Source of the DNA: Pyropia yezoensis
Taxonomy: Eukaryota; Rhodophyta; Bangiophyceae; Bangiales; Bangiaceae
Reading direction: 5' to 3'
Assembly (NCBI GenBank): GCA_009829735.1
Contig: CM020620.1
Location: forward strand, 27,002,951-27,066,950
Length of the DNA: 64,000 bases
Shown here: positions 1 to 64,000 of the stretch, one piece after another
How positions within the stretch are numbered: position 1 is the stretch's first letter
How the letters are laid out: each line of letters starts with the position of its first letter
Notes under the pieces: model-generated
The model's database searches: none
Seen by the model: only the letters and a program-made list of their open reading frames with translations
Told to the model about the DNA's origin: nothing
Position numbers and translations under genes: made by a program

Positions 1-277
1 TCGGCTGCTGGTATGTCCTTGAGGGTTGCTGCTTGTCGTTGGATGCATGCTCTTCTTTTGGTACTGTTCCTCCTTTGCTGTGGGAGGCGTTGAAGACGTC
101 CTTGCAGCTGCCGAGCGAGTGTCGCCACCACACTGCGCGATTGTGTGGGTGCGGTGCCGCTTCTTCGCGCCTGGGCGTGCCTTCTCGCATGCAGTACTCT
201 CGGACACGAACGCTGACTGTGGTCTCTGAGCTTGAGCCGCACCCGTAGTCGCTCCTTCGCCATGGTTTTGCTCGTAT
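1..277. other. Upstream sequence of the CR-type gene
   Basis: I see no gene of its own here. Short open frames on the plus strand overlap in several frames and lack any recognisable motif. The stretch probably holds the promoter and 5' untranslated region, or an upstream exon, of the gene that follows. No clear TATA box was found. Confidence 0.4.
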
Positions 278-3118
278 ATGTATTCTTTTTTCTGCTTTGA
301 CACACGCGCCTTAGATGGCGGAGCTGGCTCAGCCCGCGGGGCCCATGACGATGTGTCATCTGGTGCAAAGCGCCCCCACATGCCGACGCCGATCGCAGCT
401 GTTGAAGGTGGTGCACCGTCGTCGCCGCGAAAGAGGCGTGTCACGTCCACCCTCCCTGCGGCCGCATCATCGGGAGGGGGCGCTGCGGGGCCGGCGGCTG
501 GGACGACCGCAGCGCAGCGGACAGTTGACTCCCATCCCGCTGAAGGGGGTCATCTTCCGTACACTGCTTCGGGCAGCAGTCGGCTGCGTGCGCTTCGTGA
601 TCGTCGCAAAGAGCTTCGCAACACGCTGGCAGGGGCGGAGCGGGACATCACGAAGAAAGAGACTGTGAAAGAGACGCTGGCGGAGAAGCTGAAACGTCTG
701 GATGAGCAGCTGGATCGGCCTGGCCTGCGCGCGGAGGACGAGCGTGATATTAAGGCCCAGCGGCGGATGCTTTATGGCGAGATCGACGTCGCCAACGCGG
801 CTCTTGTTGGCCTATACGAAGACAAGCGACGCACCAAGGACGACGTTGCGGCGCTTGAGCAGGAGATTGCAGCCGAAGAGGCGACGCGGAGGAAGGCCGA
901 CAACGAGGTACGTGTCTCTCGCCTACTGTTTTGTTGCTTTGCGTGGTCTACGACTCTGTTTGGCGGTGTTGTTCGTGTGTCTCGCTCTTGTCCCAGATGG
1001 GCGGCATGCTGCACAGCGTCCTCGATAGTTCATTCTGCAACTGTGTGACCATACGATCAGAACTGACGGCACGACTCTCAACTTCTGCGCCTTTGTCTTC
1101 CACGGTGTTCTGTTGATTGGTTTTTTGTCTTGTAGTTGTCAAGTGTTGTGCAGCGCTTAGAGACTGCCAGGCTCCCGGACGTGTCGGTCCAATATTCATC
1201 GCACCAGCTGAGCGACCGGCAGTTGGAGCTGCGTGGGAGTGGCGACATTGTCCCAGAGCTCCAAAGGTGCGCTCTCGAGAATCTGGCACCCGCCGCAGGA
1301 CGGCCCAAGATGCTCGTTGTCAGTGGCCCTGCTGGTTCGGGGAAGACACGGGCTGGGTTTGAAGCGCTGTGCCGGTCGTCTGGGCGTTCTGGGGACCTGC
1401 TGAGCAAGCTGGGGCAGTCGGCTGGCTGCGACGTGCTGACCATCCCCCTGTTCATCGACTTCAACAACGGCTTCAGCTACCTTGGTGGCGTGGATGGCGA
1501 CAACATGGACCAGAACCTTGGAGTTCGTCTGGCTGCCCGCGCTTTGCGCGTCTCTGCAGCCAGGGTGAAGAGGTACAACGGTAGGAGCTTGGACGGCTTG
1601 GAGACCGCCGAGGTGCTGACGGCGGTCGCCAAGGGCGCCCTCCGTCGAGCGTCTGAGACGGCCGCTTCCCCTCCTGCCGTGATCGTCCTTGCGCTGCATC
1701 TCGACGAGTACCAGATCTACATGCAGCGGCTGATAACGGAGAGGGGGTACTCTGAGGAGCGGGCGCTTTTTTGCTTCAAGGACATGCTAAGTGCCGCGAA
1801 CAACTGGGTGGGCTCGGCAAGTGTTGCTGTCGGTGCCGAGCTGGTCTTCTTCCCGGTTGTTACAGGAACGCCTGTGGCTGGTCTGAAGCTGTTGCTCACT
1901 GACAAGCTTTCTCAAGTCGCCGTCACCCCCGACCGCTTGCTATTGGTGGAGTCTGCGGAGCTGCTCGCTGACGTCCTCACTGCTCATCTGGAGCGGTCAC
2001 CCCTGCGTCCGGGCGTGCTGGAGGCGCTGCTTAGGAGTGACCAGGCCTGCAACGCTTTGGGTGACACGGACTTCCTGCCGCGGCACGTTGTCAACCTCGG
2101 CAAGGAAGCACTCAAAGTCTTGCTCCCAGGCGCTGATGGAGCGGCCATGGTGTCTGGCATCGACTGGGCCCTTGCCATGGGTCCGGTAGTCATGACGACG
2201 GTGCCGGAGGATGAAGTTCGCAACGCCTCTACGCTTGCTCTCCTAGCTCTTTCCCAAGCCCCGGTGGACCTGGACGGGACTTCCTTGCCCTTCGCGCACG
2301 ATGTGACCGCAGCGGCAGTGTCTGGAGTGGTCAAGCTGGTACCAGTAGGAGACGACCAACACGTTGTGCGCATCCCTCTCATTCAGCTTCGGCGCTGGGG
2401 CTTGGCTTCCATCCTGCCGGCGCACCTGTTGTCCGAGACCACCTGCACGTGGGAGCAGGTGGAGGTGATCGTCGGGTACTGCCTGACAGCGGCGCTACTG
2501 CCCGGCTTGCGGTCGTCGCCGCTATTCGTCCAGGACTTGTTTCCTGATGCGCTGGGCTGCGACCACCTACCCCCGTGGGAGCTGATCCTGGATGACCCGC
2601 GCTCACTGTATGTGGAGCAGACCCAGTTCATCTCACTCAACAAGCCTGTGCCGCAGAAGCAGATGGCTGTGCGAGCTCGGAAGCAGGTCGGGACCGTGCA
2701 CAAGGAGGTGATGCTGACCGATGGCGTCTTTTTGGCGTGCCGCGGAAACATGGTGGTCGACATCCGCTTTTCGTGTCCTTTGCGTCGTCGCGGAAAGCGG
2801 AGGGGCATGCTGCACGTGTTTTTGCAAACGAAGCACACCACCACGAACCGCAAGCTATCCGACGCTGATGTAGATGCCTGGTACAAGAGCGTCGCGCATT
2901 CGACAAAGAAGTGGCGCTCCGGCGGAGATCTAGTGCTGTTCGTGTACTTCTCCAGCCAGCATCTGACCGATGACGGAGCTGGCGCCCTTCACTCCACGCA
3001 GTTCTTCGAGTCCCACCCTGGACTCGTGGTGGTGACCAAGGGCGAGCTGTCCCGCGTGCTACCTCCCTTTCTCCTGACTCGCGTCGCAACGGCTCAGGAG
3101 CAGGGTTCAGAGATATAA
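278..3118 (+). CDS. Coiled-coil / P-loop NTPase / REase-fold protein (Crinkler-RHS type)
   Basis: The main exon 1136-3118 encodes 661 codons (ending TAA) and begins exactly after the 3' splice site TGTCTTGTAG. Counted from 1136, residues 64-71 are the Walker A loop GPAGSGKT, and 181-191 are a hydrophobic strand ending in DE (AVIVLALHLDE), the Walker B. Near residues 540-568 an Asp-containing strand is followed by FLQTKH, resembling the QxK/QhT core of the restriction-endonuclease-like domain in Crinkler and RHS proteins. Exon 1 is 278-907 (start ATG 278, or ATG 380 in the same frame). It has a basic SPRKRR stretch that could be a nuclear signal and a long charged coiled coil. A GTACGT donor follows 907 in phase 0. 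Either one 228-nt intron joins 907 to 1136, or an extra 108-nt exon (997-1104) lies between; both keep frame. In this class the NTPase and nuclease-fold parts are related to transposon proteins and act as effectors or nuclear factors; the role here is inferred. It looks whole. Confidence 0.7.
908..1135 (+). other. Intron interval with possible small in-frame exon
   Basis: The interval starts GTACGT and ends TTGTAG. Inside it, 997-1104 is bounded by TCCCAG on the left and GTGTTC on the right, is exactly 36 codons long and is open in the joining frame. If it is an exon, the flanking introns are 89 nt and only 31 nt; the second would be unusually short, so retention or skipping of this piece is possible. 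This is seen in sequence only; transcript reads would settle it. Confidence 0.45.
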
Positions 3119-3384
3119 AGGATGGCCTGGCGGCTGTTGTAGCAGACGGCCGCGCGGCGGCTGCCATTGCGGACGTGCGCTTGGCCGTGTCGGCCGCGGA
3201 GGCGTTGGTGGTGGTGCTCACGGTGGCGCACAGGCGCCGCGCTCCCCATCGCCGCGCCTCCCCGGGCCGCAGTCCCCGTCGCCGCCGCCGTCGTCGGCGT
3301 CCGCGCTACCCGCGGCGGGTCGGGGTGGCGGCGGCGGTGGCGCCCTTCCCCGCGATGGGAGCAGCGACTGGGGGATGGGGCGCC

Positions 3385-3475
3385 GGGGCGGTGGAGGCGG
3401 CGGTGGCGGCGGCGGTCGTGGCGGCGGCGGTGGGGGCGGCGGCGGTGGCGGCGGCGGTGGCGGCGACGGCGACGC
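3385..3475. repeat. GGC/GGT trinucleotide-rich tract
   Basis: A run of GGC, GGT and GTG triplets in the gap between the CR-type gene and the convergent acyl-CoA oxidase copy. It opens reading frames of poly-Gly, poly-Ala and, on the minus strand, poly-Pro, none of which I take as genes. The rest of 3119-3570 shows nothing else I can name. Confidence 0.6.
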
Positions 3476-3570
3476 GCCCATCCCCGCACGCAAGATACGC
3501 GATCCCCTCTCACCGGGTGGTCGTCCGTCTGACGCTGCCACCACAACATTACCCACCAACGTGCACGCGA

Positions 3571-5400
3571 GCTCACGGACGAGCGCGCGAGTTGTGCGCG
3601 ACGACGTCAAGCGCGATCGGGGCGAGCAGGAAGTCCGGCACGGCCATCACCCCCACCAGCTCCGCCGCCCGCGGCCGCAGCGACGCGCACAGTTCGTCGA
3701 CCGCGTCGTGCGCGGCGGCCGCGTCGGCCGGCGACAGGGCGTCCCCCCGCAGCAGCACGCCCCCGCTGGCGTCCACCACCGCCAGCACGTGGAGGGTGCC
3801 GAGCGCACCCAGCAGGGGGCCCAGTGACGCGGGCGCCGTCCCGCCCGCCCCCGTGGCCGCCTTGAACGCGTCGAGCAGAAGTAGCTGCGTGTGCACCCGC
3901 GCGACCTCGTCAGCCGCGACTGGTGCGCCGTGAAGGTGTCAAAGGGGGTGACGCCGGGCGCCGCTGCCGACGACACAATCGACTGCGCCAAGCGGGGGAG
4001 GAGGACCGCCTTTGCGCGGCGCAGCGCATGCTCCGCAAACGCGACAGACGCGACGGGAGGGGGGGGGCCGGGCGGGTGGTTGAGGTGGGCGAGCGCGCCG
4101 TCAACACGGCCGCCTGCCTTGGCGCCGCGGGCGTACGCGGCGAGGCACGCCTTGGCATTTTGCTGGAGGAGGACTGCGCGGTGCCAACGGTCAAAGCAGA
4201 CGGCAGCACAAGGGGGGTTTCACGCGTGGGACGGCAGCAGGCAAACAGCCAAGGCGCGGCAGTCGGTCGGCCTGCACGGCGACACGCCACCAAGGGGACA
4301 AAACGGGCAGACAGCCAGGCAAGCAAATGCACCCCGTGCGGCGCCGACGTCTGGTCGCACGACGTGGCACAGGCCCGCCCACAGCTCCCCTGGAGCGCAC
4401 CTGTATTGTCGCTATCGAACGCTGCCGAGATGTCCTGCGCCGCCCTGCGCAGGAAGCAGGGCAAAGCACGTCACGACAGGTCCGAGCAACCAAGCACAGC
4501 CGCGTCCAAAGGGAGGCACCGCACGTCCGCCTGTCGGCGGGCGTCAGCGAAACGCTGAAGCACAGCGGGCCAGTGAAAGAAAGGAGGGGCAGCCAGGGGG
4601 GATGCGCCCACGGACGGCAGCCGCCAGAGCACAGCACACGCGGCTGTCCGTCCAGTAGCAGCGTGCGCTCCGCGCATGGCGCTGCCGACGCCCACACGCA
4701 AGCATACCGTGACACGCCTATCCTGTTCTCACGCTTGAACCCCTGCCAGCCGCACGCCTCACGCGCCACTTGCGTCGTCTCCCACCCGTGCCACGTCATG
4801 ACGGCCTGGGGCAGCGGCGGCGGCAGCACACGAAAGGCCGAAAAACAGCGCACGCACAACAGGGGGCGACCAGGGCGACAATGGTCAGCAACCGCCCGCA
4901 GCGTGCGCGGAACCAGGATGACAGGCGCACATGCGCGTCCAGGTCGGCACGCGCCCGACCCTTCCCCCCCGTCCCGTCATTGAGCAGCCCTCCATCCCCT
5001 CCCAGCCCCCCCCCCCGCAGCCACCACCTACCTCGTACCCACACGACGCAACGTGGCAGTCCTTGGCGCCCAGGCTGCGGCTCCAGCCCGCCTTGAGCGC
5101 GTTGAGCGCCACCTGTTGCACAACCGTTATCGCCAGCTGCGGCAGCAGCCGGCGGCGGTGCATCGGGTAGTCAAGCAGCAGCGTCTCTGCGGCGCCCGGC
5201 GCGCCCGCAAACGCCCGCCGCCGCAGGCCTTACAGCACCGCGATGGCAAGCGCCACCCGCGCCTGCCCCACCGCCGCGGCGGCAATGCCGACGCGCCCGC
5301 CCGACAGCGCGCCCATCATCACCCCAAACAGCGCGTCGGGGGAGGGCTCGTCGCGGGTGTACGCGCCGGCCGCGTCGACGCGCGCGTACCGGCCGAGCAG
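3571..5400 (-). pseudogene. ACX: Acyl-CoA oxidase, C-terminal half, probably a pseudogene
   Basis: Four minus-strand exons read as the C-terminal half of a peroxisomal acyl-CoA oxidase: 5400-5032 (LLGRYARVDAAGAY ... DYPMHRRRLLPQLA), 4805-4708 (TWHGWETTQVAREACGWQGF), 4444-4401 (QDISAAFDSDNT) and 4173-3571 (VLLQQNAKACLAAY ... LRPRAAELVGVMAVPDFLLAPI). The GT/AG junctions agree in phase (0, 2, 1), which supports real exons. The enzyme class makes the first, H2O2-producing step of peroxisomal beta-oxidation. Signs of decay: an in-frame TAA at 5230-5232 where the family has Tyr after Arg; a one-base frame break near 3909-3916, just before the DEVARVHTQLL segment; and FDSDN where the family has (F/Y)EG(D/E)N, which carries the catalytic Glu. 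The last residues, SRARP, are not a PTS1. No N-terminal half (ExGHG-type motifs) was found upstream. Both breaks could be consensus errors, but the motif change argues for a dying or altered gene. Confidence 0.68.
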
Positions 5401-5409
5401 CTGCGCACG

Positions 5410-6370
5410 CGACACGGGCGACATTCTCTTTTCGTATCTCTCGGGTCCCGCATCCCCAGCCGCGACGTGGGAGCCCCGCCCTCGCCCGGCCCCAAATCGC
5501 CCCGGCCAGTGTCGTCCCCACCCGGTGCGTGACGCCCGCCCCGCCCGCCGCGCCCCACGCGCCGCACCTGCCTCACCATGCACGCGGCTCTGCCACCACC
5601 CCGGCGCGTCGATGCTCCTACCAGACGGGACGCGCGGGTGCCTGCTGTGCCCCTCACTCAGCCCCACTCCATCCCCCCCCCCCCCCCTTTCATCCCCGAC
5701 GCCTCTGCATCCGGTGCGCCGCCGCCTTCCCCCCGCCCCCAAGCGCCACGTCACCATTGGCGACTTCCCCACCCCCTCTGACGCGGACGACGCGTCGGCC
5801 GCCTGCACAGCGGCAGTGTCCCCCTACTCTTCCCCCCCCCGCCCCCTCCCCCCCCTCCCCCCCCCTCCCCCACACACGTCCAGGTGCGCGTGCACCGCCG
5901 CTGCGCGGGCGTCCACGGCGGTCAGCAGTTGGCGGTTGACAAGGCGGTACGGAAGTTTCAGCTGGAACAACTCGGCGAGACCCTCTGGGACGACAGCGGC
6001 GGAGGCGCCTCCAGCGCCGCCTCGTTGGCGGCAACGAGCCCGCCACGGAGGTCGTCCATCTCGGCCGCCGCCACCGCCTCAGCCACCGCCACCGCCTCGC
6101 AGGCGGCGGCGGCGGCGGCGGCGGCGGCGCCGTCGCGCAGGGCGTCGAGGATGGCCCGCCCCTCATCCCGCAGGAGGACCCACACTCCCCGTCGAAGACC
6201 GCCACGGCCGCGGCCGCCCCCACACCGACTAACCCCCAGCCGCCGCCACCCTCATATTCCTCGGGCGTCCAGCGCTGCCGGCGACTCAAGAGGTGGCCCC
6301 GCGGCGCACCGCCAGTGATCCCGGCTCGCTGCTGCGATGTGCCCGCTCTCCCCGCGAGCGTCAGCGCCAC
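5410..6370 (-). other. Unidentified coding-like stretch upstream of the acyl-CoA oxidase copy
   Basis: The minus strand holds two amino-acid-like blocks: an Ala-rich helix-forming block at about 6185-5990 (begins WVLLRDEGRAILDALRDG) and a second in another frame at about 5985-5880 (GLAELFQLKLPYRLVNRQLL). They are separated by a candidate AG acceptor, and a GTGTGT donor follows the second. A further candidate exon lies near 5805, after CTGTGCAG. I recognise no family. It might be the missing 5' part of the acyl-CoA oxidase gene or a separate gene. Long C runs around 5680-5870 make frames unreliable. Confidence 0.25.
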
Positions 6371-6379
6371 CTCCCATGA

Positions 6380-8270
6380 GCACCTCCGTCCGGTTCTCGT
6401 AGTTGTGCACGACTTTGACTGAGTAGATAATTACATGAGTCAAAACAGTTCCACTTATGAACATGCACGTGGTATTTTGTCAGGAGCAAAATAGGAAAGT
6501 GCTGTGCGGAGGCCACGGTGTCCGTGGTCGGGCGGCCGACGGAGAAATCTTCTCGCGCCGGGGTGCACTCGGGCGGGGAAGCTGAGCGCCAGCGGAATCC
6601 AGCGCTGTGACGGACAGGCTCTGAATGGATACAGTATCCATCTGCGCAGGACGGGGGCAGGTGGGCCCGACAAGCGCACGGACAGGGCAGTCGCAGTCGG
6701 GCCCCACGCGACACACCTGTGGACGGCATACGTGCTGGGTACCTTGTCTCATTGACTCACGAAGAGGACAGTTGGCCTTTCTCGCCAGCCCCTGGACGCT
6801 GTGCGCGGCGAGCGCGCTGTCCCTCAACGAGGTGTCGAGCAGCCCAGGCCCGTGCATTTATTTTTTTTCGTGCTGTGGTGACTGCATTCAGCACATCCAG
6901 TACACGCCGCAATCATCACCACCCGGTCAGTCAATCGGGATGGAGAAGGGGATGAGTCGCCCACCTCTTGGTGCTGGTGGTGCGATAAGGGGTCTAGGCG
7001 GGTACTGCGGCAGCACGACCACAACCCGAGCAGAGAGTGTAGGGTGGCGTGTTCTAGGGCCCCCGTCCCCGCGACCAGCGGGTCGGACCTCCACCTTACC
7101 CCGGGCGTGGCCATCCTGCCTGTGGAAACGTTCCACCGGGATTGCGACCCCCATGAGTGGCCAGCCCGGCGCTTCAAAGACCTTCCATCCGACTCGGATG
7201 GAGGGCCACGCATCGCCGGACCTGATGGGCCCCGGAGCATCCGCGCCCCCTCAAAATATCTGGGCCCAGCGCCGGGAGGAACCGCCACCCATTTAAATAA
7301 AAATCCTGGTGACTCTGCCTCATAATTCGGGGACTTACTTCAGACGCCCCGAGAGTTACGTTCGCAACTAGCGATCGATCATGGGATCGTTGGCGTTTGC
7401 GTGGGCTGCCCAATTGGCGTGCCACTTTTCTTTACCTTCCACCCTGATATTGGGGTTGGAGATGCGTGGAAGTTTCTGAGAGCTTCGCTAGGGAGACTCT
7501 GCGTGCGTCTGTGGGGTGATTCTGGGGGTGTGGGCGGGTGCTGGGGGGGACCCCGGGTGGGGCTCCCCTGGGGAGAAGAGGGGAGGACAGCGAGGCGTTG
7601 GCCCGCCTCCCCGTCTGGACAAAGAAACGTTTGGCCCCCATCTCCTCGTCTTCGTGCCGCTTGGGGGGTGTGGCTCCCACACGTGCGTTGTGTGCTGGGT
7701 GGTCAGCTTCTTCTTCCGGGGTTCGGATCCCGGACTCTGGGTGGTGTGCGCATGCCCCCCTGGCTTGACGTGGCGTGGGTATACTGCCACAGGTACCCCT
7801 CGTGGTGGTGTCCGCTCCGCGAGAGGCGCCCCAGGCGCCGGCTTTGGCCTTTGAGGGAGTACCTCGTGTGTAGCAGTACTCCCAACCACCAACCCCGAGT
7901 CAGGGAAGGAAGGAGAGTATTGCCGATATCCCAACTTGGGACACCGGAAGCAAGCACCTCCACACAGCCGAACACGGAACTTGCGTGTGGTGAGCGGGTC
8001 CACTCACCAAGGCACGAACAAGATGTGTCGGAGCCAGATGGCGTGTACTTGCTTGGCCAGCCAAGGTGGGCTCTCCCCGCCTTGCTGTCCCTTCTTATCA
8101 ACCCTTCTCACACGCTCACGCAACCCTTCAAAACACTCAGAAAATGAACACTCAAACAAACCAATCAAATCATGCCACACGCGAAGTACTCAAAGCGTAG
8201 AAATCCGTCTGGCTCCCGTGCAAAAATCCCAAGAAACAAATACTAGCAGCATTACCCTGCACTAGTATGC
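6380..8270. other. Sequence without recognisable gene
   Basis: Base composition drops below that of the coding stretches, and open frames are short or overlap in several frames. I found no domain, no RNA gene and no paired terminal repeats. The right part (about 8090-8270) is A-rich and resembles the A-rich part of the Gypsy LTRs in this window in style, but not in sequence. It may contain an undetected end of element E3. Confidence 0.4.
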
Positions 8271-8271
8271 C

Positions 8272-10003
8272 GGAAGTCCTAGTCGAATGTCCGTCCAAAA
8301 GTCAGAAGATTCACCATCGTGGGTCGGGTGAATTTCGACTTCCGGTCGGGTCTATTTGACCCGAATCTCCAAAGTATTGGTACCCAATTCTGGTCCAATC
8401 TCCCACATTTCCCCCTTCTCAAAAGTCCAGCCGTCCCGGTGGACGTCCAATCAGCTGCGAGTCGCACGGACCGGGAGAGGAGGGTGCAATTCCCGATTCA
8501 GGGTGCGAAATACGGTGCATCGCTGGCGTCTCGCGTGCACCAGGGTTACGCCGGGGTTGCACTCGCGTCCGGCGGGACCCTCCGGGAGAGGCAGTCCCTC
8601 TCCGTGGGGTGTGCTCTCTGCCCTGACACTGGGTAGAGGGGCTCCTATCACGCGAAACGGGTGTGGGGAGAGGTCATCCCCAACCTGGTTAGGGTGCTCC
8701 ACAGGTGGACTCCCAAGTGGGTGCGCCCCCTAACCTGGGTGTTGGCGTCTCTCAGCCACATACCCCTGCTCCTCAACTGGAGGAGTAGGGCGTCGACGTT
8801 CTCACTCGGAGCGTCGACCTGCACTTGCCCCTTTAGTTGGGGTACGGTTGCTCTCGGGGGGTTCGGGTTGTACCCCCCACTTAAGACTCGACCTACCCGC
8901 AGCTGGCTCTCTGCGGGGGTGTCTCTCACTCTCCCCCCCCCCTTTTAAGTCAGGGTTGAGGGTTGTACGCACCCCGAGTTGGGGGTGTCGCACTCTGTCG
9001 CCGGCGGTGGTGTGTTTCCCGGCCGCCGGTGCGGGGTGGTCCTTTCCCTGTGTGTGTGTGCGGGCGGGTGTGTGTCTCCCCGCCGCTGTTCCCTCGCGTC
9101 GGCGGGTCTGTCCCTTCCCGCCGCGCGGTTGGTGTCGTCTCGGGGGGTTTGTCCTTGCCCCCCTCCGCCCCTGTGTCGGGCGCCGTCGTTGTCCTTGGGA
9201 GGTGCGGGTCGTGTCCCCCCCCCTGTCTTCTTCCTTGTCGGGGGGTGTGTCTCCCCCGTCTCCGCCCCTGTGTCGGGCGTTGTCGTTGTCCGTAGGGGGT
9301 GCGGGTCGTGTCCCCCCCCCTGTGTTCTTTCTTCGCGGTGGTGTGTCTCCCCCGTCTCCGCCCTTGTGTCGGGCGTTGTCGTTGTCGGTGGGGGGTGCGG
9401 GTCGTGTCCCCCCCCCTGTGTTCTTTCTTCGCGGTGGTGTGTCTCCCCCGTCTCCGCCCTTGTGTCGGGCGTTGTCGTTGTCGGTGGGGGGTGCGGGTCG
9501 TGTCCTCCCCCATGTGTTCTTCCTTCGCGGGGGTGTGTCTCCCCCGTCTCCGCCCTTGTGTCGGGCGTTGTCGTTGTCGGTGGGGGGTGCGGGTCGTGTC
9601 CCTCCCCCTCTGTTCTTTCTTCGCGGGGGTGTGCCTCCCCCGTCTCCGCCCCTGTATCGGGCGTTGTCGTTGTCGGTGGGGGGTGTGGGTCGTGTCCCCC
9701 CCCCTCCCGGTTGTGAGGCCAAGGTCGGGTTGACCTGGTAATCGTCAAGGAGGGGGAGCGGGTCGTGTCCCCCCCCCGTGCTCAACCTCACCAAGTTGGT
9801 AAAGGTCGTCAGACGTGTTAGTCGAGGGGGTTTGGGTCGTGTCCCCCCTATAGAGCTCAACCTCACCGAGTTGGTCAAGGTTGTTTTCGAGATGGCGGGT
9901 GAGCCGAGTCGGCCGCTGTCCCCTACGCCTACGTCGCTGTCGGACAAGCGACGGGCGGGTGAAGATGCCCTCGGGACGGAGGAGTCTCTTAGCCGGGGGT
10001 CGG
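8272..10003 (-). mobile_element. Element E3 (Ty3/Gypsy), left part
   Basis: Left part of a minus-strand Gypsy element that was split by E1. The right part resumes at 19694, and the E1 target duplication GTCGG links the two. It contains C-rich sequence, a candidate polypurine tract on the minus strand near 8930-8945 (which would put the 3' LTR end near 8927), the 96-bp tandem array, and the start of the plus-strand antisense reading frame (ATG at 9892). The outer boundary and LTR start were not found. This is a fossil and is broken. Confidence 0.5.
9175..9705. repeat. 96-bp tandem array, about 5.5 copies
   Basis: Units share GGTGCGGGTCGTGTCC, which recurs at 9201, 9298, 9394, 9490, 9586 and 9682, with a spacing of 96 bp (97 once). 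Because 96 is divisible by three, long open frames of 32-residue repeats appear in every frame; these are by-products and not protein evidence. Weaker related motifs (GGGTCGTGTCCCCCC next to CTCAACCTCACC) continue to about 9870. The array lies between the presumed 3' LTR of E3 and its antisense reading frame. Confidence 0.85.
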
Positions 10004-10577
10004 TGTGGTATAAAACTCGATCCTCTCAGACACGTGTCAATATCCCTCGGGGGAAAGGGACAGGTAACACAGAAAGGGGAACCACGAGGATGGTATGCCT
10101 GTTGCCTCACGTGCCTGTCGGCAGGGCCGACCGATACGCACGGTAGTGCACACGGGGAAGAGGAAAGCAAACGCGCAGTTGTCTTGTTTCCTGAGTGCGC
10201 GGGCCAAGGTCGCTTCGCTATCCCTCTTAACGTGCATCTGGGGGAGCCTCGGCAGGTTGGCGAGGTAGCTCCCCCCCCTACCCCGGAGTGGCCCCGACCC
10301 GAGTCTAACCTCGTCAGGTTGGGGGCCACTATCACTACTAGTTCTATTCCCACTCACTAATCTCACACTCAAATTCTCTCAAATCAAGTTCCTCACAAAT
10401 ATGCAAAAACCCATCAGAAATCCCTCTCTCACGTGTGAATAGCGTAGTCCACCGCATCCCAGTGCCGGGCACGGGCCACGGCCGCCAACCATCACCACAC
10501 GGCGGGCGTGTTCTGGCACCTGGTGCCCTCTGGTTGCAGTCCCGGGTCGGCGCCAAGTCGGGGCCAGGGATGCTACA
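10004..10577 (-). repeat. E1 3' LTR
   Basis: 574 bp, TG...CA ends (TGTGGTATAAAAC ... GATGCTACA). Same family as 19123-19693 and the solo LTR at 54729-55298. The plus strand carries TATAAAA at 10009-10015, so a transcript started there would run right, into the antisense reading-frame region. Confidence 0.88.
10009..10015 (+). promoter_or_regulatory. TATA-like box in E1 LTR, pointing away from gag-pol sense
   Basis: TATAAAA lies 5 nt inside the LTR edge on the plus strand, kept in all three copies of this LTR family (10009, about 19128, 54734). Its direction is opposite to gag-pol and toward the antisense reading frame. Promoter activity is inferred from the motif and its conservation only. 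Confidence 0.4.
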
Positions 10578-10859
10578 TAGCTCCCTACCTAGTCCGGCAC
10601 GTCCTCGGGCCGAACCAGGTGCCACCGTGCACAGCCTCGAGCACGTCCACACCGGTGCCGAGGTCGAGCGTCTTCACCCCGAGTACGATCACCTGCCCCC
10701 CCCCGTTCTTCTTCACCTTGACTTCCTTCGTTCCCCCGGGTTCTGGACGTCATTTCCAGTTCCGAGATCCAAGTTGGGCCCGCGGTTTCGGCGGCGAGTG
10801 TTGCAGAGGAGAGCTCGGGTGGCCGTGCCCCTCTCCTGCCTCCGGTTCCTCGGATGTAG

Positions 10860-12762
10860 GTGCCGGCGTCGGTCGCAGCGGCGGAGGCGGATCGAGCTTC
10901 CCCGGCTTCTGCGTCGCACCCGGTCGAGACCCCCCCGGTGGGTCTCCCGGAGATGCTTCTTGGGCAGGATCCTCTGGCGGGCCGGCGCTACTCTACGGTG
11001 GTCGGCAACACCAGCGCGGCCCAGTGCCAGCAGGATTGCCTGCCTATCTGGCGCAAGGAACTCCAGCGCGGAGTCTTGACGGAGATGGACAAAACTCGTC
11101 TTCATGCGGCGGACCATATGCGCCTGGCACAAGACCGCTCCCAGAGCTTTTCGGGTTCCTCTTGGGTTGCTCGCCTGGAAGACCTCCCCTTCGCGCTGGT
11201 GCTGGATCTACCCTTGACCGACCGTCGCGTGTCTACGTCCGTTCTCCGGTGGCCAGAGGAGGAAGGGTACGTCCATCGGGCGCTCAAGGTCTGGGACGAG
11301 GCGCGCTCAAGGGGTCGGGGAGCCTGAACTGTGATCCCAGTCCGGGCATGGTCGCTCTGGAGCCGCCTTTCTTGACCCGGAAGTACTCCATGTTGTCGCC
11401 GGTGCGGGAGCAAGGCGAGCGGCGCGGGCGCCAGCGGGACTTCATCGTGAGCTGCAACCATCAAGAGTTCTGGAAGCTGGACAAGGCCAACCGGGCAGCG
11501 TACTACCCCAAGGTCATCCCGCAGCAGCAGGAAGTCGAGATCCCGGTTGGGTTTGCTCCATCCAGCATCCCCTTCCCCTGGTACTTTCTGGACGCCTTGA
11601 CCCAGGCGTCGATCAAGGGGTTCTTCCACTTCATCCCGTACATGATGTACACCTCCGAGATGACGGTCTTGGCGGCCAACCACTGGCTCCACGAGGTTTG
11701 GTGTCTAACCGGCTCTGGCTCCTCCCCGACCTCTCGATGGTCTGGATCGTGGACAATTTGACCGTCGACTTCCTGTGCAGCCAGGACGAGGAGTAAAAGG
11801 AGCTCTTCCAGGCGATGATTGACATCCGGCGTCAGCTACCGGTGCATGACCGGAGCTTCTTGAACGCGATCGCCGACCAGAACAGCCCGCGTCGGGATGG
11901 CTCAGGTTGGGTGCAGGTGGTCTACCAGTCTTCTCCGGCCAAAGTGCAGCTGGCGACGCCGATGCCGGCGTGGCCGCAGCTAGGCAGCCTTCCTGCTCCG
12001 GTCGCCCTCGATCTCCTGCCAACTGGGCCGCCGGTACAAGAGTCGGGGTGGGCCGCGGCGGTCGGTCGGGCTTCTGCAGCGGCTCCGCTCCCTCCAGTGG
12101 CACCTGTCGCCCCGGTGGCCTCCCCTGGACCGTCGCCGGAGCGTTTGCGCCCTGCTCCGCCAGTGCCGGTACTTCAAGCTCCGTCGCCGGACCGTTTGCG
12201 CCCTGCTCCGCCAGTGCCGGTACTTCAAGCTCCTCCGGCACCGCGCCTGTCTGCAGCGAGTCGTGGTGTGGCCGTCCGGTCGCCGACTACTCAGGCCGTT
12301 CCTCCTCGGGCGCCTTTTTCAACTGTCGGCGGCCCTGTGCCACCTCTTGAGTTGGGGACTCCGGTTTCTGGGGCTATTGCTGACCGTCCGGCGGTGGCAA
12401 CCTCGGGGCGGTTCGAGACCCCGGCGCGGACTCTACGCCTTTCCCGCTTCCGGGTGCCTGATTGGTACCTGATCCAAGGTAGCCCGACGTGCGACCAGTA
12501 TGACGTTGGCATGATTGAGGACCAGCTGGGTCGTCTTCCGGTGCAGGTTAAAGGTGTCGGGTCTTCCTTGGTGCTGGGCACTTACGCCAGTGTCTTGAAC
12601 GATGTGGTCGACCGGGTGTTTGCCTGCGCGGACAGCGGCCAGATGTCGGACAGCCCGGTGGTTGGTGAGCTTCTGGGGACTTTGACGCGGCATGGCTTGG
12701 CCCAGCAATGGTCGGAGACCTTCACTGGCTTCCAGGGGCGCCGACAGGTCTACCTAGATTAG
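10860..12762 (+). pseudogene. E1 antisense reading-frame region
   Basis: Plus-strand coding-like sequence lying between the E1 3' LTR and integrase, opposite in direction to gag-pol. Blocks visible include a DLPLTDRRVSTSVLRW segment, a segment with WYFLDALTQASIKGFFHF, a Pro/Ala/Val-rich low-complexity stretch containing a duplicated PERLRPAPPVPVLQAP unit, and a helical C-terminal part (SVLNDVVDRVF ... LVGELLGTLTRHGLAQQWS-like). The order and the C-terminal helical block parallel the 789-residue antisense protein of E2a. It is broken in several places. Confidence 0.55.
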
Positions 12763-13067
12763 CGGGAGCGCCTGGCATCTACCGGTACTGCCCCGGTAGC
12801 GTCATACGTGGAAGGGCCTCGCCCACCGCACTAAGTCATCCCGCCTTCGTCCGGGTCCCGTCGTGCCGCGGAGACGGCGCTGGAGAACGCTCCTGCGGCG
12901 CAGCGTCCGCGCCGGGAGTAGTTCTTGAAGGCAAGGAGGATGAGAGTCTAAAGAGAAGTGGGGAGGGAAGAGGCGGAGAGAAGGGGTTGCTCAAGCGGGT
13001 GCTTGCTTTTCTTGATAGTTCCATGCTTGCATTGCGTGTTTTCCTTGATACACCCGTTCCCTTTTTC

Positions 13068-14640
13068 TCAATCTTCTTGTTCCGCGTCTGTTGCGGGTGA
13101 GCTCGGCTCGTCCCGCAGGTCTTGATTAACTCCTTCCTCCTGATCATCCTCCGAGTCCGATTCCAGGATCTTGCCGGCTCTGGCCACCGCAATACCCTCA
13201 ATCCCGTTCCGTCGCGTGTAGGCGCAGACGTCCGCGATGGGTAGCTGATCTGAGGGTTCCCAGGTATCATCCGCCGGATCGAAACCGAACCAGCGTACTC
13301 GCAGGTACAAGCGCCCGTCCCTCCAGGCGTGGTCGACAAACTTGACGTAGACATATTCTCGGCCTTCTTCTTGGGATAACCAGGGTACTGCGGCCCGCTT
13401 GCGCCGGGTCAAGTCCCGTTTGCTTGGCGGTGGAGCTCGGGTTACATGGTCGCTGCTCACCCGGTACGGGGAGCCATCCACGTCCAGAAGGAAGGTCCAG
13501 CCGTCCGTATTCAGGATCTCATAAGGTCCGTCCGTCTTAGAGTCCAGCTTCCCCCGGGTCTTGCTATGATTGTCCACAAAAACCCAGTCGCCACCACCCA
13601 GTTCCTTGTTCTTTTCCCGGACACCCTTGTCATAGTCCCGCTTGTATCGCTCCTGGGTCTTTGAGATTGACTCCTTGACTCTTGGGAGCAGGAGCTTCAG
13701 TTGTTCCAGGAACTCATCCTTTCCCTTGGGACCTGACTTCAGTGCCGGCTGGAGACCGTCTGGTATTCTTTCCAGGGAGAAGTTGGTCAGCCGCCTTGGG
13801 GTGACAAAGTCGAGTGGAGCGACCCCCGTCGTCTGGTGAACTCGGGAGTTGTAGGCTAGCGTGAGGACAGCCAGGAGCTCGTCCCAGTCTTCTTGATGCT
13901 CCTCAACGTAGTGCCGTAGCATGTCCACCAGGGTGCGGTTGAATCGTTCCACCTGGCCGTTTGTTTGAGGGTGGTACGTCGTGGTGATCAAGTTCTTGAT
14001 ACCCATCAGGTCACAGACTCATTGGAAGAACAGGGATGCAAACTGGGGGCCATTGTCGGTTAACACGGAGTCTGGAGGGCCGTAGGCAGCTATCCAGTAC
14101 TCGCAGAAGGCTGACGTGACATCCAGGGCCGTAATGGTCATCAGCGGGATCGCTCGAGTGAACTTGGAGACCGGTCACAAATGATGAGCAGGTATATGTT
14201 GCCACTGGATGTTTCAGGTAGGGGCCCCAGGATGTCCATGCTTAAGCTTGCAAAGGGCTCCGCCGCAGGGAATAGGCGTAGCTTAGAAGTCTTCTTCCTC
14301 TGGGACAAGCGGTTCCTTGCACAGGAGACACAAGCCTCAAGGTGTTAATGGACGTCACTGGCCATGGTTTCCCAGTAGTAGTGTCGTCGCATCGAGGTAT
14401 ACATCCGGTTGATCCCACGATGTCCGGCCTGATGAGACGAGTGCTCCAGGCGGAGGATGTCAGCTCGTAGGTTTCGGGGTACGTAGACTTGAGTTGCCCC
14501 ATCGAAGGTTGACACCCGTACCAGGAGTCCATCTGTAGACTCGGAGAAGCGACTATTCCGGTTCAGGTCCATTTGGTGGCGAAGCTCCAAGGATTGAGGA
14601 TCCGTCAGCTGTGCCTCCAGCATGCGGTGAATGGTTACCG
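13068..14640 (-). pseudogene. E1 integrase region with chromodomain-like C-terminus
   Basis: The minus strand shows the zinc-binding HHCC part (HQAGHRGINRMY), the second half of the DDE core (TTYHPQTNGQVERFNRTLVDML) and a C-terminal chromodomain-like module (YLRVRWFGFDPADDTWEPSDQL), followed by an acidic tail. This puts the element with chromoviruses. The region is broken. Confidence 0.75.
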
Positions 14641-14677
14641 GTTGATGAGCTTCAGGCGTCTCATACAGGGGAGCATG

Positions 14678-17024
14678 CTAGCCACGTCCGACATTCGGGA
14701 GGATGAAACAAGGTATTTCCTCCGGGATAGGGCCGGTGTCGGCTGCAGGAGTCTCCAGCCGGGACATAGTGTCGGCGCAGTAGTGCTCCCTCCCTGCTCT
14801 GGTGCATACCTTGTACTTGAATTCTGAAAGGCGTAGGCGCCACCGGGCGACTCTTCCTTGGCTGCTGTCAATGCATAGCAGCCACCTTAGGCTGGCGTGG
14901 TCCGTCCGGATGAGGACCTCTTGTCCTTCAAGATATGGGCGTAACAGGAAGCAAGCCCAGACGACCGCCAAGCATTCGCGCTCCGTCGTGGAATAGTTCT
15001 TCTCGGCTGGAGTGAGGACGCGGCTGTAGTAGCCTATCGGGAGGAAGTGCCCATCAGGTTGCTGCTGGAGTAGTGAACACCCCACCTGGATGCCACAGAC
15101 AATAGTCTCCAGGACAAACTGGCCCTCCCGCTTGGGTAACGCCAGTACCGGAGCTGTGGTCAGGCGCTTCTTGAGCACCTTGAAGGCAACGGTCTGCTTC
15201 TCATCGAACACCAGGAGTTGTGCGGGGAGCTTCTTGCTGGTGAGCTTGGTCAATGGCCGGGCAATCAGGGCGTAGTCCCGTACGAACCGGCGGTAGACGT
15301 TGCACATACCTAGAAAGCTCTTGAGTTCCGTCTGAGTCTTAGGTTGCCGTGCATGCCGAAGGGCCTTGATGTTTTTCTCGTTGACCCGGAGCTCCCCCGG
15401 ACTCAGCAAGTGCCCCAAGTACTCCACTTCAGTCTCAAACAGGTGACACTTCTCGGCCTTCAGGGTAACTCCAGCCTTGGACAAGGGAGCCAACACCTCT
15501 CGAAGGTGCTCCACGTATTCCGCCGGAGTCTTGGAGAAAACTATAATGTCGTCCAGGTAGACCGAACATGTTCTCCACCTTAGCCCCGATAGGATGATGT
15601 CGATGGCTCTCTGGAAAGTCGCCGGAGCATTGGTGAGACCAAAAGGGAGACGCTTGCACCGGAATAGTCCCAGGTGGCACGTGAAGGTGGTCTTGTCCTT
15701 ATCCTCGTCAGCCAGAGGGATCTGCCAGTAACCGGCATTACAATCCAGCGTTGACAAGAGGGTGGCATCACCAAAAAAGTCGATGCAATCGTCCATCCGG
15801 GGTATCGGGTGTACCTCATTGACTGTCATCTCGTTCAGGCGCCTGTAGTCAACGCAGAAACGGAAGTGACCTCCACGTTTTGGGACGACTACCACCGGGA
15901 AGGCCCACTTGCCATCAGACGGCTCGATACATCCATCTTGAGCATCTTGTTAACCTGCTTCTCAATCTCATCCCGGCGATGAGGTCCAGCCCGAGATGGT
16001 TGCAGGTGCACTGGCTTAGCTTCCGGCTTGAGTTGAATCCGGTGTAGAGTGGCGTCCATCTTGCCCAGCTCTCCGACCACAGGTGCCGATATTCCTGGAG
16101 AAGCTTCTCCAGTGCCTCCTTCAAGTGGGGAGGAACATTTTCTTGGTTGACCTTCGGCATCCCGGGTGGTGCTTGATCGGGCTTCGGGGTGACGCTGCCA
16201 GCTTGCTCTGGTCTCGGAGGTACGTCAAAGGCCGTTAGGTTGGATGCCAGTTCTTGTTGGAGGTTCAAGAGGTCCTCCGTGCTCATGGCACGGGCAGACC
16301 CCCGGTAAGGCTCTGCTGTTCCAACTCGAGTGCCCTTGGCGAGGGTTATCGGCTTCCGGCTCACGTTGACGATCAGCACCGAGAAGGGGGTGTGCCTCTC
16401 CACCTTCTTGTGGTGTCCGTGGGCCAAGTATAACCGTTGCCTCGCCAGAAATTCCTTACGTCCGTAGATCAGGCATTGACCCGTATTCCGGGTGGTTCCT
16501 TGAACCTTGGTCTCCGAGCGAGGAAGTAGGAGCACCGGTTTAAAGAGAGTCAAGGTAGAGGGTGGGATGCGTTCCTTGTTGTTCTTGACTACACGAACCT
16601 TGGCGTCCAAATGCTCCAGCACCGGTGATACGAACCCATGGTTGAACTGCACCTTTCCTTCTCCGGGCAGGATGCTCTTGACATGCTGCTTCTGGAAGTC
16701 CCAGCCTAGGATGAGGGGGACGGATAGAGTCTTGACTACTAGAAAGGGAAAAAGCATTGGTTCATTGTTGACATAGATGGCGACAGGAAGACGGCCAAGC
16801 CGTCGTAGGGTTTGACCCGAAGCGTCTACGATACAGGTCTTGGTCGGCGCTCTCCAGGCATGCCGACGCCAGCCCGGAGGTAGCAGGTTTTCAGTGTTTA
16901 CGCTTGGTACGGCTCCCGTATCAACCACCGGAGTAACAGCTTGGGGGAAGTTATCCCCCACACGCATACGAGCATTAATCTTAAGGTTTTCCTTACGCAG
17001 GACAAGCAAGGTCCCCTTGAACAA
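14678..17024 (-). pseudogene. E1 protease, reverse transcriptase and RNase H region
   Basis: A retropepsin-like motif (VVDTGAVPSV), the reverse transcriptase core (FCVDYRRLNEM, YLDDIIVFSK) and RNase H (YYSRVLTPAEKNYSTTERECLAVVWA, IRTDHASLRWLL) occur in the expected Gypsy order on the minus strand. It is broken. Confidence 0.8.
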
Positions 17025-17152
17025 ACAGGGTGTCCAGGCGGCTACCAGTTGAGCAGGTAACTGCCGTCGTTTCTCCCGGCACGCAAGGAGAGAACGGGTA
17101 GAAGTACCCTGCCGTCGGAGGTTCGGGAAGACACTTGGGGAGAGCGCCTGCC

Positions 17153-19036
17153 CTACTCCTTTCCCGGGTCCGAGGATTCCTTAGAGGTTTCGGTCTCCTG
17201 GTCAATGTCCGTAGGAGCTTCCCTTGCCAGGGCTTCCGTGATGCTCTGCAAGGTTGCCACCCGGATTGCGTGTACCTGTGCCTTGTCCATCTTGGAGGGT
17301 GCTCGCCGGTCAGCCCAATTGACTGCCTTTGCAAACACCAGTCCTTGATGCTTGAGTTTCTCCTGGAGATCCTTGGGAAGGGTCGGGCACTGGTAGGACA
17401 TGTGGTCCTCTTTCTGGCACAGCCAACAAGACCGGAACCGCTGGTTCTTGACCTGCTTGGGGGCGACTAGGGAAGGTTGTTCCTTAGAAACGAAGCCGCC
17501 CCACTTGTCCCCTGACCCCACGGGTGAGGCCTCGCCAACTGCGAGTACCGGTACAGGGCTATCACCTCCCTTATATTTGTCGGGTCCGGGACGAACTCGC
17601 GACAACGGCTTGGGAGTTGATACCATAAGAGCTTGCAAGGCCTTGACTTGCCGATACTTGCCCTGGGTGTAGGCCATCAACTGCTGGAAGGTATGTTCTT
17701 GATGTTCCTGGTTGTAGTTCTCCGCATCCACTTGAAGGTATTCAGGAAGCCCTTCCGAGAAGATCATCTTGAGCCTGTCCTCAGGGTAAACGTTGCCACA
17801 AGCCTCACTCATATCCCGCACACGGCGGGCGAAGGCCTCTGGAGTCTCTTTTCGTTCCATGGTTGCCCGGTTCAACCTGCCCACTGCCTTGCGCAGGGAG
17901 TCCGCGTCAGCGTAAGTGGACAGGAGCAAGTTGACCGCTTCCGGGTAACTCCCAACGGTACGCCCAACAATGTATCCGGCAGAGTCTGGTAGAACCTGGG
18001 CGAACCGCTGTTCCGCTTCTCAGGTCATGAAGTTAACCAGGAGATAGAGTGCCTCGCCCTCGGACACATCGTTGTCGCTGCCTGCCTTGACAAACCAGCG
18101 CAGGAAGGCAAAGATAAGCGCCAGTTTCTTCCCGGAAAACTTAGGATGTCCTCCGAAGCTCGGCTGCATTCGCCGGTTCAGGGATGCCATCTTCTTGGCC
18201 ATCTTCCGAGTGTAACCTTGGTCTTGGTTCTCCAGCCGGTAGTTACCCCAATACGTGACCTTGTTCAGGGTGGCATCCCCCACTTGGTGGGCAGGGAAGT
18301 CAAATTCGACTAGCCTGCGCCGGGTGGCATCAGGGGATGCGTCCCAGTCGTGTCCCTCATCAGAGCTGTAGGAACTAGTCTCGCTGGTGTTAGAGCGACG
18401 ACGACGACGCCGACGCCTCCGGCTGCTCCGGTTACCGGTCTTGGAGCTCCCCGCCCCATACGATGCAAGGGGAGGAAAAGCTTGGCCGGTCCCAGGAGTC
18501 GAGGTGTCAGGGAGACCCGTGGAACCAGTCACAGCGGTGCCTCTGGCACTGCTAGTGCCCACAGGAAGAGGTGTATACACCCAGCTGCCATGTGTGGGTC
18601 CAGGAGTAAACACACTAGGGGCTATCCCTGGAGGTTGAGGAGTAGAACCGACAGGAGGGAGACGTCTGCTGCGAGCGGACTCAAACGCCGTTGACCCCGG
18701 GGTGGCTCCCACAGGAGGAACAGCCGGAGGAACGGGAACAAGAGGTGCTTGGCCGCCTGTAGACTCCAGTCCGCTACCGGATGTCACACCCAGGTCTGCT
18801 TCACCCGTAGGGGGAACGCCGGGTTGGCCACCGTCCCCCGCGGTGACCAGGGATGCGTCAAGGGACGCGGGGTCTACCCCTTCGGGCACCGTCGTGCCAG
18901 GGAGGGTAGCCATGTTGATCTCTTGACAGCCACGGTCCAGTTGCCTGCGTGTCCAAAGACCGCAAGACCACAAGAGAGGGGTTCGAGAGCCAGGAATGGG
19001 ATTCCCGTGAACGGGTGCAAATAATTCCCAAACCAC
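17153..19036 (-). pseudogene. E1 gag region
   Basis: The minus strand codes for a Pro/Gly/Thr-rich N-terminal part with a basic RSSRRRRRRRRRSNTS stretch, a retrotransposon gag-like helical part (RVRDMSEACGNVYPEDRLKMIFSEGL) and one CCHC knuckle, CWLCQKEDHMSYQC (CX2CX4HX4C). This fits a Gypsy nucleocapsid. It is broken. Confidence 0.72.
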
Positions 19037-19122
19037 AGAAAAAGACAGAACAGGACCAACCCAACCGCTGCTCCCAAATGTCTCTTCTCAAACACTCCAA
19101 TCCCTTGCTGCTCCACCAAATA

Positions 19123-19693
19123 AATGGTATAAAACTCGATCCTCTCAGACACGTGTCAATATCCCTCGGGGGAAGGGGACAGGTAACACAGATAGGGGAA
19201 CTACGAGAGTGGTATGCCTGATGCCTCACGTGCCTGCTCGCAGAGCAAACAGATACGCACGGTAGTGCACACGGGGAAGAGGAAAGCAAACGCGCAGTTG
19301 TCTTTTTCCTGAGGGCGCGGGCCAAGGGCACCTCGCTGTCCCTCTTAACGTGCATCTGGGGGAGTCTCGGCACGTTGGCCAGGTAGCCCCCCCATACCCC
19401 CGAGTGGCCCCGACCCGAGTCTAACCTCGTCAGGTTGGGGGCCACTATCACTACTAATTCTATTCCCACTCACTAATCTCACACTCAAATTCTCTCAAAT
19501 CAAGTCCCTCACAAATATGCAAAAACCCATCAGAAATCCCTCTCTCACGTGTGGATAGCGTAGTCCACCGCATCCCAGAGCCGGGCACGGGCCACGGCCG
19601 CCAACCATCACCACACGGCGGGCGTGTTCTGGCACCTGGTGCCCTCTGGTTGCAGTCCCGGGTCGGCGCCAAGTCGGGGCCAGGGTTGCTACA
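19123..19693 (-). repeat. E1 5' LTR
   Basis: About 571 bp, the partner of 10004-10577. In gag-pol direction it runs TGTAGCAACCC... to ...GTTTTATACCA. A primer-binding site beginning TGGTGGAGCAGC follows a few bases inside, complementary to a tRNA 3' end of the form ...GCTGCTCCACCA; the same site is used by E2 and, with one change, E4. Confidence 0.85.
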
Positions 19694-19699
19694 GTCGGC

Positions 19700-21531
19700 C
19701 ATGGAGACGACTCGTCCCGGGCGAGGGTCGGAGGCGGCCGCCTCGGCCGTCCCTGCCCCATCACCCTCTACCGTTCCTTCGGCTGTGGTCCCACCGGGGA
19801 TGGGTCTTCCAACCCAGTGGCGGAAAGGGATGTGGCTCCCATTCCCCGCCTACCGGAGTCGCGGTTGCTACTCCCGCCGCGGCCCCGTCCTCCTGTGGGG
19901 CCTCGAGCCTGGGCGCCTCCCAAGTCAGTCGGGGAGCCTTCTGACTGCAAGCTCAACGAGACCTACTTGGTCATTCCTGAGCCACGGCGGACCGACGTGT
20001 GGTACCGCCTGACTCGTCGGTACCCCAACCAGGTGTCTCTACCTGAGGGGGTGGTCTGCGACCTACCGGCACTACTCTGCCTGGCGGACGCGCCTGAAGT
20101 CCAGGCGTTGTCAACCTCCCTCGCCATGGGGTCAGGCGACGTGAAGATCGACGACACCTGTGCGGTGGTGGCTACCGAGTGGTGTGCCCTCCCTCGTCCC
20201 TACTTGGGAGGATAGGACGCCCACGCCCATCACGGCGTGGTGCGAGTGGAGTTCCGACTCCGGGGCTCCTCTGGATTCCTCATCCACGGGTCGCGGGTGG
20301 AGTTCACCCACGTACCTCTGGAGGAGCGTGAGCACCAGTACCCGTTACTCCCGGGGTGGTGAGAGAGGGTGGAGGTACCTTGTGGGTTTCAGGCTCGGAT
20401 CCCACTCCTCGTAGCCTACTTTGGCTCTGTGTTACGCTCCAGCTCGGGGGGTAACCGGGTCTTCGCCTACCGCGCCACGCACTGGGTGGTCGTGGTGGCG
20501 AGGGGCTGGTATTCCGACGTAGTCCATCGGGGTTACCGATGGCTTCTCCCACCGACTCTGGTGGAAGGTATGGAAACTGTTGACTTGCACTGGTTAGCCT
20601 TGGGTGCGGGGGATCTGGCTCCGTACCACCCCAAGGGGATGGTCACCCTTCACAATCGACTCGATCGGGAGCAGTTGGACCCCTTCCTCCGCCGCAACAA
20701 GCGTTCGGAGCCGGGGTTGGAGAGTGAACCACCCCGGGACTTTGTCCATGTCACCCAAACTCTGGTGCAGGGGCATCTACTCCTGCGTGAGGGGTTGGGG
20801 GACCCTTTTCTTCCTTACGCGGAGGGGGTCACTCCCTGTACGTCGCCCCCTAGCTCTGGGTGGGCGACGTCATCGGCGACGACTCGTCGTGGTGCTCGTC
20901 GGGGCCTCCCTCGGAGCCGCGGGCGAGCCGCGCCTACGTCTTCTCGCGGGTCGCGACTCCGACCTCGGGGGGAGTGGAGCCAGCTTCAGCTCCCCCCTTT
21001 CACTTCCATGAGCCCTTCCCTGACGTGGGATTGTGTTCGCTACGGGTCCGAACTCCGGTACCCATGCCGATCGCGCGTGGCGTCGGCGAGATGCTTCCCA
21101 ACCTGGGAGCCATTATGTATGACGCCACAGTGGAGGCCTCACTCGTGGCCTCCCTTGACACGCTGGCTTGGGTCACCCGGCGTGTAAGTCACTTCCATGC
21201 GTCGGGCGACTCAGCCTCGGCGCGCCAGACGTTGGCAGCCGAGGTAACTTGCCTCGCTGTTGGACATGAGTTTGTCCAACGGCTGCTGTCGACTCAGCAG
21301 CAGCTTCCGCGTCATGGAGGGAGTACCTCCGGACATTTTCTTACGATGGGGATGGGTCCGCGAGTCGGCGGGCCTCTCCCAGTGCTACCACTCCTGGGCC
21401 TTCTCGAATGGGATACGCCCCTCCGTTTCCGTCCTACGACCCTGGTGCCTCATGGTCGGGCGGTCCCTATAGTAGTGGGGGAGGGCGCATGGAGCGCTAG
21501 AGTCAGCGGTGAACGACTTGTTCTTTTGTGA
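19700..21531 (+). pseudogene. E3 antisense reading-frame region
   Basis: Plus-strand coding-like sequence opposite to E3 integrase. Blocks: VWYRLTRRYPNQVSLPEGVVCDLPAL, which parallels LWRTRVGRGEVYLDPAFGVCDLIAPAL in E2a; an AYFGSVLRSS block paralleling RYFGSVLASR in E2a; and a C-terminal helical block with LPNLGAIMYDATVEASLVASLDTLAWV. DNA similarity to E2a is low, so the shared residues point to a protein-coding past. It is broken and is also interrupted by E1. Confidence 0.6.
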
Positions 21532-21622
21532 GAAGAGTGGTGTGTGTCTTTCTCGTTTTGTGTTGTGCCATGGTCGGCTTTGTTAGTAGAGAGTCTTTTG
21601 AAGAACCATGTTATGTGTACAC

Positions 21623-22963
21623 TCATGGTTGACTTGCCGCTCTGCTCTGACCTGGAGCATGGACTTCATCCCTCGACGTACGAGTGGTACGTCGGCGTAT
21701 AGATATGCCTGTAGCCTGGCAATATCTGCGGACCTTCTCTACTCGTAGGTCCTCTATAAACTCCCATGTGTCGGAAGTTGGCTCATACCCAAACCACCTG
21801 ACTCGGAGCAAAAGTAGCCCCGACTCATCGTATCCGTGTCCGACAAACTTTTCGAACACCGCCTCCAACGGTTTATTGGAGGATGTCGGCAAGGATGGGA
21901 CTTTCCATACTTGCAAGGCCCTTTCCCAAGCGGGATCTCCCTCTGCGGGTTCGGGTGCGCGAAGCGCGTGATTCCAATTTATCGTCCGGATATCATCATC
22001 ACTTTCGATGGTTAACCGGCGTCCATCCGTTTTCAGGATGTGATATGGTCCCAGAGTTTTGAAGACCAATTTCCCTCCCTTACTGTCATGGGAGTTAACA
22101 TAAACCCATTCTCCAACTCGGAATGGATCGCGACGATGTCTGACTCGAACATCGAAGTGCCTCTTGTAACGGGCTTGGGCCTTCTCCATAGTAGCCCGGA
22201 CAAGGGGTATCATCTCCTCCAGTCTCTGGAGTAGAGAGGCTTTCGCCTGACTCGGTGTTTGAGTCGAAGTCTCACCCTCGGTCTGGGTGAGGCGTTCCAC
22301 CGCTATTGACGGAAGTCGTCGGGGACAGACGAAGGCAAACGGTGCCTCTCCCGTACTACTGTGTACCTGGGAGTTATATGCTGTCACGAGTAGTGACGCA
22401 TAACGAGCCCATGTGACTGCATGGTCATGGACATAGTGACGCAACTGGTGCACTAAAGTACCATTGAATCGTTCCACCTTCCCAATAGCCTGGGGGTGGT
22501 AAGGGGTGGCGAAGTTCGTCTGCACCCCCAACTTCTTCATGACTCCCTGATGCAGGACGGACGCAAACTGTGATCCGTTATCCGAAAGGATAGAGTCAGG
22601 GATGCCATAACTGGCAATCCAGACGTCGAGCAACGCGCTCAGGACGTCCACGGCGGTGATATCCTTTAGTGGGGATACCCGTGTGAGCTTAGTAAAGCGA
22701 TCACATGTCACCAGAAGGTACTCATATCCTTCTGGAGTTCGTGGTAGTGGACCGAGTAAGTCCACTGCTATCGCTGCAAACGGCTCGGTTGCAGGAAAGA
22801 GTCTCATGGCAGAAGTCTGCCGGGACTCCATGAGTCTATTCTTTGCACAAGTCGCGCATACGGCGACATACCCGTACATAGCAGCCACGAGTGATGGCCA
22901 ATAGTACTTCTTGCGTAGAGTCTGATACATCCTCGTAGTGCTTCGGGCCTGGCCGATACTCAA
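21623..22963 (-). CDS. E3 integrase with chromodomain-like C-terminus (fossil part)
   Basis: A 446-codon minus-strand frame. It carries the end of the HHCC zinc region (CATCAKNR), the DDE-type core (IAVDLLGPL, LSDNGSQFAS, YHPQAIGKVERFNGTLVHQL), a linker with the GEWVYVNSHDSKGGKLVFKTLGPYHIL strand region, and a chromodomain-like end (LLLLRVRWFGYEPTSDTWEFIEDL). In chromoviruses this last module is thought to guide insertion to marked chromatin. As a stretch it looks open, but the element around it is incomplete. Confidence 0.8.
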   Translation of the reverse strand: MSIGQARSTTRMYQTLRKKYYWPSLVAAMYGYVAVCATCAKNRLMESRQTSAMRLFPATEPFAAIAVDLLGPLPRTPEGYEYLLVTCDRFTKLTRVSPLKDITAVDVLSALLDVWIASYGIPDSILSDNGSQFASVLHQGVMKKLGVQTNFATPYHPQAIGKVERFNGTLVHQLRHYVHDHAVTWARYASLLVTAYNSQVHSSTGEAPFAFVCPRRLPSIAVERLTQTEGETSTQTPSQAKASLLQRLEEMIPLVRATMEKAQARYKRHFDVRVRHRRDPFRVGEWVYVNSHDSKGGKLVFKTLGPYHILKTDGRRLTIESDDDIRTINWNHALRAPEPAEGDPAWERALQVWKVPSLPTSSNKPLEAVFEKFVGHGYDESGLLLLRVRWFGYEPTSDTWEFIEDLRVEKVRRYCQATGISIRRRTTRTSRDEVHAPGQSRAASQP

Positions 22964-23258
22964 CGTCCTAATCGACCTCAGCGAGGCAGAGTCGCCATCG
23001 ATTGAGTTGGTTATTCGTACAGGCTGTAGTGGTGAGTATCCACTTCAAAGCCTTGTGGTCGCATCGAATGAGGAACTTCCTTCCTTCGATGTATGGCCGT
23101 AGCATGGAAACTGCCCATACTACACCAAGGCCCCCTACCTCTGTCGCAGAATAGTTCTTCTGCGCAGGTGAGAGTCACTTGCTAAAGTAGCAAACGGGTA
23201 GATACTCCCCCGAAGGCTGTTCTTGGAGTAAGCAACAACCGAGTTGGTCGTGACTTGC

Positions 23259-23621
23259 CGTAGCATTATGGATGACCGTATTGCGACCCTAATTTAGGGC
23301 GTCTACTTCTATCCCGCAACTTTCAATTTTGGGAGTCCGCACTGGTCACGGTATCTGCGAGTTACGTATGACCAGAGGGACTTGCATCTTGGGGTAGAGG
23401 GTAGTTAGTGGTATCTCCGAGGGTTTATAACGAAGGGGCCGGCGGCGAGTCCACCGCCGGCCATGGTAGAACAACAAACCCCTCCCATGTGGGCTCTCAT
23501 CTTGGTCCCGTGGCTTGCGCTCCAAGGACAGCAACATTGGCCTCCCGGTGACGTTGGTGCCGATCCCCCCTGGTGAGTGTTCCCTGAGAGTGGACATGTT
23601 ACGGATTCCTATTGTGCTACA
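23259..23621 (+). repeat. E4 5' LTR
   Basis: About 363 bp, ending ATTGTGCTACA; the reverse complement aligns along its whole length with the E2 LTRs (TGTAGCACAATAGG...). The start, CGTAGCATTATGG, corresponds to TGTAGCAATATGG in E2. Confidence 0.82.
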
Positions 23622-23846
23622 TTGGTCGAGCAGCAGGGGACGGGTTTCCGTCGCCTTTTGGGTGACGCTGTCTTCGGCCCTGGCACACGGATAGGGATCC
23701 GGTCCTTTTCTTGTACTCGTGGTGTTGTGATCTGGTCGATTGTGTTGAGAAGGTACGTTTGACTGCGATCTACTGTTGCTCTCCCCAACCTACCCCCTCG
23801 CTCTCTTTTTCGTGGTGACAGTTACGTCGGTTGACTGAGTGTGACG

Positions 23847-25884
23847 ATGTCCACCCACGAGACGGGGAACGTTCAAGATGACGGATCGGCGTCGATGCCG
23901 ACCCCGGAGGTGATTACGGGAACCGGGATCGGGAACCCGATCGACAACATTGAGACGCCGATGCTCTCCGGTGCCGGATCGACGATTGGTACGGTTCGGA
24001 CGGCTGGGGGCGGTGGCCCGCCTCAACTGTCGTCGGCTGATCTCACTCCGCCGCCTCCTTCACCGGGGGATTCCCTGATGGCATCATTGGCTCTCATCGA
24101 AGCCCGGTTCTTCGGACTCGATGCACGCCAAGAGCGTACGGAGGACGCAATGGCAGTGTTGATGTCAACACGCCACACGACGGTACCCCGTCAGGTTCCT
24201 CCCACACCGGTACGATTTGAACCGCCCGGACTACTTTAGGAGTCTACCGGGGTCGACCCCGATGCAGCTACTCCGGGACCACCCCCGGATACGGCGGGTT
24301 ATGGATCCGACTCTTCAGCCGAGCTGGAACGGAGTCACACGGAGCGCTACGCTCGGAGCATCCGAAGCGGACTCCGCGGACACGCACCGGTGGAAGATTA
24401 CGCCGGAGCGGAATCGGCTATTGGGCGGGGCGGTACCCTATCCCAATATCCCTACGCCGGACGAAGCCAGGCAACTCGGGAACCTGAGTTGCCGACGCCG
24501 GAAGTACCAGCGTCAGTGGTGGAAGCTATGACAGCGCAGGTAACTGCGAGTTTACTCAAGCGCATGGAGTCGGATGAGTTTGCTCACCAACTGGCCAAGC
24601 GACTGGATACCCAGGACGCGGACACGGAGATCATCAACGAAGTCTTCCGGTCGGTACTGACTCCCGAACGTTATCGTTTGGAGGACCGTTCCGTTACCGT
24701 ATCGGAGTCGATGCGTAATACTTCGCATCGAGCGATCCGCTCTATGCAGACCCTTATGAAGGGAATCCCTATGTTCGGGGGCCCGAACGGACGCCCGTTG
24801 GCAGTCATCGGCTTCTCGACCAGCTTCAAGGCAGCCGCGGATAAGGCACTCGTTAACAAGGGGCTAGCCCTGGAAATCCTCCAGTTCTTTGTTGATGAAC
24901 GGGTACGAGGCATCCTGCGCCAGGCATCTCCGATGCCGGGAATGAGGTTTGCAGCAACCCCCATGGATTACCGTGGGACTCTTAAGGAGCTGTTAAGCAG
25001 CAACCTCAGTGAGGACAAGTGCGAGGACCACTACCGGGCCCTTCGCACTGCCACCGCTCAGAGCTGGGAGGATGAGGAGATGTTCGGACGCCGGATCCAA
25101 GAGCTCGATTACGAGCTGGGGAAGCTCCTCGGAGAAGGGGAGCTACGAGCTATCCTGTTCGCGGGAGTACCCAACTACGTGCGGATATCCGCACGGGGAG
25201 TCAACACGGCTCGGACGAACTTCAGTCGACTGATGCACATGTGCAAGTCGCTGGGGTACGCCTATCGGGTTCTTCACCCGGAGTGTGCCGTAGCCCCGAA
25301 GCCGAAGGGTGAGGGAAGCAAGCTCCATCTTACCCCGGTATCGAGGCAGGAGAAGGGGGATTGTACGGCCGCACCAGTACTCGTGGCGACTGAGTACGCC
25401 CCCACGGGGGAGAAAGAACCCCTGGTCGATCAACAGGGCCACCTGTTGCAACCAGCTACGCCGGTGATCGATGAACAAGGTACGATAGCGTACATCGCCC
25501 CAGCTGGAGCCCAGTTCCAGGTCAGCGAGGGTACGGGACGGCGCATCCCGCATGTACGGACGACGGGGTATACCCCGATGACGGGGAACCCCCATCAACC
25601 CATGCCAACATGGGCGGTGCGTACGGAGGCACCTCCGCAGGTCGCGGGCCGACCCAACCGGTTGGGGGAATTCATGTTCCGCTTGACCCAAGGACCCAAG
25701 GCCGACCAAGGGGCAGGCACTCGGGCGCCAGAGGCGGGCACCCGAACCTATGGGGCCACCCCGGCAAGGACCCAAGGGGGGACCGGAACTTCCGGGTGTA
25801 TGTTGTGCGGGGATCCCCAGCACTGGGTGTCTTCCTGCCCTCTCATCCCCGAGGAGTCCCGGCGAGCAGCGGCACAACGTAAAG
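23847..25884 (+). pseudogene. E4 gag region
   Basis: Starts MSTHETGNVQDDGSAS, like the E2 gag (MSTQETGNVQDDGSAS), and ends in the CCHC knuckle CMLCGDPQHWVSSC followed by CPLIPEESRRAAAQRK. It is broken, with about two breaks, and truncated at the end. Confidence 0.8.
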
Positions 25885-26197
25885 GTGCGGTCCATTTGTT
25901 ATCAGCTGCTTTAGAAACTCCAGTTACTGCTACCTTCCCGCCTCTGTTCGGGTGCGTGCTGCACAGAGCTGTGATGTCCCCATGAAGGAGACCTCATTTC
26001 CGTTGCCAGTTGCCTGTTTCACCCGCGGACACTCTCGGAATGGCGTGCTTGCTCTTCTCCCTACACCCCCCCAAGAGCCCCTTGTAGCGCATGTCTCTTC
26101 CGAGCGAAATCCGTACGAGGGTGCAATTTCGGTGATAATTGTGCTTCTGTGTCACGACTGCTCCAGATCCTCCAGAGAACTCAAGCTGTCGACCGAC
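25885..26197. repeat. 313-bp direct repeat, copy 1
   Basis: Begins GTGCGGTCC and ends GTCGACCGAC. It aligns without gaps to 26292-26604 with scattered substitutions. It starts exactly where the E4 gag is cut. Function unknown. Confidence 0.85.
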
Positions 26198-26256
26198 AGG
26201 CAGTCGTCCAACGATCGTAGGGATCGAAGTAGACAGTATCACATGTACAATAGTGC

Positions 26257-26278
26257 TAGTAACTGCCGGCAGTTACTA
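26257..26278. repeat. Perfect 22-bp palindrome between the direct repeats
   Basis: TAGTAACTGCC followed by its exact reverse complement. Related half-sites, AGTAACT then AGTTACT two bases apart, occur inside the second direct repeat at 26320-26335. It could be a hairpin end of a mobile element or a dimer-binding site. Confidence 0.7.
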
Positions 26279-26291
26279 AATGCAAGTAAAT

Positions 26292-26604
26292 GTGCGGTCC
26301 CTTTGTTATCAGCTGCTTTAGTAACTCCAGTTACTGCTACCTTCCCGCCTTTGTTCGGGTGCGTGCTGCACAGAGCTGTGATGCCCCCATGAAAGAGACC
26401 TCATTTCCGTTGCCAGTTGCCTGTTTCACCCGCGCACACTCTCGGCATGGCGTGCTTGCTCTTCTCCCTACACCCCCCCCAGAGCCCCTTTTAGCGCATG
26501 TCTCTTCCGGGCGAAATCCGTACGTGGGTATAATTTGGGTGACAATTGTGCTTCTGTGTCATGACTGCTCCAGATCCTCCAGAGGACTCAATCTGTCGAC
26601 CGAC
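26292..26604. repeat. 313-bp direct repeat, copy 2
   Basis: Second copy, 407 bp from the first, same length. With the 94-bp spacer it has the layout of a TRIM-like mini-element (two terminal repeats and a short core) or of a simple tandem duplication. The ends are not a clean TG...CA, and I see no target duplication. Confidence 0.85.
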
Positions 26605-27384
26605 TAGCAGCCGCCAAACCACACACCCCCACCAGCTGAGCCACCAGCAGCCACCGCGGTAGGACGACCAGCCGCAGAAGGTCGCCCCCCCCGCTTTGCC
26701 TTCCTCTGAGGGGCACCTCCCGCGAGGCGCCGCGGGCGCCCCCCACCGCGAGTGCCACCGCCCACACAACGGCGGTGAGAGCAGCGGCGGTGGCGGCCCG
26801 GAGGGTGGACCGCAGGGCGGCGCCAGATAGCGCTTCCAGGCGCGTCCCCGCGGGGGGGCCCCCCACAGGCCGCATCGCCCCGTCGTCGTCGCCGCGTAGG
26901 CGCATGCCGCCGCGCGCCGGCCCCGCTGCGGCCGCGCCGTCGGCGCCGGCGTCGGCAGCGGCAACGGCGGCGGCCGCCGCGTGCCACACCGCGGCGGTGG
27001 AGTCCGCGACAGCGTCTGCGGGTGGGCGGGGCGTGTCGCCGCCGCAGCCCCAGGCCCTGCTGCCACTGTCGTCCAAGCCACCCCCACCGCCCCCACAGGC
27101 CCTGCCACCGGCACTGCCACCGTCACTGCCACCGCTACCGCCACCGCCACCGCCACCGCCATCGCCGTCAACACCCCTGTCATCGTGGCGGCATGAATGA
27201 CTAGTCGACGGCTGCGGGCCATCAAATACGGTGGTGTCCACAAGGACAACCGGTGCCACGCGGCGGGTGGTGCCCCCGCGACCGCGACCGCCACCGCCGC
27301 CACCACCCCACGCGGGCGGCGGCGGCGCCACTGGCACCGGCACCGCCGCCCGGCCCACCGCCTCGGAGCACGTCGCCACAGCCG
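26605..27384 (-). other. Coding-like host sequence left of E2a
   Basis: The minus strand has a 269-codon open frame (VATCSEAVGRAAVPVPVAPPPP ... APVVLVDTTVFDGPQPSTS) rich in Ala, Gly and Pro. It is broken off at the E2a LTR. I recognise no domain. Its composition and frame resemble 54115-54563 on the far side of E2b, which suggests one host gene split by the insertion. Several frames are open in this G-rich sequence, so the call is weak. Confidence 0.3.
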
Positions 27385-27747
27385 TGTAGCACAATAGGGA
27401 TCCGTCGCACGTCCACTCTCAGGGAACACTCACCAAGGGGGATCGGCACCAACGTCACCGGGAGGCCAAGGTTGCTGTCCTTGGAGCGCAAGACACGGGA
27501 CCAAGATGGGAGCCCAAATGGGAGGGGTTTGTTGTTCTACCTTGGCCGGCGGTGGATTCGCCACCGGCCCCCACGTTATAAACCCTCGGGGACACTACTA
27601 ACTACCCTCCACCCCAAGATGCAAGTCCCTCTGGTCATACGTAACTTATAGATACCGTGACCAGTACGAACTATCAAATTGAAAGTTAAGGGTTAGAAGT
27701 AGCCCCCCTAATATTAGGGTTACAATACGGCCAACCATATTGCTACA
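27385..27747 (-). repeat. E2a 3' LTR (left)
   Basis: 363 bp, TGTAGCACAATAGG ... CATATTGCTACA. A plus-strand TATAAA at 27577-27582 points toward the antisense reading frame. Flanked on the left by AGCCG (27380-27384), the same five bases that follow the E2b LTR at 54115-54119. Confidence 0.9.
27577..27582 (+). promoter_or_regulatory. TATA-like box in E2 LTR pointing to the antisense frame
   Basis: TATAAA within GTTATAAACCCTC on the plus strand, kept in the E2a and E2b LTRs apart from one substitution after it in E2b. It lies about 760 bp before the antisense start at 28339. In this A/T-rich hexamer the opposite strand also reads TTTATAAC, so direction is not certain. Inference only. Confidence 0.35.
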
Positions 27748-28338
27748 TATCCCCCCCTTAGATTCGGCCCGTGCTCGGGTCGAGTTGCATTCGGGTTACC
27801 GAATGTAAGTGGGTCGCGTGACCGTTTACCAGTCGGGTGGGGCTTTGCGCCCCGTCGCGACAGACACCCCTTTTCGAGGTTGTCTGAGGGGGGTGCCCCC
27901 CTTTGTGTGGTACACACACGATCCGTTTTCCGGACCGTTAAATTCCCGATGCGGGTTCTGTTCACGACCCCCCTTTCCGAGGGGTGCTGCAAGCGGATCC
28001 GCCACCAGGTGTCTGGTGGTAGGGGAGCCCCTCTCGTGTTACCGAGTGAATGGTGGCGGCCGCTCCCGCTTTTCGCGGGGGCGGTTTCGGGGTGAACCCC
28101 TCTTGGTTGCCCCGTACGGGGGTGTGGCCCCGGCCCGCCCAGGTGCCTGGGTGGAGCCCGTTCGTAGCCTCGTGGGGCGCGGGTTGACCCGCGCGCCTGA
28201 GGCGCTTCTCGTGGCCGTTTGTGGTCATAAGCGCGGGCGCCCGCGCTTCCCTGGCTCGTCCGCGCGAGCGTTCCTCGTACCGGGTCGAGCCGGCCTCGGC
28301 TTTTCTGCAAGGGGCGCCCCTGCCACCCCGGTTGCCCC

Positions 28339-30708
28339 ATGTCGGACCCCCAGGTACCCGGGGGCGAGGACGACCTCCTGCCTGAAGAGGGGGAAGAGGT
28401 GATGGTGGACGACGTTCCCGTCTCCGCCACCGCCGCCGAGTGCTTCCTAGCGAGCTCGTCGGAGGACGAGGACGACCGGGTGACCCTTCGTGTGGCCCCG
28501 GACGGCGCGCCGGGCGGGTTGTCGTCCGTGTGTAGCGGCACGACGGCTCCGTCGGGTGGCGGACAACCGCGTGCAGCGGTGGCTTCTACCGCTTCTCCTC
28601 CGGCGGCCCGGATGGCTTCTGTCGCCGGTACCGGCGTGGCCCTACCTCAAGACGGTGTCGCCGGCGTGGCGGATGGTGGTGTTGGCACCCCGTCCAGTCC
28701 GGCGGGTCAAGACGGCGCGGGTGCCCGCCCGGTTGGTGTGTCCGCTGCGGCGGGTAGCGGGTCTACCCGTGCTGCCCCCGTGGCACCCACGTCGGGTCCG
28801 GGTGGCGGCGATGCTCTGCCCGCGGTGCCGCGGGCGTCTGGTGGTCAAGGTGGGTCTACACCGATGGCTGTGGACTCCGGTAGTTACTCCGGGCGGGCGC
28901 CCGTCCTTCTGCTTCCTCCTCGGCCGCGTGCGACTCCGGCGCCGGCCCCTCTTCCGGTGGGGCATCCCCCGGCGCCCCCGATTCTTCCTGGTCCTGCCCG
29001 GGTTGCCCCGTTGGGTGGCGGCGTCGCCGTGGCGGCGGGTCAACCCGCCATGTCGATGTTCGACTTGGTGGCTCGGGTTCGAGGCCTGACTGTGCAAGAG
29101 TCAATGGAGTCCGATGGGCGGATGCGGGTGGACTTCCACCTGCCCCATCCCCGTGGAGAGTCCTCCCGGCGCGTCAAGGTGGACCCGAGTTGGGAGCGGG
29201 AGTTGGTGCGGCTGGTCAACCAGCCGAACGCGGTGCGAGTGGAACACCATTGGATCCTGAGTCAGCCGGACGACCGGCATGCGCAGCTCTGGCGTACTCG
29301 GGTGGGACGGGGTGAGGTCTACCTCGACCCCGCCTTCGGGGTATGCGACCTGATTGCTCCCGCGTTGCCGCGGGAGATTGACTACCCGGCTAGTGCTCGG
29401 GGGATTGCGGCGGCGGCGGAGCCGGTTGCGTTTGGGGAGACGGTGGGCAGTACCGGTCGGTATCCCGACTTTGATTACTACCCGGGGGTATCCCCGTATC
29501 TGTCGTTGACGGCTCCCTACCCGCCTATGGCGGGGTTGAAGTCGGCGTCGAGCTGGCGACGTAACCATGGTGTCATGGCGGATGCGTTTCGCACGGATAT
29601 AACGTGTGCGTTGCAGACCGGCAACGGTCGTGCGCCGGTATACACTCCCGTGCGCCCGCCGCTATGGCAGGAGGGGTGGGAACCCGCCCCTGCTTTCCGG
29701 TTTGACACCGGCTCCTGTCTCCGATACTTCGGGAGTGTGTTGGCCTCCCGGCCGGTCCACCCGTTGCAGGGTACCTTCACCCTTGAGGTTACCCTCGGGC
29801 AGGCGTCCTCCTTCTTGCTGTCCGTCCGCCGGCAGGGGCGCCTGTTTCAACTTCCGACGGGTGTCCGTCGGCACATCGCGCAGTTGGGCGTGGACATGAT
29901 AGCCGCCAAGACCGGGTTGGCCCGGGAGTTCGAGGCCCTGCTGGCTGTTCACGATGCCGTGAACTGGGCTGGGGTGTTGGCCCTTCCCCCGTACCGGGAC
30001 CCGCAGGCTGGGGCTACCCCCTTGCCTCGTCACTCGTTGCGTATCCGGCGTACTCAGCCGGGTGAGCCTAGTTGCCATGGGTGGGCGTCCACCGAGGCTG
30101 TTGCTGACTTGGGTATTCCCATGGTTATCCATGACCCTCTTCAGGTCCTTGCCCCGTGGTTCGGTAACCCGATACCGGCGGCGGTTGGCCGTCGTCCCCG
30201 AGAGTGGGGCTCTGCGGGTGGGGAGCGTGAGGTGTCCCGTCGTCGGGCGGAGCCCCGCCGGGGTTACGGTGGAGCCCCTTCGGTAGGGTCCTACCGAGCC
30301 TCGTATCAGGTGCCACCGGCTCCGGTGGTAGCCGTGTCGGCTCCTTTGGCTCCTCTGGCTGCGCCAGTGTCCGCTCCCGCCCCTGTCATACAAGACGGGG
30401 GTCCCCGTCTCTGGTATGAGGGCGTTGACGCCCTTGTTGCCCGCGCAATGCGGGAGGGTCTCTCTGATAGCTGGGGGGATATCCCCCCAGGTGCTGCGCT
30501 AGTTGGGTCAGCGCGTTGCTTCGGTGGCGTGCTGGACCGCCTCCAGAAATCTCTGGAGGATGTGGAGGCTGGCCGCAGCACCCTCGTCCAGCTATGCACC
30601 GAGGTAACTCGGGTGATTGACCGTCGTGAGATTGCCGACCGGTGGAGCACGGAGGTATACGCGCTTACGAGTGAGTGGCCTCCCTCGGGCAGTGGGTCTA
30701 CCCACTGA
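28339..30708 (+). CDS. E2a antisense protein, 789 aa, unknown family
   Basis: One uninterrupted plus-strand frame from ATG 28339 to TGA 30706-30708, opposite to gag-pol and lying between integrase and the 3' LTR. Layout: an acidic N-terminus (EDDLLPEEGEEVMVDD, later SSSEDEDD); a Pro/Ala/Gly-rich flexible stretch to about residue 235; a globular region about 238-600 with LWRTRVGRGEVYLDPAFGVCDLI and RYFGSVLASR (near 464); a second low-complexity stretch; and a helical C-terminus from about 726 (CFGGVLDRLQKSLEDVEAG ... RWSTEVYALTSEWP). No signal peptide, membrane segment, zinc knuckle or nuclease motif is evident. Counterparts occur in E1 and E3, with these blocks conserved. Some plant Gypsy groups carry antisense ORFs, but I cannot tie this protein to any known one. 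It could be an accessory or structural protein; function unknown. Confidence 0.75.
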   Translation: MSDPQVPGGEDDLLPEEGEEVMVDDVPVSATAAECFLASSSEDEDDRVTLRVAPDGAPGGLSSVCSGTTAPSGGGQPRAAVASTASPPAARMASVAGTGVALPQDGVAGVADGGVGTPSSPAGQDGAGARPVGVSAAAGSGSTRAAPVAPTSGPGGGDALPAVPRASGGQGGSTPMAVDSGSYSGRAPVLLLPPRPRATPAPAPLPVGHPPAPPILPGPARVAPLGGGVAVAAGQPAMSMFDLVARVRGLTVQESMESDGRMRVDFHLPHPRGESSRRVKVDPSWERELVRLVNQPNAVRVEHHWILSQPDDRHAQLWRTRVGRGEVYLDPAFGVCDLIAPALPREIDYPASARGIAAAAEPVAFGETVGSTGRYPDFDYYPGVSPYLSLTAPYPPMAGLKSASSWRRNHGVMADAFRTDITCALQTGNGRAPVYTPVRPPLWQEGWEPAPAFRFDTGSCLRYFGSVLASRPVHPLQGTFTLEVTLGQASSFLLSVRRQGRLFQLPTGVRRHIAQLGVDMIAAKTGLAREFEALLAVHDAVNWAGVLALPPYRDPQAGATPLPRHSLRIRRTQPGEPSCHGWASTEAVADLGIPMVIHDPLQVLAPWFGNPIPAAVGRRPREWGSAGGEREVSRRRAEPRRGYGGAPSVGSYRASYQVPPAPVVAVSAPLAPLAAPVSAPAPVIQDGGPRLWYEGVDALVARAMREGLSDSWGDIPPGAALVGSARCFGGVLDRLQKSLEDVEAGRSTLVQLCTEVTRVIDRREIADRWSTEVYALTSEWPPSGSGSTH

Positions 30709-31186
30709 GGAGTGCTATTGGTTGTGAGGGAGAGGGCCCCGGTGACCCTTATGGTAGCCGGGTAGTAGTGCGTATAAACTCATCCCCTTTGGGGGCATTG
30801 CTTGCCTCTGTTTGCTGCCCTGGGGAGTACCCCTTCTGGCTCAGTGGTGCCTTGCCTCCCGCCCAACTTCTTCCGGTTGGTTCATGCTTGGGGAGGTCAT
30901 CCTCCCTCACTTTGTGTCTTGGCTTGGGGAGGTCATCCTCCCGTGTAAGCCCCCTAGTTACTTCGATATTATCGAAGTTAGCCTTTACCTTTAAGTTAAC
31001 TTATTAAGGTTCAGGTTTTGCTTAGTTACCTAAGCTTGACTCTACTTAGTTGCCTAAGCTTGGTTCGACTTAGAAACCTAAGTCTGATTTGACTTAGAAA
31101 CCTAAGTCTGCCGTAACCATGTCACACCCTACTTAGTAGGTATAAGCCTCACCCCCCAACAGCCGAAGTCGGTGTCGGTTGGGTTG

Positions 31187-34100
31187 TTACAGGAGGCGTC
31201 GTCGCCTCATGTAAGGCATGAGGAGTTGGCGGGGTATATTTGCCGCCTGTTCCCAGGTGGGTGAGTCGTATCCGACCCACATAACCTTCACGTACCAGGG
31301 TCCTGGTAGGTTCGGGTCGGTGTGTCCGACCACGCTCTCAACTTGGTATGGAATCCCATCCGGTCCCACCGGGTCATCTGACCGGTGGGTTGTCAGAGCT
31401 TCATGTAGCAACCCAGCCGGTACCGGCTGAGGCTGTTCCGGCTTCGGAGCAGGTGTGACACCATTCACACTGATGCGTTGGATCTCCGTATCGGAGTGTA
31501 AGATAACAGAGTGGTCATCTCTTTGGAGAATCTGGTACGGTCCCTTGACCGGTTGCATGAGCTTGTTTCCCCGGAACTTCTGGTGTCTGATGTAGACCCA
31601 GTCACCTGTCATCAGGGTTGCGTTGTGCACCCGTAACCGGGTGTCAAAGTTCTTCTTGTATCGAAGTTGTGTTCTGTCAAGGGCACCCTTGAGCTTAGGA
31701 ATCATCCAGGATAGCTTGGCCAACCAAGCTAGGTGGATACGTTCGGCCGGTCGGCCTTTCGGTGTATCATACCGAGTGCACCTGCCTGGTGGCAGCGTCG
31801 GGTTACCGACGCCTAGTGGCATGACCCACTCCAGTGGGGCGATGTTGGTACTCCGATGTGGCCTGGCATTGTATGCCAGGGTGAGTACGGACAGAAGCCT
31901 GTCCCAAGTGTTCGTGTGCTCGGCCACGTAGCACTGTAGCATCTTAACGATGGTGCGGTTGAACCGCTCCACCTGCCCGTTGGTTTGCGGGTGGTAGTCG
32001 GATGCCCGACGTGGTTCGATACCGAACATACCCAGGACCTTAGTGCAGAATGCTGACGTAAGGTTTGCTCCGTTGTCGGAGAGGAGTTGCTTCATGACTC
32101 CGTATGCACTGATCCAGTGGTCAACCACTGCGTTCATGATGGTGTATGCCGTATCATTCGGGATGGCTGCCGCGCGTGACAGCTTAGTGAAGCGGTCAGA
32201 CATGACCAGGATGTACCTGTTCCCTTCTTCCGTTACCGGAAGTGGCCCGAGTATGTCGATAGCGACTTGCTCGTTGGGCCCTTCGGGTGGGAATAGCTTC
32301 ATGGCAGACGCCTGCCTATGTAGACTCATGCGGTTACGCGCACAGGGTTGGCATCCCCTTACGTGGTCGACCACGTCGACGGCCATTGCTGGCCAGTAGA
32401 AGAACCTTCGCATTGCTGCGAACATACGTGAACCCCCCGGGTGTCCGGCTGTGGGGTTCTCGTGTTCTCGTTCCATGACGGCTTGCCGTAAGGACACGGG
32501 AACCACGACTTGATGTCGTCCATCGGCGGGTGCCCGCCGGTATATGAGTCCGTCTTCGTTCTCGGAGAAGATGCCGGCCGTACCGGCCAGGAAGTTAGCG
32601 CGATGACGTCTACAGTCGTCGTCATTGGCTTGTGCCTCGCGGAAGTCCGCGAGGGTTAGTGGGCATGCTCGGTGTGCCATGGTATGGTCAACCATACCTT
32701 GGGTAGCGTTACCCACCATGCAGACCGGTACCACCGGGATGTCCTCGTCCACCGGGCGGGTATCCCCGCTCGGGGTGTCGAGTCGGGACAGCGCGTCTCC
32801 GAGATGGTGGGTTGACCCAGCCTTATACACGGTACGGTAGTCGTGCTCGGCCATTTTTAGCCTCCATCGGGCTAGCCTCCCATGGCTATCGGAATCCTTG
32901 TCACCAAGGTTGAGGAGCCATCGTAGAGGTTCGTGGTCGGACCTCACGATGAACCTGGAGCCCTCCAGGTATGGACGGAGCAGTTGCACTGCCCATATAA
33001 CTCCGAGGCACTCACGCTCGGTGGCACTATAGTTACGCTCAGCCGGGTTGAGTGTCCGGCTGAAGTATCTTACCGGACGTAGGTCCGGGATAACGTTATG
33101 GGTACCGATCAACGTCTTCCCCTGTAGCAGGGTGCATCCTACTTGGGTGTCGCACGCATCGACATCGATGACGAAGGTCCCCCGTCTATGCGGTAACGCA
33201 AGGACGGGAGGGGACAGTAGGGCTCGCTTTAGCGACTCGAATGCCTCCTCTTCGCTAGTCGAAGGGGCTTGGAGTACCTTGGGTAAGGCACTGCTCGTAA
33301 GAACCGTCAACGGTTTAGCTATCCGTGCGAAGTCCTTGACGAACCGTCGGTATACGTTGCACATTCCCAGGAAGCTCTTGAGCTGCGTCTGGGTGTTAGG
33401 GAACCGGGCATCCCGGAGTGCCCGGGTATTGGCTTCGAGTACCCCTAGTTTACCAGGGGTTATCTGGTGGCCCAGATACTCGACCGTCTGTTGGAAGAAG
33501 GCGCACTTCTTCAGACGCAGGGTTACCCCGGCGTTCCTCAAGAGGGTGAGTACCTCGTCAACATGTTGCACATGGTCATCCATGTTACGCGAGAAGACGA
33601 TGACGTCATCGAGGTACACTAGGCAGTTACGCCACTTCACCCCCGACAGTATAATGTCGATAGCCCGCTGGAATGTAGAGGGGGCGTTGGACAATCCGAA
33701 GGGCATCGTTAGGAACTCGTACACTCCACTGTGACAGGCGAATGCCGTCTTGGGGGTATCCTCGTCCGCCACCGGGATCTGCCAGTATCCGGCATTGCAG
33801 TCGATGGTGGTAAACACCGTAGCTTCCCCCAGGGAGTCGATGCATTCATCCATCCTTGGTAAAGGGTAGGAGTCCTTCTTGGTAACCAAGTTGAGGCGTC
33901 GATAATCGATGCAAAACCGAGGGGTTTGATCCTTCTTCGGTACGATAACGACTGGGGCACCCCACTCCGACATCGAAGGTCGTATCACCTTCGCTTCACT
34001 CATCCTCTTCACTTCTCCATCAACGATCTCTCGTTGCATAGGTCCCGCTCGGTGCGGTTGTGACCGGGCGGGGCGTGCGCCTGGTACCAGGTCAATACGA

Positions 34101-35353
34101 TGTTGGGTTGCCCCAATGGTACCCAGGGCTCCGCCTGTCCACATGACGTCATGCTTTCTTAAGATCCGTCGTACCCCTTCGGCTACGGAAGGGGGAAGGT
34201 GGTCGAGGTCAGCCTCGGCCAGTGCCTTCAATGCTTCTTGGTCCTTCTGCGGAATATCCGCCGGTAATGATGGTCGACTAGGCTTCCCGTCATCGGGTTG
34301 CTGTCGCTCGGTGGTCTCGGCGACCGCCAGCACCTCAAGTGGGTCCACTTGACCTTCCTTCTCAGAGGTAAGGATATCTTCTTCGTAGAGCTCGGCAATC
34401 CCGAGGATAGTTCCCTTCAAGAGGGTGACTGCCTTACGGCGATAGTTCGCCATCACTAGGAGGGACGACCCTCCTGATGGGAGGTCTATGAGACCGTTGG
34501 CCATGGTCAACCCATGGCGCTTGTAGGTTCGTAGGTTGGACCGGACTCTGCAGATGCCTGCAAGCTCACAGTTAACCGGGAGGACGGTCTCCGATAGCGG
34601 CTGAAAGCGAGTCCGCTTGGCCAGCCGGAGTGTCTTCGGTTCTACGCTTGCGTATACCTCAGCCACGTTAACGTGGCTCCCTTGTAGCGTCAGGTCCCTG
34701 ACGATCGCTGTCTGTCCTCTCTTCGTCCCGTCGGCCTCTTGCAGCTCGACGGTCCTCTGGCCCGGCGGGATTGCATCAACGTGAACGTTGATGAAGGTGC
34801 ACCCCAGTATGCAGGGCACAGATAGCGTCTCACATACCAGGAAGTCAACTTCCGTAGTAAGCTCCCCGATGGTGACCTGCAGCGACATCGCTGCGGTCGT
34901 ACGAATGAGACGACCATTCCCATCCTTGATCGTGGGTCCCCGAGTCACCCTGACTCGCGGAAGCCACTTCTCCGGGAGGGTATCCTTCCGGACCAAGTGA
35001 GGCCCAGCCCCTGTATCCAGTACAGGGTAGTACGATCGTGTCGACTGGGGGTCAACCCCCAGTGTGGCTGATACCTTGAAGTTCTCCAAGGTAAACAGCA
35101 CGTGGCCTACACCGATATCCGGTGTAGCTCGGGCATCCTGAACAGGGCCCTTGTCTGGTTCCATGTGACGGGGCTTCCCGTCCTCTCCTCCCAACCTTGG
35201 TGGTTGGTCATCAATCCCCTGACGCCGTGTCGTCGGGGCCGGAAGGTGTACCCGGGGGTTGATGCGGCGTCGGCTCAACCGCGCTCTCCGTGGGGCTTTC
35301 CCCGCGGTACTCCGGGGTGGCATGCTTGGGTTACCCCAGCGCCCCCCGGTCAT
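31187..35353 (-). CDS. E2a pol polyprotein (fossil part, looks whole)
   Basis: A 1388-codon minus-strand frame. Order: retropepsin VLDTGAG (DTGA at 113-116); reverse transcriptase with FCIDYRRLN and YLDDVIVFS (near 579); RNase H (VDACDTQVGC near 732, RYFSRTLNPAERNYSATERECLGVIW); integrase HHCC (HPGGSRMF ... CQPCARNR), DDE core (AIDILGPL, LSDNGANLTS, TNGQVERFNRTIVKML); and a C-terminal chromodomain-like WYVKVMWVGYDSPTWEQAANIP. It starts 8 nt after the gag stop codon and in a different frame from the E2b-type gag, so pol must be made by reinitiation, frameshift or a separate message. Confidence 0.9.
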   Translation of the reverse strand: MTGGRWGNPSMPPRSTAGKAPRRARLSRRRINPRVHLPAPTTRRQGIDDQPPRLGGEDGKPRHMEPDKGPVQDARATPDIGVGHVLFTLENFKVSATLGVDPQSTRSYYPVLDTGAGPHLVRKDTLPEKWLPRVRVTRGPTIKDGNGRLIRTTAAMSLQVTIGELTTEVDFLVCETLSVPCILGCTFINVHVDAIPPGQRTVELQEADGTKRGQTAIVRDLTLQGSHVNVAEVYASVEPKTLRLAKRTRFQPLSETVLPVNCELAGICRVRSNLRTYKRHGLTMANGLIDLPSGGSSLLVMANYRRKAVTLLKGTILGIAELYEEDILTSEKEGQVDPLEVLAVAETTERQQPDDGKPSRPSLPADIPQKDQEALKALAEADLDHLPPSVAEGVRRILRKHDVMWTGGALGTIGATQHRIDLVPGARPARSQPHRAGPMQREIVDGEVKRMSEAKVIRPSMSEWGAPVVIVPKKDQTPRFCIDYRRLNLVTKKDSYPLPRMDECIDSLGEATVFTTIDCNAGYWQIPVADEDTPKTAFACHSGVYEFLTMPFGLSNAPSTFQRAIDIILSGVKWRNCLVYLDDVIVFSRNMDDHVQHVDEVLTLLRNAGVTLRLKKCAFFQQTVEYLGHQITPGKLGVLEANTRALRDARFPNTQTQLKSFLGMCNVYRRFVKDFARIAKPLTVLTSSALPKVLQAPSTSEEEAFESLKRALLSPPVLALPHRRGTFVIDVDACDTQVGCTLLQGKTLIGTHNVIPDLRPVRYFSRTLNPAERNYSATERECLGVIWAVQLLRPYLEGSRFIVRSDHEPLRWLLNLGDKDSDSHGRLARWRLKMAEHDYRTVYKAGSTHHLGDALSRLDTPSGDTRPVDEDIPVVPVCMVGNATQGMVDHTMAHRACPLTLADFREAQANDDDCRRHRANFLAGTAGIFSENEDGLIYRRAPADGRHQVVVPVSLRQAVMEREHENPTAGHPGGSRMFAAMRRFFYWPAMAVDVVDHVRGCQPCARNRMSLHRQASAMKLFPPEGPNEQVAIDILGPLPVTEEGNRYILVMSDRFTKLSRAAAIPNDTAYTIMNAVVDHWISAYGVMKQLLSDNGANLTSAFCTKVLGMFGIEPRRASDYHPQTNGQVERFNRTIVKMLQCYVAEHTNTWDRLLSVLTLAYNARPHRSTNIAPLEWVMPLGVGNPTLPPGRCTRYDTPKGRPAERIHLAWLAKLSWMIPKLKGALDRTQLRYKKNFDTRLRVHNATLMTGDWVYIRHQKFRGNKLMQPVKGPYQILQRDDHSVILHSDTEIQRISVNGVTPAPKPEQPQPVPAGLLHEALTTHRSDDPVGPDGIPYQVESVVGHTDPNLPGPWYVKVMWVGYDSPTWEQAANIPRQLLMPYMRRRRLL

Positions 35354-35361
35354 CCTTCCTC

Positions 35362-37552
35362 TTACTCGTTTCCCGCCCTTAGTAGGGTGCTGTCCGCCGG
35401 GACATCCGGCTGCGGAGGTGCCTCCTCGACGGCCAGTACTCCACCTGGAGCTGGCTGCCTACCCGGTGCGGGTCCGGGTGCTCTGGCGGGATACCCCCCG
35501 GTGGATGCCTTGCGTTGCGCCGCTGCCCGCCGAGACTCCTCGGGGATGAGTGGGCAGGAAGACACCCAGTGCTGGGGATCCCCACACAACATACATCCGG
35601 ACGTGCCGGTCCCTCCTTGAGTTCGCATCGGGGTAGCCCCGTAGCTGCGGTTGCCTCCCTCGGGCGCCCGAGTGCCTGCTCCCTGGTAGGCCTTGGGTCC
35701 TTGGGTCAACCGGAACATGGACTCCCCCAACCGGTTGGGTCGGCCCGCAATCTGCGGAGGTGCCTCCGTACGTACTGCCCATGTAGGCAGGGGCTGGTGG
35801 GGGTTACCCGTAACCGGGGCATACCCCGTCGTCCGCACATACGGGACGCGCCGTCCCGCTCCCTCGTTGACCTGGAACTGGGTCCCAGCCGGGGCGATGT
35901 ACGCTACCGTTCCGTGCTCATCAATCACCGGCGTAGCCGGTAGCAACAGGTGGCCCTGTTGGTCAACTAGAGGTTCATCCTCGCCCGTAGGGGTATGTTC
36001 GGTCGCCACCAGTCCTGGTGCGGCCTTACGTTCCACCTTCTCTTGCCTCGGTACCGGGGTAAGACTGGGCTTGCCTCCCTCACCCTTGGGCTTCGGGGCC
36101 AAGGCACACTCCGGGTGTAGAACCCGGTAGGCGTCCCCTAGGGACTTAAACATATGCATCAGTCGACTGAAGTTCGTCCGGGCCGTATTGGCTCCCCGAG
36201 CGGATATCCGCACGTAGTGGGGTACTCCTGCGAACAGGATGGCCCGTAGCTCCCCTTCTCCGAGGAGCTTCCCCAGCTCGTAGTCGAGCTCTTGGATCCG
36301 GCGTCCAAACATCTCCTCATCCTCCCAGTTCTGGGCGGTGGCAGTGCGCAGGGCCCGGTAGTGGTCCTCGCACTTGTCCTCGCTGAGGTAACTGCTCAGC
36401 AGCTCCTTGAGAATCCCACGGTAATCCATGGGGGTGGCCGCGACCCTCATTCCCGGCATCGGGGATGCCTGGCGAAGAATGCCTCGCACCCGTTCATCAA
36501 CAAAGAAAGGGAGGATCTCCAGGGCCAGCCCCTCGTTGACGAGCGCCTTGTCTGCGGCTGCCTTGAAGCTATTCAAGAAGCCGATGACTGCCAACGGACG
36601 TCCGTTCGGGCCCTCCGAACATAGGGACTCCCTTCATAAGGGTCTGCATAGAGCGGATCGCTCGGTGCGACGTATTACGCATCGATTCCGATACGGTGGT
36701 AGATCGGTCTTCCAAACGATAACGTTCGGGAGTCAGTACCGACCTGAAGACTTCGTTGACGATCTCCGCGTCAGCGTCCTGGATATCCAGTCGCTTAGCC
36801 AGTTGATGAGCAAACTCATCGGACTCCATCCGCTTCAGTAGGCTCGCAGTTACCTGCGCGGTCATAGCTTCCACCACTGAAGATGGTACTTCAGGCGTCG
36901 GCACTTCGGGAACCCGAGTTGCCTGGTCTCCTTCGTCGTGGGGATACTGTGAGAGGGTACCCCCTCCGCCAATATCCGACTCTCCACCGGCGTAAGTATC
37001 CGCCGGGTCGTGTCCGCGGAGTCCGCTTCGGGTGCTCCGAGCGTATCGCTCCGTGTGGCTCCGTTCCAACTCTGCCGACGAGTCGGATCCATACCCCATT
37101 GTGTCCGGGGGTTGTCCAGGAGTAGCAACACCGGGGTTGACCCTGGTGGACTCCGAAAGTAGTCCGGCCGGTTCGAACCGTACTGGTGTGGGAGGAACAC
37201 GACGGGGTCCCGTCGTGTGGCGTGTTGACATCAACACTGCCATCGCGTCCTCCGTCCGCTCCTGGCGAGCGTCGAGTCCGGAAAACCGGGCCTCGATGCG
37301 GGCCAATGATGCCATCAGGGAATCCCCTGGTGAAGGAGGCGGCGGAGTGAGGTCGGTCGACGACAGTTGAGGCGGGCCCCCGCCTCCTGCCGTCCGAGCC
37401 GTGCCAAACGTCGATCCGGCACCTGAGAGCATTGGCGTCTCAATGTTGTCGATCGGGTTCCCGATCTCGGTTCCCGTAGTCACCTCCGGGGTCGGCGTCG
37501 ACGCCGATCCGTCATCTTGAACGTTCCCCGTCTCTTGGGTAGACATAGTCAC
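35362..37552 (-). pseudogene. E2a gag
   Basis: Starts MSTQETGNVQDDGSAS; a capsid-like helical part lies in the middle (RYRALRTATAQNWEDEEMFGRRIQELDYELGKLL region), and a CCHC knuckle CMLCGDPQHWVSSC lies near the C-terminus. It is nearly identical to the whole 729-residue gag of E2b. About one break. Confidence 0.85.
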
Positions 37553-37770
37553 AATCAGTCAACCGACGTAACAATCACCACGAATAAGAGAGCGAGGGGG
37601 TAGATTGGGGAGAGTACAGTAGATCACAGGCAGAGGTAAAAACTCAACACAATCGATCAGGTCGCAACACCACGAGTACAAGAAAAGGACCGGATCCCTA
37701 TCCGTGTGCCAGGGCCGAAGACGGCGTCACCACAAGGGTGACGGAAACCCGTCCCCTGCTGCTCCACCAA

Positions 37771-38134
37771 TGTAGCACAATAGGGATCCGTCGCACGTCC
37801 ACTCTCAGGGAACACTCACCAAGGGGGATCGGCACCAACGTCACCGGGAGGCCAAGGTTGCTGTCCTTGGAGCGCAAGCCACGGGACCAAGATGGGAGCC
37901 CAAATGGGAGGGGTTTGTTGTTCTACCATGGCCGGCGGTGGATTCGCCGCCGGCCCCCACGTTATAAACCCTCGGAGACACTACTAACTACCCTCCACCC
38001 CAAGATGCAAGTCCCTCTGGTCATACGTAACTTACAGATACCGTGACCAGTACGAACTATCAAATTGAAAGTTAAGGGTTAGAAGTAGCCCCCCCTAATA
38101 TTAGGGTTACAATACGGCCAACCATATTGCTACA
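37771..38134 (-). repeat. E2a 5' LTR (right)
   Basis: 364 bp, partner of 27385-27747. The primer-binding site lies immediately inside (plus-strand reading ...GCTGCTCCACCAA). The outer flank CCTCG runs directly into Ty1/Copia sequence. Confidence 0.9.
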
Positions 38135-39525
38135 CCTCGGCAGTGGAACAACTTCGAGTTTCTCGGCGTCACCATCGCCTCCACCCGTGGCCCTGATTGG
38201 TGCATCGAGCTGACGCAGACGAGCTACATCGCCGCCCTGAACCCCATGAATCTGTCAGCGACGTACGAGGAGTTTGCGTCCGTGCGTGCCGCTGTCGCTT
38301 GGCTCTCGCGCACCCGGCCGGACTTGTGCTGCGCGATCAACCGCGCGGCCCAGGCTACCCCCAAGTCGTACTGTAAGCGGCATATCCGAGATCTCAATAA
38401 GGCCATCAAGCGAGCTAAGAGTACCAGCGATTGGGCGCTGATTTACCGCCCCCTCCGACGTAGATCGCTGCGGCTCAAGGTGTACGCCGATGCGTCATTT
38501 GCGTCCAACTATGACGGGTCTTCCCAGCTGGGCTACATTATCTTGCTGTGCGACGACCGCGGCGCCTGTCACGTGCTGTCCTACTCGAGCAAGAAGTCAC
38601 GCCGAGTGGTGCGCTCCATCATGGCCGGCGAGGTGTACGCGTTTGCCAACGCATTTGACGAGGCGTTCATCATCAAGCACGACTTGGAGCGTATCTACCA
38701 CCAGCATGTCCCGCTCATAATGCTGACGGACTCCAAGCAGCTGTTTGACGTCATCACGCGCGCGTCGCATCCGACGGAGAAGCGACTTATGATTGATGTG
38801 GCGGCGGCTCGAGAGGCGTACAACAACCAAGAGATTTCCAACGTCGGCCTGCTCAAGTCCGAGCACAACGCCGCGGACGGGCTGACGAAACCACACCACC
38901 GCACTGCGCTCGAGCGCATCATGAGTACTGGCGAGGACAACAACCCGGTGGAGCAGTGGATCATCCGTGCTGCCGCGGCCCTCAAGCCCTCTGAGTAGGA
39001 AAGGGGGGAGTGTGGCTGATTCCAACATAGCTGCAGTGTGCTTACGGCCGCGGCTATGCGCTGTCCGATGATGGCCAATGGTTGGCCGAGATTGCACGAC
39101 GTCGGTGATTGCATATCCTGCGGGGATGGCTGATTGGCGCATCCGGGGCGAGATTCCTTGCGTCGACGGTGCGCTGGCCGTGCCCCTGCTGGCCTGTCGT
39201 CGACGTGTGTGGAGGGTGTCGCCCGTGCGTATCCCAGGCCCGTTGCGTGCGCGCACCTGCGTTTTTTGTGCGTGCACGAGGGGGGGGCTTGGCCCGTGAG
39301 TGTGTGTGCGCGCCCGCATGCCTGAAGGGGCCATGCGTGGGGGGGGGGTGCCCGTGCGGGCCCATGTGCGTGCCCTGGCGTGGGGGGCTGCGCCGGCTCT
39401 ACATGAGGGCGGGCACAGCGCGCCGAGGGACGATTGCGAGGGGGGAGACATCGAACGACGAAGAAGAAGGACTCTTGGATTGCTGTGTCTGGGGCGTGCA
39501 CGGACGTCGGCTGCCCCATCTACAC
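38135..39525 (+). mobile_element. Element E5, 3' end of a Ty1/Copia element
   Basis: The plus strand codes for the end of reverse transcriptase and RNase H (FEFLGVTIAS, CAINRAAQ, YADASFASNYDGSSQLGY, SIMAGEVYAF, HNAADGLTKP), ending at a stop at 38996-38998. A polypurine tract (GGAAAGGGGGGAG) follows, then a presumed 3' LTR starting TGTGGCTGATTCC at about 39012 and perhaps ending ...CATCTACA near 39524. Everything upstream is missing at the E2a junction. The remaining frame looks open, but the element is truncated. Confidence 0.78.
38246..38998 (+). CDS. Copia RT tail and RNase H (fossil part)
   Basis: A 250-codon open stretch with the Copia-type RNase H pattern YADASF ... SQLGY ... SSKKSRRVVRSIMAGEVYA, and the typical C-terminal HNAADGLTKP. 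It continues leftward without a break to the E2a boundary. It is the end of a polyprotein, not a separate gene. Confidence 0.78.
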   Translation: MNLSATYEEFASVRAAVAWLSRTRPDLCCAINRAAQATPKSYCKRHIRDLNKAIKRAKSTSDWALIYRPLRRRSLRLKVYADASFASNYDGSSQLGYIILLCDDRGACHVLSYSSKKSRRVVRSIMAGEVYAFANAFDEAFIIKHDLERIYHQHVPLIMLTDSKQLFDVITRASHPTEKRLMIDVAAAREAYNNQEISNVGLLKSEHNAADGLTKPHHRTALERIMSTGEDNNPVEQWIIRAAAALKPSE

Positions 39526-39584
39526 AGATCCGCGGTCGGTAGCAGGCCGTGAGTCTGATACGATTTTCTGCCAATACTGCCACA

Positions 39585-40245
39585 GTGGCGGCTTACTTTA
39601 GAAACCTCATTGTTTTTGACCCGGAACTTTTTGAGCTGGCACCACCACCAGATCCGCCTCATCGAGAGCTGTCGAATGCACACGCTTTCGTCTCCAATTG
39701 TCAAAAATTGACAGAGATAGAGCGGGATTAGTGTAATTTGCAAATGTTGCCTACTTTAGCCGTGATGAGAAAAAGTGCGGTTACTTTAGAGGAGTGGTAG
39801 CTCACATAGATGGGCTACATCTTAAGTGGCCAATCAAATGGTCCATCCAGGGGCGCATCAGCAACGCCTGCCAGGCTACGGCACGCCCTCCTCCTCACCC
39901 ACTTTAAAAGAGCGAATAAAGTGCTTCACAGGGATAGCCAACCGCGTCGCTGCGGACACTGTGGACGCCTCCATGCAGTGGACCGCGCTACATAGCCTGT
40001 CCGCCACATGCTCTGCTGCCACCTCTCTTGCAGTTGATGCGCCTTAGCGTCGATCACCTGGCCATCGACAGCTCCACCAGTTCACTCCACGCGCCCCATG
40101 AGTGCGATAGAAGGGGCTGTCATGCCAGTTTTACAGTATCGGGCAGGGGCCGATCCGGGCGACTTTCGAGCGCACAATCTTTGAACGGGGCTATCTCCGT
40201 TCGGCCCATCTCAATTAGAATGAGGATTCTAAAGTAAGCCGCCAC
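39585..40245. mobile_element. MITE-like element with perfect 19-bp terminal inverted repeats
   Basis: The left end, GTGGCGGCTTACTTTAGAA (39585-39603), is the exact reverse complement of 40227-40245. The motif TACTTTAG recurs inside the left half (about 39751 and 39781), as subterminal repeats do in DNA transposons. It is 661 bp, has no coding frame of note and is less GC-rich than its surroundings. I could not fix a target duplication (flanks CCACA and ATATC), so the superfamily is open. Confidence 0.8.
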
Positions 40246-40557
40246 ATATCACTCTGTTTGTAGCCGGACAGCGGTGTGACTCTTTCGTAAAAATCGGCAA
40301 CTCCTCCGTTTTTCTTCACTTTTGAGCTTCTTCTACGCAGTGCATTGTGCTTTAGTACACTAGAGGTCCAGGACGAGCTTTTTTCTCCCCTATTCCACGC
40401 TATATTGCTTCCCTCGCCGTGACAGAGAAGAACAGAGGTTGTTGTTCCTGACTGCCGATCAGACGTAAGAATCGGATACGGGGGCTACCTTAGAAGTACA
40501 ATTACATAAAAACAAGTAACTTGGACTGAACAATGTCAGGCTGAAGCGCCGCCAGAC

Positions 40558-41070
40558 ATGCCTCTTCCCTTCACCCCAACCCGTCCTGTTTGCACCGCCG
40601 TTGCACCTGCACTCTCCCCTACCACCTCCCTCCCCCCAACGCCCGTGCGTGCTCAGGCTCGGCTTGCCACTATGTCGCCCTCGCGCCAGATTGCTTCTGG
40701 TGGTGGCCCCTCGCGTCGGCGTCGCGCTTTCTACAGACTGACGAAGGAGACGGCTGTTCCTGGTGGACAACGTGAGTCGATTTCTTGAGGGGGAGCGCGC
40801 GGCCGGCCGGACGCACTCGTATCGGCGTCTCGGGGAGATTAGCGACCAAGTGGCAGCTGCTTTTGATGCAGAGCAGCTGGAGGTTGAGGGGGGGATAGAG
40901 ACGGAGGAGAAGCAGGCGCCGACGACGGAGTCGGTGAGGAGGAGGAGGAGGGTGAGGGAAGCGAGGAGTACGAGGGGGGCGAGAGCGAGGTGGAGGGAGA
41001 GAGTGCAGGGAGTGCGTTGGACGAGAGCGGGCAGGGGAGGGGAGCGACTCGCGTAGTATGGAGATGTAAC
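40558..41070 (+). other. Weak coding-like stretch, unrecognised
   Basis: An ATG at 40558 and an in-frame ATG at 40672 open a short basic frame (PSRRRRAFYRLTKETAVPGG) that runs to a GTGAGT sequence at about 40769, a plausible donor. A second frame (RFLEGERAAGRTHSYRRLGEISDQVAAAFD) continues across it, followed by a Glu/Arg-rich stretch. A pyrimidine-rich AG acceptor lies near 41119. I do not recognise a family and cannot join exons with confidence. Confidence 0.2.
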
Positions 41071-41369
41071 CTGGGTACTGAGTGTGCGCGTTTTTTGTTT
41101 TTTTTTATGAGGAGCAGGCGACCGCCTTCATCCGGAGGAGCTGTCGGTGGACGTAAAATTGGTCCCCGGAAGGTCTCCGTACGAGGCGGGGGGGCTGTTG
41201 TCTTGCGGCCAAGGCATGGCGACACGCACTGCAATCGCCTACGCCTTGGCCGCGACGACGGGATTATGATCGGCTGCGACTGTGTCCTCAGATGCGGCGG
41301 GATTACGAAGTTGGCGCAGCGCGCACTGTGTCAATCCTACTACGGTGAGGAATGGGTCGGCATGTAACC

Positions 41370-44129
41370 CCCGTTCGTGCACACACAAAACCCGCCATTT
41401 TGATCTCGATCGGCATTCGGGCAAGACGGGCATGTCCGGTCCGCCCACATGGACGGGAGGACCCTCCGTGCTTTTTTGAGCCGTAGCCGACCAGAAGCGC
41501 ATGAATGAAAACTCTTTTCTCAGTGACTAGCTATATGAAATAGACCTTTAGCTACATGGAATAGACCTTTAGTGACCGCTGCTGGGGGGGGGGGGCGTTG
41601 TCGGCTATGGATTGGGGGCAGGTGGTGCCTGAGGCGGGGCGAAGGCTGCGGTCGGCTGGGAGCGTCTGGTTGCCGGCTCTGCCGGGGAAGGGGTGGCTGT
41701 GGCGACGGACCGAGGCGGCCGCTGGGTGGTCGGGAGCGGGGGGGGTTTGCGGCCGCTGTCTGGGAGGGGGTCGGTTGCCGCCAGGGGGATTTTTGTGGGC
41801 GGCGGGGGCGGGAGGTCGCTGCTGAAGGGGGCGGCTGCGGTCGTGGAGGGGGGTCAACATCTGCCGGGCGGCAAGCGGCCACCGGTTTGCGGCTGTCCGC
41901 CCTGACCGCCGCATGGAGATCCGGTGGTGGGGGTGCGGGTGGCGGCGGGCGAGCTGCCGTCTGCAGTGCCGCCGCGGCGGCCGCCCTTCCCGCCCACCAG
42001 GCGCCCGACCCCGTGTCGAACCTGACCTTCGAGGCGGCACCGTGGTGGTTGCGACGCTTGAGCGGCCAGAAACACAATCAGATGGTCGTCGATCGTAACG
42101 CCCAGGTGGCGGTCACTTCCTTTAGGAGACAACAAACAGAAAGGGAGGCTCGGTAGGGCTCCCCGCCGCGCGACGAGGTATGTACGGTGGGCAGCCGCTC
42201 CCCCCCCCCTCCGAGGGGCAGGAGCGCCCCCTGCCGCCAGCTGCCGCTTTACCCCTGACAGCGGCCACTCGCCTCCGCTCTGCGAGGCGCAGGCGCGGCT
42301 TGCCGAGGGAAGGGCGGCCGCGCTCGGCATCCATGTCCCCACCTCCGCCACCGGGGTCTAGGGCGGCCGCGGCGACCGTGGTGGCGGCGGGTGATGGTGT
42401 GGCGGCGGTGGCGGCAGGAGGTGGCGGCGCGGCCGCTACCTGTGCCAGCGGGCGCGAGTGTAGTGCCATTCCCCAAAATCTCTCAGTCCCTGGACTTGCG
42501 GAGAGCTTCGCTATTAGCCCCCCTTGAGACCGGGGGGGGGCTCCCATTGATCATACACTTCATTCCAGATGGACCTATCAATGTCTGGTTCCTCGGCGCC
42601 GACCGCGCACAATGGCGACGTTCTCCGCAAAATGCAGGGGACAATCGAGCAGCTTCCCGGCCCTCTCACACGCACGGCACCGCGAGCGACGCGCGCGTCG
42701 CCCCTCCTCCTCCCCCCGCCACCACCCCCCCCCCTCTTGCCAAGGACCCCTTCCCACCACTATTGTGCATCATGCTCCCCCCCAACTCATCCGAGCGCCT
42801 CACTGCGAGTGGAGGTGCGGGTAATGAGGTTGAGTCACCCCCTTTAACGTCGTCCCGGAAGCCCAGCTGGCACCTTCGCCATTGTGGATGTTGGAACAAC
42901 GGGTGAGCCCTGGAGCCTGCTGCTGCCGGTGGCCTGGCTGCCGATCCAGCGCTTGCGCTCCCTCCTCTTCCGGCTGTTACCCTTCGCAGGGCTGGTATCG
43001 CTCCTGCCAGCCGCCGCTTAGCTCCTCGTAGCCGCCCGCACGGCCCCGCCTCAGTCAAGTACACTACCGCACCCGGAAGGTCACATGCGCTGAAGAACTT
43101 ACGCAGCGCCGACATCACGCGAGTGGGGCTTACAATCAGTCCTGGTGGGACCACGTGTAAGTGGCTACACCTGCATCTGGTTTAATTAATTCATGAGGCA
43201 CAAAGGGCAGATGAATAAATCAATAGAACAATTTATCGTTTAATTAATTAATCTAATATATATTTTATGCATTTTATTGCTGCCATCCATGCTTCGCACG
43301 TTACATAATCGAACTACAGTACTTTGGCAAGACCCACAGAGATTCAGTCACTTCCCGTACGATTTCTGAGTCTGTTCCTGAAGAACACGTTGCAGCCATG
43401 AGTTGGAACACGAGTGTGAGGTGAGCATCAAACGGCCGACCTGCCCCATCGCAAGCCGCGGAGATGATCCATGAATCGAACGGGGGTTTTCGAGGAGGCA
43501 GCAAGACCGTGCATTTGTCAGCATTGACGCTGGTATCGCCACGCGGCTCACCGTGGGGGTGAGCGTGTGCTGCCGTCGCCTCGGATCCTTGCCTGGCATG
43601 CCTGAGAGTCGGGAGGGCGAGCGGGGGAGGTCACCACCAGGACGGCCGCACTAGTATTGCGTATGCGGGAGCGTGTCTTGCCGTTTGATGCTGGTGCTGG
43701 CGCCTGCGGGGTCCCTGTCGCCACCGCAGCGGTGCTGAACTCCCCGTTCTGTCAGCCGTCGGCCGCACGGGCTCTCCACCACTGCCCGTCCGTATTGCAC
43801 CTTATTGCACGCGATGCAGCGGGCTGCTGGGCGTGGCGGATGTGGGTGCTGCACGTGGGCACCGGAGTTGCTGGTGGCTCCTTGAGGAGGGCGACGGCAG
43901 CGCCCGCGTCCGCTAGATATGAACTGGTCGCGTGGTGGCGTGTGTTCACAGTCCGGCCGCGTCACTACTGTGCTTCGTCGGCGTCACGTCGCTGACCAGG
44001 CGCTGCGGTACGGGTGGTCGTGCGACGGTTGGGTGACGCGTGCCGTGGCCGTCGAGAGTCGCAGCCGCTGGGGGTTCTTGCCCGTTGCGGACGCAGCTGC
44101 CGCACGCGTTGTGCTGCGCCTGAGGCGCC
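41370..44129. other. GC- and G-run-rich sequence without supported gene
   Basis: Low-complexity Gly, Ala, Arg and Pro frames are open on both strands from 41580 to 42960 and are not taken as genes. A small direct repeat ATAGACCTTTAG occurs twice near 41540-41572. At 43185-43280 there is an A/T-rich island (TTTAATTAATT repeated). The stretch 43300-44129 shows only short overlapping frames. Nothing else was identified. Confidence 0.4.
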
Positions 44130-45041
44130 ATGACTCGTAGTCAGGAGCGCGACACGTCTCCGGGCAAGGCTTTGCGCGGCCGGTCGGGGGCAAGCCACCT
44201 GACCTCTGCTCTAACTGCTGGTCACTTTGTGTCCGCCGGTCGCGCTGATTCTGCGGCCTCGTCCATGGCGGCTGCGGGGCCGGCGGTATCGTTTGCCCCC
44301 TCGAGTGGCGGTGGTGGTGCGGGCGACCCGGCCGGTGACTCTTCCCGCGGCCGCGGCCGCTCCCGAGTGCCGTCACGCGGCACGGTTGGACGCGGCAAGT
44401 CGTGTGTCCGAGGCACGTCGGTCGAGTCGGAGGCACAAACCGAAGGGAGCGTCTACTTTGAGGAGCTGTCAGTGGAGGCTGAGCTAATGCAGACAGCCAG
44501 CGGCCTGGCCCGGCCTGGGACTGGTATCCTGGCGGCCGACGAGACGGTAGCGGTGCTGGGCAAGCGCTTTGCAGGGGTGGGTTTGGAAAACACCGTCGAG
44601 ATGCGCCGCGCCTACCGGGAAATGCTCTACTCGGCACCCGACCTTGAGAAGTACGCGTCGGGCATTGTCATGTTCAGTGAAACAGTGCATCAGGCTACGG
44701 CGTCGGATGTTGGTTTCGTAGAGATGCTCACCGCCCGGGGCATCCTTGTGGGCGTCAAGCTGGACCGTGGGCTCCATCCCTATGGGGATGGGGAAATGAT
44801 GACTGAAGGCCTGGATGGTATCGACGCTCGAGCGGCAGCGGCTTACGCGGCGGGGATCCGATTTGCCAAGTGGCGCTCCCTGCTGGTCATTGACTTTGAC
44901 CTCGGCACCCCGTCGTCGCTGGTGGTGGAGGAGAACGCCAACACGCTGGCCAAGTTTGCAGTCGCCTGCCAGCAGCGGCGGCTGGTTCCGGTCATTGAGC
45001 CGGAAGTGTACATTGCGGGCACGCACGGCCTGGAACAGTCG
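44130..45041 (+). CDS. FBA: Class I fructose-bisphosphate aldolase, cut by the gap
   Basis: An open frame of 304 codons up to the N gap. Residues from about 112 read as class I aldolase: FEELSVEAELMQTASG, GTGILAADE, GKRF, NTVEMRRAYREML, GVKLDRG, TEGLDGI, RFAKWR, NANTLAKFAVACQQRRLVPVIEPE. The Asp of AADE, the Lys of GVKLD, the Lys and Arg of FAKWR and the Glu residues of EPE match known active-site positions. The Schiff-base Lys lies in the missing part. The loop after AADE reads TVAVLGKR instead of the usual STGTIGKR, so residues that bind substrate phosphate differ; this may be a diverged paralogue. The first ~110 residues are Ser/Arg/Ala/Gly-rich, compatible with a plastid transit peptide, with alternative in-frame starts (ATG 44130, 44265). 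Aldolase cleaves fructose 1,6-bisphosphate in glycolysis or the Calvin cycle. Confidence 0.82.
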
Positions 45042-45541
45042 NNNNNNNNNNNNNNNNNNNNNNNNNNNNNNNNNNNNNNNNNNNNNNNNNNNNNNNNNNN
45101 NNNNNNNNNNNNNNNNNNNNNNNNNNNNNNNNNNNNNNNNNNNNNNNNNNNNNNNNNNNNNNNNNNNNNNNNNNNNNNNNNNNNNNNNNNNNNNNNNNNN
45201 NNNNNNNNNNNNNNNNNNNNNNNNNNNNNNNNNNNNNNNNNNNNNNNNNNNNNNNNNNNNNNNNNNNNNNNNNNNNNNNNNNNNNNNNNNNNNNNNNNNN
45301 NNNNNNNNNNNNNNNNNNNNNNNNNNNNNNNNNNNNNNNNNNNNNNNNNNNNNNNNNNNNNNNNNNNNNNNNNNNNNNNNNNNNNNNNNNNNNNNNNNNN
45401 NNNNNNNNNNNNNNNNNNNNNNNNNNNNNNNNNNNNNNNNNNNNNNNNNNNNNNNNNNNNNNNNNNNNNNNNNNNNNNNNNNNNNNNNNNNNNNNNNNNN
45501 NNNNNNNNNNNNNNNNNNNNNNNNNNNNNNNNNNNNNNNNN
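45042..45541. other. Assembly gap of exactly 500 N
   Basis: A fixed-length run of N. The left edge is mid-aldolase and the right edge is mid-retrotransposon (E2b antisense frame), so the gap size and the join are both uncertain. Confidence 0.99.
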
Positions 45542-46712
45542 TCGAGCTGGCGACGTAACCATGGTGTCATGGCGGATGCGTTTCGCACGGATATAACGTG
45601 TGCGTTGCAGACCGGCAACGGTCGTGCGCCGGTATACACTCCCGTGCGCCCGCCGCTATGGCAGGAGGGGTGGGAACCCGCCCCTGCTTTCCGGTTTGAC
45701 ACCGGCTCCTGTCTCCGATACTTCGGGAGTGTGTTGGCCTCCCGGCCGGTCCACCCGTTGCAGGGTACCTTCACCCTTGAGGTTACCCTCGGGCAGGCGT
45801 CCTCCTTCTTGCTGTCCGTCCGCCGGCAGGGGCGCCTGTTTCAACTTCCGACGGGTGTCCGTCGGCACATCGCGCAGTTGGGCGTGGACATGATAGCCGC
45901 CCAAGACCGGGTTGGCCCGGGAGTTCGAGGCCCTGCTGGCTGTTCACGATGCCGTGAACTGGGCTGGGGTGTTGGCCCTTCCCCGTACCGGGACCCGCAG
46001 GCTGGGGCTACCCCCTTGCCTCGTCACTCGTTGCGTATCCGGCGTACTCAGCCGGGTGAGCCTAGTTGCCATGGGTGGGCGTCCACCGAGGCTGTTGCTG
46101 ACTTGGGTATTCCATGGTTATCCATGACCCTCTTAGGTCCTTGCCCGTGGTTCGGTAACCCGATACCGGCGGCGGTTGGCCGTCGTCCCCGAGAGTGGGG
46201 CTCTGCGGGTGGGGAGCGTGAGGTGTCCCGTCGTCGGGCGGAGCCCGCCGGGGTTACGGTGGAGCCCCTTCGGTAGGGTCTACCGAGCCTCGTATCAGGT
46301 GCCACCGCTCCGGTGGTAGCCGTGTCGGCTCCTTTGGCTCCTCTGGCTGCGCCAGTGTCCGCTCCCGCCCCTGTCATACAAGACGGGGGTCCCCGTCTCT
46401 GGTATGAGGGCGTTGACGCCTTGTTGCCCGCGCAATGCGGGAGGGTCTCTCTGATAGCTGGGGGATATCCCCCCAGGTGCTGCGCTAGTTGGGTCAGCGC
46501 GTTGCTTCGGTGGCGTGCTGGACCGCCTCCAGAAATCTCTGGAGGATGTGGAGGCTGGCCGCAGCACCCTCGTCCAGCTATGCACCGAGGTAACTCGGGT
46601 GATTGACCGTCGTGAGATTGCCGACCGGTGGAGCACGGAGGTATACGCGCTTACGAGTGAGTGGCCTCCTCGGGCAGTGGGTCTACCCACTGAGGAGTGC
46701 TATTGGTTGTGA
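45542..46712 (+). pseudogene. E2b antisense reading-frame region, partial
   Basis: Copy of the C-terminal two thirds of the E2a antisense protein frame (from the position matching about residue 404). It is broken in several places and truncated on the left by the gap. Since the changes are mainly in base runs, sequencing error cannot be excluded. Confidence 0.7.
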
Positions 46713-47170
46713 GGGAGAGGGCCCCGGTGACCCTTATGGTAGCCGGGGTAGTAGTGCGTATAAACTCATCCCCTTTGGGGGCATTGCTTGCCTCTGTTTG
46801 CTGCCCTGGGGAGTACCCCTTCTGGCTCAGTGGTGCCTTGCCTCCCGCCCAACTTCTTCCGGTTGGTTCATGCTTGGGGAGGTCATCCTCCCTCACTTTG
46901 TGTCTTGGCTTGGGGAGGTCATCCTCCGTGTAAGCCCCTAGTTACTTCGATATTATCGAAGTTAGCCTTTACCTTTAAGTTAACTTATTAAGGTTCAGGT
47001 TTTGCTTAGTTACCTAAGCTTGACTCTACTTAGTTGCCTAAGCTTGGTTCGACTTAGAAACCTAAGTCTGATTTGACTTAGAAACCTAAGTCTGCCGTAA
47101 CCATGTCACACCCTACTTAGTAGGTATAAGCCTCACCCCCCAACAGCCGAAGTCGGTGTCGGTTGGGTTG

Positions 47171-50100
47171 TTACAGGAGGCGTCGTCGCCTCATGTAAGG
47201 CATGAGGAGTTGGCGGGGTATATTTGCCGCCTGTTCCCAGGTGGGTGAGTCGTATCCGACCCACATAACCTTCACGTACCAGGGTCCTGGTAGGTTCGGG
47301 TCGGTGTGTCCGACCACGCTCTCAACTTGGTATGGAATCCCATCCGGTCCCACCGGGTCATCTGACCGGTGGGTTGTCAGAGCTTCATGTAGCAACCCAG
47401 CCGGTACCGGCTGAGGCTGTTCCGGCTTCGGAGCAGGTGTGACACCATTCACACTGATGCGTTGGATCTCCGTATCGGAGTGTAAGATAACAGAGTGGTC
47501 ATCTCTTTGGAGAATCTGGTACGGTCCCTTGACCGGTTGCATGAGCTTGTTTCCCCGGAACTTCTGGTGTCTGATGTAGACCCAGTCACCTGTCATCAGG
47601 GTTGCGTTGTGCACCGTAACCGGGTGTCAAAGTTCTTCTTGTATCGAAGTTGTGTTCTGTCAAGGGCACCCTTGAGCTTAGGAATCATCCAGGATAGCTT
47701 GGCCAACCAAGCTAGGTGGATACGTTCGGCCGGTCGGCCTTTCGGTGTATCATACCGAGTGCACCTGCCTGGTGGCAGCGTCGGGTTACCGACGCCTAGT
47801 GGCATGACCCACTCCAGTGGGGCGATGTTGGTACTCCGATGTGGCCTGGCATTGTATGCCAGGGTGAGTACGGACAGAAGCCTGTCCAAGTGTTCGTGTG
47901 CTCGGCCACGTAGCACTGTAGCATCTTAACGATGGTGCGGTTGAACCGCTCCACCTGCCCGTTGGTTTGCGGGTGGTAGTCGGATGCCCGACGTGGTTCG
48001 ATACCGAACATACCCAGGACCTTAGTGCAGAATGCTGACGTAAGGTTTGCTCCGTTGTCGGAGAGGAGTTGCTTCATGACTCCGTATGCACTGATCCAGT
48101 GGTCAACCACTGCGTTCATGATGGTGTATGCCGTATCATTCGGGATGGCTGCCGCGCGTGACAGCTTAGTGAAGCGGTCAGACATGACCAGGATGTACCT
48201 GTTCCCTTCTTCCGTTACCGGAAGTGGCCCGAGTATGTCGATAGCGACTTGCTCGTTGGGCCCTTCGGGTGGGAATAGCTTCATGGCAGACGCCTGCCTA
48301 TGTAGACTCATGCGGTTACGCGCACAGGGTTGGCATCCCCTTACGTGGTCGACCACGTCGACGGCCATTGCTGGCCAGTAGAAGAACCTTCGCATTGCTG
48401 CGAACATACGTGAACCCCCCGGGTGTCCGGCTGTGGGGTTCTCGTGTTCTCGTTCCATGACGGCTTGCCGTAAGGACACGGGAACCACGACTTGATGTCG
48501 TCCATCGGCGGGTGCCCGCCGGTATATGAGTCCGTCTTCGTTCTCGGAGAAGATGCCGGCCGTACCGGCCAGGAAGTTAGCGCGATGACGTCTACAGTCG
48601 TCGTCATTGGCTTGTGCCTCGCGGAAGTCCGCGAGGGTTAGTGGGCATGCTCGGTGTGCCATGGTATGGTCAACCATACCTTGGGTAGCGTTACCCACCA
48701 TGCAGACCGGTACCACCGGGATGTCCTCGTCCACCGGGCGGGTATCCCCGCTCGGGGTGTCGAGTCGGGACAGCGCGTCTCCGAGATGGTGGGTTGACCC
48801 AGCCTTATACACGGTACGGTAGTCGTGCTCGGCCATTTTTAGCCTCCATCGGGCTAGCCTCCCATGGCTATCGGAATCCTTGTCACCAAGGTTGAGGAGC
48901 CATCGTAGAGGTTCGTGGTCGGACCTCACGATGAACCTGGAGCCCTCCAGGTATGGACGGAGCAGTTGCACTGCCCATATAACTCCGAGGCACTCACGCT
49001 CGGTGGCACTATAGTTACGCTCAGCCGGGTTGAGTGTCCGGCTGAAGTATCTTACCGGACGTAGGTCCGGGATAACGTTATGGGTACCGATCAACGTCTT
49101 CCCCTGTAGCAGGGTGCATCCTACTTGGGTGTCGCACGCATCGACATCGATGACGAAGGTCCCCCGTCTATGCGGTAACGCAAGGACGGGAGGGGACAGT
49201 AGGGCTCGCTTTAGCGACTCGAATGCCTCCTCTTCGCTAGTCGAAGGGGCTTGGAGTACCTTGGGTAAGGCACTGCTCGTAAGAACCGTCAACGGTTTAG
49301 CTATCCGTGCGAAGTCCTTGACGAACCGTCGGTATACGTTGCACATTCCCAGGAAGCTCTTGAGCTGCGTCTGGGTGTTAGGGAACCGGGCATCCCGGAG
49401 TGCCCGGGTATTGGCTTCGAGTACCCCTAGTTTACCAGGGGTTATCTGGTGGCCCAGATACTCGACCGTCTGTTGGAAGAAGGCGCACTTCTTCAGACGC
49501 AGGGTTACCCCGGCGTTCCTCAAGAGGGTGAGTACCTCGTCAACATGTTGCACATGGTCATCCATGTTACGCGAGAAGACGATGACGTCATCGAGGTACA
49601 CTAGGCAGTTACGCCACTTCACCCCCGACAGTATAATGTCGATAGCCCGCTGGAATGTAGAGGGGGCGTTGGACAATCCGAAGGGCATCGTTAGGAACTC
49701 GTACACTCCACTGTGACAGGCGAATGCCGTCTTGGGGGTATCCTCGTCCGCCACCGGGATCTGCCAGTATCCGGCATTGCAGTCGATGGTGGTAAACACC
49801 GTAGCTTCCCCCAGGGAGTCGATGCATTCATCCATCCTTGGTAAAGGGTAGGAGTCCTTCTTGGTAACCAAGTTGAGGCGTCGATAATCGATGCAAAACC
49901 GAGGGGTTTGATCCTTCTTCGGTACGATAACGACTGGGGCACCCCACTCCGACATCGAAGGTCGTATCACCTTCGCTTCACTCATCCTCTTCACTTCTCC
50001 ATCAACGATCTCTCGTTGCATAGGTCCCGCTCGGTGCGGTTGTGACCGGGCGGGGCGTGCGCCTGGTACCAGGTCAATACGATGTTGGGTTGCCCCAATG

Positions 50101-51335
50101 GTACCCAGGGCTCCGCCTGTCCACATGACGTCATGCTTTCTTAAGATCCGTCGTACCCCTTCGGCTACGGAAGGGGGAAGGTGGTCGAGGTCAGCCTCGG
50201 CCAGTGCCTTCAATGCTTCTTGGTCCTTCTGCGGAATATCCGCCGGTAATGATGGTCGACTAGGCTTCCCGTCATCGGGTTGCTGTCGCTCGGTGGTCTC
50301 GGCGACCGCCAGCACCTCAAGTGGGTCCACTTGACCTTCCTTCTCAGAGGTAAGGATATCTTCTTCGTAGAGCTCGGCAATCCCGAGGATAGTTCCCTTC
50401 AAGAGGGTGACTGCCTTACGGCGATAGTTCGCCATCACTAGGAGGGACGACCCTCCTGATGGGAGGTCTATGAGACCGTTGGCCATGGTCAACCCATGGC
50501 GCTTGTAGGTTCGTAGGTTGGACCGGACTCTGCAGATGCCTGCAAGCTCACAGTTAACCGGGAGGACGGTCTCCGATAGCGGCTGAAAGCGAGTCCGCTT
50601 GGCCAGCCGGAGTGTCTTCGGTTCTACGCTTGCGTATACCTCAGCCACGTTAACGTGGCTCCCTTGTAGCGTCAGGTCCCTGACGATCGCTGTCTGTCCT
50701 CTCTTCGTCCCGTCGGCCTCTTGCAGCTCGACGGTCCTCTGGCCCGGCGGGATTGCATCAACGTGAACGTTGATGAAGGTGCACCCCAGTATGCAGGGCA
50801 CAGATAGCGTCTCACATACCAGGAAGTCAACTTCCGTAGTAAGCTCCCCGATGGTGACCTGCAGCGACATCGCTGCGGTCGTACGAATGAGACGACCATT
50901 CCCATCCTTGATCGTGGGTCCCCGAGTCACCCTGACTCGCGGAAGCCACTTCTCCGGGAGGGTATCCTTCCGGACCAAGTGAGGCCCAGCCCCTGTATCC
51001 AGTACAGGGTAGTACGATCGTGTCGACTGGGGGTCAACCCCCAGTGTGGCTGATACCTTGAAGTTCTCCAAGGTAAACAGCACGTGGCCTACACCGATAT
51101 CCGGTGTAGCTCGGGCATCCTGAACAGGGCCCTTGTCTGGTTCCATGTGACGGGGCTTCCCGTCCTCTCCTCCCAACCTTGGTGGTTGGTCATCAATCCC
51201 CTGACGCCGTGTCGTCGGGGCCGGAAGGTGTACCCGGGGGTTGATGCGGCGTCGGCTCAACCGCGCTCTCCGTGGGGCTTTCCCCGCGGTACTCCGGGGT
51301 GGCATGCTTGGGTTACCCCAGCGCCCCCCGGTCAT
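47171..51335 (-). pseudogene. E2b pol
   Basis: Same order and motifs as the E2a pol (DTGAG, YLDD, RNase H, HHCC and DDE integrase, chromodomain-like end), nearly identical in sequence. About one break, in the part nearest the gap. Confidence 0.85.
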
Positions 51336-51343
51336 CCTTCCTC

Positions 51344-53533
51344 TTACTCGTTTCCCGCCCTTAGTAGGGTGCTGTCCGCCGGGACATCCGGCTGCGGAGG
51401 TGCCTCCTCGACGGCCAGTACTCCACCTGGAGCTGGCTGCCTACCCGGTGCGGGTCCGGGTGCTCTGGCGGGATACCCCCCGGTGGATGCCTTGCGTTGC
51501 GCCGCTGCCCGCCGAGACTCCTCGGGGATGAGTGGGCAGGAAGACACCCAGTGCTGGGGATCCCCACACAACATACATCCGGACGTGCCGGTCCCTCCTT
51601 GAGTTCGCATCGGGGTAGCCCCGTAGCTGCGGTTGCCTCCCTCGGGCGCCCGAGTGCCTGCTCCCTGGTAGGCCTTGGGTCCTTGGGTCAACCGGAACAT
51701 GGACTCCCCCAACCGGTTGGGTCGGCCCGCAATCTGCGGAGGTGCCTCCGTACGTACTGCCCATGTAGGCAGGGGCTGGTGGGGGTTACCCGTAACCGGG
51801 GCATACCCCGTCGTCCGCACATACGGGACGCGCCGTCCCGCTCCCTCGTTGACCTGGAACTGGGTCCCAGCCGGGGCGATGTACGCTACCGTTCCGTGCT
51901 CATCAATCACCGGCGTAGCCGGTAGCAACAGGTGGCCCTGTTGGTCAACTAGAGGTTCATCCTCGCCCGTAGGGGTATGTTCGGTCGCCACCAGTCCTGG
52001 TGCGGCCTTACGTTCCACCTTCTCTTGCCTCGGTACCGGGGTAAGACTGGGCTTGCCTCCCTCACCCTTGGGCTTCGGGGCCAAGGCACACTCCGGGTGT
52101 AGAACCCGGTAGGCGTCCCCTAGGGACTTAAACATATGCATCAGTCGACTAAAGTTCGTCCGGGCCGTATTGGCTCCCCGAGCGGATATCCGCACGTAGT
52201 TGGGTACTCCTGCGAACAGGATGGCCCGTAGCTCCCCTTCTCCGAGGAGCTTCCCCAGCTCGTAGTCGAGCTCTTGGATCCGGCGTCCAAACATCTCCTC
52301 ATCCTCCCAGTTCTGGGCGGTGGCAGTGCGCAGGGCCCGGTAGTGGTCCTCGCACTTGTCCTCGCTGAGGTAACTGCTCAGCAGCTCCTTGAGAATCCCA
52401 CGGTAATCCATGGGGGTGGCCGCGACCCTCATTCCCGGCATCGGGGATGCCTGGCGAAGAATGCCTCGCACCCGTTCATCAACAAAGAAAGGGAGGATCT
52501 CCAGGGCCAGCCCCTCGTTGACGAGCGCCTTGTCTGCGGCTGCCTTGAAGCTATTCAAGAAGCCGATGACTGCCAACGGACGTCCGTTGGGGCCCCCGAA
52601 CATAGGGACTCCCTTCATAAGGGTCTGCATAGAGCGGATCGCTCGGTGCGACGTATTACGCATCGATTCCGATGCGGTGGTAGATCGGTCTTCCAAACGA
52701 TAACGTTCGGGAGTCAGTACCGACCTGAAGACTTCGTTGACGATCTCCGTGTCAGCGTCCAGGATATCCAGTCGCTTAGCCAGTTGATCAGCAAACTCAT
52801 CGGACTCCATCCGCTTCAGTAGGCTCGCAGTTACCTGCGCGGTCATAGCTTCCACCTCTGAAGATGGTACTTCAGGCATCGGCACTTCGGGAACCCGAGT
52901 TGCCTGGCCTCCTTCGTCGTTGGGATACTGTGAGAGGGTACCCCCTCCGCCAATAACCGAATCTCCACCGGCGTAAGTATCCGCCGGGTCGTGTCCGCGG
53001 AGTCCGCTTCGGGTGCTCCGAGCGTAGCGCTCCGTGTGACTCCGTTCCAACTCTGCCGACGAGTCGGATCCATACCCCATTGTGTCCGGGGGTTGTCCAG
53101 GAGTAGCAACACCGGGGTTGACCCTGGTGGACTCCGAAAGTAGTCCGGCCGGTTCGAACCGTACTGGTGTGGGAGGAACACGACGGGGTCCCGTCGTGTG
53201 GCGTGCTGACATCAACACTGCCATCGCATTCTCCGTCCGCTCCTGGCGAGCGTCGAGTCCGGAAAACCGGGCCTCGATGCGGGCCAATGATGCCATCAGG
53301 GAATCCCCTGGTGAAGGAGGCGGCGGAGTGAGGTCGGTCGACGACAGTTGAGGCGGGCCCCCGCCTCCTGCCGTCCGAGCTGTGCCAAACGTCGATCCGG
53401 CACCTGAGAGCATTGGCGTCTCAATGTTGTCGATCGGGTTCCCGATCTCGGTTCCCGTAGTCACCTCCGGGGTCGGCGTCGACGCCGATCCGTCATCTTG
53501 AACGTTCCCCGTCTCTTGGGTAGACATAGTCAC
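51344..53533 (-). CDS. E2b gag, 729 aa (fossil part, looks whole)
   Basis: A single open frame from MSTQETGNVQDDGSAS to the stop, 8 nt before the pol ATG. N-terminal part Pro/Thr/Gly-rich; then capsid-like helices from about residue 225; then a Pro-rich stretch; then the CCHC knuckle CMLCGDPQHWVSSC near residue 648. This is the type copy of gag for the family in this window. Confidence 0.88.
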   Translation of the reverse strand: MTMSTQETGNVQDDGSASTPTPEVTTGTEIGNPIDNIETPMLSGAGSTFGTARTAGGGGPPQLSSTDLTPPPPSPGDSLMASLARIEARFSGLDARQERTENAMAVLMSARHTTGPRRVPPTPVRFEPAGLLSESTRVNPGVATPGQPPDTMGYGSDSSAELERSHTERYARSTRSGLRGHDPADTYAGGDSVIGGGGTLSQYPNDEGGQATRVPEVPMPEVPSSEVEAMTAQVTASLLKRMESDEFADQLAKRLDILDADTEIVNEVFRSVLTPERYRLEDRSTTASESMRNTSHRAIRSMQTLMKGVPMFGGPNGRPLAVIGFLNSFKAAADKALVNEGLALEILPFFVDERVRGILRQASPMPGMRVAATPMDYRGILKELLSSYLSEDKCEDHYRALRTATAQNWEDEEMFGRRIQELDYELGKLLGEGELRAILFAGVPNYVRISARGANTARTNFSRLMHMFKSLGDAYRVLHPECALAPKPKGEGGKPSLTPVPRQEKVERKAAPGLVATEHTPTGEDEPLVDQQGHLLLPATPVIDEHGTVAYIAPAGTQFQVNEGAGRRVPYVRTTGYAPVTGNPHQPLPTWAVRTEAPPQIAGRPNRLGESMFRLTQGPKAYQGAGTRAPEGGNRSYGATPMRTQGGTGTSGCMLCGDPQHWVSSCPLIPEESRRAAAQRKASTGGYPARAPGPAPGRQPAPGGVLAVEEAPPQPDVPADSTLLRAGNE

Positions 53534-53751
53534 AATCAGTCAACCGACGTAACAATCACCACGAATAAGAGAGCGAGGGGGTAGATTGGGGAGAGTACAG
53601 TAGATCACAGTCAAAGGTAAAAACTCAACACAATCGATCAGGTCGCAACACCACGAGTACAAGAAAAGGACCGGATCCCTATCCGTGTGCCAGGGCCGAA
53701 GACGGCGTCACCACAAGGGTGACGGAAACCCGTCCCCTGCTGCTCCACCAA

Positions 53752-54114
53752 TGTAGCACAATAGGGATCCGTCGCACGTCCACTCTCAGGGAACACTCAC
53801 CAAGGGGGATCGGCACCAACGTCACCGGGAGGCCAAGGTTGCTGTCCTTGGAGCGCAAGCCACGGGACCAAGATGGGAGCCCAAATGGGAGGGGTTTGTT
53901 GTTCTACCTTGGCCGGCGGTGGATTTGCCGCCGGCCCCCCCGTTATAAGCCCTCGGAGACACTACTAACTACCCTCCACCCCAAGATGCAAGTCCCTCTG
54001 GTCATACGTAACTTATAGATACCGTGACCAGTACGAACTATCAAATTGAAAGTTAAGGGTTAGAAGTAGCCCCCCTAATATTAGGGTTACAATACGGCCA
54101 ACCATATTGCTACA
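53752..54114 (-). repeat. E2b 5' LTR
   Basis: 363 bp, TGTAGCACAATAGG ... TTGCTACA. It differs from each of the two E2a LTRs at about six positions. It is followed by AGCCG (54115-54119), matching the five bases left of 27385. Confidence 0.9.
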
Positions 54115-54728
54115 AGCCGCCGCCGCGGTGGCATCGGGGCGGTCCATGCGCCGTCGCCCACCCCCAACCCGCGCCACGCAACGGTACGCGCCACGCAGTA
54201 ACGCGCATTTGCCGCTTTGCACCGGCGCCGGCGCGTGTCAGCCGGGAAGCCGGGGGAGAAGGGGGAAGCGGAGGGGGGATGGGGGCAGGGAGAAGGCGAC
54301 GGACAGGCCCGTAGGAGGGCAGTGACGACAGCTAACAAAGGGGTGAGGTAGGGGCGGGAAGGGGGGGCCCGGCAGGGAGTCGGGTGGGGGGCGGGGGACC
54401 GCCACCACCCCGGCCGCCGCCGGCGCGTCAGCCTTGGCGGTAGCGGCGGCCGAGGCGACGACGCGCAGTCGGGGGCGCCGCGCCGACTACGGGCAGACGG
54501 CGAGGCCGGGGAAGGGGGGACGGCGGCCGCCGGCAGCCCGACCGCTGCCGCTGCGCCCTGCATGGGGGGGTGTGTAGAACGAACGCTCCATGGCCCATCC
54601 GCGCAAGTGTGCTCGTTGCGGAGAGAGGAGGGGGCGGCGAGTCGAACGCAGGAGCAGGGTCAAGGCCCTTTTCTCCTTTTTCTCGAGACGAACCGATGCT
54701 GAAAAGGGATCGTCGGGAAAACGTACCT
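54115..54728 (-). other. Coding-like host sequence right of E2b
   Basis: The minus strand has open GC-rich frames; one reads VARVGGGRRRMDRPDATAAAA up to the element boundary. No domain is recognised. See the note on 26605-27384, possibly the other side of the same host gene. The last five bases, GTACC (54724-54728), form the target duplication of the solo LTR that follows. Confidence 0.3.
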
Positions 54729-55298
54729 GTGGTATAAAACTCGATCCTCTCAGACACGTGTCAATATCCCTCGGGGGAAAGGGACAGGTAACACAGAAAG
54801 GGGAACTACGAGAATGGTATGCCTGTTGCCTCACGTGCCTGCTCGCAGAGCAAACAGATACGCACGGTAGTGCACACGGGGAAGAGGAAAGCAAACGCGC
54901 AGTTGTCTTTTTCCTGAGGGTGCGGGCCAAGGGCGCCTCGCTATCCCTCTTAACGTGCATCTGGGGGAGTCTCGGCACGCTGGCCAGGTAGCCCCCCCAT
55001 AACCCCGAGTGGCCCAGACCCGAGTCTAACCTCGTCAGGTCGGGGGCCACTATCACTACTAATTCTATTCCCACTCACTAATCTCACACTCAAATTCTCT
55101 CAAATCAAGTCCCTCACAAGTATGCAAAAACCCATCAGAAATCCCTCTCTCACGTGTGGATAGCGTAGTCCACCGCATCCCAGTGCCGGGCACGGGCCAC
55201 GGCCGCCAACCATCACCACACGGCGGGCGTGTTCTGGCACCTGGTGCCCTCTGGTTGTAGTCCCGGGTCGGCGCCAAGTCGGGGCCAGGGATGCTACA
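54729..55298 (-). mobile_element. Solo LTR of the E1 family
   Basis: 570 bp, TGTGGTATAAAAC ... GATGCTACA, flanked by a perfect 5-bp duplication GTACC (54724-54728 and 55299-55303). No internal region. Solo LTRs arise by recombination between the two LTRs of one element. It is closer to the E1 5' LTR than to the E1 3' LTR by eye. Confidence 0.92.
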
Positions 55299-55303
55299 GT
55301 ACC

Positions 55304-57079
55304 ACCCGTACTAAACTTTAGTCAAGGAGGCTTTTTCGGATTGAAGAGTGACTTAACTCCTCTCCTCAATGACACCACGCTATATAAATACTCCATTCTG
55401 ACACTGTCGGAGGACACGCTGACGAAAAGCGTCGGCTCGCAAGCGCACATTTGATCCGCGAACTTGAGGGCCGCTCATCAACCGGGAGAAGGGGGAGGAG
55501 AGGGGTAGCCAAGAAACGTTGACTGTTTAATTGAGCATGAGAGAAGCAATTACAACAAGACAAACCGTGGGAGAGGGCCGCGCTAGTCGCGTGCCTCCTC
55601 CCTCCAAGAAAAAGGTAGGGCGGTAGCCCCTCGCTCCCCCGGCAGCAGCGCGAGAAAACACGCTGGGGAGGCCAGGGGCGCGGCAAGAGAGAGGACGTTG
55701 CCGGCCCACCGCCGGCCAGGAGAGGGTGGTCGGCCCGGCCGCCTTGTAGCCGCCGCCCGGTGGCCGGCCGGCGTACGATGGGCGCCCTTGGTGGGTGGCC
55801 GCTAGCGGGGCCGCCCGTGCGCCCGCCCGCCCGCGTCGCGTGCGCTGCCGCGCCGGTAGCCGTGCTGCCGCCGCCTTGGCGCCGCCCCGCCGCTCTGGTC
55901 CCGTTCCCCCCCCCCGGTGGGGTGCCCGTGTACCCCCCCTCGCGGCGGCAGTGGTGCCAAGCGGCTGCCGGACGCCAGCCGCACGGCGGCGTCGAAACGG
56001 CCAGCCGCGGTCGGGGTCGGTACGAACCTCGTCCGTCCGCTGCTCGCGCCAACGCTCGCGTTCAAACGGGTGCAGCCGCTAGCGCTTACAGCCCCCGTCG
56101 CCGACCGGGCCGCCCACGGGACTGTCCAGTTGGCAGTCTTGTCCCAGGAGAGGGGGAAAGTGGGCGGACATTGTCTTGTGGAGCTTTTGTATTATTTGAA
56201 TACACGTGTGAGAAACTCTTTGAATGCGCCTGGGAAAGCGTTCGAGCCACGTTTCAACAGGATCAGCAGTTTTATAATATAAGTCTGATGCTTCAGAAAA
56301 TAAACAACGACAAAGACATTCGTCGCAGCCGCTTCGCTGCGCTTCAATCACTCCGTGGTCCGGTCTGAAGTTGCTTAGGACGAGAAGGAGTGCAGTGTGC
56401 CCGCTCGACCTCTTCTGATGAGGCAGTATCAGGATATGAATCTGTCGCTCAGCGCGACTCGGCGCCCTACGCAGTGGACGGCTCGCCACACAGCGGCTCG
56501 CGGCTGCGGCGGCGCCACGGCGGGGGCGGCAGCTAAGGCGGCGGGGCAGGCGGCCTCGGTCGGGGTCTGGCCGCGCAAAGGAGAAAGAAGGGGGTGTTGC
56601 CGCCGCGGCGGTTTGCGGCGGCCGCGGCGTTGCAGCAGCGGGCGGCCACGCCGGCCGCGCCGGCCGCGCCCGACGGGCGAGGGCGTCGACGCGCGGCGGC
56701 GGCTTCAACGGCGGCGGTTTCGTTGGCGTCTGCGGCGGCAGCGGCGGAGGCGGCGCCCACGGCGGCGGTCGCGCCCGCTTGGGCACCCTGGCCACGCATG
56801 CGCAGCACTGCTTATCCCCTGTCAAGATACAATGTTGCGTGAGACAGACTCGGGCGTGGTCGCTACCACGCCCGCCTGCGCGTCGGTTGAGGGCGCACAA
56901 TAAACGGTCTGTCTTCCTTGTGGCGCGCGGCTACCCCGCTCGCCCTCTCCATATACTAGAAGGCACCGCTCGCTACTTGAGCCCTTCCGTGCCCGCCGCG
57001 CCTCGGCAGTCGCCCTCCCGCGCGCTGCCCAGCGCGGCCACACGGGCGCTTGCCGGTACTGCTCGGCCACTCGGCCCCT
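55304..57079. other. GC-rich sequence without supported gene
   Basis: Ala/Gly/Arg/Pro frames are open on both strands between 55370 and 57090 with no motif, so no gene is called. A short inverted repeat GGGCGTGGTCGCTACCACGCCC-like (halves GGGCGTGG and CCACGCCC) lies near 56849-56870, next to AATAAA at about 56900. This could be part of an LTR starting TGTTGCGTGAGAC near 56831, but no partner was found. Confidence 0.35.
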
Positions 57080-57151
57080 CTCCTGTCTAGCTCGCCTCTC
57101 CTGTCCTGCTCTCCTCTCCTGTCTTGCTCTCCTCTCCTGTCTCGCTCCCTC
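57080..57151. repeat. 18-bp minisatellite, four units
   Basis: Unit approximately CTCCTGTCTTGCTCTCCT, four copies with one to three changes each. Pyrimidine-rich on the plus strand. Confidence 0.75.
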
Positions 57152-57350
57152 CCCTCTCAATCAGTATCCGGCTCCCACTGGATGAGGGGAACAGTCCTCC
57201 CGATGGCGGGGCCGGTGCTCATCAGTGCCGACGCCCGTCCGTCCCCATCGGGCTCCCCTGCCAACATACAAGCCCGATTTTCGCCAGATCTCTTGCTTCG
57301 TTGCAGGGTTGATACATTTTGCGAAAGCATCCATCGTTAGTAAAAAACAT

Positions 57351-57861
57351 GCAATAATTATTGAAAACGTTTCTGATAGTTATCGCCCAGGAGCCACGTG
57401 TTAGGATGACAGCAATGATTTAACCACGTCGTGCCCAACACGAGCCGCCTGACGAGCTGCGGACACGGCTTTCGGAAAGGGCGTAGAGCCTAAATTGGGC
57501 CGCATAGTACGCAGGCGGCGGAGAACGTGCTGCGTGGGGCGGCCGCACCCGCCGTGTACAGTACGCCGCGGAGGATGTGAAGTCCTAGTCGGCGTGCGTA
57601 GCTCCTATCGTCCTCGTGGTGTGGGTCTTGGTCTTGGCTGGGAACGCTGCCGTACTGTATCGCGGCTACGTACACAGTTCCGAAGACGACGACAGGGTGC
57701 GGCACTGCCGCGTGATCAGGCGGTCCGGTCTGGTCTGATGGGCCTCCGAGCCGACACGTGGTGGAACACGTGGACGTCTGATAATCATTATCGTTCCGGT
57801 TCTCCTGAACGTTCTTCTTTTCTGATAATTTACTCGATATTTTTGACTCAATAATTATCGC
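57351..57861. mobile_element. Possible MITE with 14-bp imperfect inverted ends
   Basis: GCAATAATTATTGA at 57351-57364 and TCAATAATTATCGC at 57848-57861 are inverted partners with one mismatch. TCTGATAAT-like motifs recur inside both halves. It is A/T-richer than its surroundings and non-coding. No target duplication was identified, so this is tentative. Confidence 0.4.
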
Positions 57862-58678
57862 CTCTCAACCCTGCTTCGTTGTGCAAATTCTTGCCCTGCT
57901 CGAGCACGAAAATAAACGGCTCGAGCAGAATCTTGCTGTTCTGATCAAGGGGCTGGGCTGAGGACAAAGAATCTCCCCGGAGATGACCGACACGACGGCA
58001 TCTGTCGGTGTTCTGTCAACCAATGACAAGAGCGGTGGCGCTGCTGTTTGCTGGATGGAGCGTTCCATTGGTCATAGTTCACGCCGTAGATGTCGAGCGA
58101 GTCGGAGAGATTTTTCTGTGCAGACCCTCGAAAGCTGTCGTCGCGTAGGTTTTGCTTAACCAGTGCGAGGAATTGCGCGGTTTTTAAACGCGTTTGTATG
58201 AACATTGCTCCGAAGCGCAGCGATGGTCGGTCGCTTCTTTGCGCTTCACGAGAGTGCTCTCCTGCCCCGCACGCTTCCGTTCATACGATGGGAGGTGGCG
58301 ACCACCAATCGCCCGAGCTGTTATAGGCAGAAAGCAAGAAATGGGGGGAAAAGCGGTGTCTATGATGCCTTGAGGGGGGGTCGATGCAGGCTTCATGCAG
58401 GTTTTTGCTCGAGAATTTCCCAAAAAAGCAAGAAAAGTTTGACAGGCGATAAGAAGTGCTGCGCTGGGGAGACGTCCCTCTGTTCTCGAGCAGTCTCCCA
58501 ACTGCTTGGACACAAAGAAGTTGATGATCACACGTGTTTCTTGGTGTCAGCTGGCCACGCTCGCATCGAGCTGCTTCTCTAAGCGCAGCGAAGGACCAAT
58601 GGTACCTCATGGAGTGACGATCTCTGAGCGCTGGTTGGCCTGAGATAGAAGATCATAGAGATGTAAGATGCAGTCTCA
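57862..58678. other. Intergenic, weak minus-strand frame
   Basis: A minus-strand frame at 57945-58205 (FIQTRLKTAQFLALVKQNLRDDSFRGSAQKNLSDSLDIYGVNYDQW) has less biased composition than its surroundings and might be an exon or an old transposon piece. I recognise nothing in it. The rest shows no gene. Confidence 0.25.
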
Positions 58679-58921
58679 TTGGACGTAGGGAATTTCACCG
58701 GCCCAAGGCATGGAGCGCTGGCCGGCCGACGCTTGACCTTCGGCCATGGGTGGAAGAGGCGCCCCCTCCCCGTCGCTGCCCACCTCCCCTCCCCGACCCC
58801 CCCCCTCCTTCCCTCACCCCCCTCCCCCCCCCCTGCTCCCCCCCCTCTCTTTCACCTTGCTGGTGTCCTCCTCCCACCCCCATCGCTGCCGCCTTTCCAT
58901 CCTCCTTCCCCCTCGGGGGCG

Positions 58922-61538
58922 ATGGCCACCGCCCACCCCGTCGTCATTGACGTCTGTGGGCGGTCGGCGTCCATTGCGCTCGCCCTCCGGGTCGCCGCGC
59001 GGCAGCAGGCGCGGCGGCGCTCGGCGGCGGCGGTGGCAGCGGAGGCGGGCTCCACTGTTGGCACTAGCGGTTCCAGAGGGGCGGCACCAGCTGCGGCGGC
59101 CGCGGCGGCAACCTCGGGGGGTGGTGTGGGGGGGCCGGCGGGGGGGGCGGCACCCCCCGCCGCCCCGCCCCCCCCCGTGGCCATCCTCACCCCGTCTGCA
59201 GGCCCCGCCGCCGCCGCCGCCACCGCCCGCCTCGCCGCGGCGCTCCACGCGGCGGGCCTTGCCACCCACACGGTCCCGCCGCCCCCCCCCGTCCCCGCCC
59301 CCTCCCCCCCCACCGGCGGCGGCGGCGACGGCGGCAGCATCGGCAGCAGCGGCGGCGGTGGCGGCAGTGGTGGCCTCGGTGGCAGCAGCAGCAGCAGCAG
59401 CAGTGGTGGTGGCGGCGGCGGCGGCGGGGACGGCAATGGTGGTGATGTCGGCGGTGGCGAGGCGGCCCGCCGGCGGCTGCTGACGGCCGCGGCGCTCCGC
59501 CTGCGGGCGCGCACCCTCCTCACCGCCGACGTGGCAGAGGACGCGGCGGCGGCGGTGCTCGCCGCCCTCCCCGCGGGGGAGCTCCTCACCGCCCACGCGG
59601 CGGGGGGGGGGCTCCCCGCCGCCGCCGGCTGGGTGCCGGGCGCAGAGTTTTTGCCCCGCGGCCTCCTTGACGTGCGAAGGCCGTTTGTGCACCTCTGTGA
59701 GGCAGATGTGGTGGGGGCGGGGGGCGGGGAGGGGCAGGGGGGGAGGGGGGGAGGGGGTGGGGCGGTCGGCGGGGGGCTAGCCCAGCTCCTCGCCGCCGAC
59801 GCGGACGTTGCGGCGCTCGTTGTCGCCCGCGATGCGGTGTGGGGGGCGGAGATGCGGGCGCCCCTGCGAGGGCTCGCCGCCGCCGCTGCCGCCGCTGCCG
59901 CCGCCGACGCGACGGCGGCGACAGCGACGGCGGCGGCAGTGACCACCGCTCCCCCCACCAGTGGTGCTCAGCCCCCCACTTCCCACCTCCTCCCCCCCGC
60001 CCCCCCGCCGAGCGTGGCGGCACTCGCCGCCGCCGGCCGCCGTCTCGGTGACGTGTGGGCGTCGCTGACCGCCTCGTCCGACGCCATCCTCAGCTCCGCC
60101 ATCGTGCAGTCGTCGGCGCGGGGCTTCGTGGTCCTCCGCCGCGACGCGCTCGCCGCCGCGGCGGGCCACCCGGCGACGCACACCCCCGCCGTGGTGGCGC
60201 TGTGGCGGGTGGGCATGACGCTGTCGGGGGGGCGCCGGCGGGTGCCCCTGGACGGTAAGATGGACCGCCAGCTGGCGGACCTTGTGGGGGGGGGGGGCGG
60301 GGGCGCCCCGCCGGCGGCCACTGGCCCCCGCCGTGGGCGGGGGGGGGGGGCTGCGTCACGCAAGGCCGCCGTCACCGGGGGGGCGGGGGGGGGGCTCGCC
60401 GTTGGGGGGAAGGCGCCGGGGGGGGGGGAGGAGTTGGGGCAAGGGCGGCGGTGGTGGAGGTGGTGGTGGTGGTGGTGGCGGTGGTGGTGGTGGTGGTGGC
60501 GGCGGCGGCGGTGGCGGGGGGGGTGTTGGCCCGCGCTGGGCGGAGCTACCCCCGCTGACGGCCGCCACCCGTGGCGGGTGTGTGGTGCGGCCGCTCGGCC
60601 CTGGCCACGCGCGGCGGCTGTGGGAGCGGCTGGCCGTGAGTGGCGGCGTGACGGGTGGGAGGGGGGGGGAGGGTGGCGGTGATGGGGGTGGCCTGCCCTG
60701 GTTGGACAGCTGGGGGTTGGCTGGCGGTGGCGGTGGCGGTGGCGGTGGCGGCGGCGGCGGCGGCGGCGGCGGTGGTGGTAGTGACAGCGGCGGCAGCGGT
60801 GGCGGCGGCGGGTGGCGGGGCGGGCGGCCGTCGATGTCGTTGTGGCGGCGGCGCCCCTCCCCCCCCCCGCTGGACCGAGTGTTTGTCATGGTCGCCCGCG
60901 AGTCTGACTCGGCCAGCTCGGCCGCCGCGACGCGGATGGGCGGCAACGCGCGGGTGCGGCCGCTGGGCGTTGGCGCGGCGGGGGGGGTCTACTGGGACAA
61001 CCGGTACGTGGTGATGGCCAACGTTGCCGGGGGGGGGGCGTCTCCCAGCAGGGGCGGCGGCGGCCGCGGCGGTGGCGTCGCGGGGTGGGAGGCGGCCGGC
61101 GCCGCCGACGCCGCCCCGCCGGTCGTGTGGTCTGCCGACGCGGCCGCCGCGACGACGCCCGCCGCCCGCGGCGACGCCCCAGACGGTGGGTGGGAGGCGG
61201 CGGCGGCGGCCGTGGCGGTGCCGCCGCCGCCGCTGACGCTCGGCGGTCACGTCCTTGCCGCGGCGGTGCGCGACGCCGACGCCCCCCCCCCCAGCACCGC
61301 TGCCGCGGGCGGCGGGCGCCCGCGGCACGCTGCCGCCGCGGGCGCCGCCGCCGCCGCCGCCGCCGCCGCCCGCCCTGCTGCGCCTGCCCCCTACACCGTC
61401 CGGCAGCTGCGGACGCGCGACTGGCAGCGCCTCCTGGAGCGCGTCCCGTCGGTGCGCTACCGGTCGCCGCCGCTCGACACCCTGCCTGGAGTGCCCGTCG
61501 TGTGGGGTGCCATCCCGGGGGTGGCGCCGCCACCCGCC

Positions 61539-61585
<47 letters not shown>

Positions 61586-61889
61586 CCCGGAGGGGCGAGC
61601 AGTGGAGCGTGAGGGCAAGGGTGGCGGCGACGGCGACAGCAGCAGCTGCAGCGACAGCGGCAGCGCGCGGCGTTTGGCGGCGGCGTCGGCGGCGGCGGCA
61701 GGGGGCGGGGAGCCCCACGTCACGGATATCGTGGCGGCGCCGCACCTGGGCGTCAACAGCGTGCGGGGTGTGACCTTCCTGGCGGTGCTGCTGCCGCGGT
61801 GGCGGCTGCTGCCGGCAGAGCTGGACCGCGGCTTTTCCGTCGCTGACGCGATGGGGGGGGGCGGGGGGGACCCCGCGGGCGGCGTGTGA
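58922..61889 (+). CDS. tilS: TilS-like (tRNA-Ile lysidine synthase) protein lacking catalytic motifs
   Basis: From ATG 58922 the order of blocks follows alphaproteobacterial TilS. VVIDVCGRSASIALALRVAARQ matches the N-terminal ATP-pyrophosphatase strand and helix; VAILTPSAG...AARLAAALHAAGLATHTV matches the VDHGLR...LGVPHxV segment; RRRLLTAAALRLRARTLLTADVAEDAAAAVL matches the LLxAHHxDDQAETxL segment; then GLLDVRRPF. After the break come TRGGCVV ... RVFVMVARES, GVYWDNRYVV, LPGVPVVWG and VAAPHLGV, all C-terminal TilS features. The SGGxDS loop reads CGRSAS (residues 12-17) and the HHxDD motif reads ADVAED (202-207), so the ATP and activation chemistry should be lost. Poly-Gly, Ala and Ser inserts swell it. 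The frame changes between about 60270 and 60540, inside long G runs: an intron or a homopolymer error. An in-frame upstream extension from 58679 could be an organelle targeting region. Confidence 0.6.
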
Positions 61890-62481
61890 ACCCGGCACCC
61901 CGGCGGGCGGTAGGTGGGCGCACCAGCGGGCGGGTAGGTGGGCGGGAGGGCGGGCGGGTGGGTGGGTCGGCGGGGGGGCGGGCGGGGAAGGGCGCCCCCG
62001 CCGGTGTGGAAAATGTTTTTTTGGGGGACGGGGGGGAGGGGGGGAGAGCTGTGTGCGTCTATGGAAGCGACGAAGGGGGGGGGGGGGGGGGGGCGGTCGC
62101 GCCGTGGCACACCCGCGGCGGCGCCTCTTCCTCATACGCACAGCTGCGTCATCCCGTACCAGGCGGGAGCCGAGGACAAAAGAAAATAAAAGGAAAGAAC
62201 TGGAACAGCAGCGACAGCGACGCAGTGGGAAAAAAAAAAAAAACAAGCGCGGAGCAGACGGGCGCCGTCCCCTACTCTTCCCTCCCCTACCCACCGCCCC
62301 CTACTAGCCACCCACCCCTCCCCTCCCACCGCCACCCCTAACCGCCGCCCCACCCGCCCTCATTGCTCCCCATGAGAGCCCCCTCCCCCCGCATGCCCGC
62401 CCGTTGCAAACCCCCCTTGGATCCCCCACCTCCCCCCACCCGCGCCAACCCCGTGCCCACCGCAGCAGCCACCCCCAACCC
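61890..62481. other. Convergent intergenic region
   Basis: The TilS-like gene (plus) and the coiled-coil gene (minus) end toward each other here. AATAAA near 62186 could serve as the plus-strand poly(A) signal; a 13-base A run follows near 62230. Long G or C runs and GGGC repeats fill the rest. No gene seen. Confidence 0.5.
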
Positions 62482-64000
62482 TCACCGGTGGTGACGTGAC
62501 GACGACGGCGACGACGACGACGACAAGACGCCGACAACCAGCTGGAGCCCCCCCGCCAGCACCGCCACGGTGGCGGCGCCCAGCCCAAACGCCACGGGCG
62601 GCGTCAGCGCCACGGGCGCCGCCCCCTTGCCCATCTCCCCCCCCTCCCCGTCGCCACCGCTCCCCCCATTCGTCACCCCCGCCACCGCGTCAGTCACTGC
62701 CGTCGCGGCGCCGACGGCGGCGGCGCCCACCGCCCCCGCGGCGGCGCCCACCGCGGCGGCCCCCCCGCCCGCGGCAGATCGGAGGCCCCGCCCCGCCGCG
62801 CCCGCCGCCGCTTCCGCCGCCGCCACCGCCGCGGCCGCGTCGCGGCGCGCGGCGGTCAGCGCGGCTGCGGCTGCCAACTGTTGGGACGCGGCGGCCGCCT
62901 CGGCGGCCGCCCGTGCGGCGACCGCGTCGGCCAGCGCGGCGCGCAGCTCCTCAACCGCCGCCGCGTCGGCGGCGGGATTGCCAGACGCGGCCACCGCAGA
63001 GGTGGCCTGTGCCGCCGATGCGGCACCGTCACGGGCGGCGGCCAGCTCGGCGGCGGCCGCGGCAGCGTCGCGGCGGGCAGTCGCCTCGGCCTCCCGCGCG
63101 GCGGTGAGCGACGCCTGCAGTTCGGCCACCTGCGCCGACGCCGCCGCCTCGGCCGCCGACCGCGCGGCGGCCAGCTCCTCTACCCGTGCCGACGCGTCAC
63201 GGGTGGCGGCGGTGGACTTGGCGTCGGCCGCCGCGGTGGCGGCGGCCGCCGCCTCTTGGGCGGTCGACGCGGCCGCCTTGGCGTCGTCGAGGGCGGTGGT
63301 CAGCTCTGCTACCCGCGCCGCCGCGTCGGCCTGCACCGCGTCGGCGCGCTCGCGGGCGCCGGCCGCGTCGGCTACCGCCGTCGCCGCCCGCTCTTCCGCG
63401 GCGGCCGTCGCGGCGGCCGCCTCCTCCTTTGCAGCCACCGCTGCCGCCGCCCGCTCTTCCGCGGTGGCCGTCGCGGCGGCCGCCTTCTCCTCTGCTGCCA
63501 CTGCTGCGGCCGCCCGCTCTTCCGCGGCGGCCGTCGCGGCGGCCGCCTCCTCGGTTGCCGCCACCGCCGCCGCCAGCTCTTCTGCCCGCGCCGCCGAGTC
63601 GGCATTGGCCACGTCGGCGCGCTCCGTGGCCGCGGCCGCGGCGGCGGTGGCGGCCTCAGCCTCTGCCTTCGCCGCCGCCTGGCCCGCCTGCGCCTCGTCG
63701 ATCGCCGCGGTGAGCCGCTCCACGCGCGCCGCCGCGTCGGCCGCCGCCGACTCGTTGACCGCCGCCGCGTCGGCGGCGGCCTGGACGTTGGCGAGCGCCG
63801 CCTTGGCCTCCGCAAGCTCCTCGTCCCGCGACTCGAGCGCCGCCACCGCCTCGGCGCGGGCCGCCTCGGCCGCGGCAATGCCGTCCTGAGCCGCCGCAGC
63901 CACGGCTTCCGCCTCGGCAGTTTCCTCCCGGGCCGCCTCGACGGCGGCACGCAGGCTGGCCAATTCCGCCTCGCGGGCCTCGGCGGCGGCGGCGGCGGCG
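62482..64000 (-). CDS. Alanine-rich coiled-coil protein with C-terminal membrane anchor, partial
   Basis: A minus-strand frame open from the window edge (64000) to TGA/TAA at 62482, at least 500 codons, N-terminus outside the window. Nearly all of it is Ala/Glu/Arg/Lys heptad-like sequence (AAAEERAAAAVAAEEKAAAATA), predicted as a long helical coiled coil. Three 21-residue (63-bp) repeats lie at about 63380-63570. The end switches to a Gly/Ala hinge (GRGLRSAAGGGAAAVGAAAGAVG...), then a hydrophobic helix (VAFGLGAATVAVLAGGLQLVVGVL) and a short polar tail SSSSSPSSSRHHR, the layout of a tail-anchored or single-pass membrane protein. I recognise no family; low-complexity sequence makes homology calls unsafe. 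Confidence 0.65.
   Translation of the reverse strand, partial: AAAAAAEAREAELASLRAAVEAAREETAEAEAVAAAAQDGIAAAEAARAEAVAALESRDEELAEAKAALANVQAAADAAAVNESAAADAAARVERLTAAIDEAQAGQAAAKAEAEAATAAAAAATERADVANADSAARAEELAAAVAATEEAAAATAAAEERAAAAVAAEEKAAAATATAEERAAAAVAAKEEAAAATAAAEERAATAVADAAGARERADAVQADAAARVAELTTALDDAKAAASTAQEAAAAATAAADAKSTAATRDASARVEELAAARSAAEAAASAQVAELQASLTAAREAEATARRDAAAAAAELAAARDGAASAAQATSAVAASGNPAADAAAVEELRAALADAVAARAAAEAAAASQQLAAAAALTAARRDAAAAVAAAEAAAGAAGRGLRSAAGGGAAAVGAAAGAVGAAAVGAATAVTDAVAGVTNGGSGGDGEGGEMGKGAAPVALTPPVAFGLGAATVAVLAGGLQLVVGVLSSSSSPSSSRHHR
63380..63570 (-). repeat. 63-bp tandem repeats inside the coiled-coil gene
   Basis: Three units coding AAAAVAAEEKAAAATATAEER with small changes. 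The length is a multiple of three and of the seven-residue heptad, so each unit adds three heptads without disturbing the coiled coil. Confidence 0.7.

Follow-up and report, generated by a model that had tools for sequence, protein, structure and literature searches.

An antisense accessory gene under purifying selection in Ty3/Gypsy elements of the red alga Pyropia yezoensis

Here, we report that a long open reading frame located between pol and the 3′ LTR of a Ty3/Gypsy retrotransposon in Pyropia yezoensis, and read in the direction opposite to gag-pol, is a real protein-coding accessory gene of these elements. The gene occurs in three element families (E1, E2 and E3), and purifying selection on it is clear in all of them. 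Repeats have been reported to account for 48% of the P. yezoensis genome, with LTR retrotransposons predominant among them (PMC7423979). Most descriptions of antisense accessory genes in such elements concern flowering plants, and no function has been established for these genes. Our analysis concerns a stretch of 64 000 nucleotides of contig CM020620.1 (hereafter the window), for which an earlier note, made from the sequence alone, had proposed an antisense accessory gene family in three Gypsy lineages; tests of selection, homology and orientation all support this proposal. The coordinates of the features are shown in Table 1.

Table 1. Location of the antisense accessory ORF (aORF), its host element E2a and related features in the window
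Feature	Position	Strand	Basis or remark
aORF of E2a	28339..30708	+	789 aa; frame open from 28231
aORF N-terminal region, aa 1-253	28339..29097	+	Low-complexity, Pro/Ala-rich, acidic stretch
aORF core, aa 254-573	29098..30057	+	Holds E3-alignable part; shared-change ratio 0.24
aORF Arg-rich linker, aa 574-701	30058..30441	+	Peak of basic charge in the 40-mer from aa 618
aORF C-terminal segment, aa 702-789	30442..30705	+	Predicted helical; low-confidence model
3′ LTR of E2a	27385..27747	- (element sense)	98.35% identical to 37771-38134 over 364 columns
Four CTTAG-N4-CTAAG palindromes, 24-bp spacing	31021..31106	.	Between convergent aORF and pol ends
pol of E2a (protease-like, RT, RNase H, integrase)	31187..35458	-	Pfam matches; protease below cut-off
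gag region of E2a, two frames (423 and 329 aa)	35362..37558	-	Weak sub-threshold zinc-knuckle match
5′ LTR of E2a	37771..38134	-	LTR pair identity and terminal sequences
E1 antisense ORF, broken copy	10860..12762	+	Pieces in frames 10860-11324, 10448-11761 and 11797-12762
E3 antisense ORF, larger part, frame-broken	19694..21531	+	Start lies left of E1, up to 10003

The antisense frame and its host element

The aORF comprises 789 codons counted from the ATG and 825 from stop to stop. Some 590 bp separate its start from the inner edge of the 3′ LTR, and it reads head-on toward the 3′ end of pol, and both the open frame and the element map agree with the earlier description of an uninterrupted plus-strand frame between the integrase and the 3′ LTR of E2a. 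The host element has the features of Ty3/Gypsy elements (Metaviridae), namely LTRs and the order protease, reverse transcriptase (RT), RNase H and integrase, with the protease match lying below the cut-off. Its LTRs end in TGTAGCA...TGCTACA and a purine tract adjoins the 3′ LTR, and no obvious target-site duplication could be observed around the element. Chromoviruses, to which the earlier note likened the elements, have a chromodomain at the integrase C-terminus; the only chromodomain match was in the E3 integrase and was sub-threshold (21.4 bits; cut-off 25.1), and none was found in the pol of E2. A bacterial promoter scan of the gap between the E2a LTR and the ATG is not meaningful, the host being an alga.

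Other E2 sequences were also present in the window. A second copy (45542-54114) is 99.5% identical to 29548-38134 and lacks both the start of the aORF and the LTR beyond it. Adjoining this truncated copy, a frame at 44124-45596 matches class I fructose-bisphosphate aldolase and covers profile positions 1-189 of 349 only. In addition, an inverted E2 fragment (23260-25882) lies beside the E3 integrase; it corresponds to the gag region and LTR and is 88.5% identical to 35510-38133.

The GC content is 69% in 28001-30000 and the window holds other long frames, which would favor a frame that is open by chance. However, none of 1000 dinucleotide shuffles of the stretch that extends from the 3′ LTR to the pol stop contained a frame as long as the aORF in any of the six frames (longest frame per shuffle: mean 233 codons, maximum 543), and homologs are present in another species, so that a chance frame is rejected. 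A related explanation is that the aORF is the mere reverse of a coding sequence on the other strand. Consistent with it, minus frame 1 showed a low dN/dS ratio of 0.53 that mirrors the coding frame, but across 21 E2 copies this frame contained 398 stops, as compared with 4 in the plus frame, and coding on the opposite strand is rejected by these counts. The probability of either explanation is practically nil.

Counterparts in E1 and E3, copy number and orientation

Coding-like sequence in the same place and direction had also been noted in E1 and E3. Both of these window copies are split into several frames, and the observation is borne out by open copies elsewhere in the genome, with 638 aa from the ATG at two E3 loci (L038 and L039) and open frames of about 760–850 aa in many E1 copies among the matches listed. 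A complete E1 element (10004-19693), whose ends (10004-10577 and 19125-19693) are about 95% identical, is inserted inside the E3 antisense ORF: the alignment with an intact E3 stretch breaks off at 10003 and resumes at 19694. A five-base overlap at this insertion resembles a target duplication, GTCGG, and is likely to be one. The window also contains a third E1-type LTR (54730-55300) and, at 9125-9806, several tandem stretches of about 96 bp that resemble the region before the E3 antisense ORF.

Genome-wide copy counts, which are lower bounds, were high in each family. At least 57 full-length copies of the E2 aORF (including that of the window) were scored, with 96–100% protein identity, and 44 of the 57 had no stop. 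For the E3 type, at least 69 copies were scored using a metagenomic relative (P0015) as the query, 60 of which were stop-free, and the search for the E1 type gave 248 matches from 124 scored candidates. The E3 and E1 pieces of the window each have many copies in the genome as well.

The antisense gene was opposite to pol in 42 of the 43 loci showing both genes; seven of these loci duplicate others, which leaves 35 of 36 distinct places. In the single exception (L027), an E2 copy, the match to E2a stops early and the nearby pol is only 39% identical, and thus this pol is probably part of a different element. At loci whose two matches both extend to their ends, the aORF and pol are convergent and about 135–485 bases apart. 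By its site between pol and the 3′ LTR, its direction antisense to gag-pol, and its presence and conservation in many copies, the gene falls into the positional class 'antisense aORF-3R of LTR retrotransposons'.

Purifying selection on the antisense gene

The comparison of E2-family copies, which the earlier note had suggested, gave a pairwise dN/dS of 0.48 in the coding frame (21 copies), a value that is not near 1, whereas the other two forward frames had ratios of 0.90 and 1.87 and were full of stops. The value for pol, used as a positive control, was 0.475 in 16 copies, with 5 of the 21 omitted as they were only partly aligned (pooled pol including those, 0.54). No gaps were observed in the aORF alignment for 32 of 33 copies (including the window copy), and the remaining one had three gap positions with the frame kept.

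For 33 of the 57 E2 copies, we also compared the changes with the numbers expected when changes are reassigned to sites that have an identical trinucleotide context. Replacement changes numbered 337 (386 expected), silent changes 232 (178 expected) and stop changes 7 (13 expected), and a replacement count as low as that of the aORF did not occur in any of 1000 simulations. Changes common to at least two copies were at 0.40 of the context-matched expected ratio, as compared with 0.75 for singletons, and all 7 stop changes were singletons. Thus, the data fit selection that acts while the elements multiply, followed by looser decay after insertion. Within the protein, the shared-change ratio was 0.24 for the core, 0.68 for the linker and 0.56 for the C-terminus, and constraint on the latter two segments taken alone was not significant. 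It should be noted that the E2 copies were taken among full-length matches, which introduces a bias toward intact genes, and that the top-ranked copies were picked by protein score, which favors low dN; for the latter reason 12 lower-ranked copies were added, and these showed ratios of 0.67 overall and 0.29 for shared changes.

Similar results were obtained for the other two families. The window E3 copy had dN/dS of 0.26–0.28 against seven close E3 copies (at dS of about 0.23) and 0.42 against the distant L037, and the E1 family had 0.18–0.32 in 14 of 15 pairs, the L054–L055 pair having 0.70. Across the comparisons in the three families, other forward frames were mostly at about 1 or more. Among 36 E3 pairs, the very close ones, with few changes, had ratios of 0.52–0.81, and another forward frame was lower than the coding frame in 6 pairs. 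With dN/dS well below 1 in E1, E2 and E3, purifying selection on the antisense gene is clear, in line with the earlier suggestion that residue conservation points to past selection.

These data also bear on the idea that the selected product is the antisense RNA (dsRNA or a regulatory RNA) and that the long frame is incidental. Such a transcript would be the complement of the 3′ portion of the genomic RNA, and regulation by antisense RNA has been discussed for elements of this kind (PMC7264820). However, selection is codon-frame specific in three families, gaps are nearly absent in the aligned copies, and the protein core can be aligned between families, which together make an RNA product very improbable.

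Homologs and divergence of the antisense protein

Profile comparison of the E2 and E3 proteins gave a score of 61.9, as compared with a maximum of 27.7 in 40 shuffles, and that of the E3 and E1 proteins gave 55.9 as compared with a shuffle maximum of 28.3. The direct E2–E1 whole-protein score (25.5) was inside the shuffle range (40 shuffles, maximum 30.1), and the link of E1 to E2 thus runs through E3 only. On the basis of these scores, the E2–E3 and E3–E1 pairs are judged to be homologous over about 225 aligned core columns; in E2, the part alignable with E3 spans about aa 307–555 (hhalign). The blocks previously pointed out between E2a and E3 (LWRTR/VWYRR, VCDL and YFGSVL) therefore reflect real similarity, this pair being far above shuffled profiles. 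On the other hand, a helical C-terminal block, which had been considered common to all three proteins, received no support: for the block alone, the real score was reached by 52 of 60 shuffles for E2–E3 and 35 of 60 for E3–E1, and the E2–E1 comparison was marginal (2 of 60).

The cores of the antisense proteins are alignable between families at 20–23% identity, whereas the integrases of E1, E2 and E3 are 36–39% identical and the RT-RNase H regions of E1 and E2 55% identical. Judged from these identities, the antisense gene is old and its evolution is faster than that of pol.

Homologs were found in other elements and in another species. The E2 protein matched five hypothetical proteins of Pyropia vietnamensis (32–59% identity, given for four of the five), and two further matches were near-identical. 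Matches of the E3 protein included four P. vietnamensis proteins (44–53%), two proteins from the source 'lgn', which we take to be Logan (59% and 50%), and a JGI metagenome protein (35%), and the E1 protein matched one ENA and one 'lgn' protein. A scan of IMG/VR for relatives of E3 gave two pattern matches and no relative. In Pyropia gene sets, entries called 'hypothetical proteins' can in fact be genes of transposons.

One might also consider that the elements carry the gene as cargo, either as a host gene that they captured or as a second transposon nested in them, and insertion of another element could indeed give the antisense orientation. However, the gene has the same place and direction in three lineages whose integrases are only 36–39% alike, and no Pfam transposase or host family was matched. 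The evidence thus speaks against recent cargo, and a very old capture is possible; we consider cargo as a whole quite unlikely.

Protein architecture and searches against known families

The E2 protein has an acidic N-terminus (net charge of -15 in the 40-mer at aa 7). An Arg-rich stretch follows the core in all six E2/E3-type proteins examined and is absent there in one E1-type protein; such a stretch comes cheaply in a GC-rich genome. The core was predicted to be helical in low-confidence models. Two structure models (mean pLDDT of 32.9 and 34.8) were unusable and too poor for fold comparison, and a fold search with the second of them (39 matches, none at E ⩽0.001) was given no weight.

The earlier statement that the protein matches no known protein agrees with our searches. 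No Pfam family was matched by the antisense proteins at E up to 10 (11 A4 members and 8 A2 members), nor in a separate Pfam search at E up to 0.1. A sequence search of PDB with the E2 protein gave one insignificant match (8f70_A, E 0.072), and a PDB search with the E3 profile gave none. The TRP28 profile (PF04195) matched nothing in the genome up to an E value of 10, in a search whose control genomes yielded no true positive. Nothing was found in Rfam at the gathering threshold.

The aORF occupies the usual position of env, between pol and the 3′ LTR, and could therefore encode a structural or cell-to-cell accessory (a Gag helper or an Env/movement-like protein) rather than a nuclear regulator; a helical capsid-like role would be compatible with the data. 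However, no convincing membrane segment was detected in seven proteins, in which the highest 19-residue hydropathy was 1.22–1.57, as compared with a usual transmembrane level of about 1.6. Moreover, env-like genes are described as sense-oriented (PMC7264820), and the antisense aORF shows neither this orientation nor the transmembrane segment of such genes, and E2a has a gag region of its own with a weak zinc knuckle. A structural or cell-to-cell role is thus unlikely.

A palindrome array between the convergent genes

The palindrome array of E2a has a second representative in the window, which also consists of four CTTAG-N4-CTAAG palindromes at 24-bp spacing and belongs to an E2 element (47005-47090). 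By shuffling, 0 such sites would be expected in the window. Genome-wide, 2389 sites were counted, as compared with 24 for the reversed control pattern, which would correspond to roughly 600 arrays if each had four sites; the first 100 places listed lie in such runs. Exact sites numbered four in 13 of 21 E2 copies, three in 5 and two in 3. Relative to the window array, mismatches in the 20 other copies affected 9 of 779 letters in the arms, 12 of 312 in the spacers and 17 of 580 in the linkers, and the whole stretch is less conserved than the aORF (3.5% vs 1.4% mismatch to the window copy). As RNA, the stretch folds better than shuffles (z -4.1). No E2-like array was found in E1 and E3, where a tandem-repeat search of 10000-23300 gave only repeats at 12123-12237, which lie inside the E1 ORF, and a repeat search of short stretches gave unrelated short repeats only. 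Further palindromes (such as CTTCGATATTATCGAAG) are located at 30961-31012, also between the convergent genes.

The array is a candidate target of the aORF protein or a candidate two-way terminator. A bolder reading, in which an antisense regulatory gene with a new fold arose independently in Gypsy elements of red algae and the E2 protein recognizes the CTTAG-N4-CTAAG array (stem-loops in the RNA), is in our view a long shot. If true, the E2 element would bring along both a protein and its target, with which it could counter silencing or steer its RNA.

Proposed function and comparison with known antisense genes

Most likely, the aORF protein would be a trans-acting, probably nuclear, regulator produced from its own antisense mRNA. 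Its position and direction match those of reviewed antisense aORFs such as Grande gene23. The promoter of the aORF mRNA would be an antisense one, located within the 3′ LTR or next to it. The protein, with its disordered N-terminus, predicted helical core, Arg-rich linker (in E2 and E3) and predicted C-terminal helices, may be a nuclear factor that binds nucleic acid or chromatin, and it would act in trans on its own family at the level of transcription, silencing or RNA handling. This mode of action is that proposed for maize Grande gene23 and for HBZ, the bZIP protein of the deltaretrovirus HTLV-1. We consider it reasonably probable that the full picture holds, that is, a selected accessory gene with its own antisense mRNA that encodes a nuclear nucleic-acid- or chromatin-binding factor acting in trans on its family. 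ENA matches, one for each of the three families, each lie on a single contig of 2319–2873 nt. Contigs of this kind have the size of separate transcripts, which may be a hint of such mRNAs, and they may also be genomic.

In the parts of the literature consulted here, several antisense genes are comparable with the aORF. Grande gene23 of maize has its own promoter and encodes a nuclear protein (PMC7264820). Plant aORFs, including the Retand proteins with TRP28, share with the red-algal gene both place and antisense direction, and they are likewise present in most copies and conserved like other element proteins (PMC7264820, PMC11963269). However, Retand proteins carry TRP28 (PF04195), a domain that is reported to be confined to flowering plants (PMC11963269), whereas here the host is a red alga and the proteins have neither TRP28 nor any Pfam match. 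By its sequence, the aORF protein is not one of the TRP28 proteins, whose profile remained without a match in this genome. Outside plants, an antisense aORF is known in Boty of the fungus Botrytis cinerea (PMC7264820), the likeness being one of arrangement. In HTLV, the 3′ LTR contains an antisense promoter and the protein encoded in antisense is nuclear (PMC7264820, PMC11963269); the arrangement of HTLV-1 HBZ is alike, as an analogy only.

Among the listed titles and abstract openings of open-licence papers, none concerned antisense genes in red-algal elements, which is weak evidence of absence. Genes of this kind are known in plants and one fungus, and the protein family and the host group appear to be new. 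A family that shows no detectable sequence relation to the plant genes, and on which purifying selection could be measured in red algae, suggests repeated origins of the antisense arrangement as well as its usefulness. In addition, an abundant aORF family in a cultivated seaweed provides material for functional tests.
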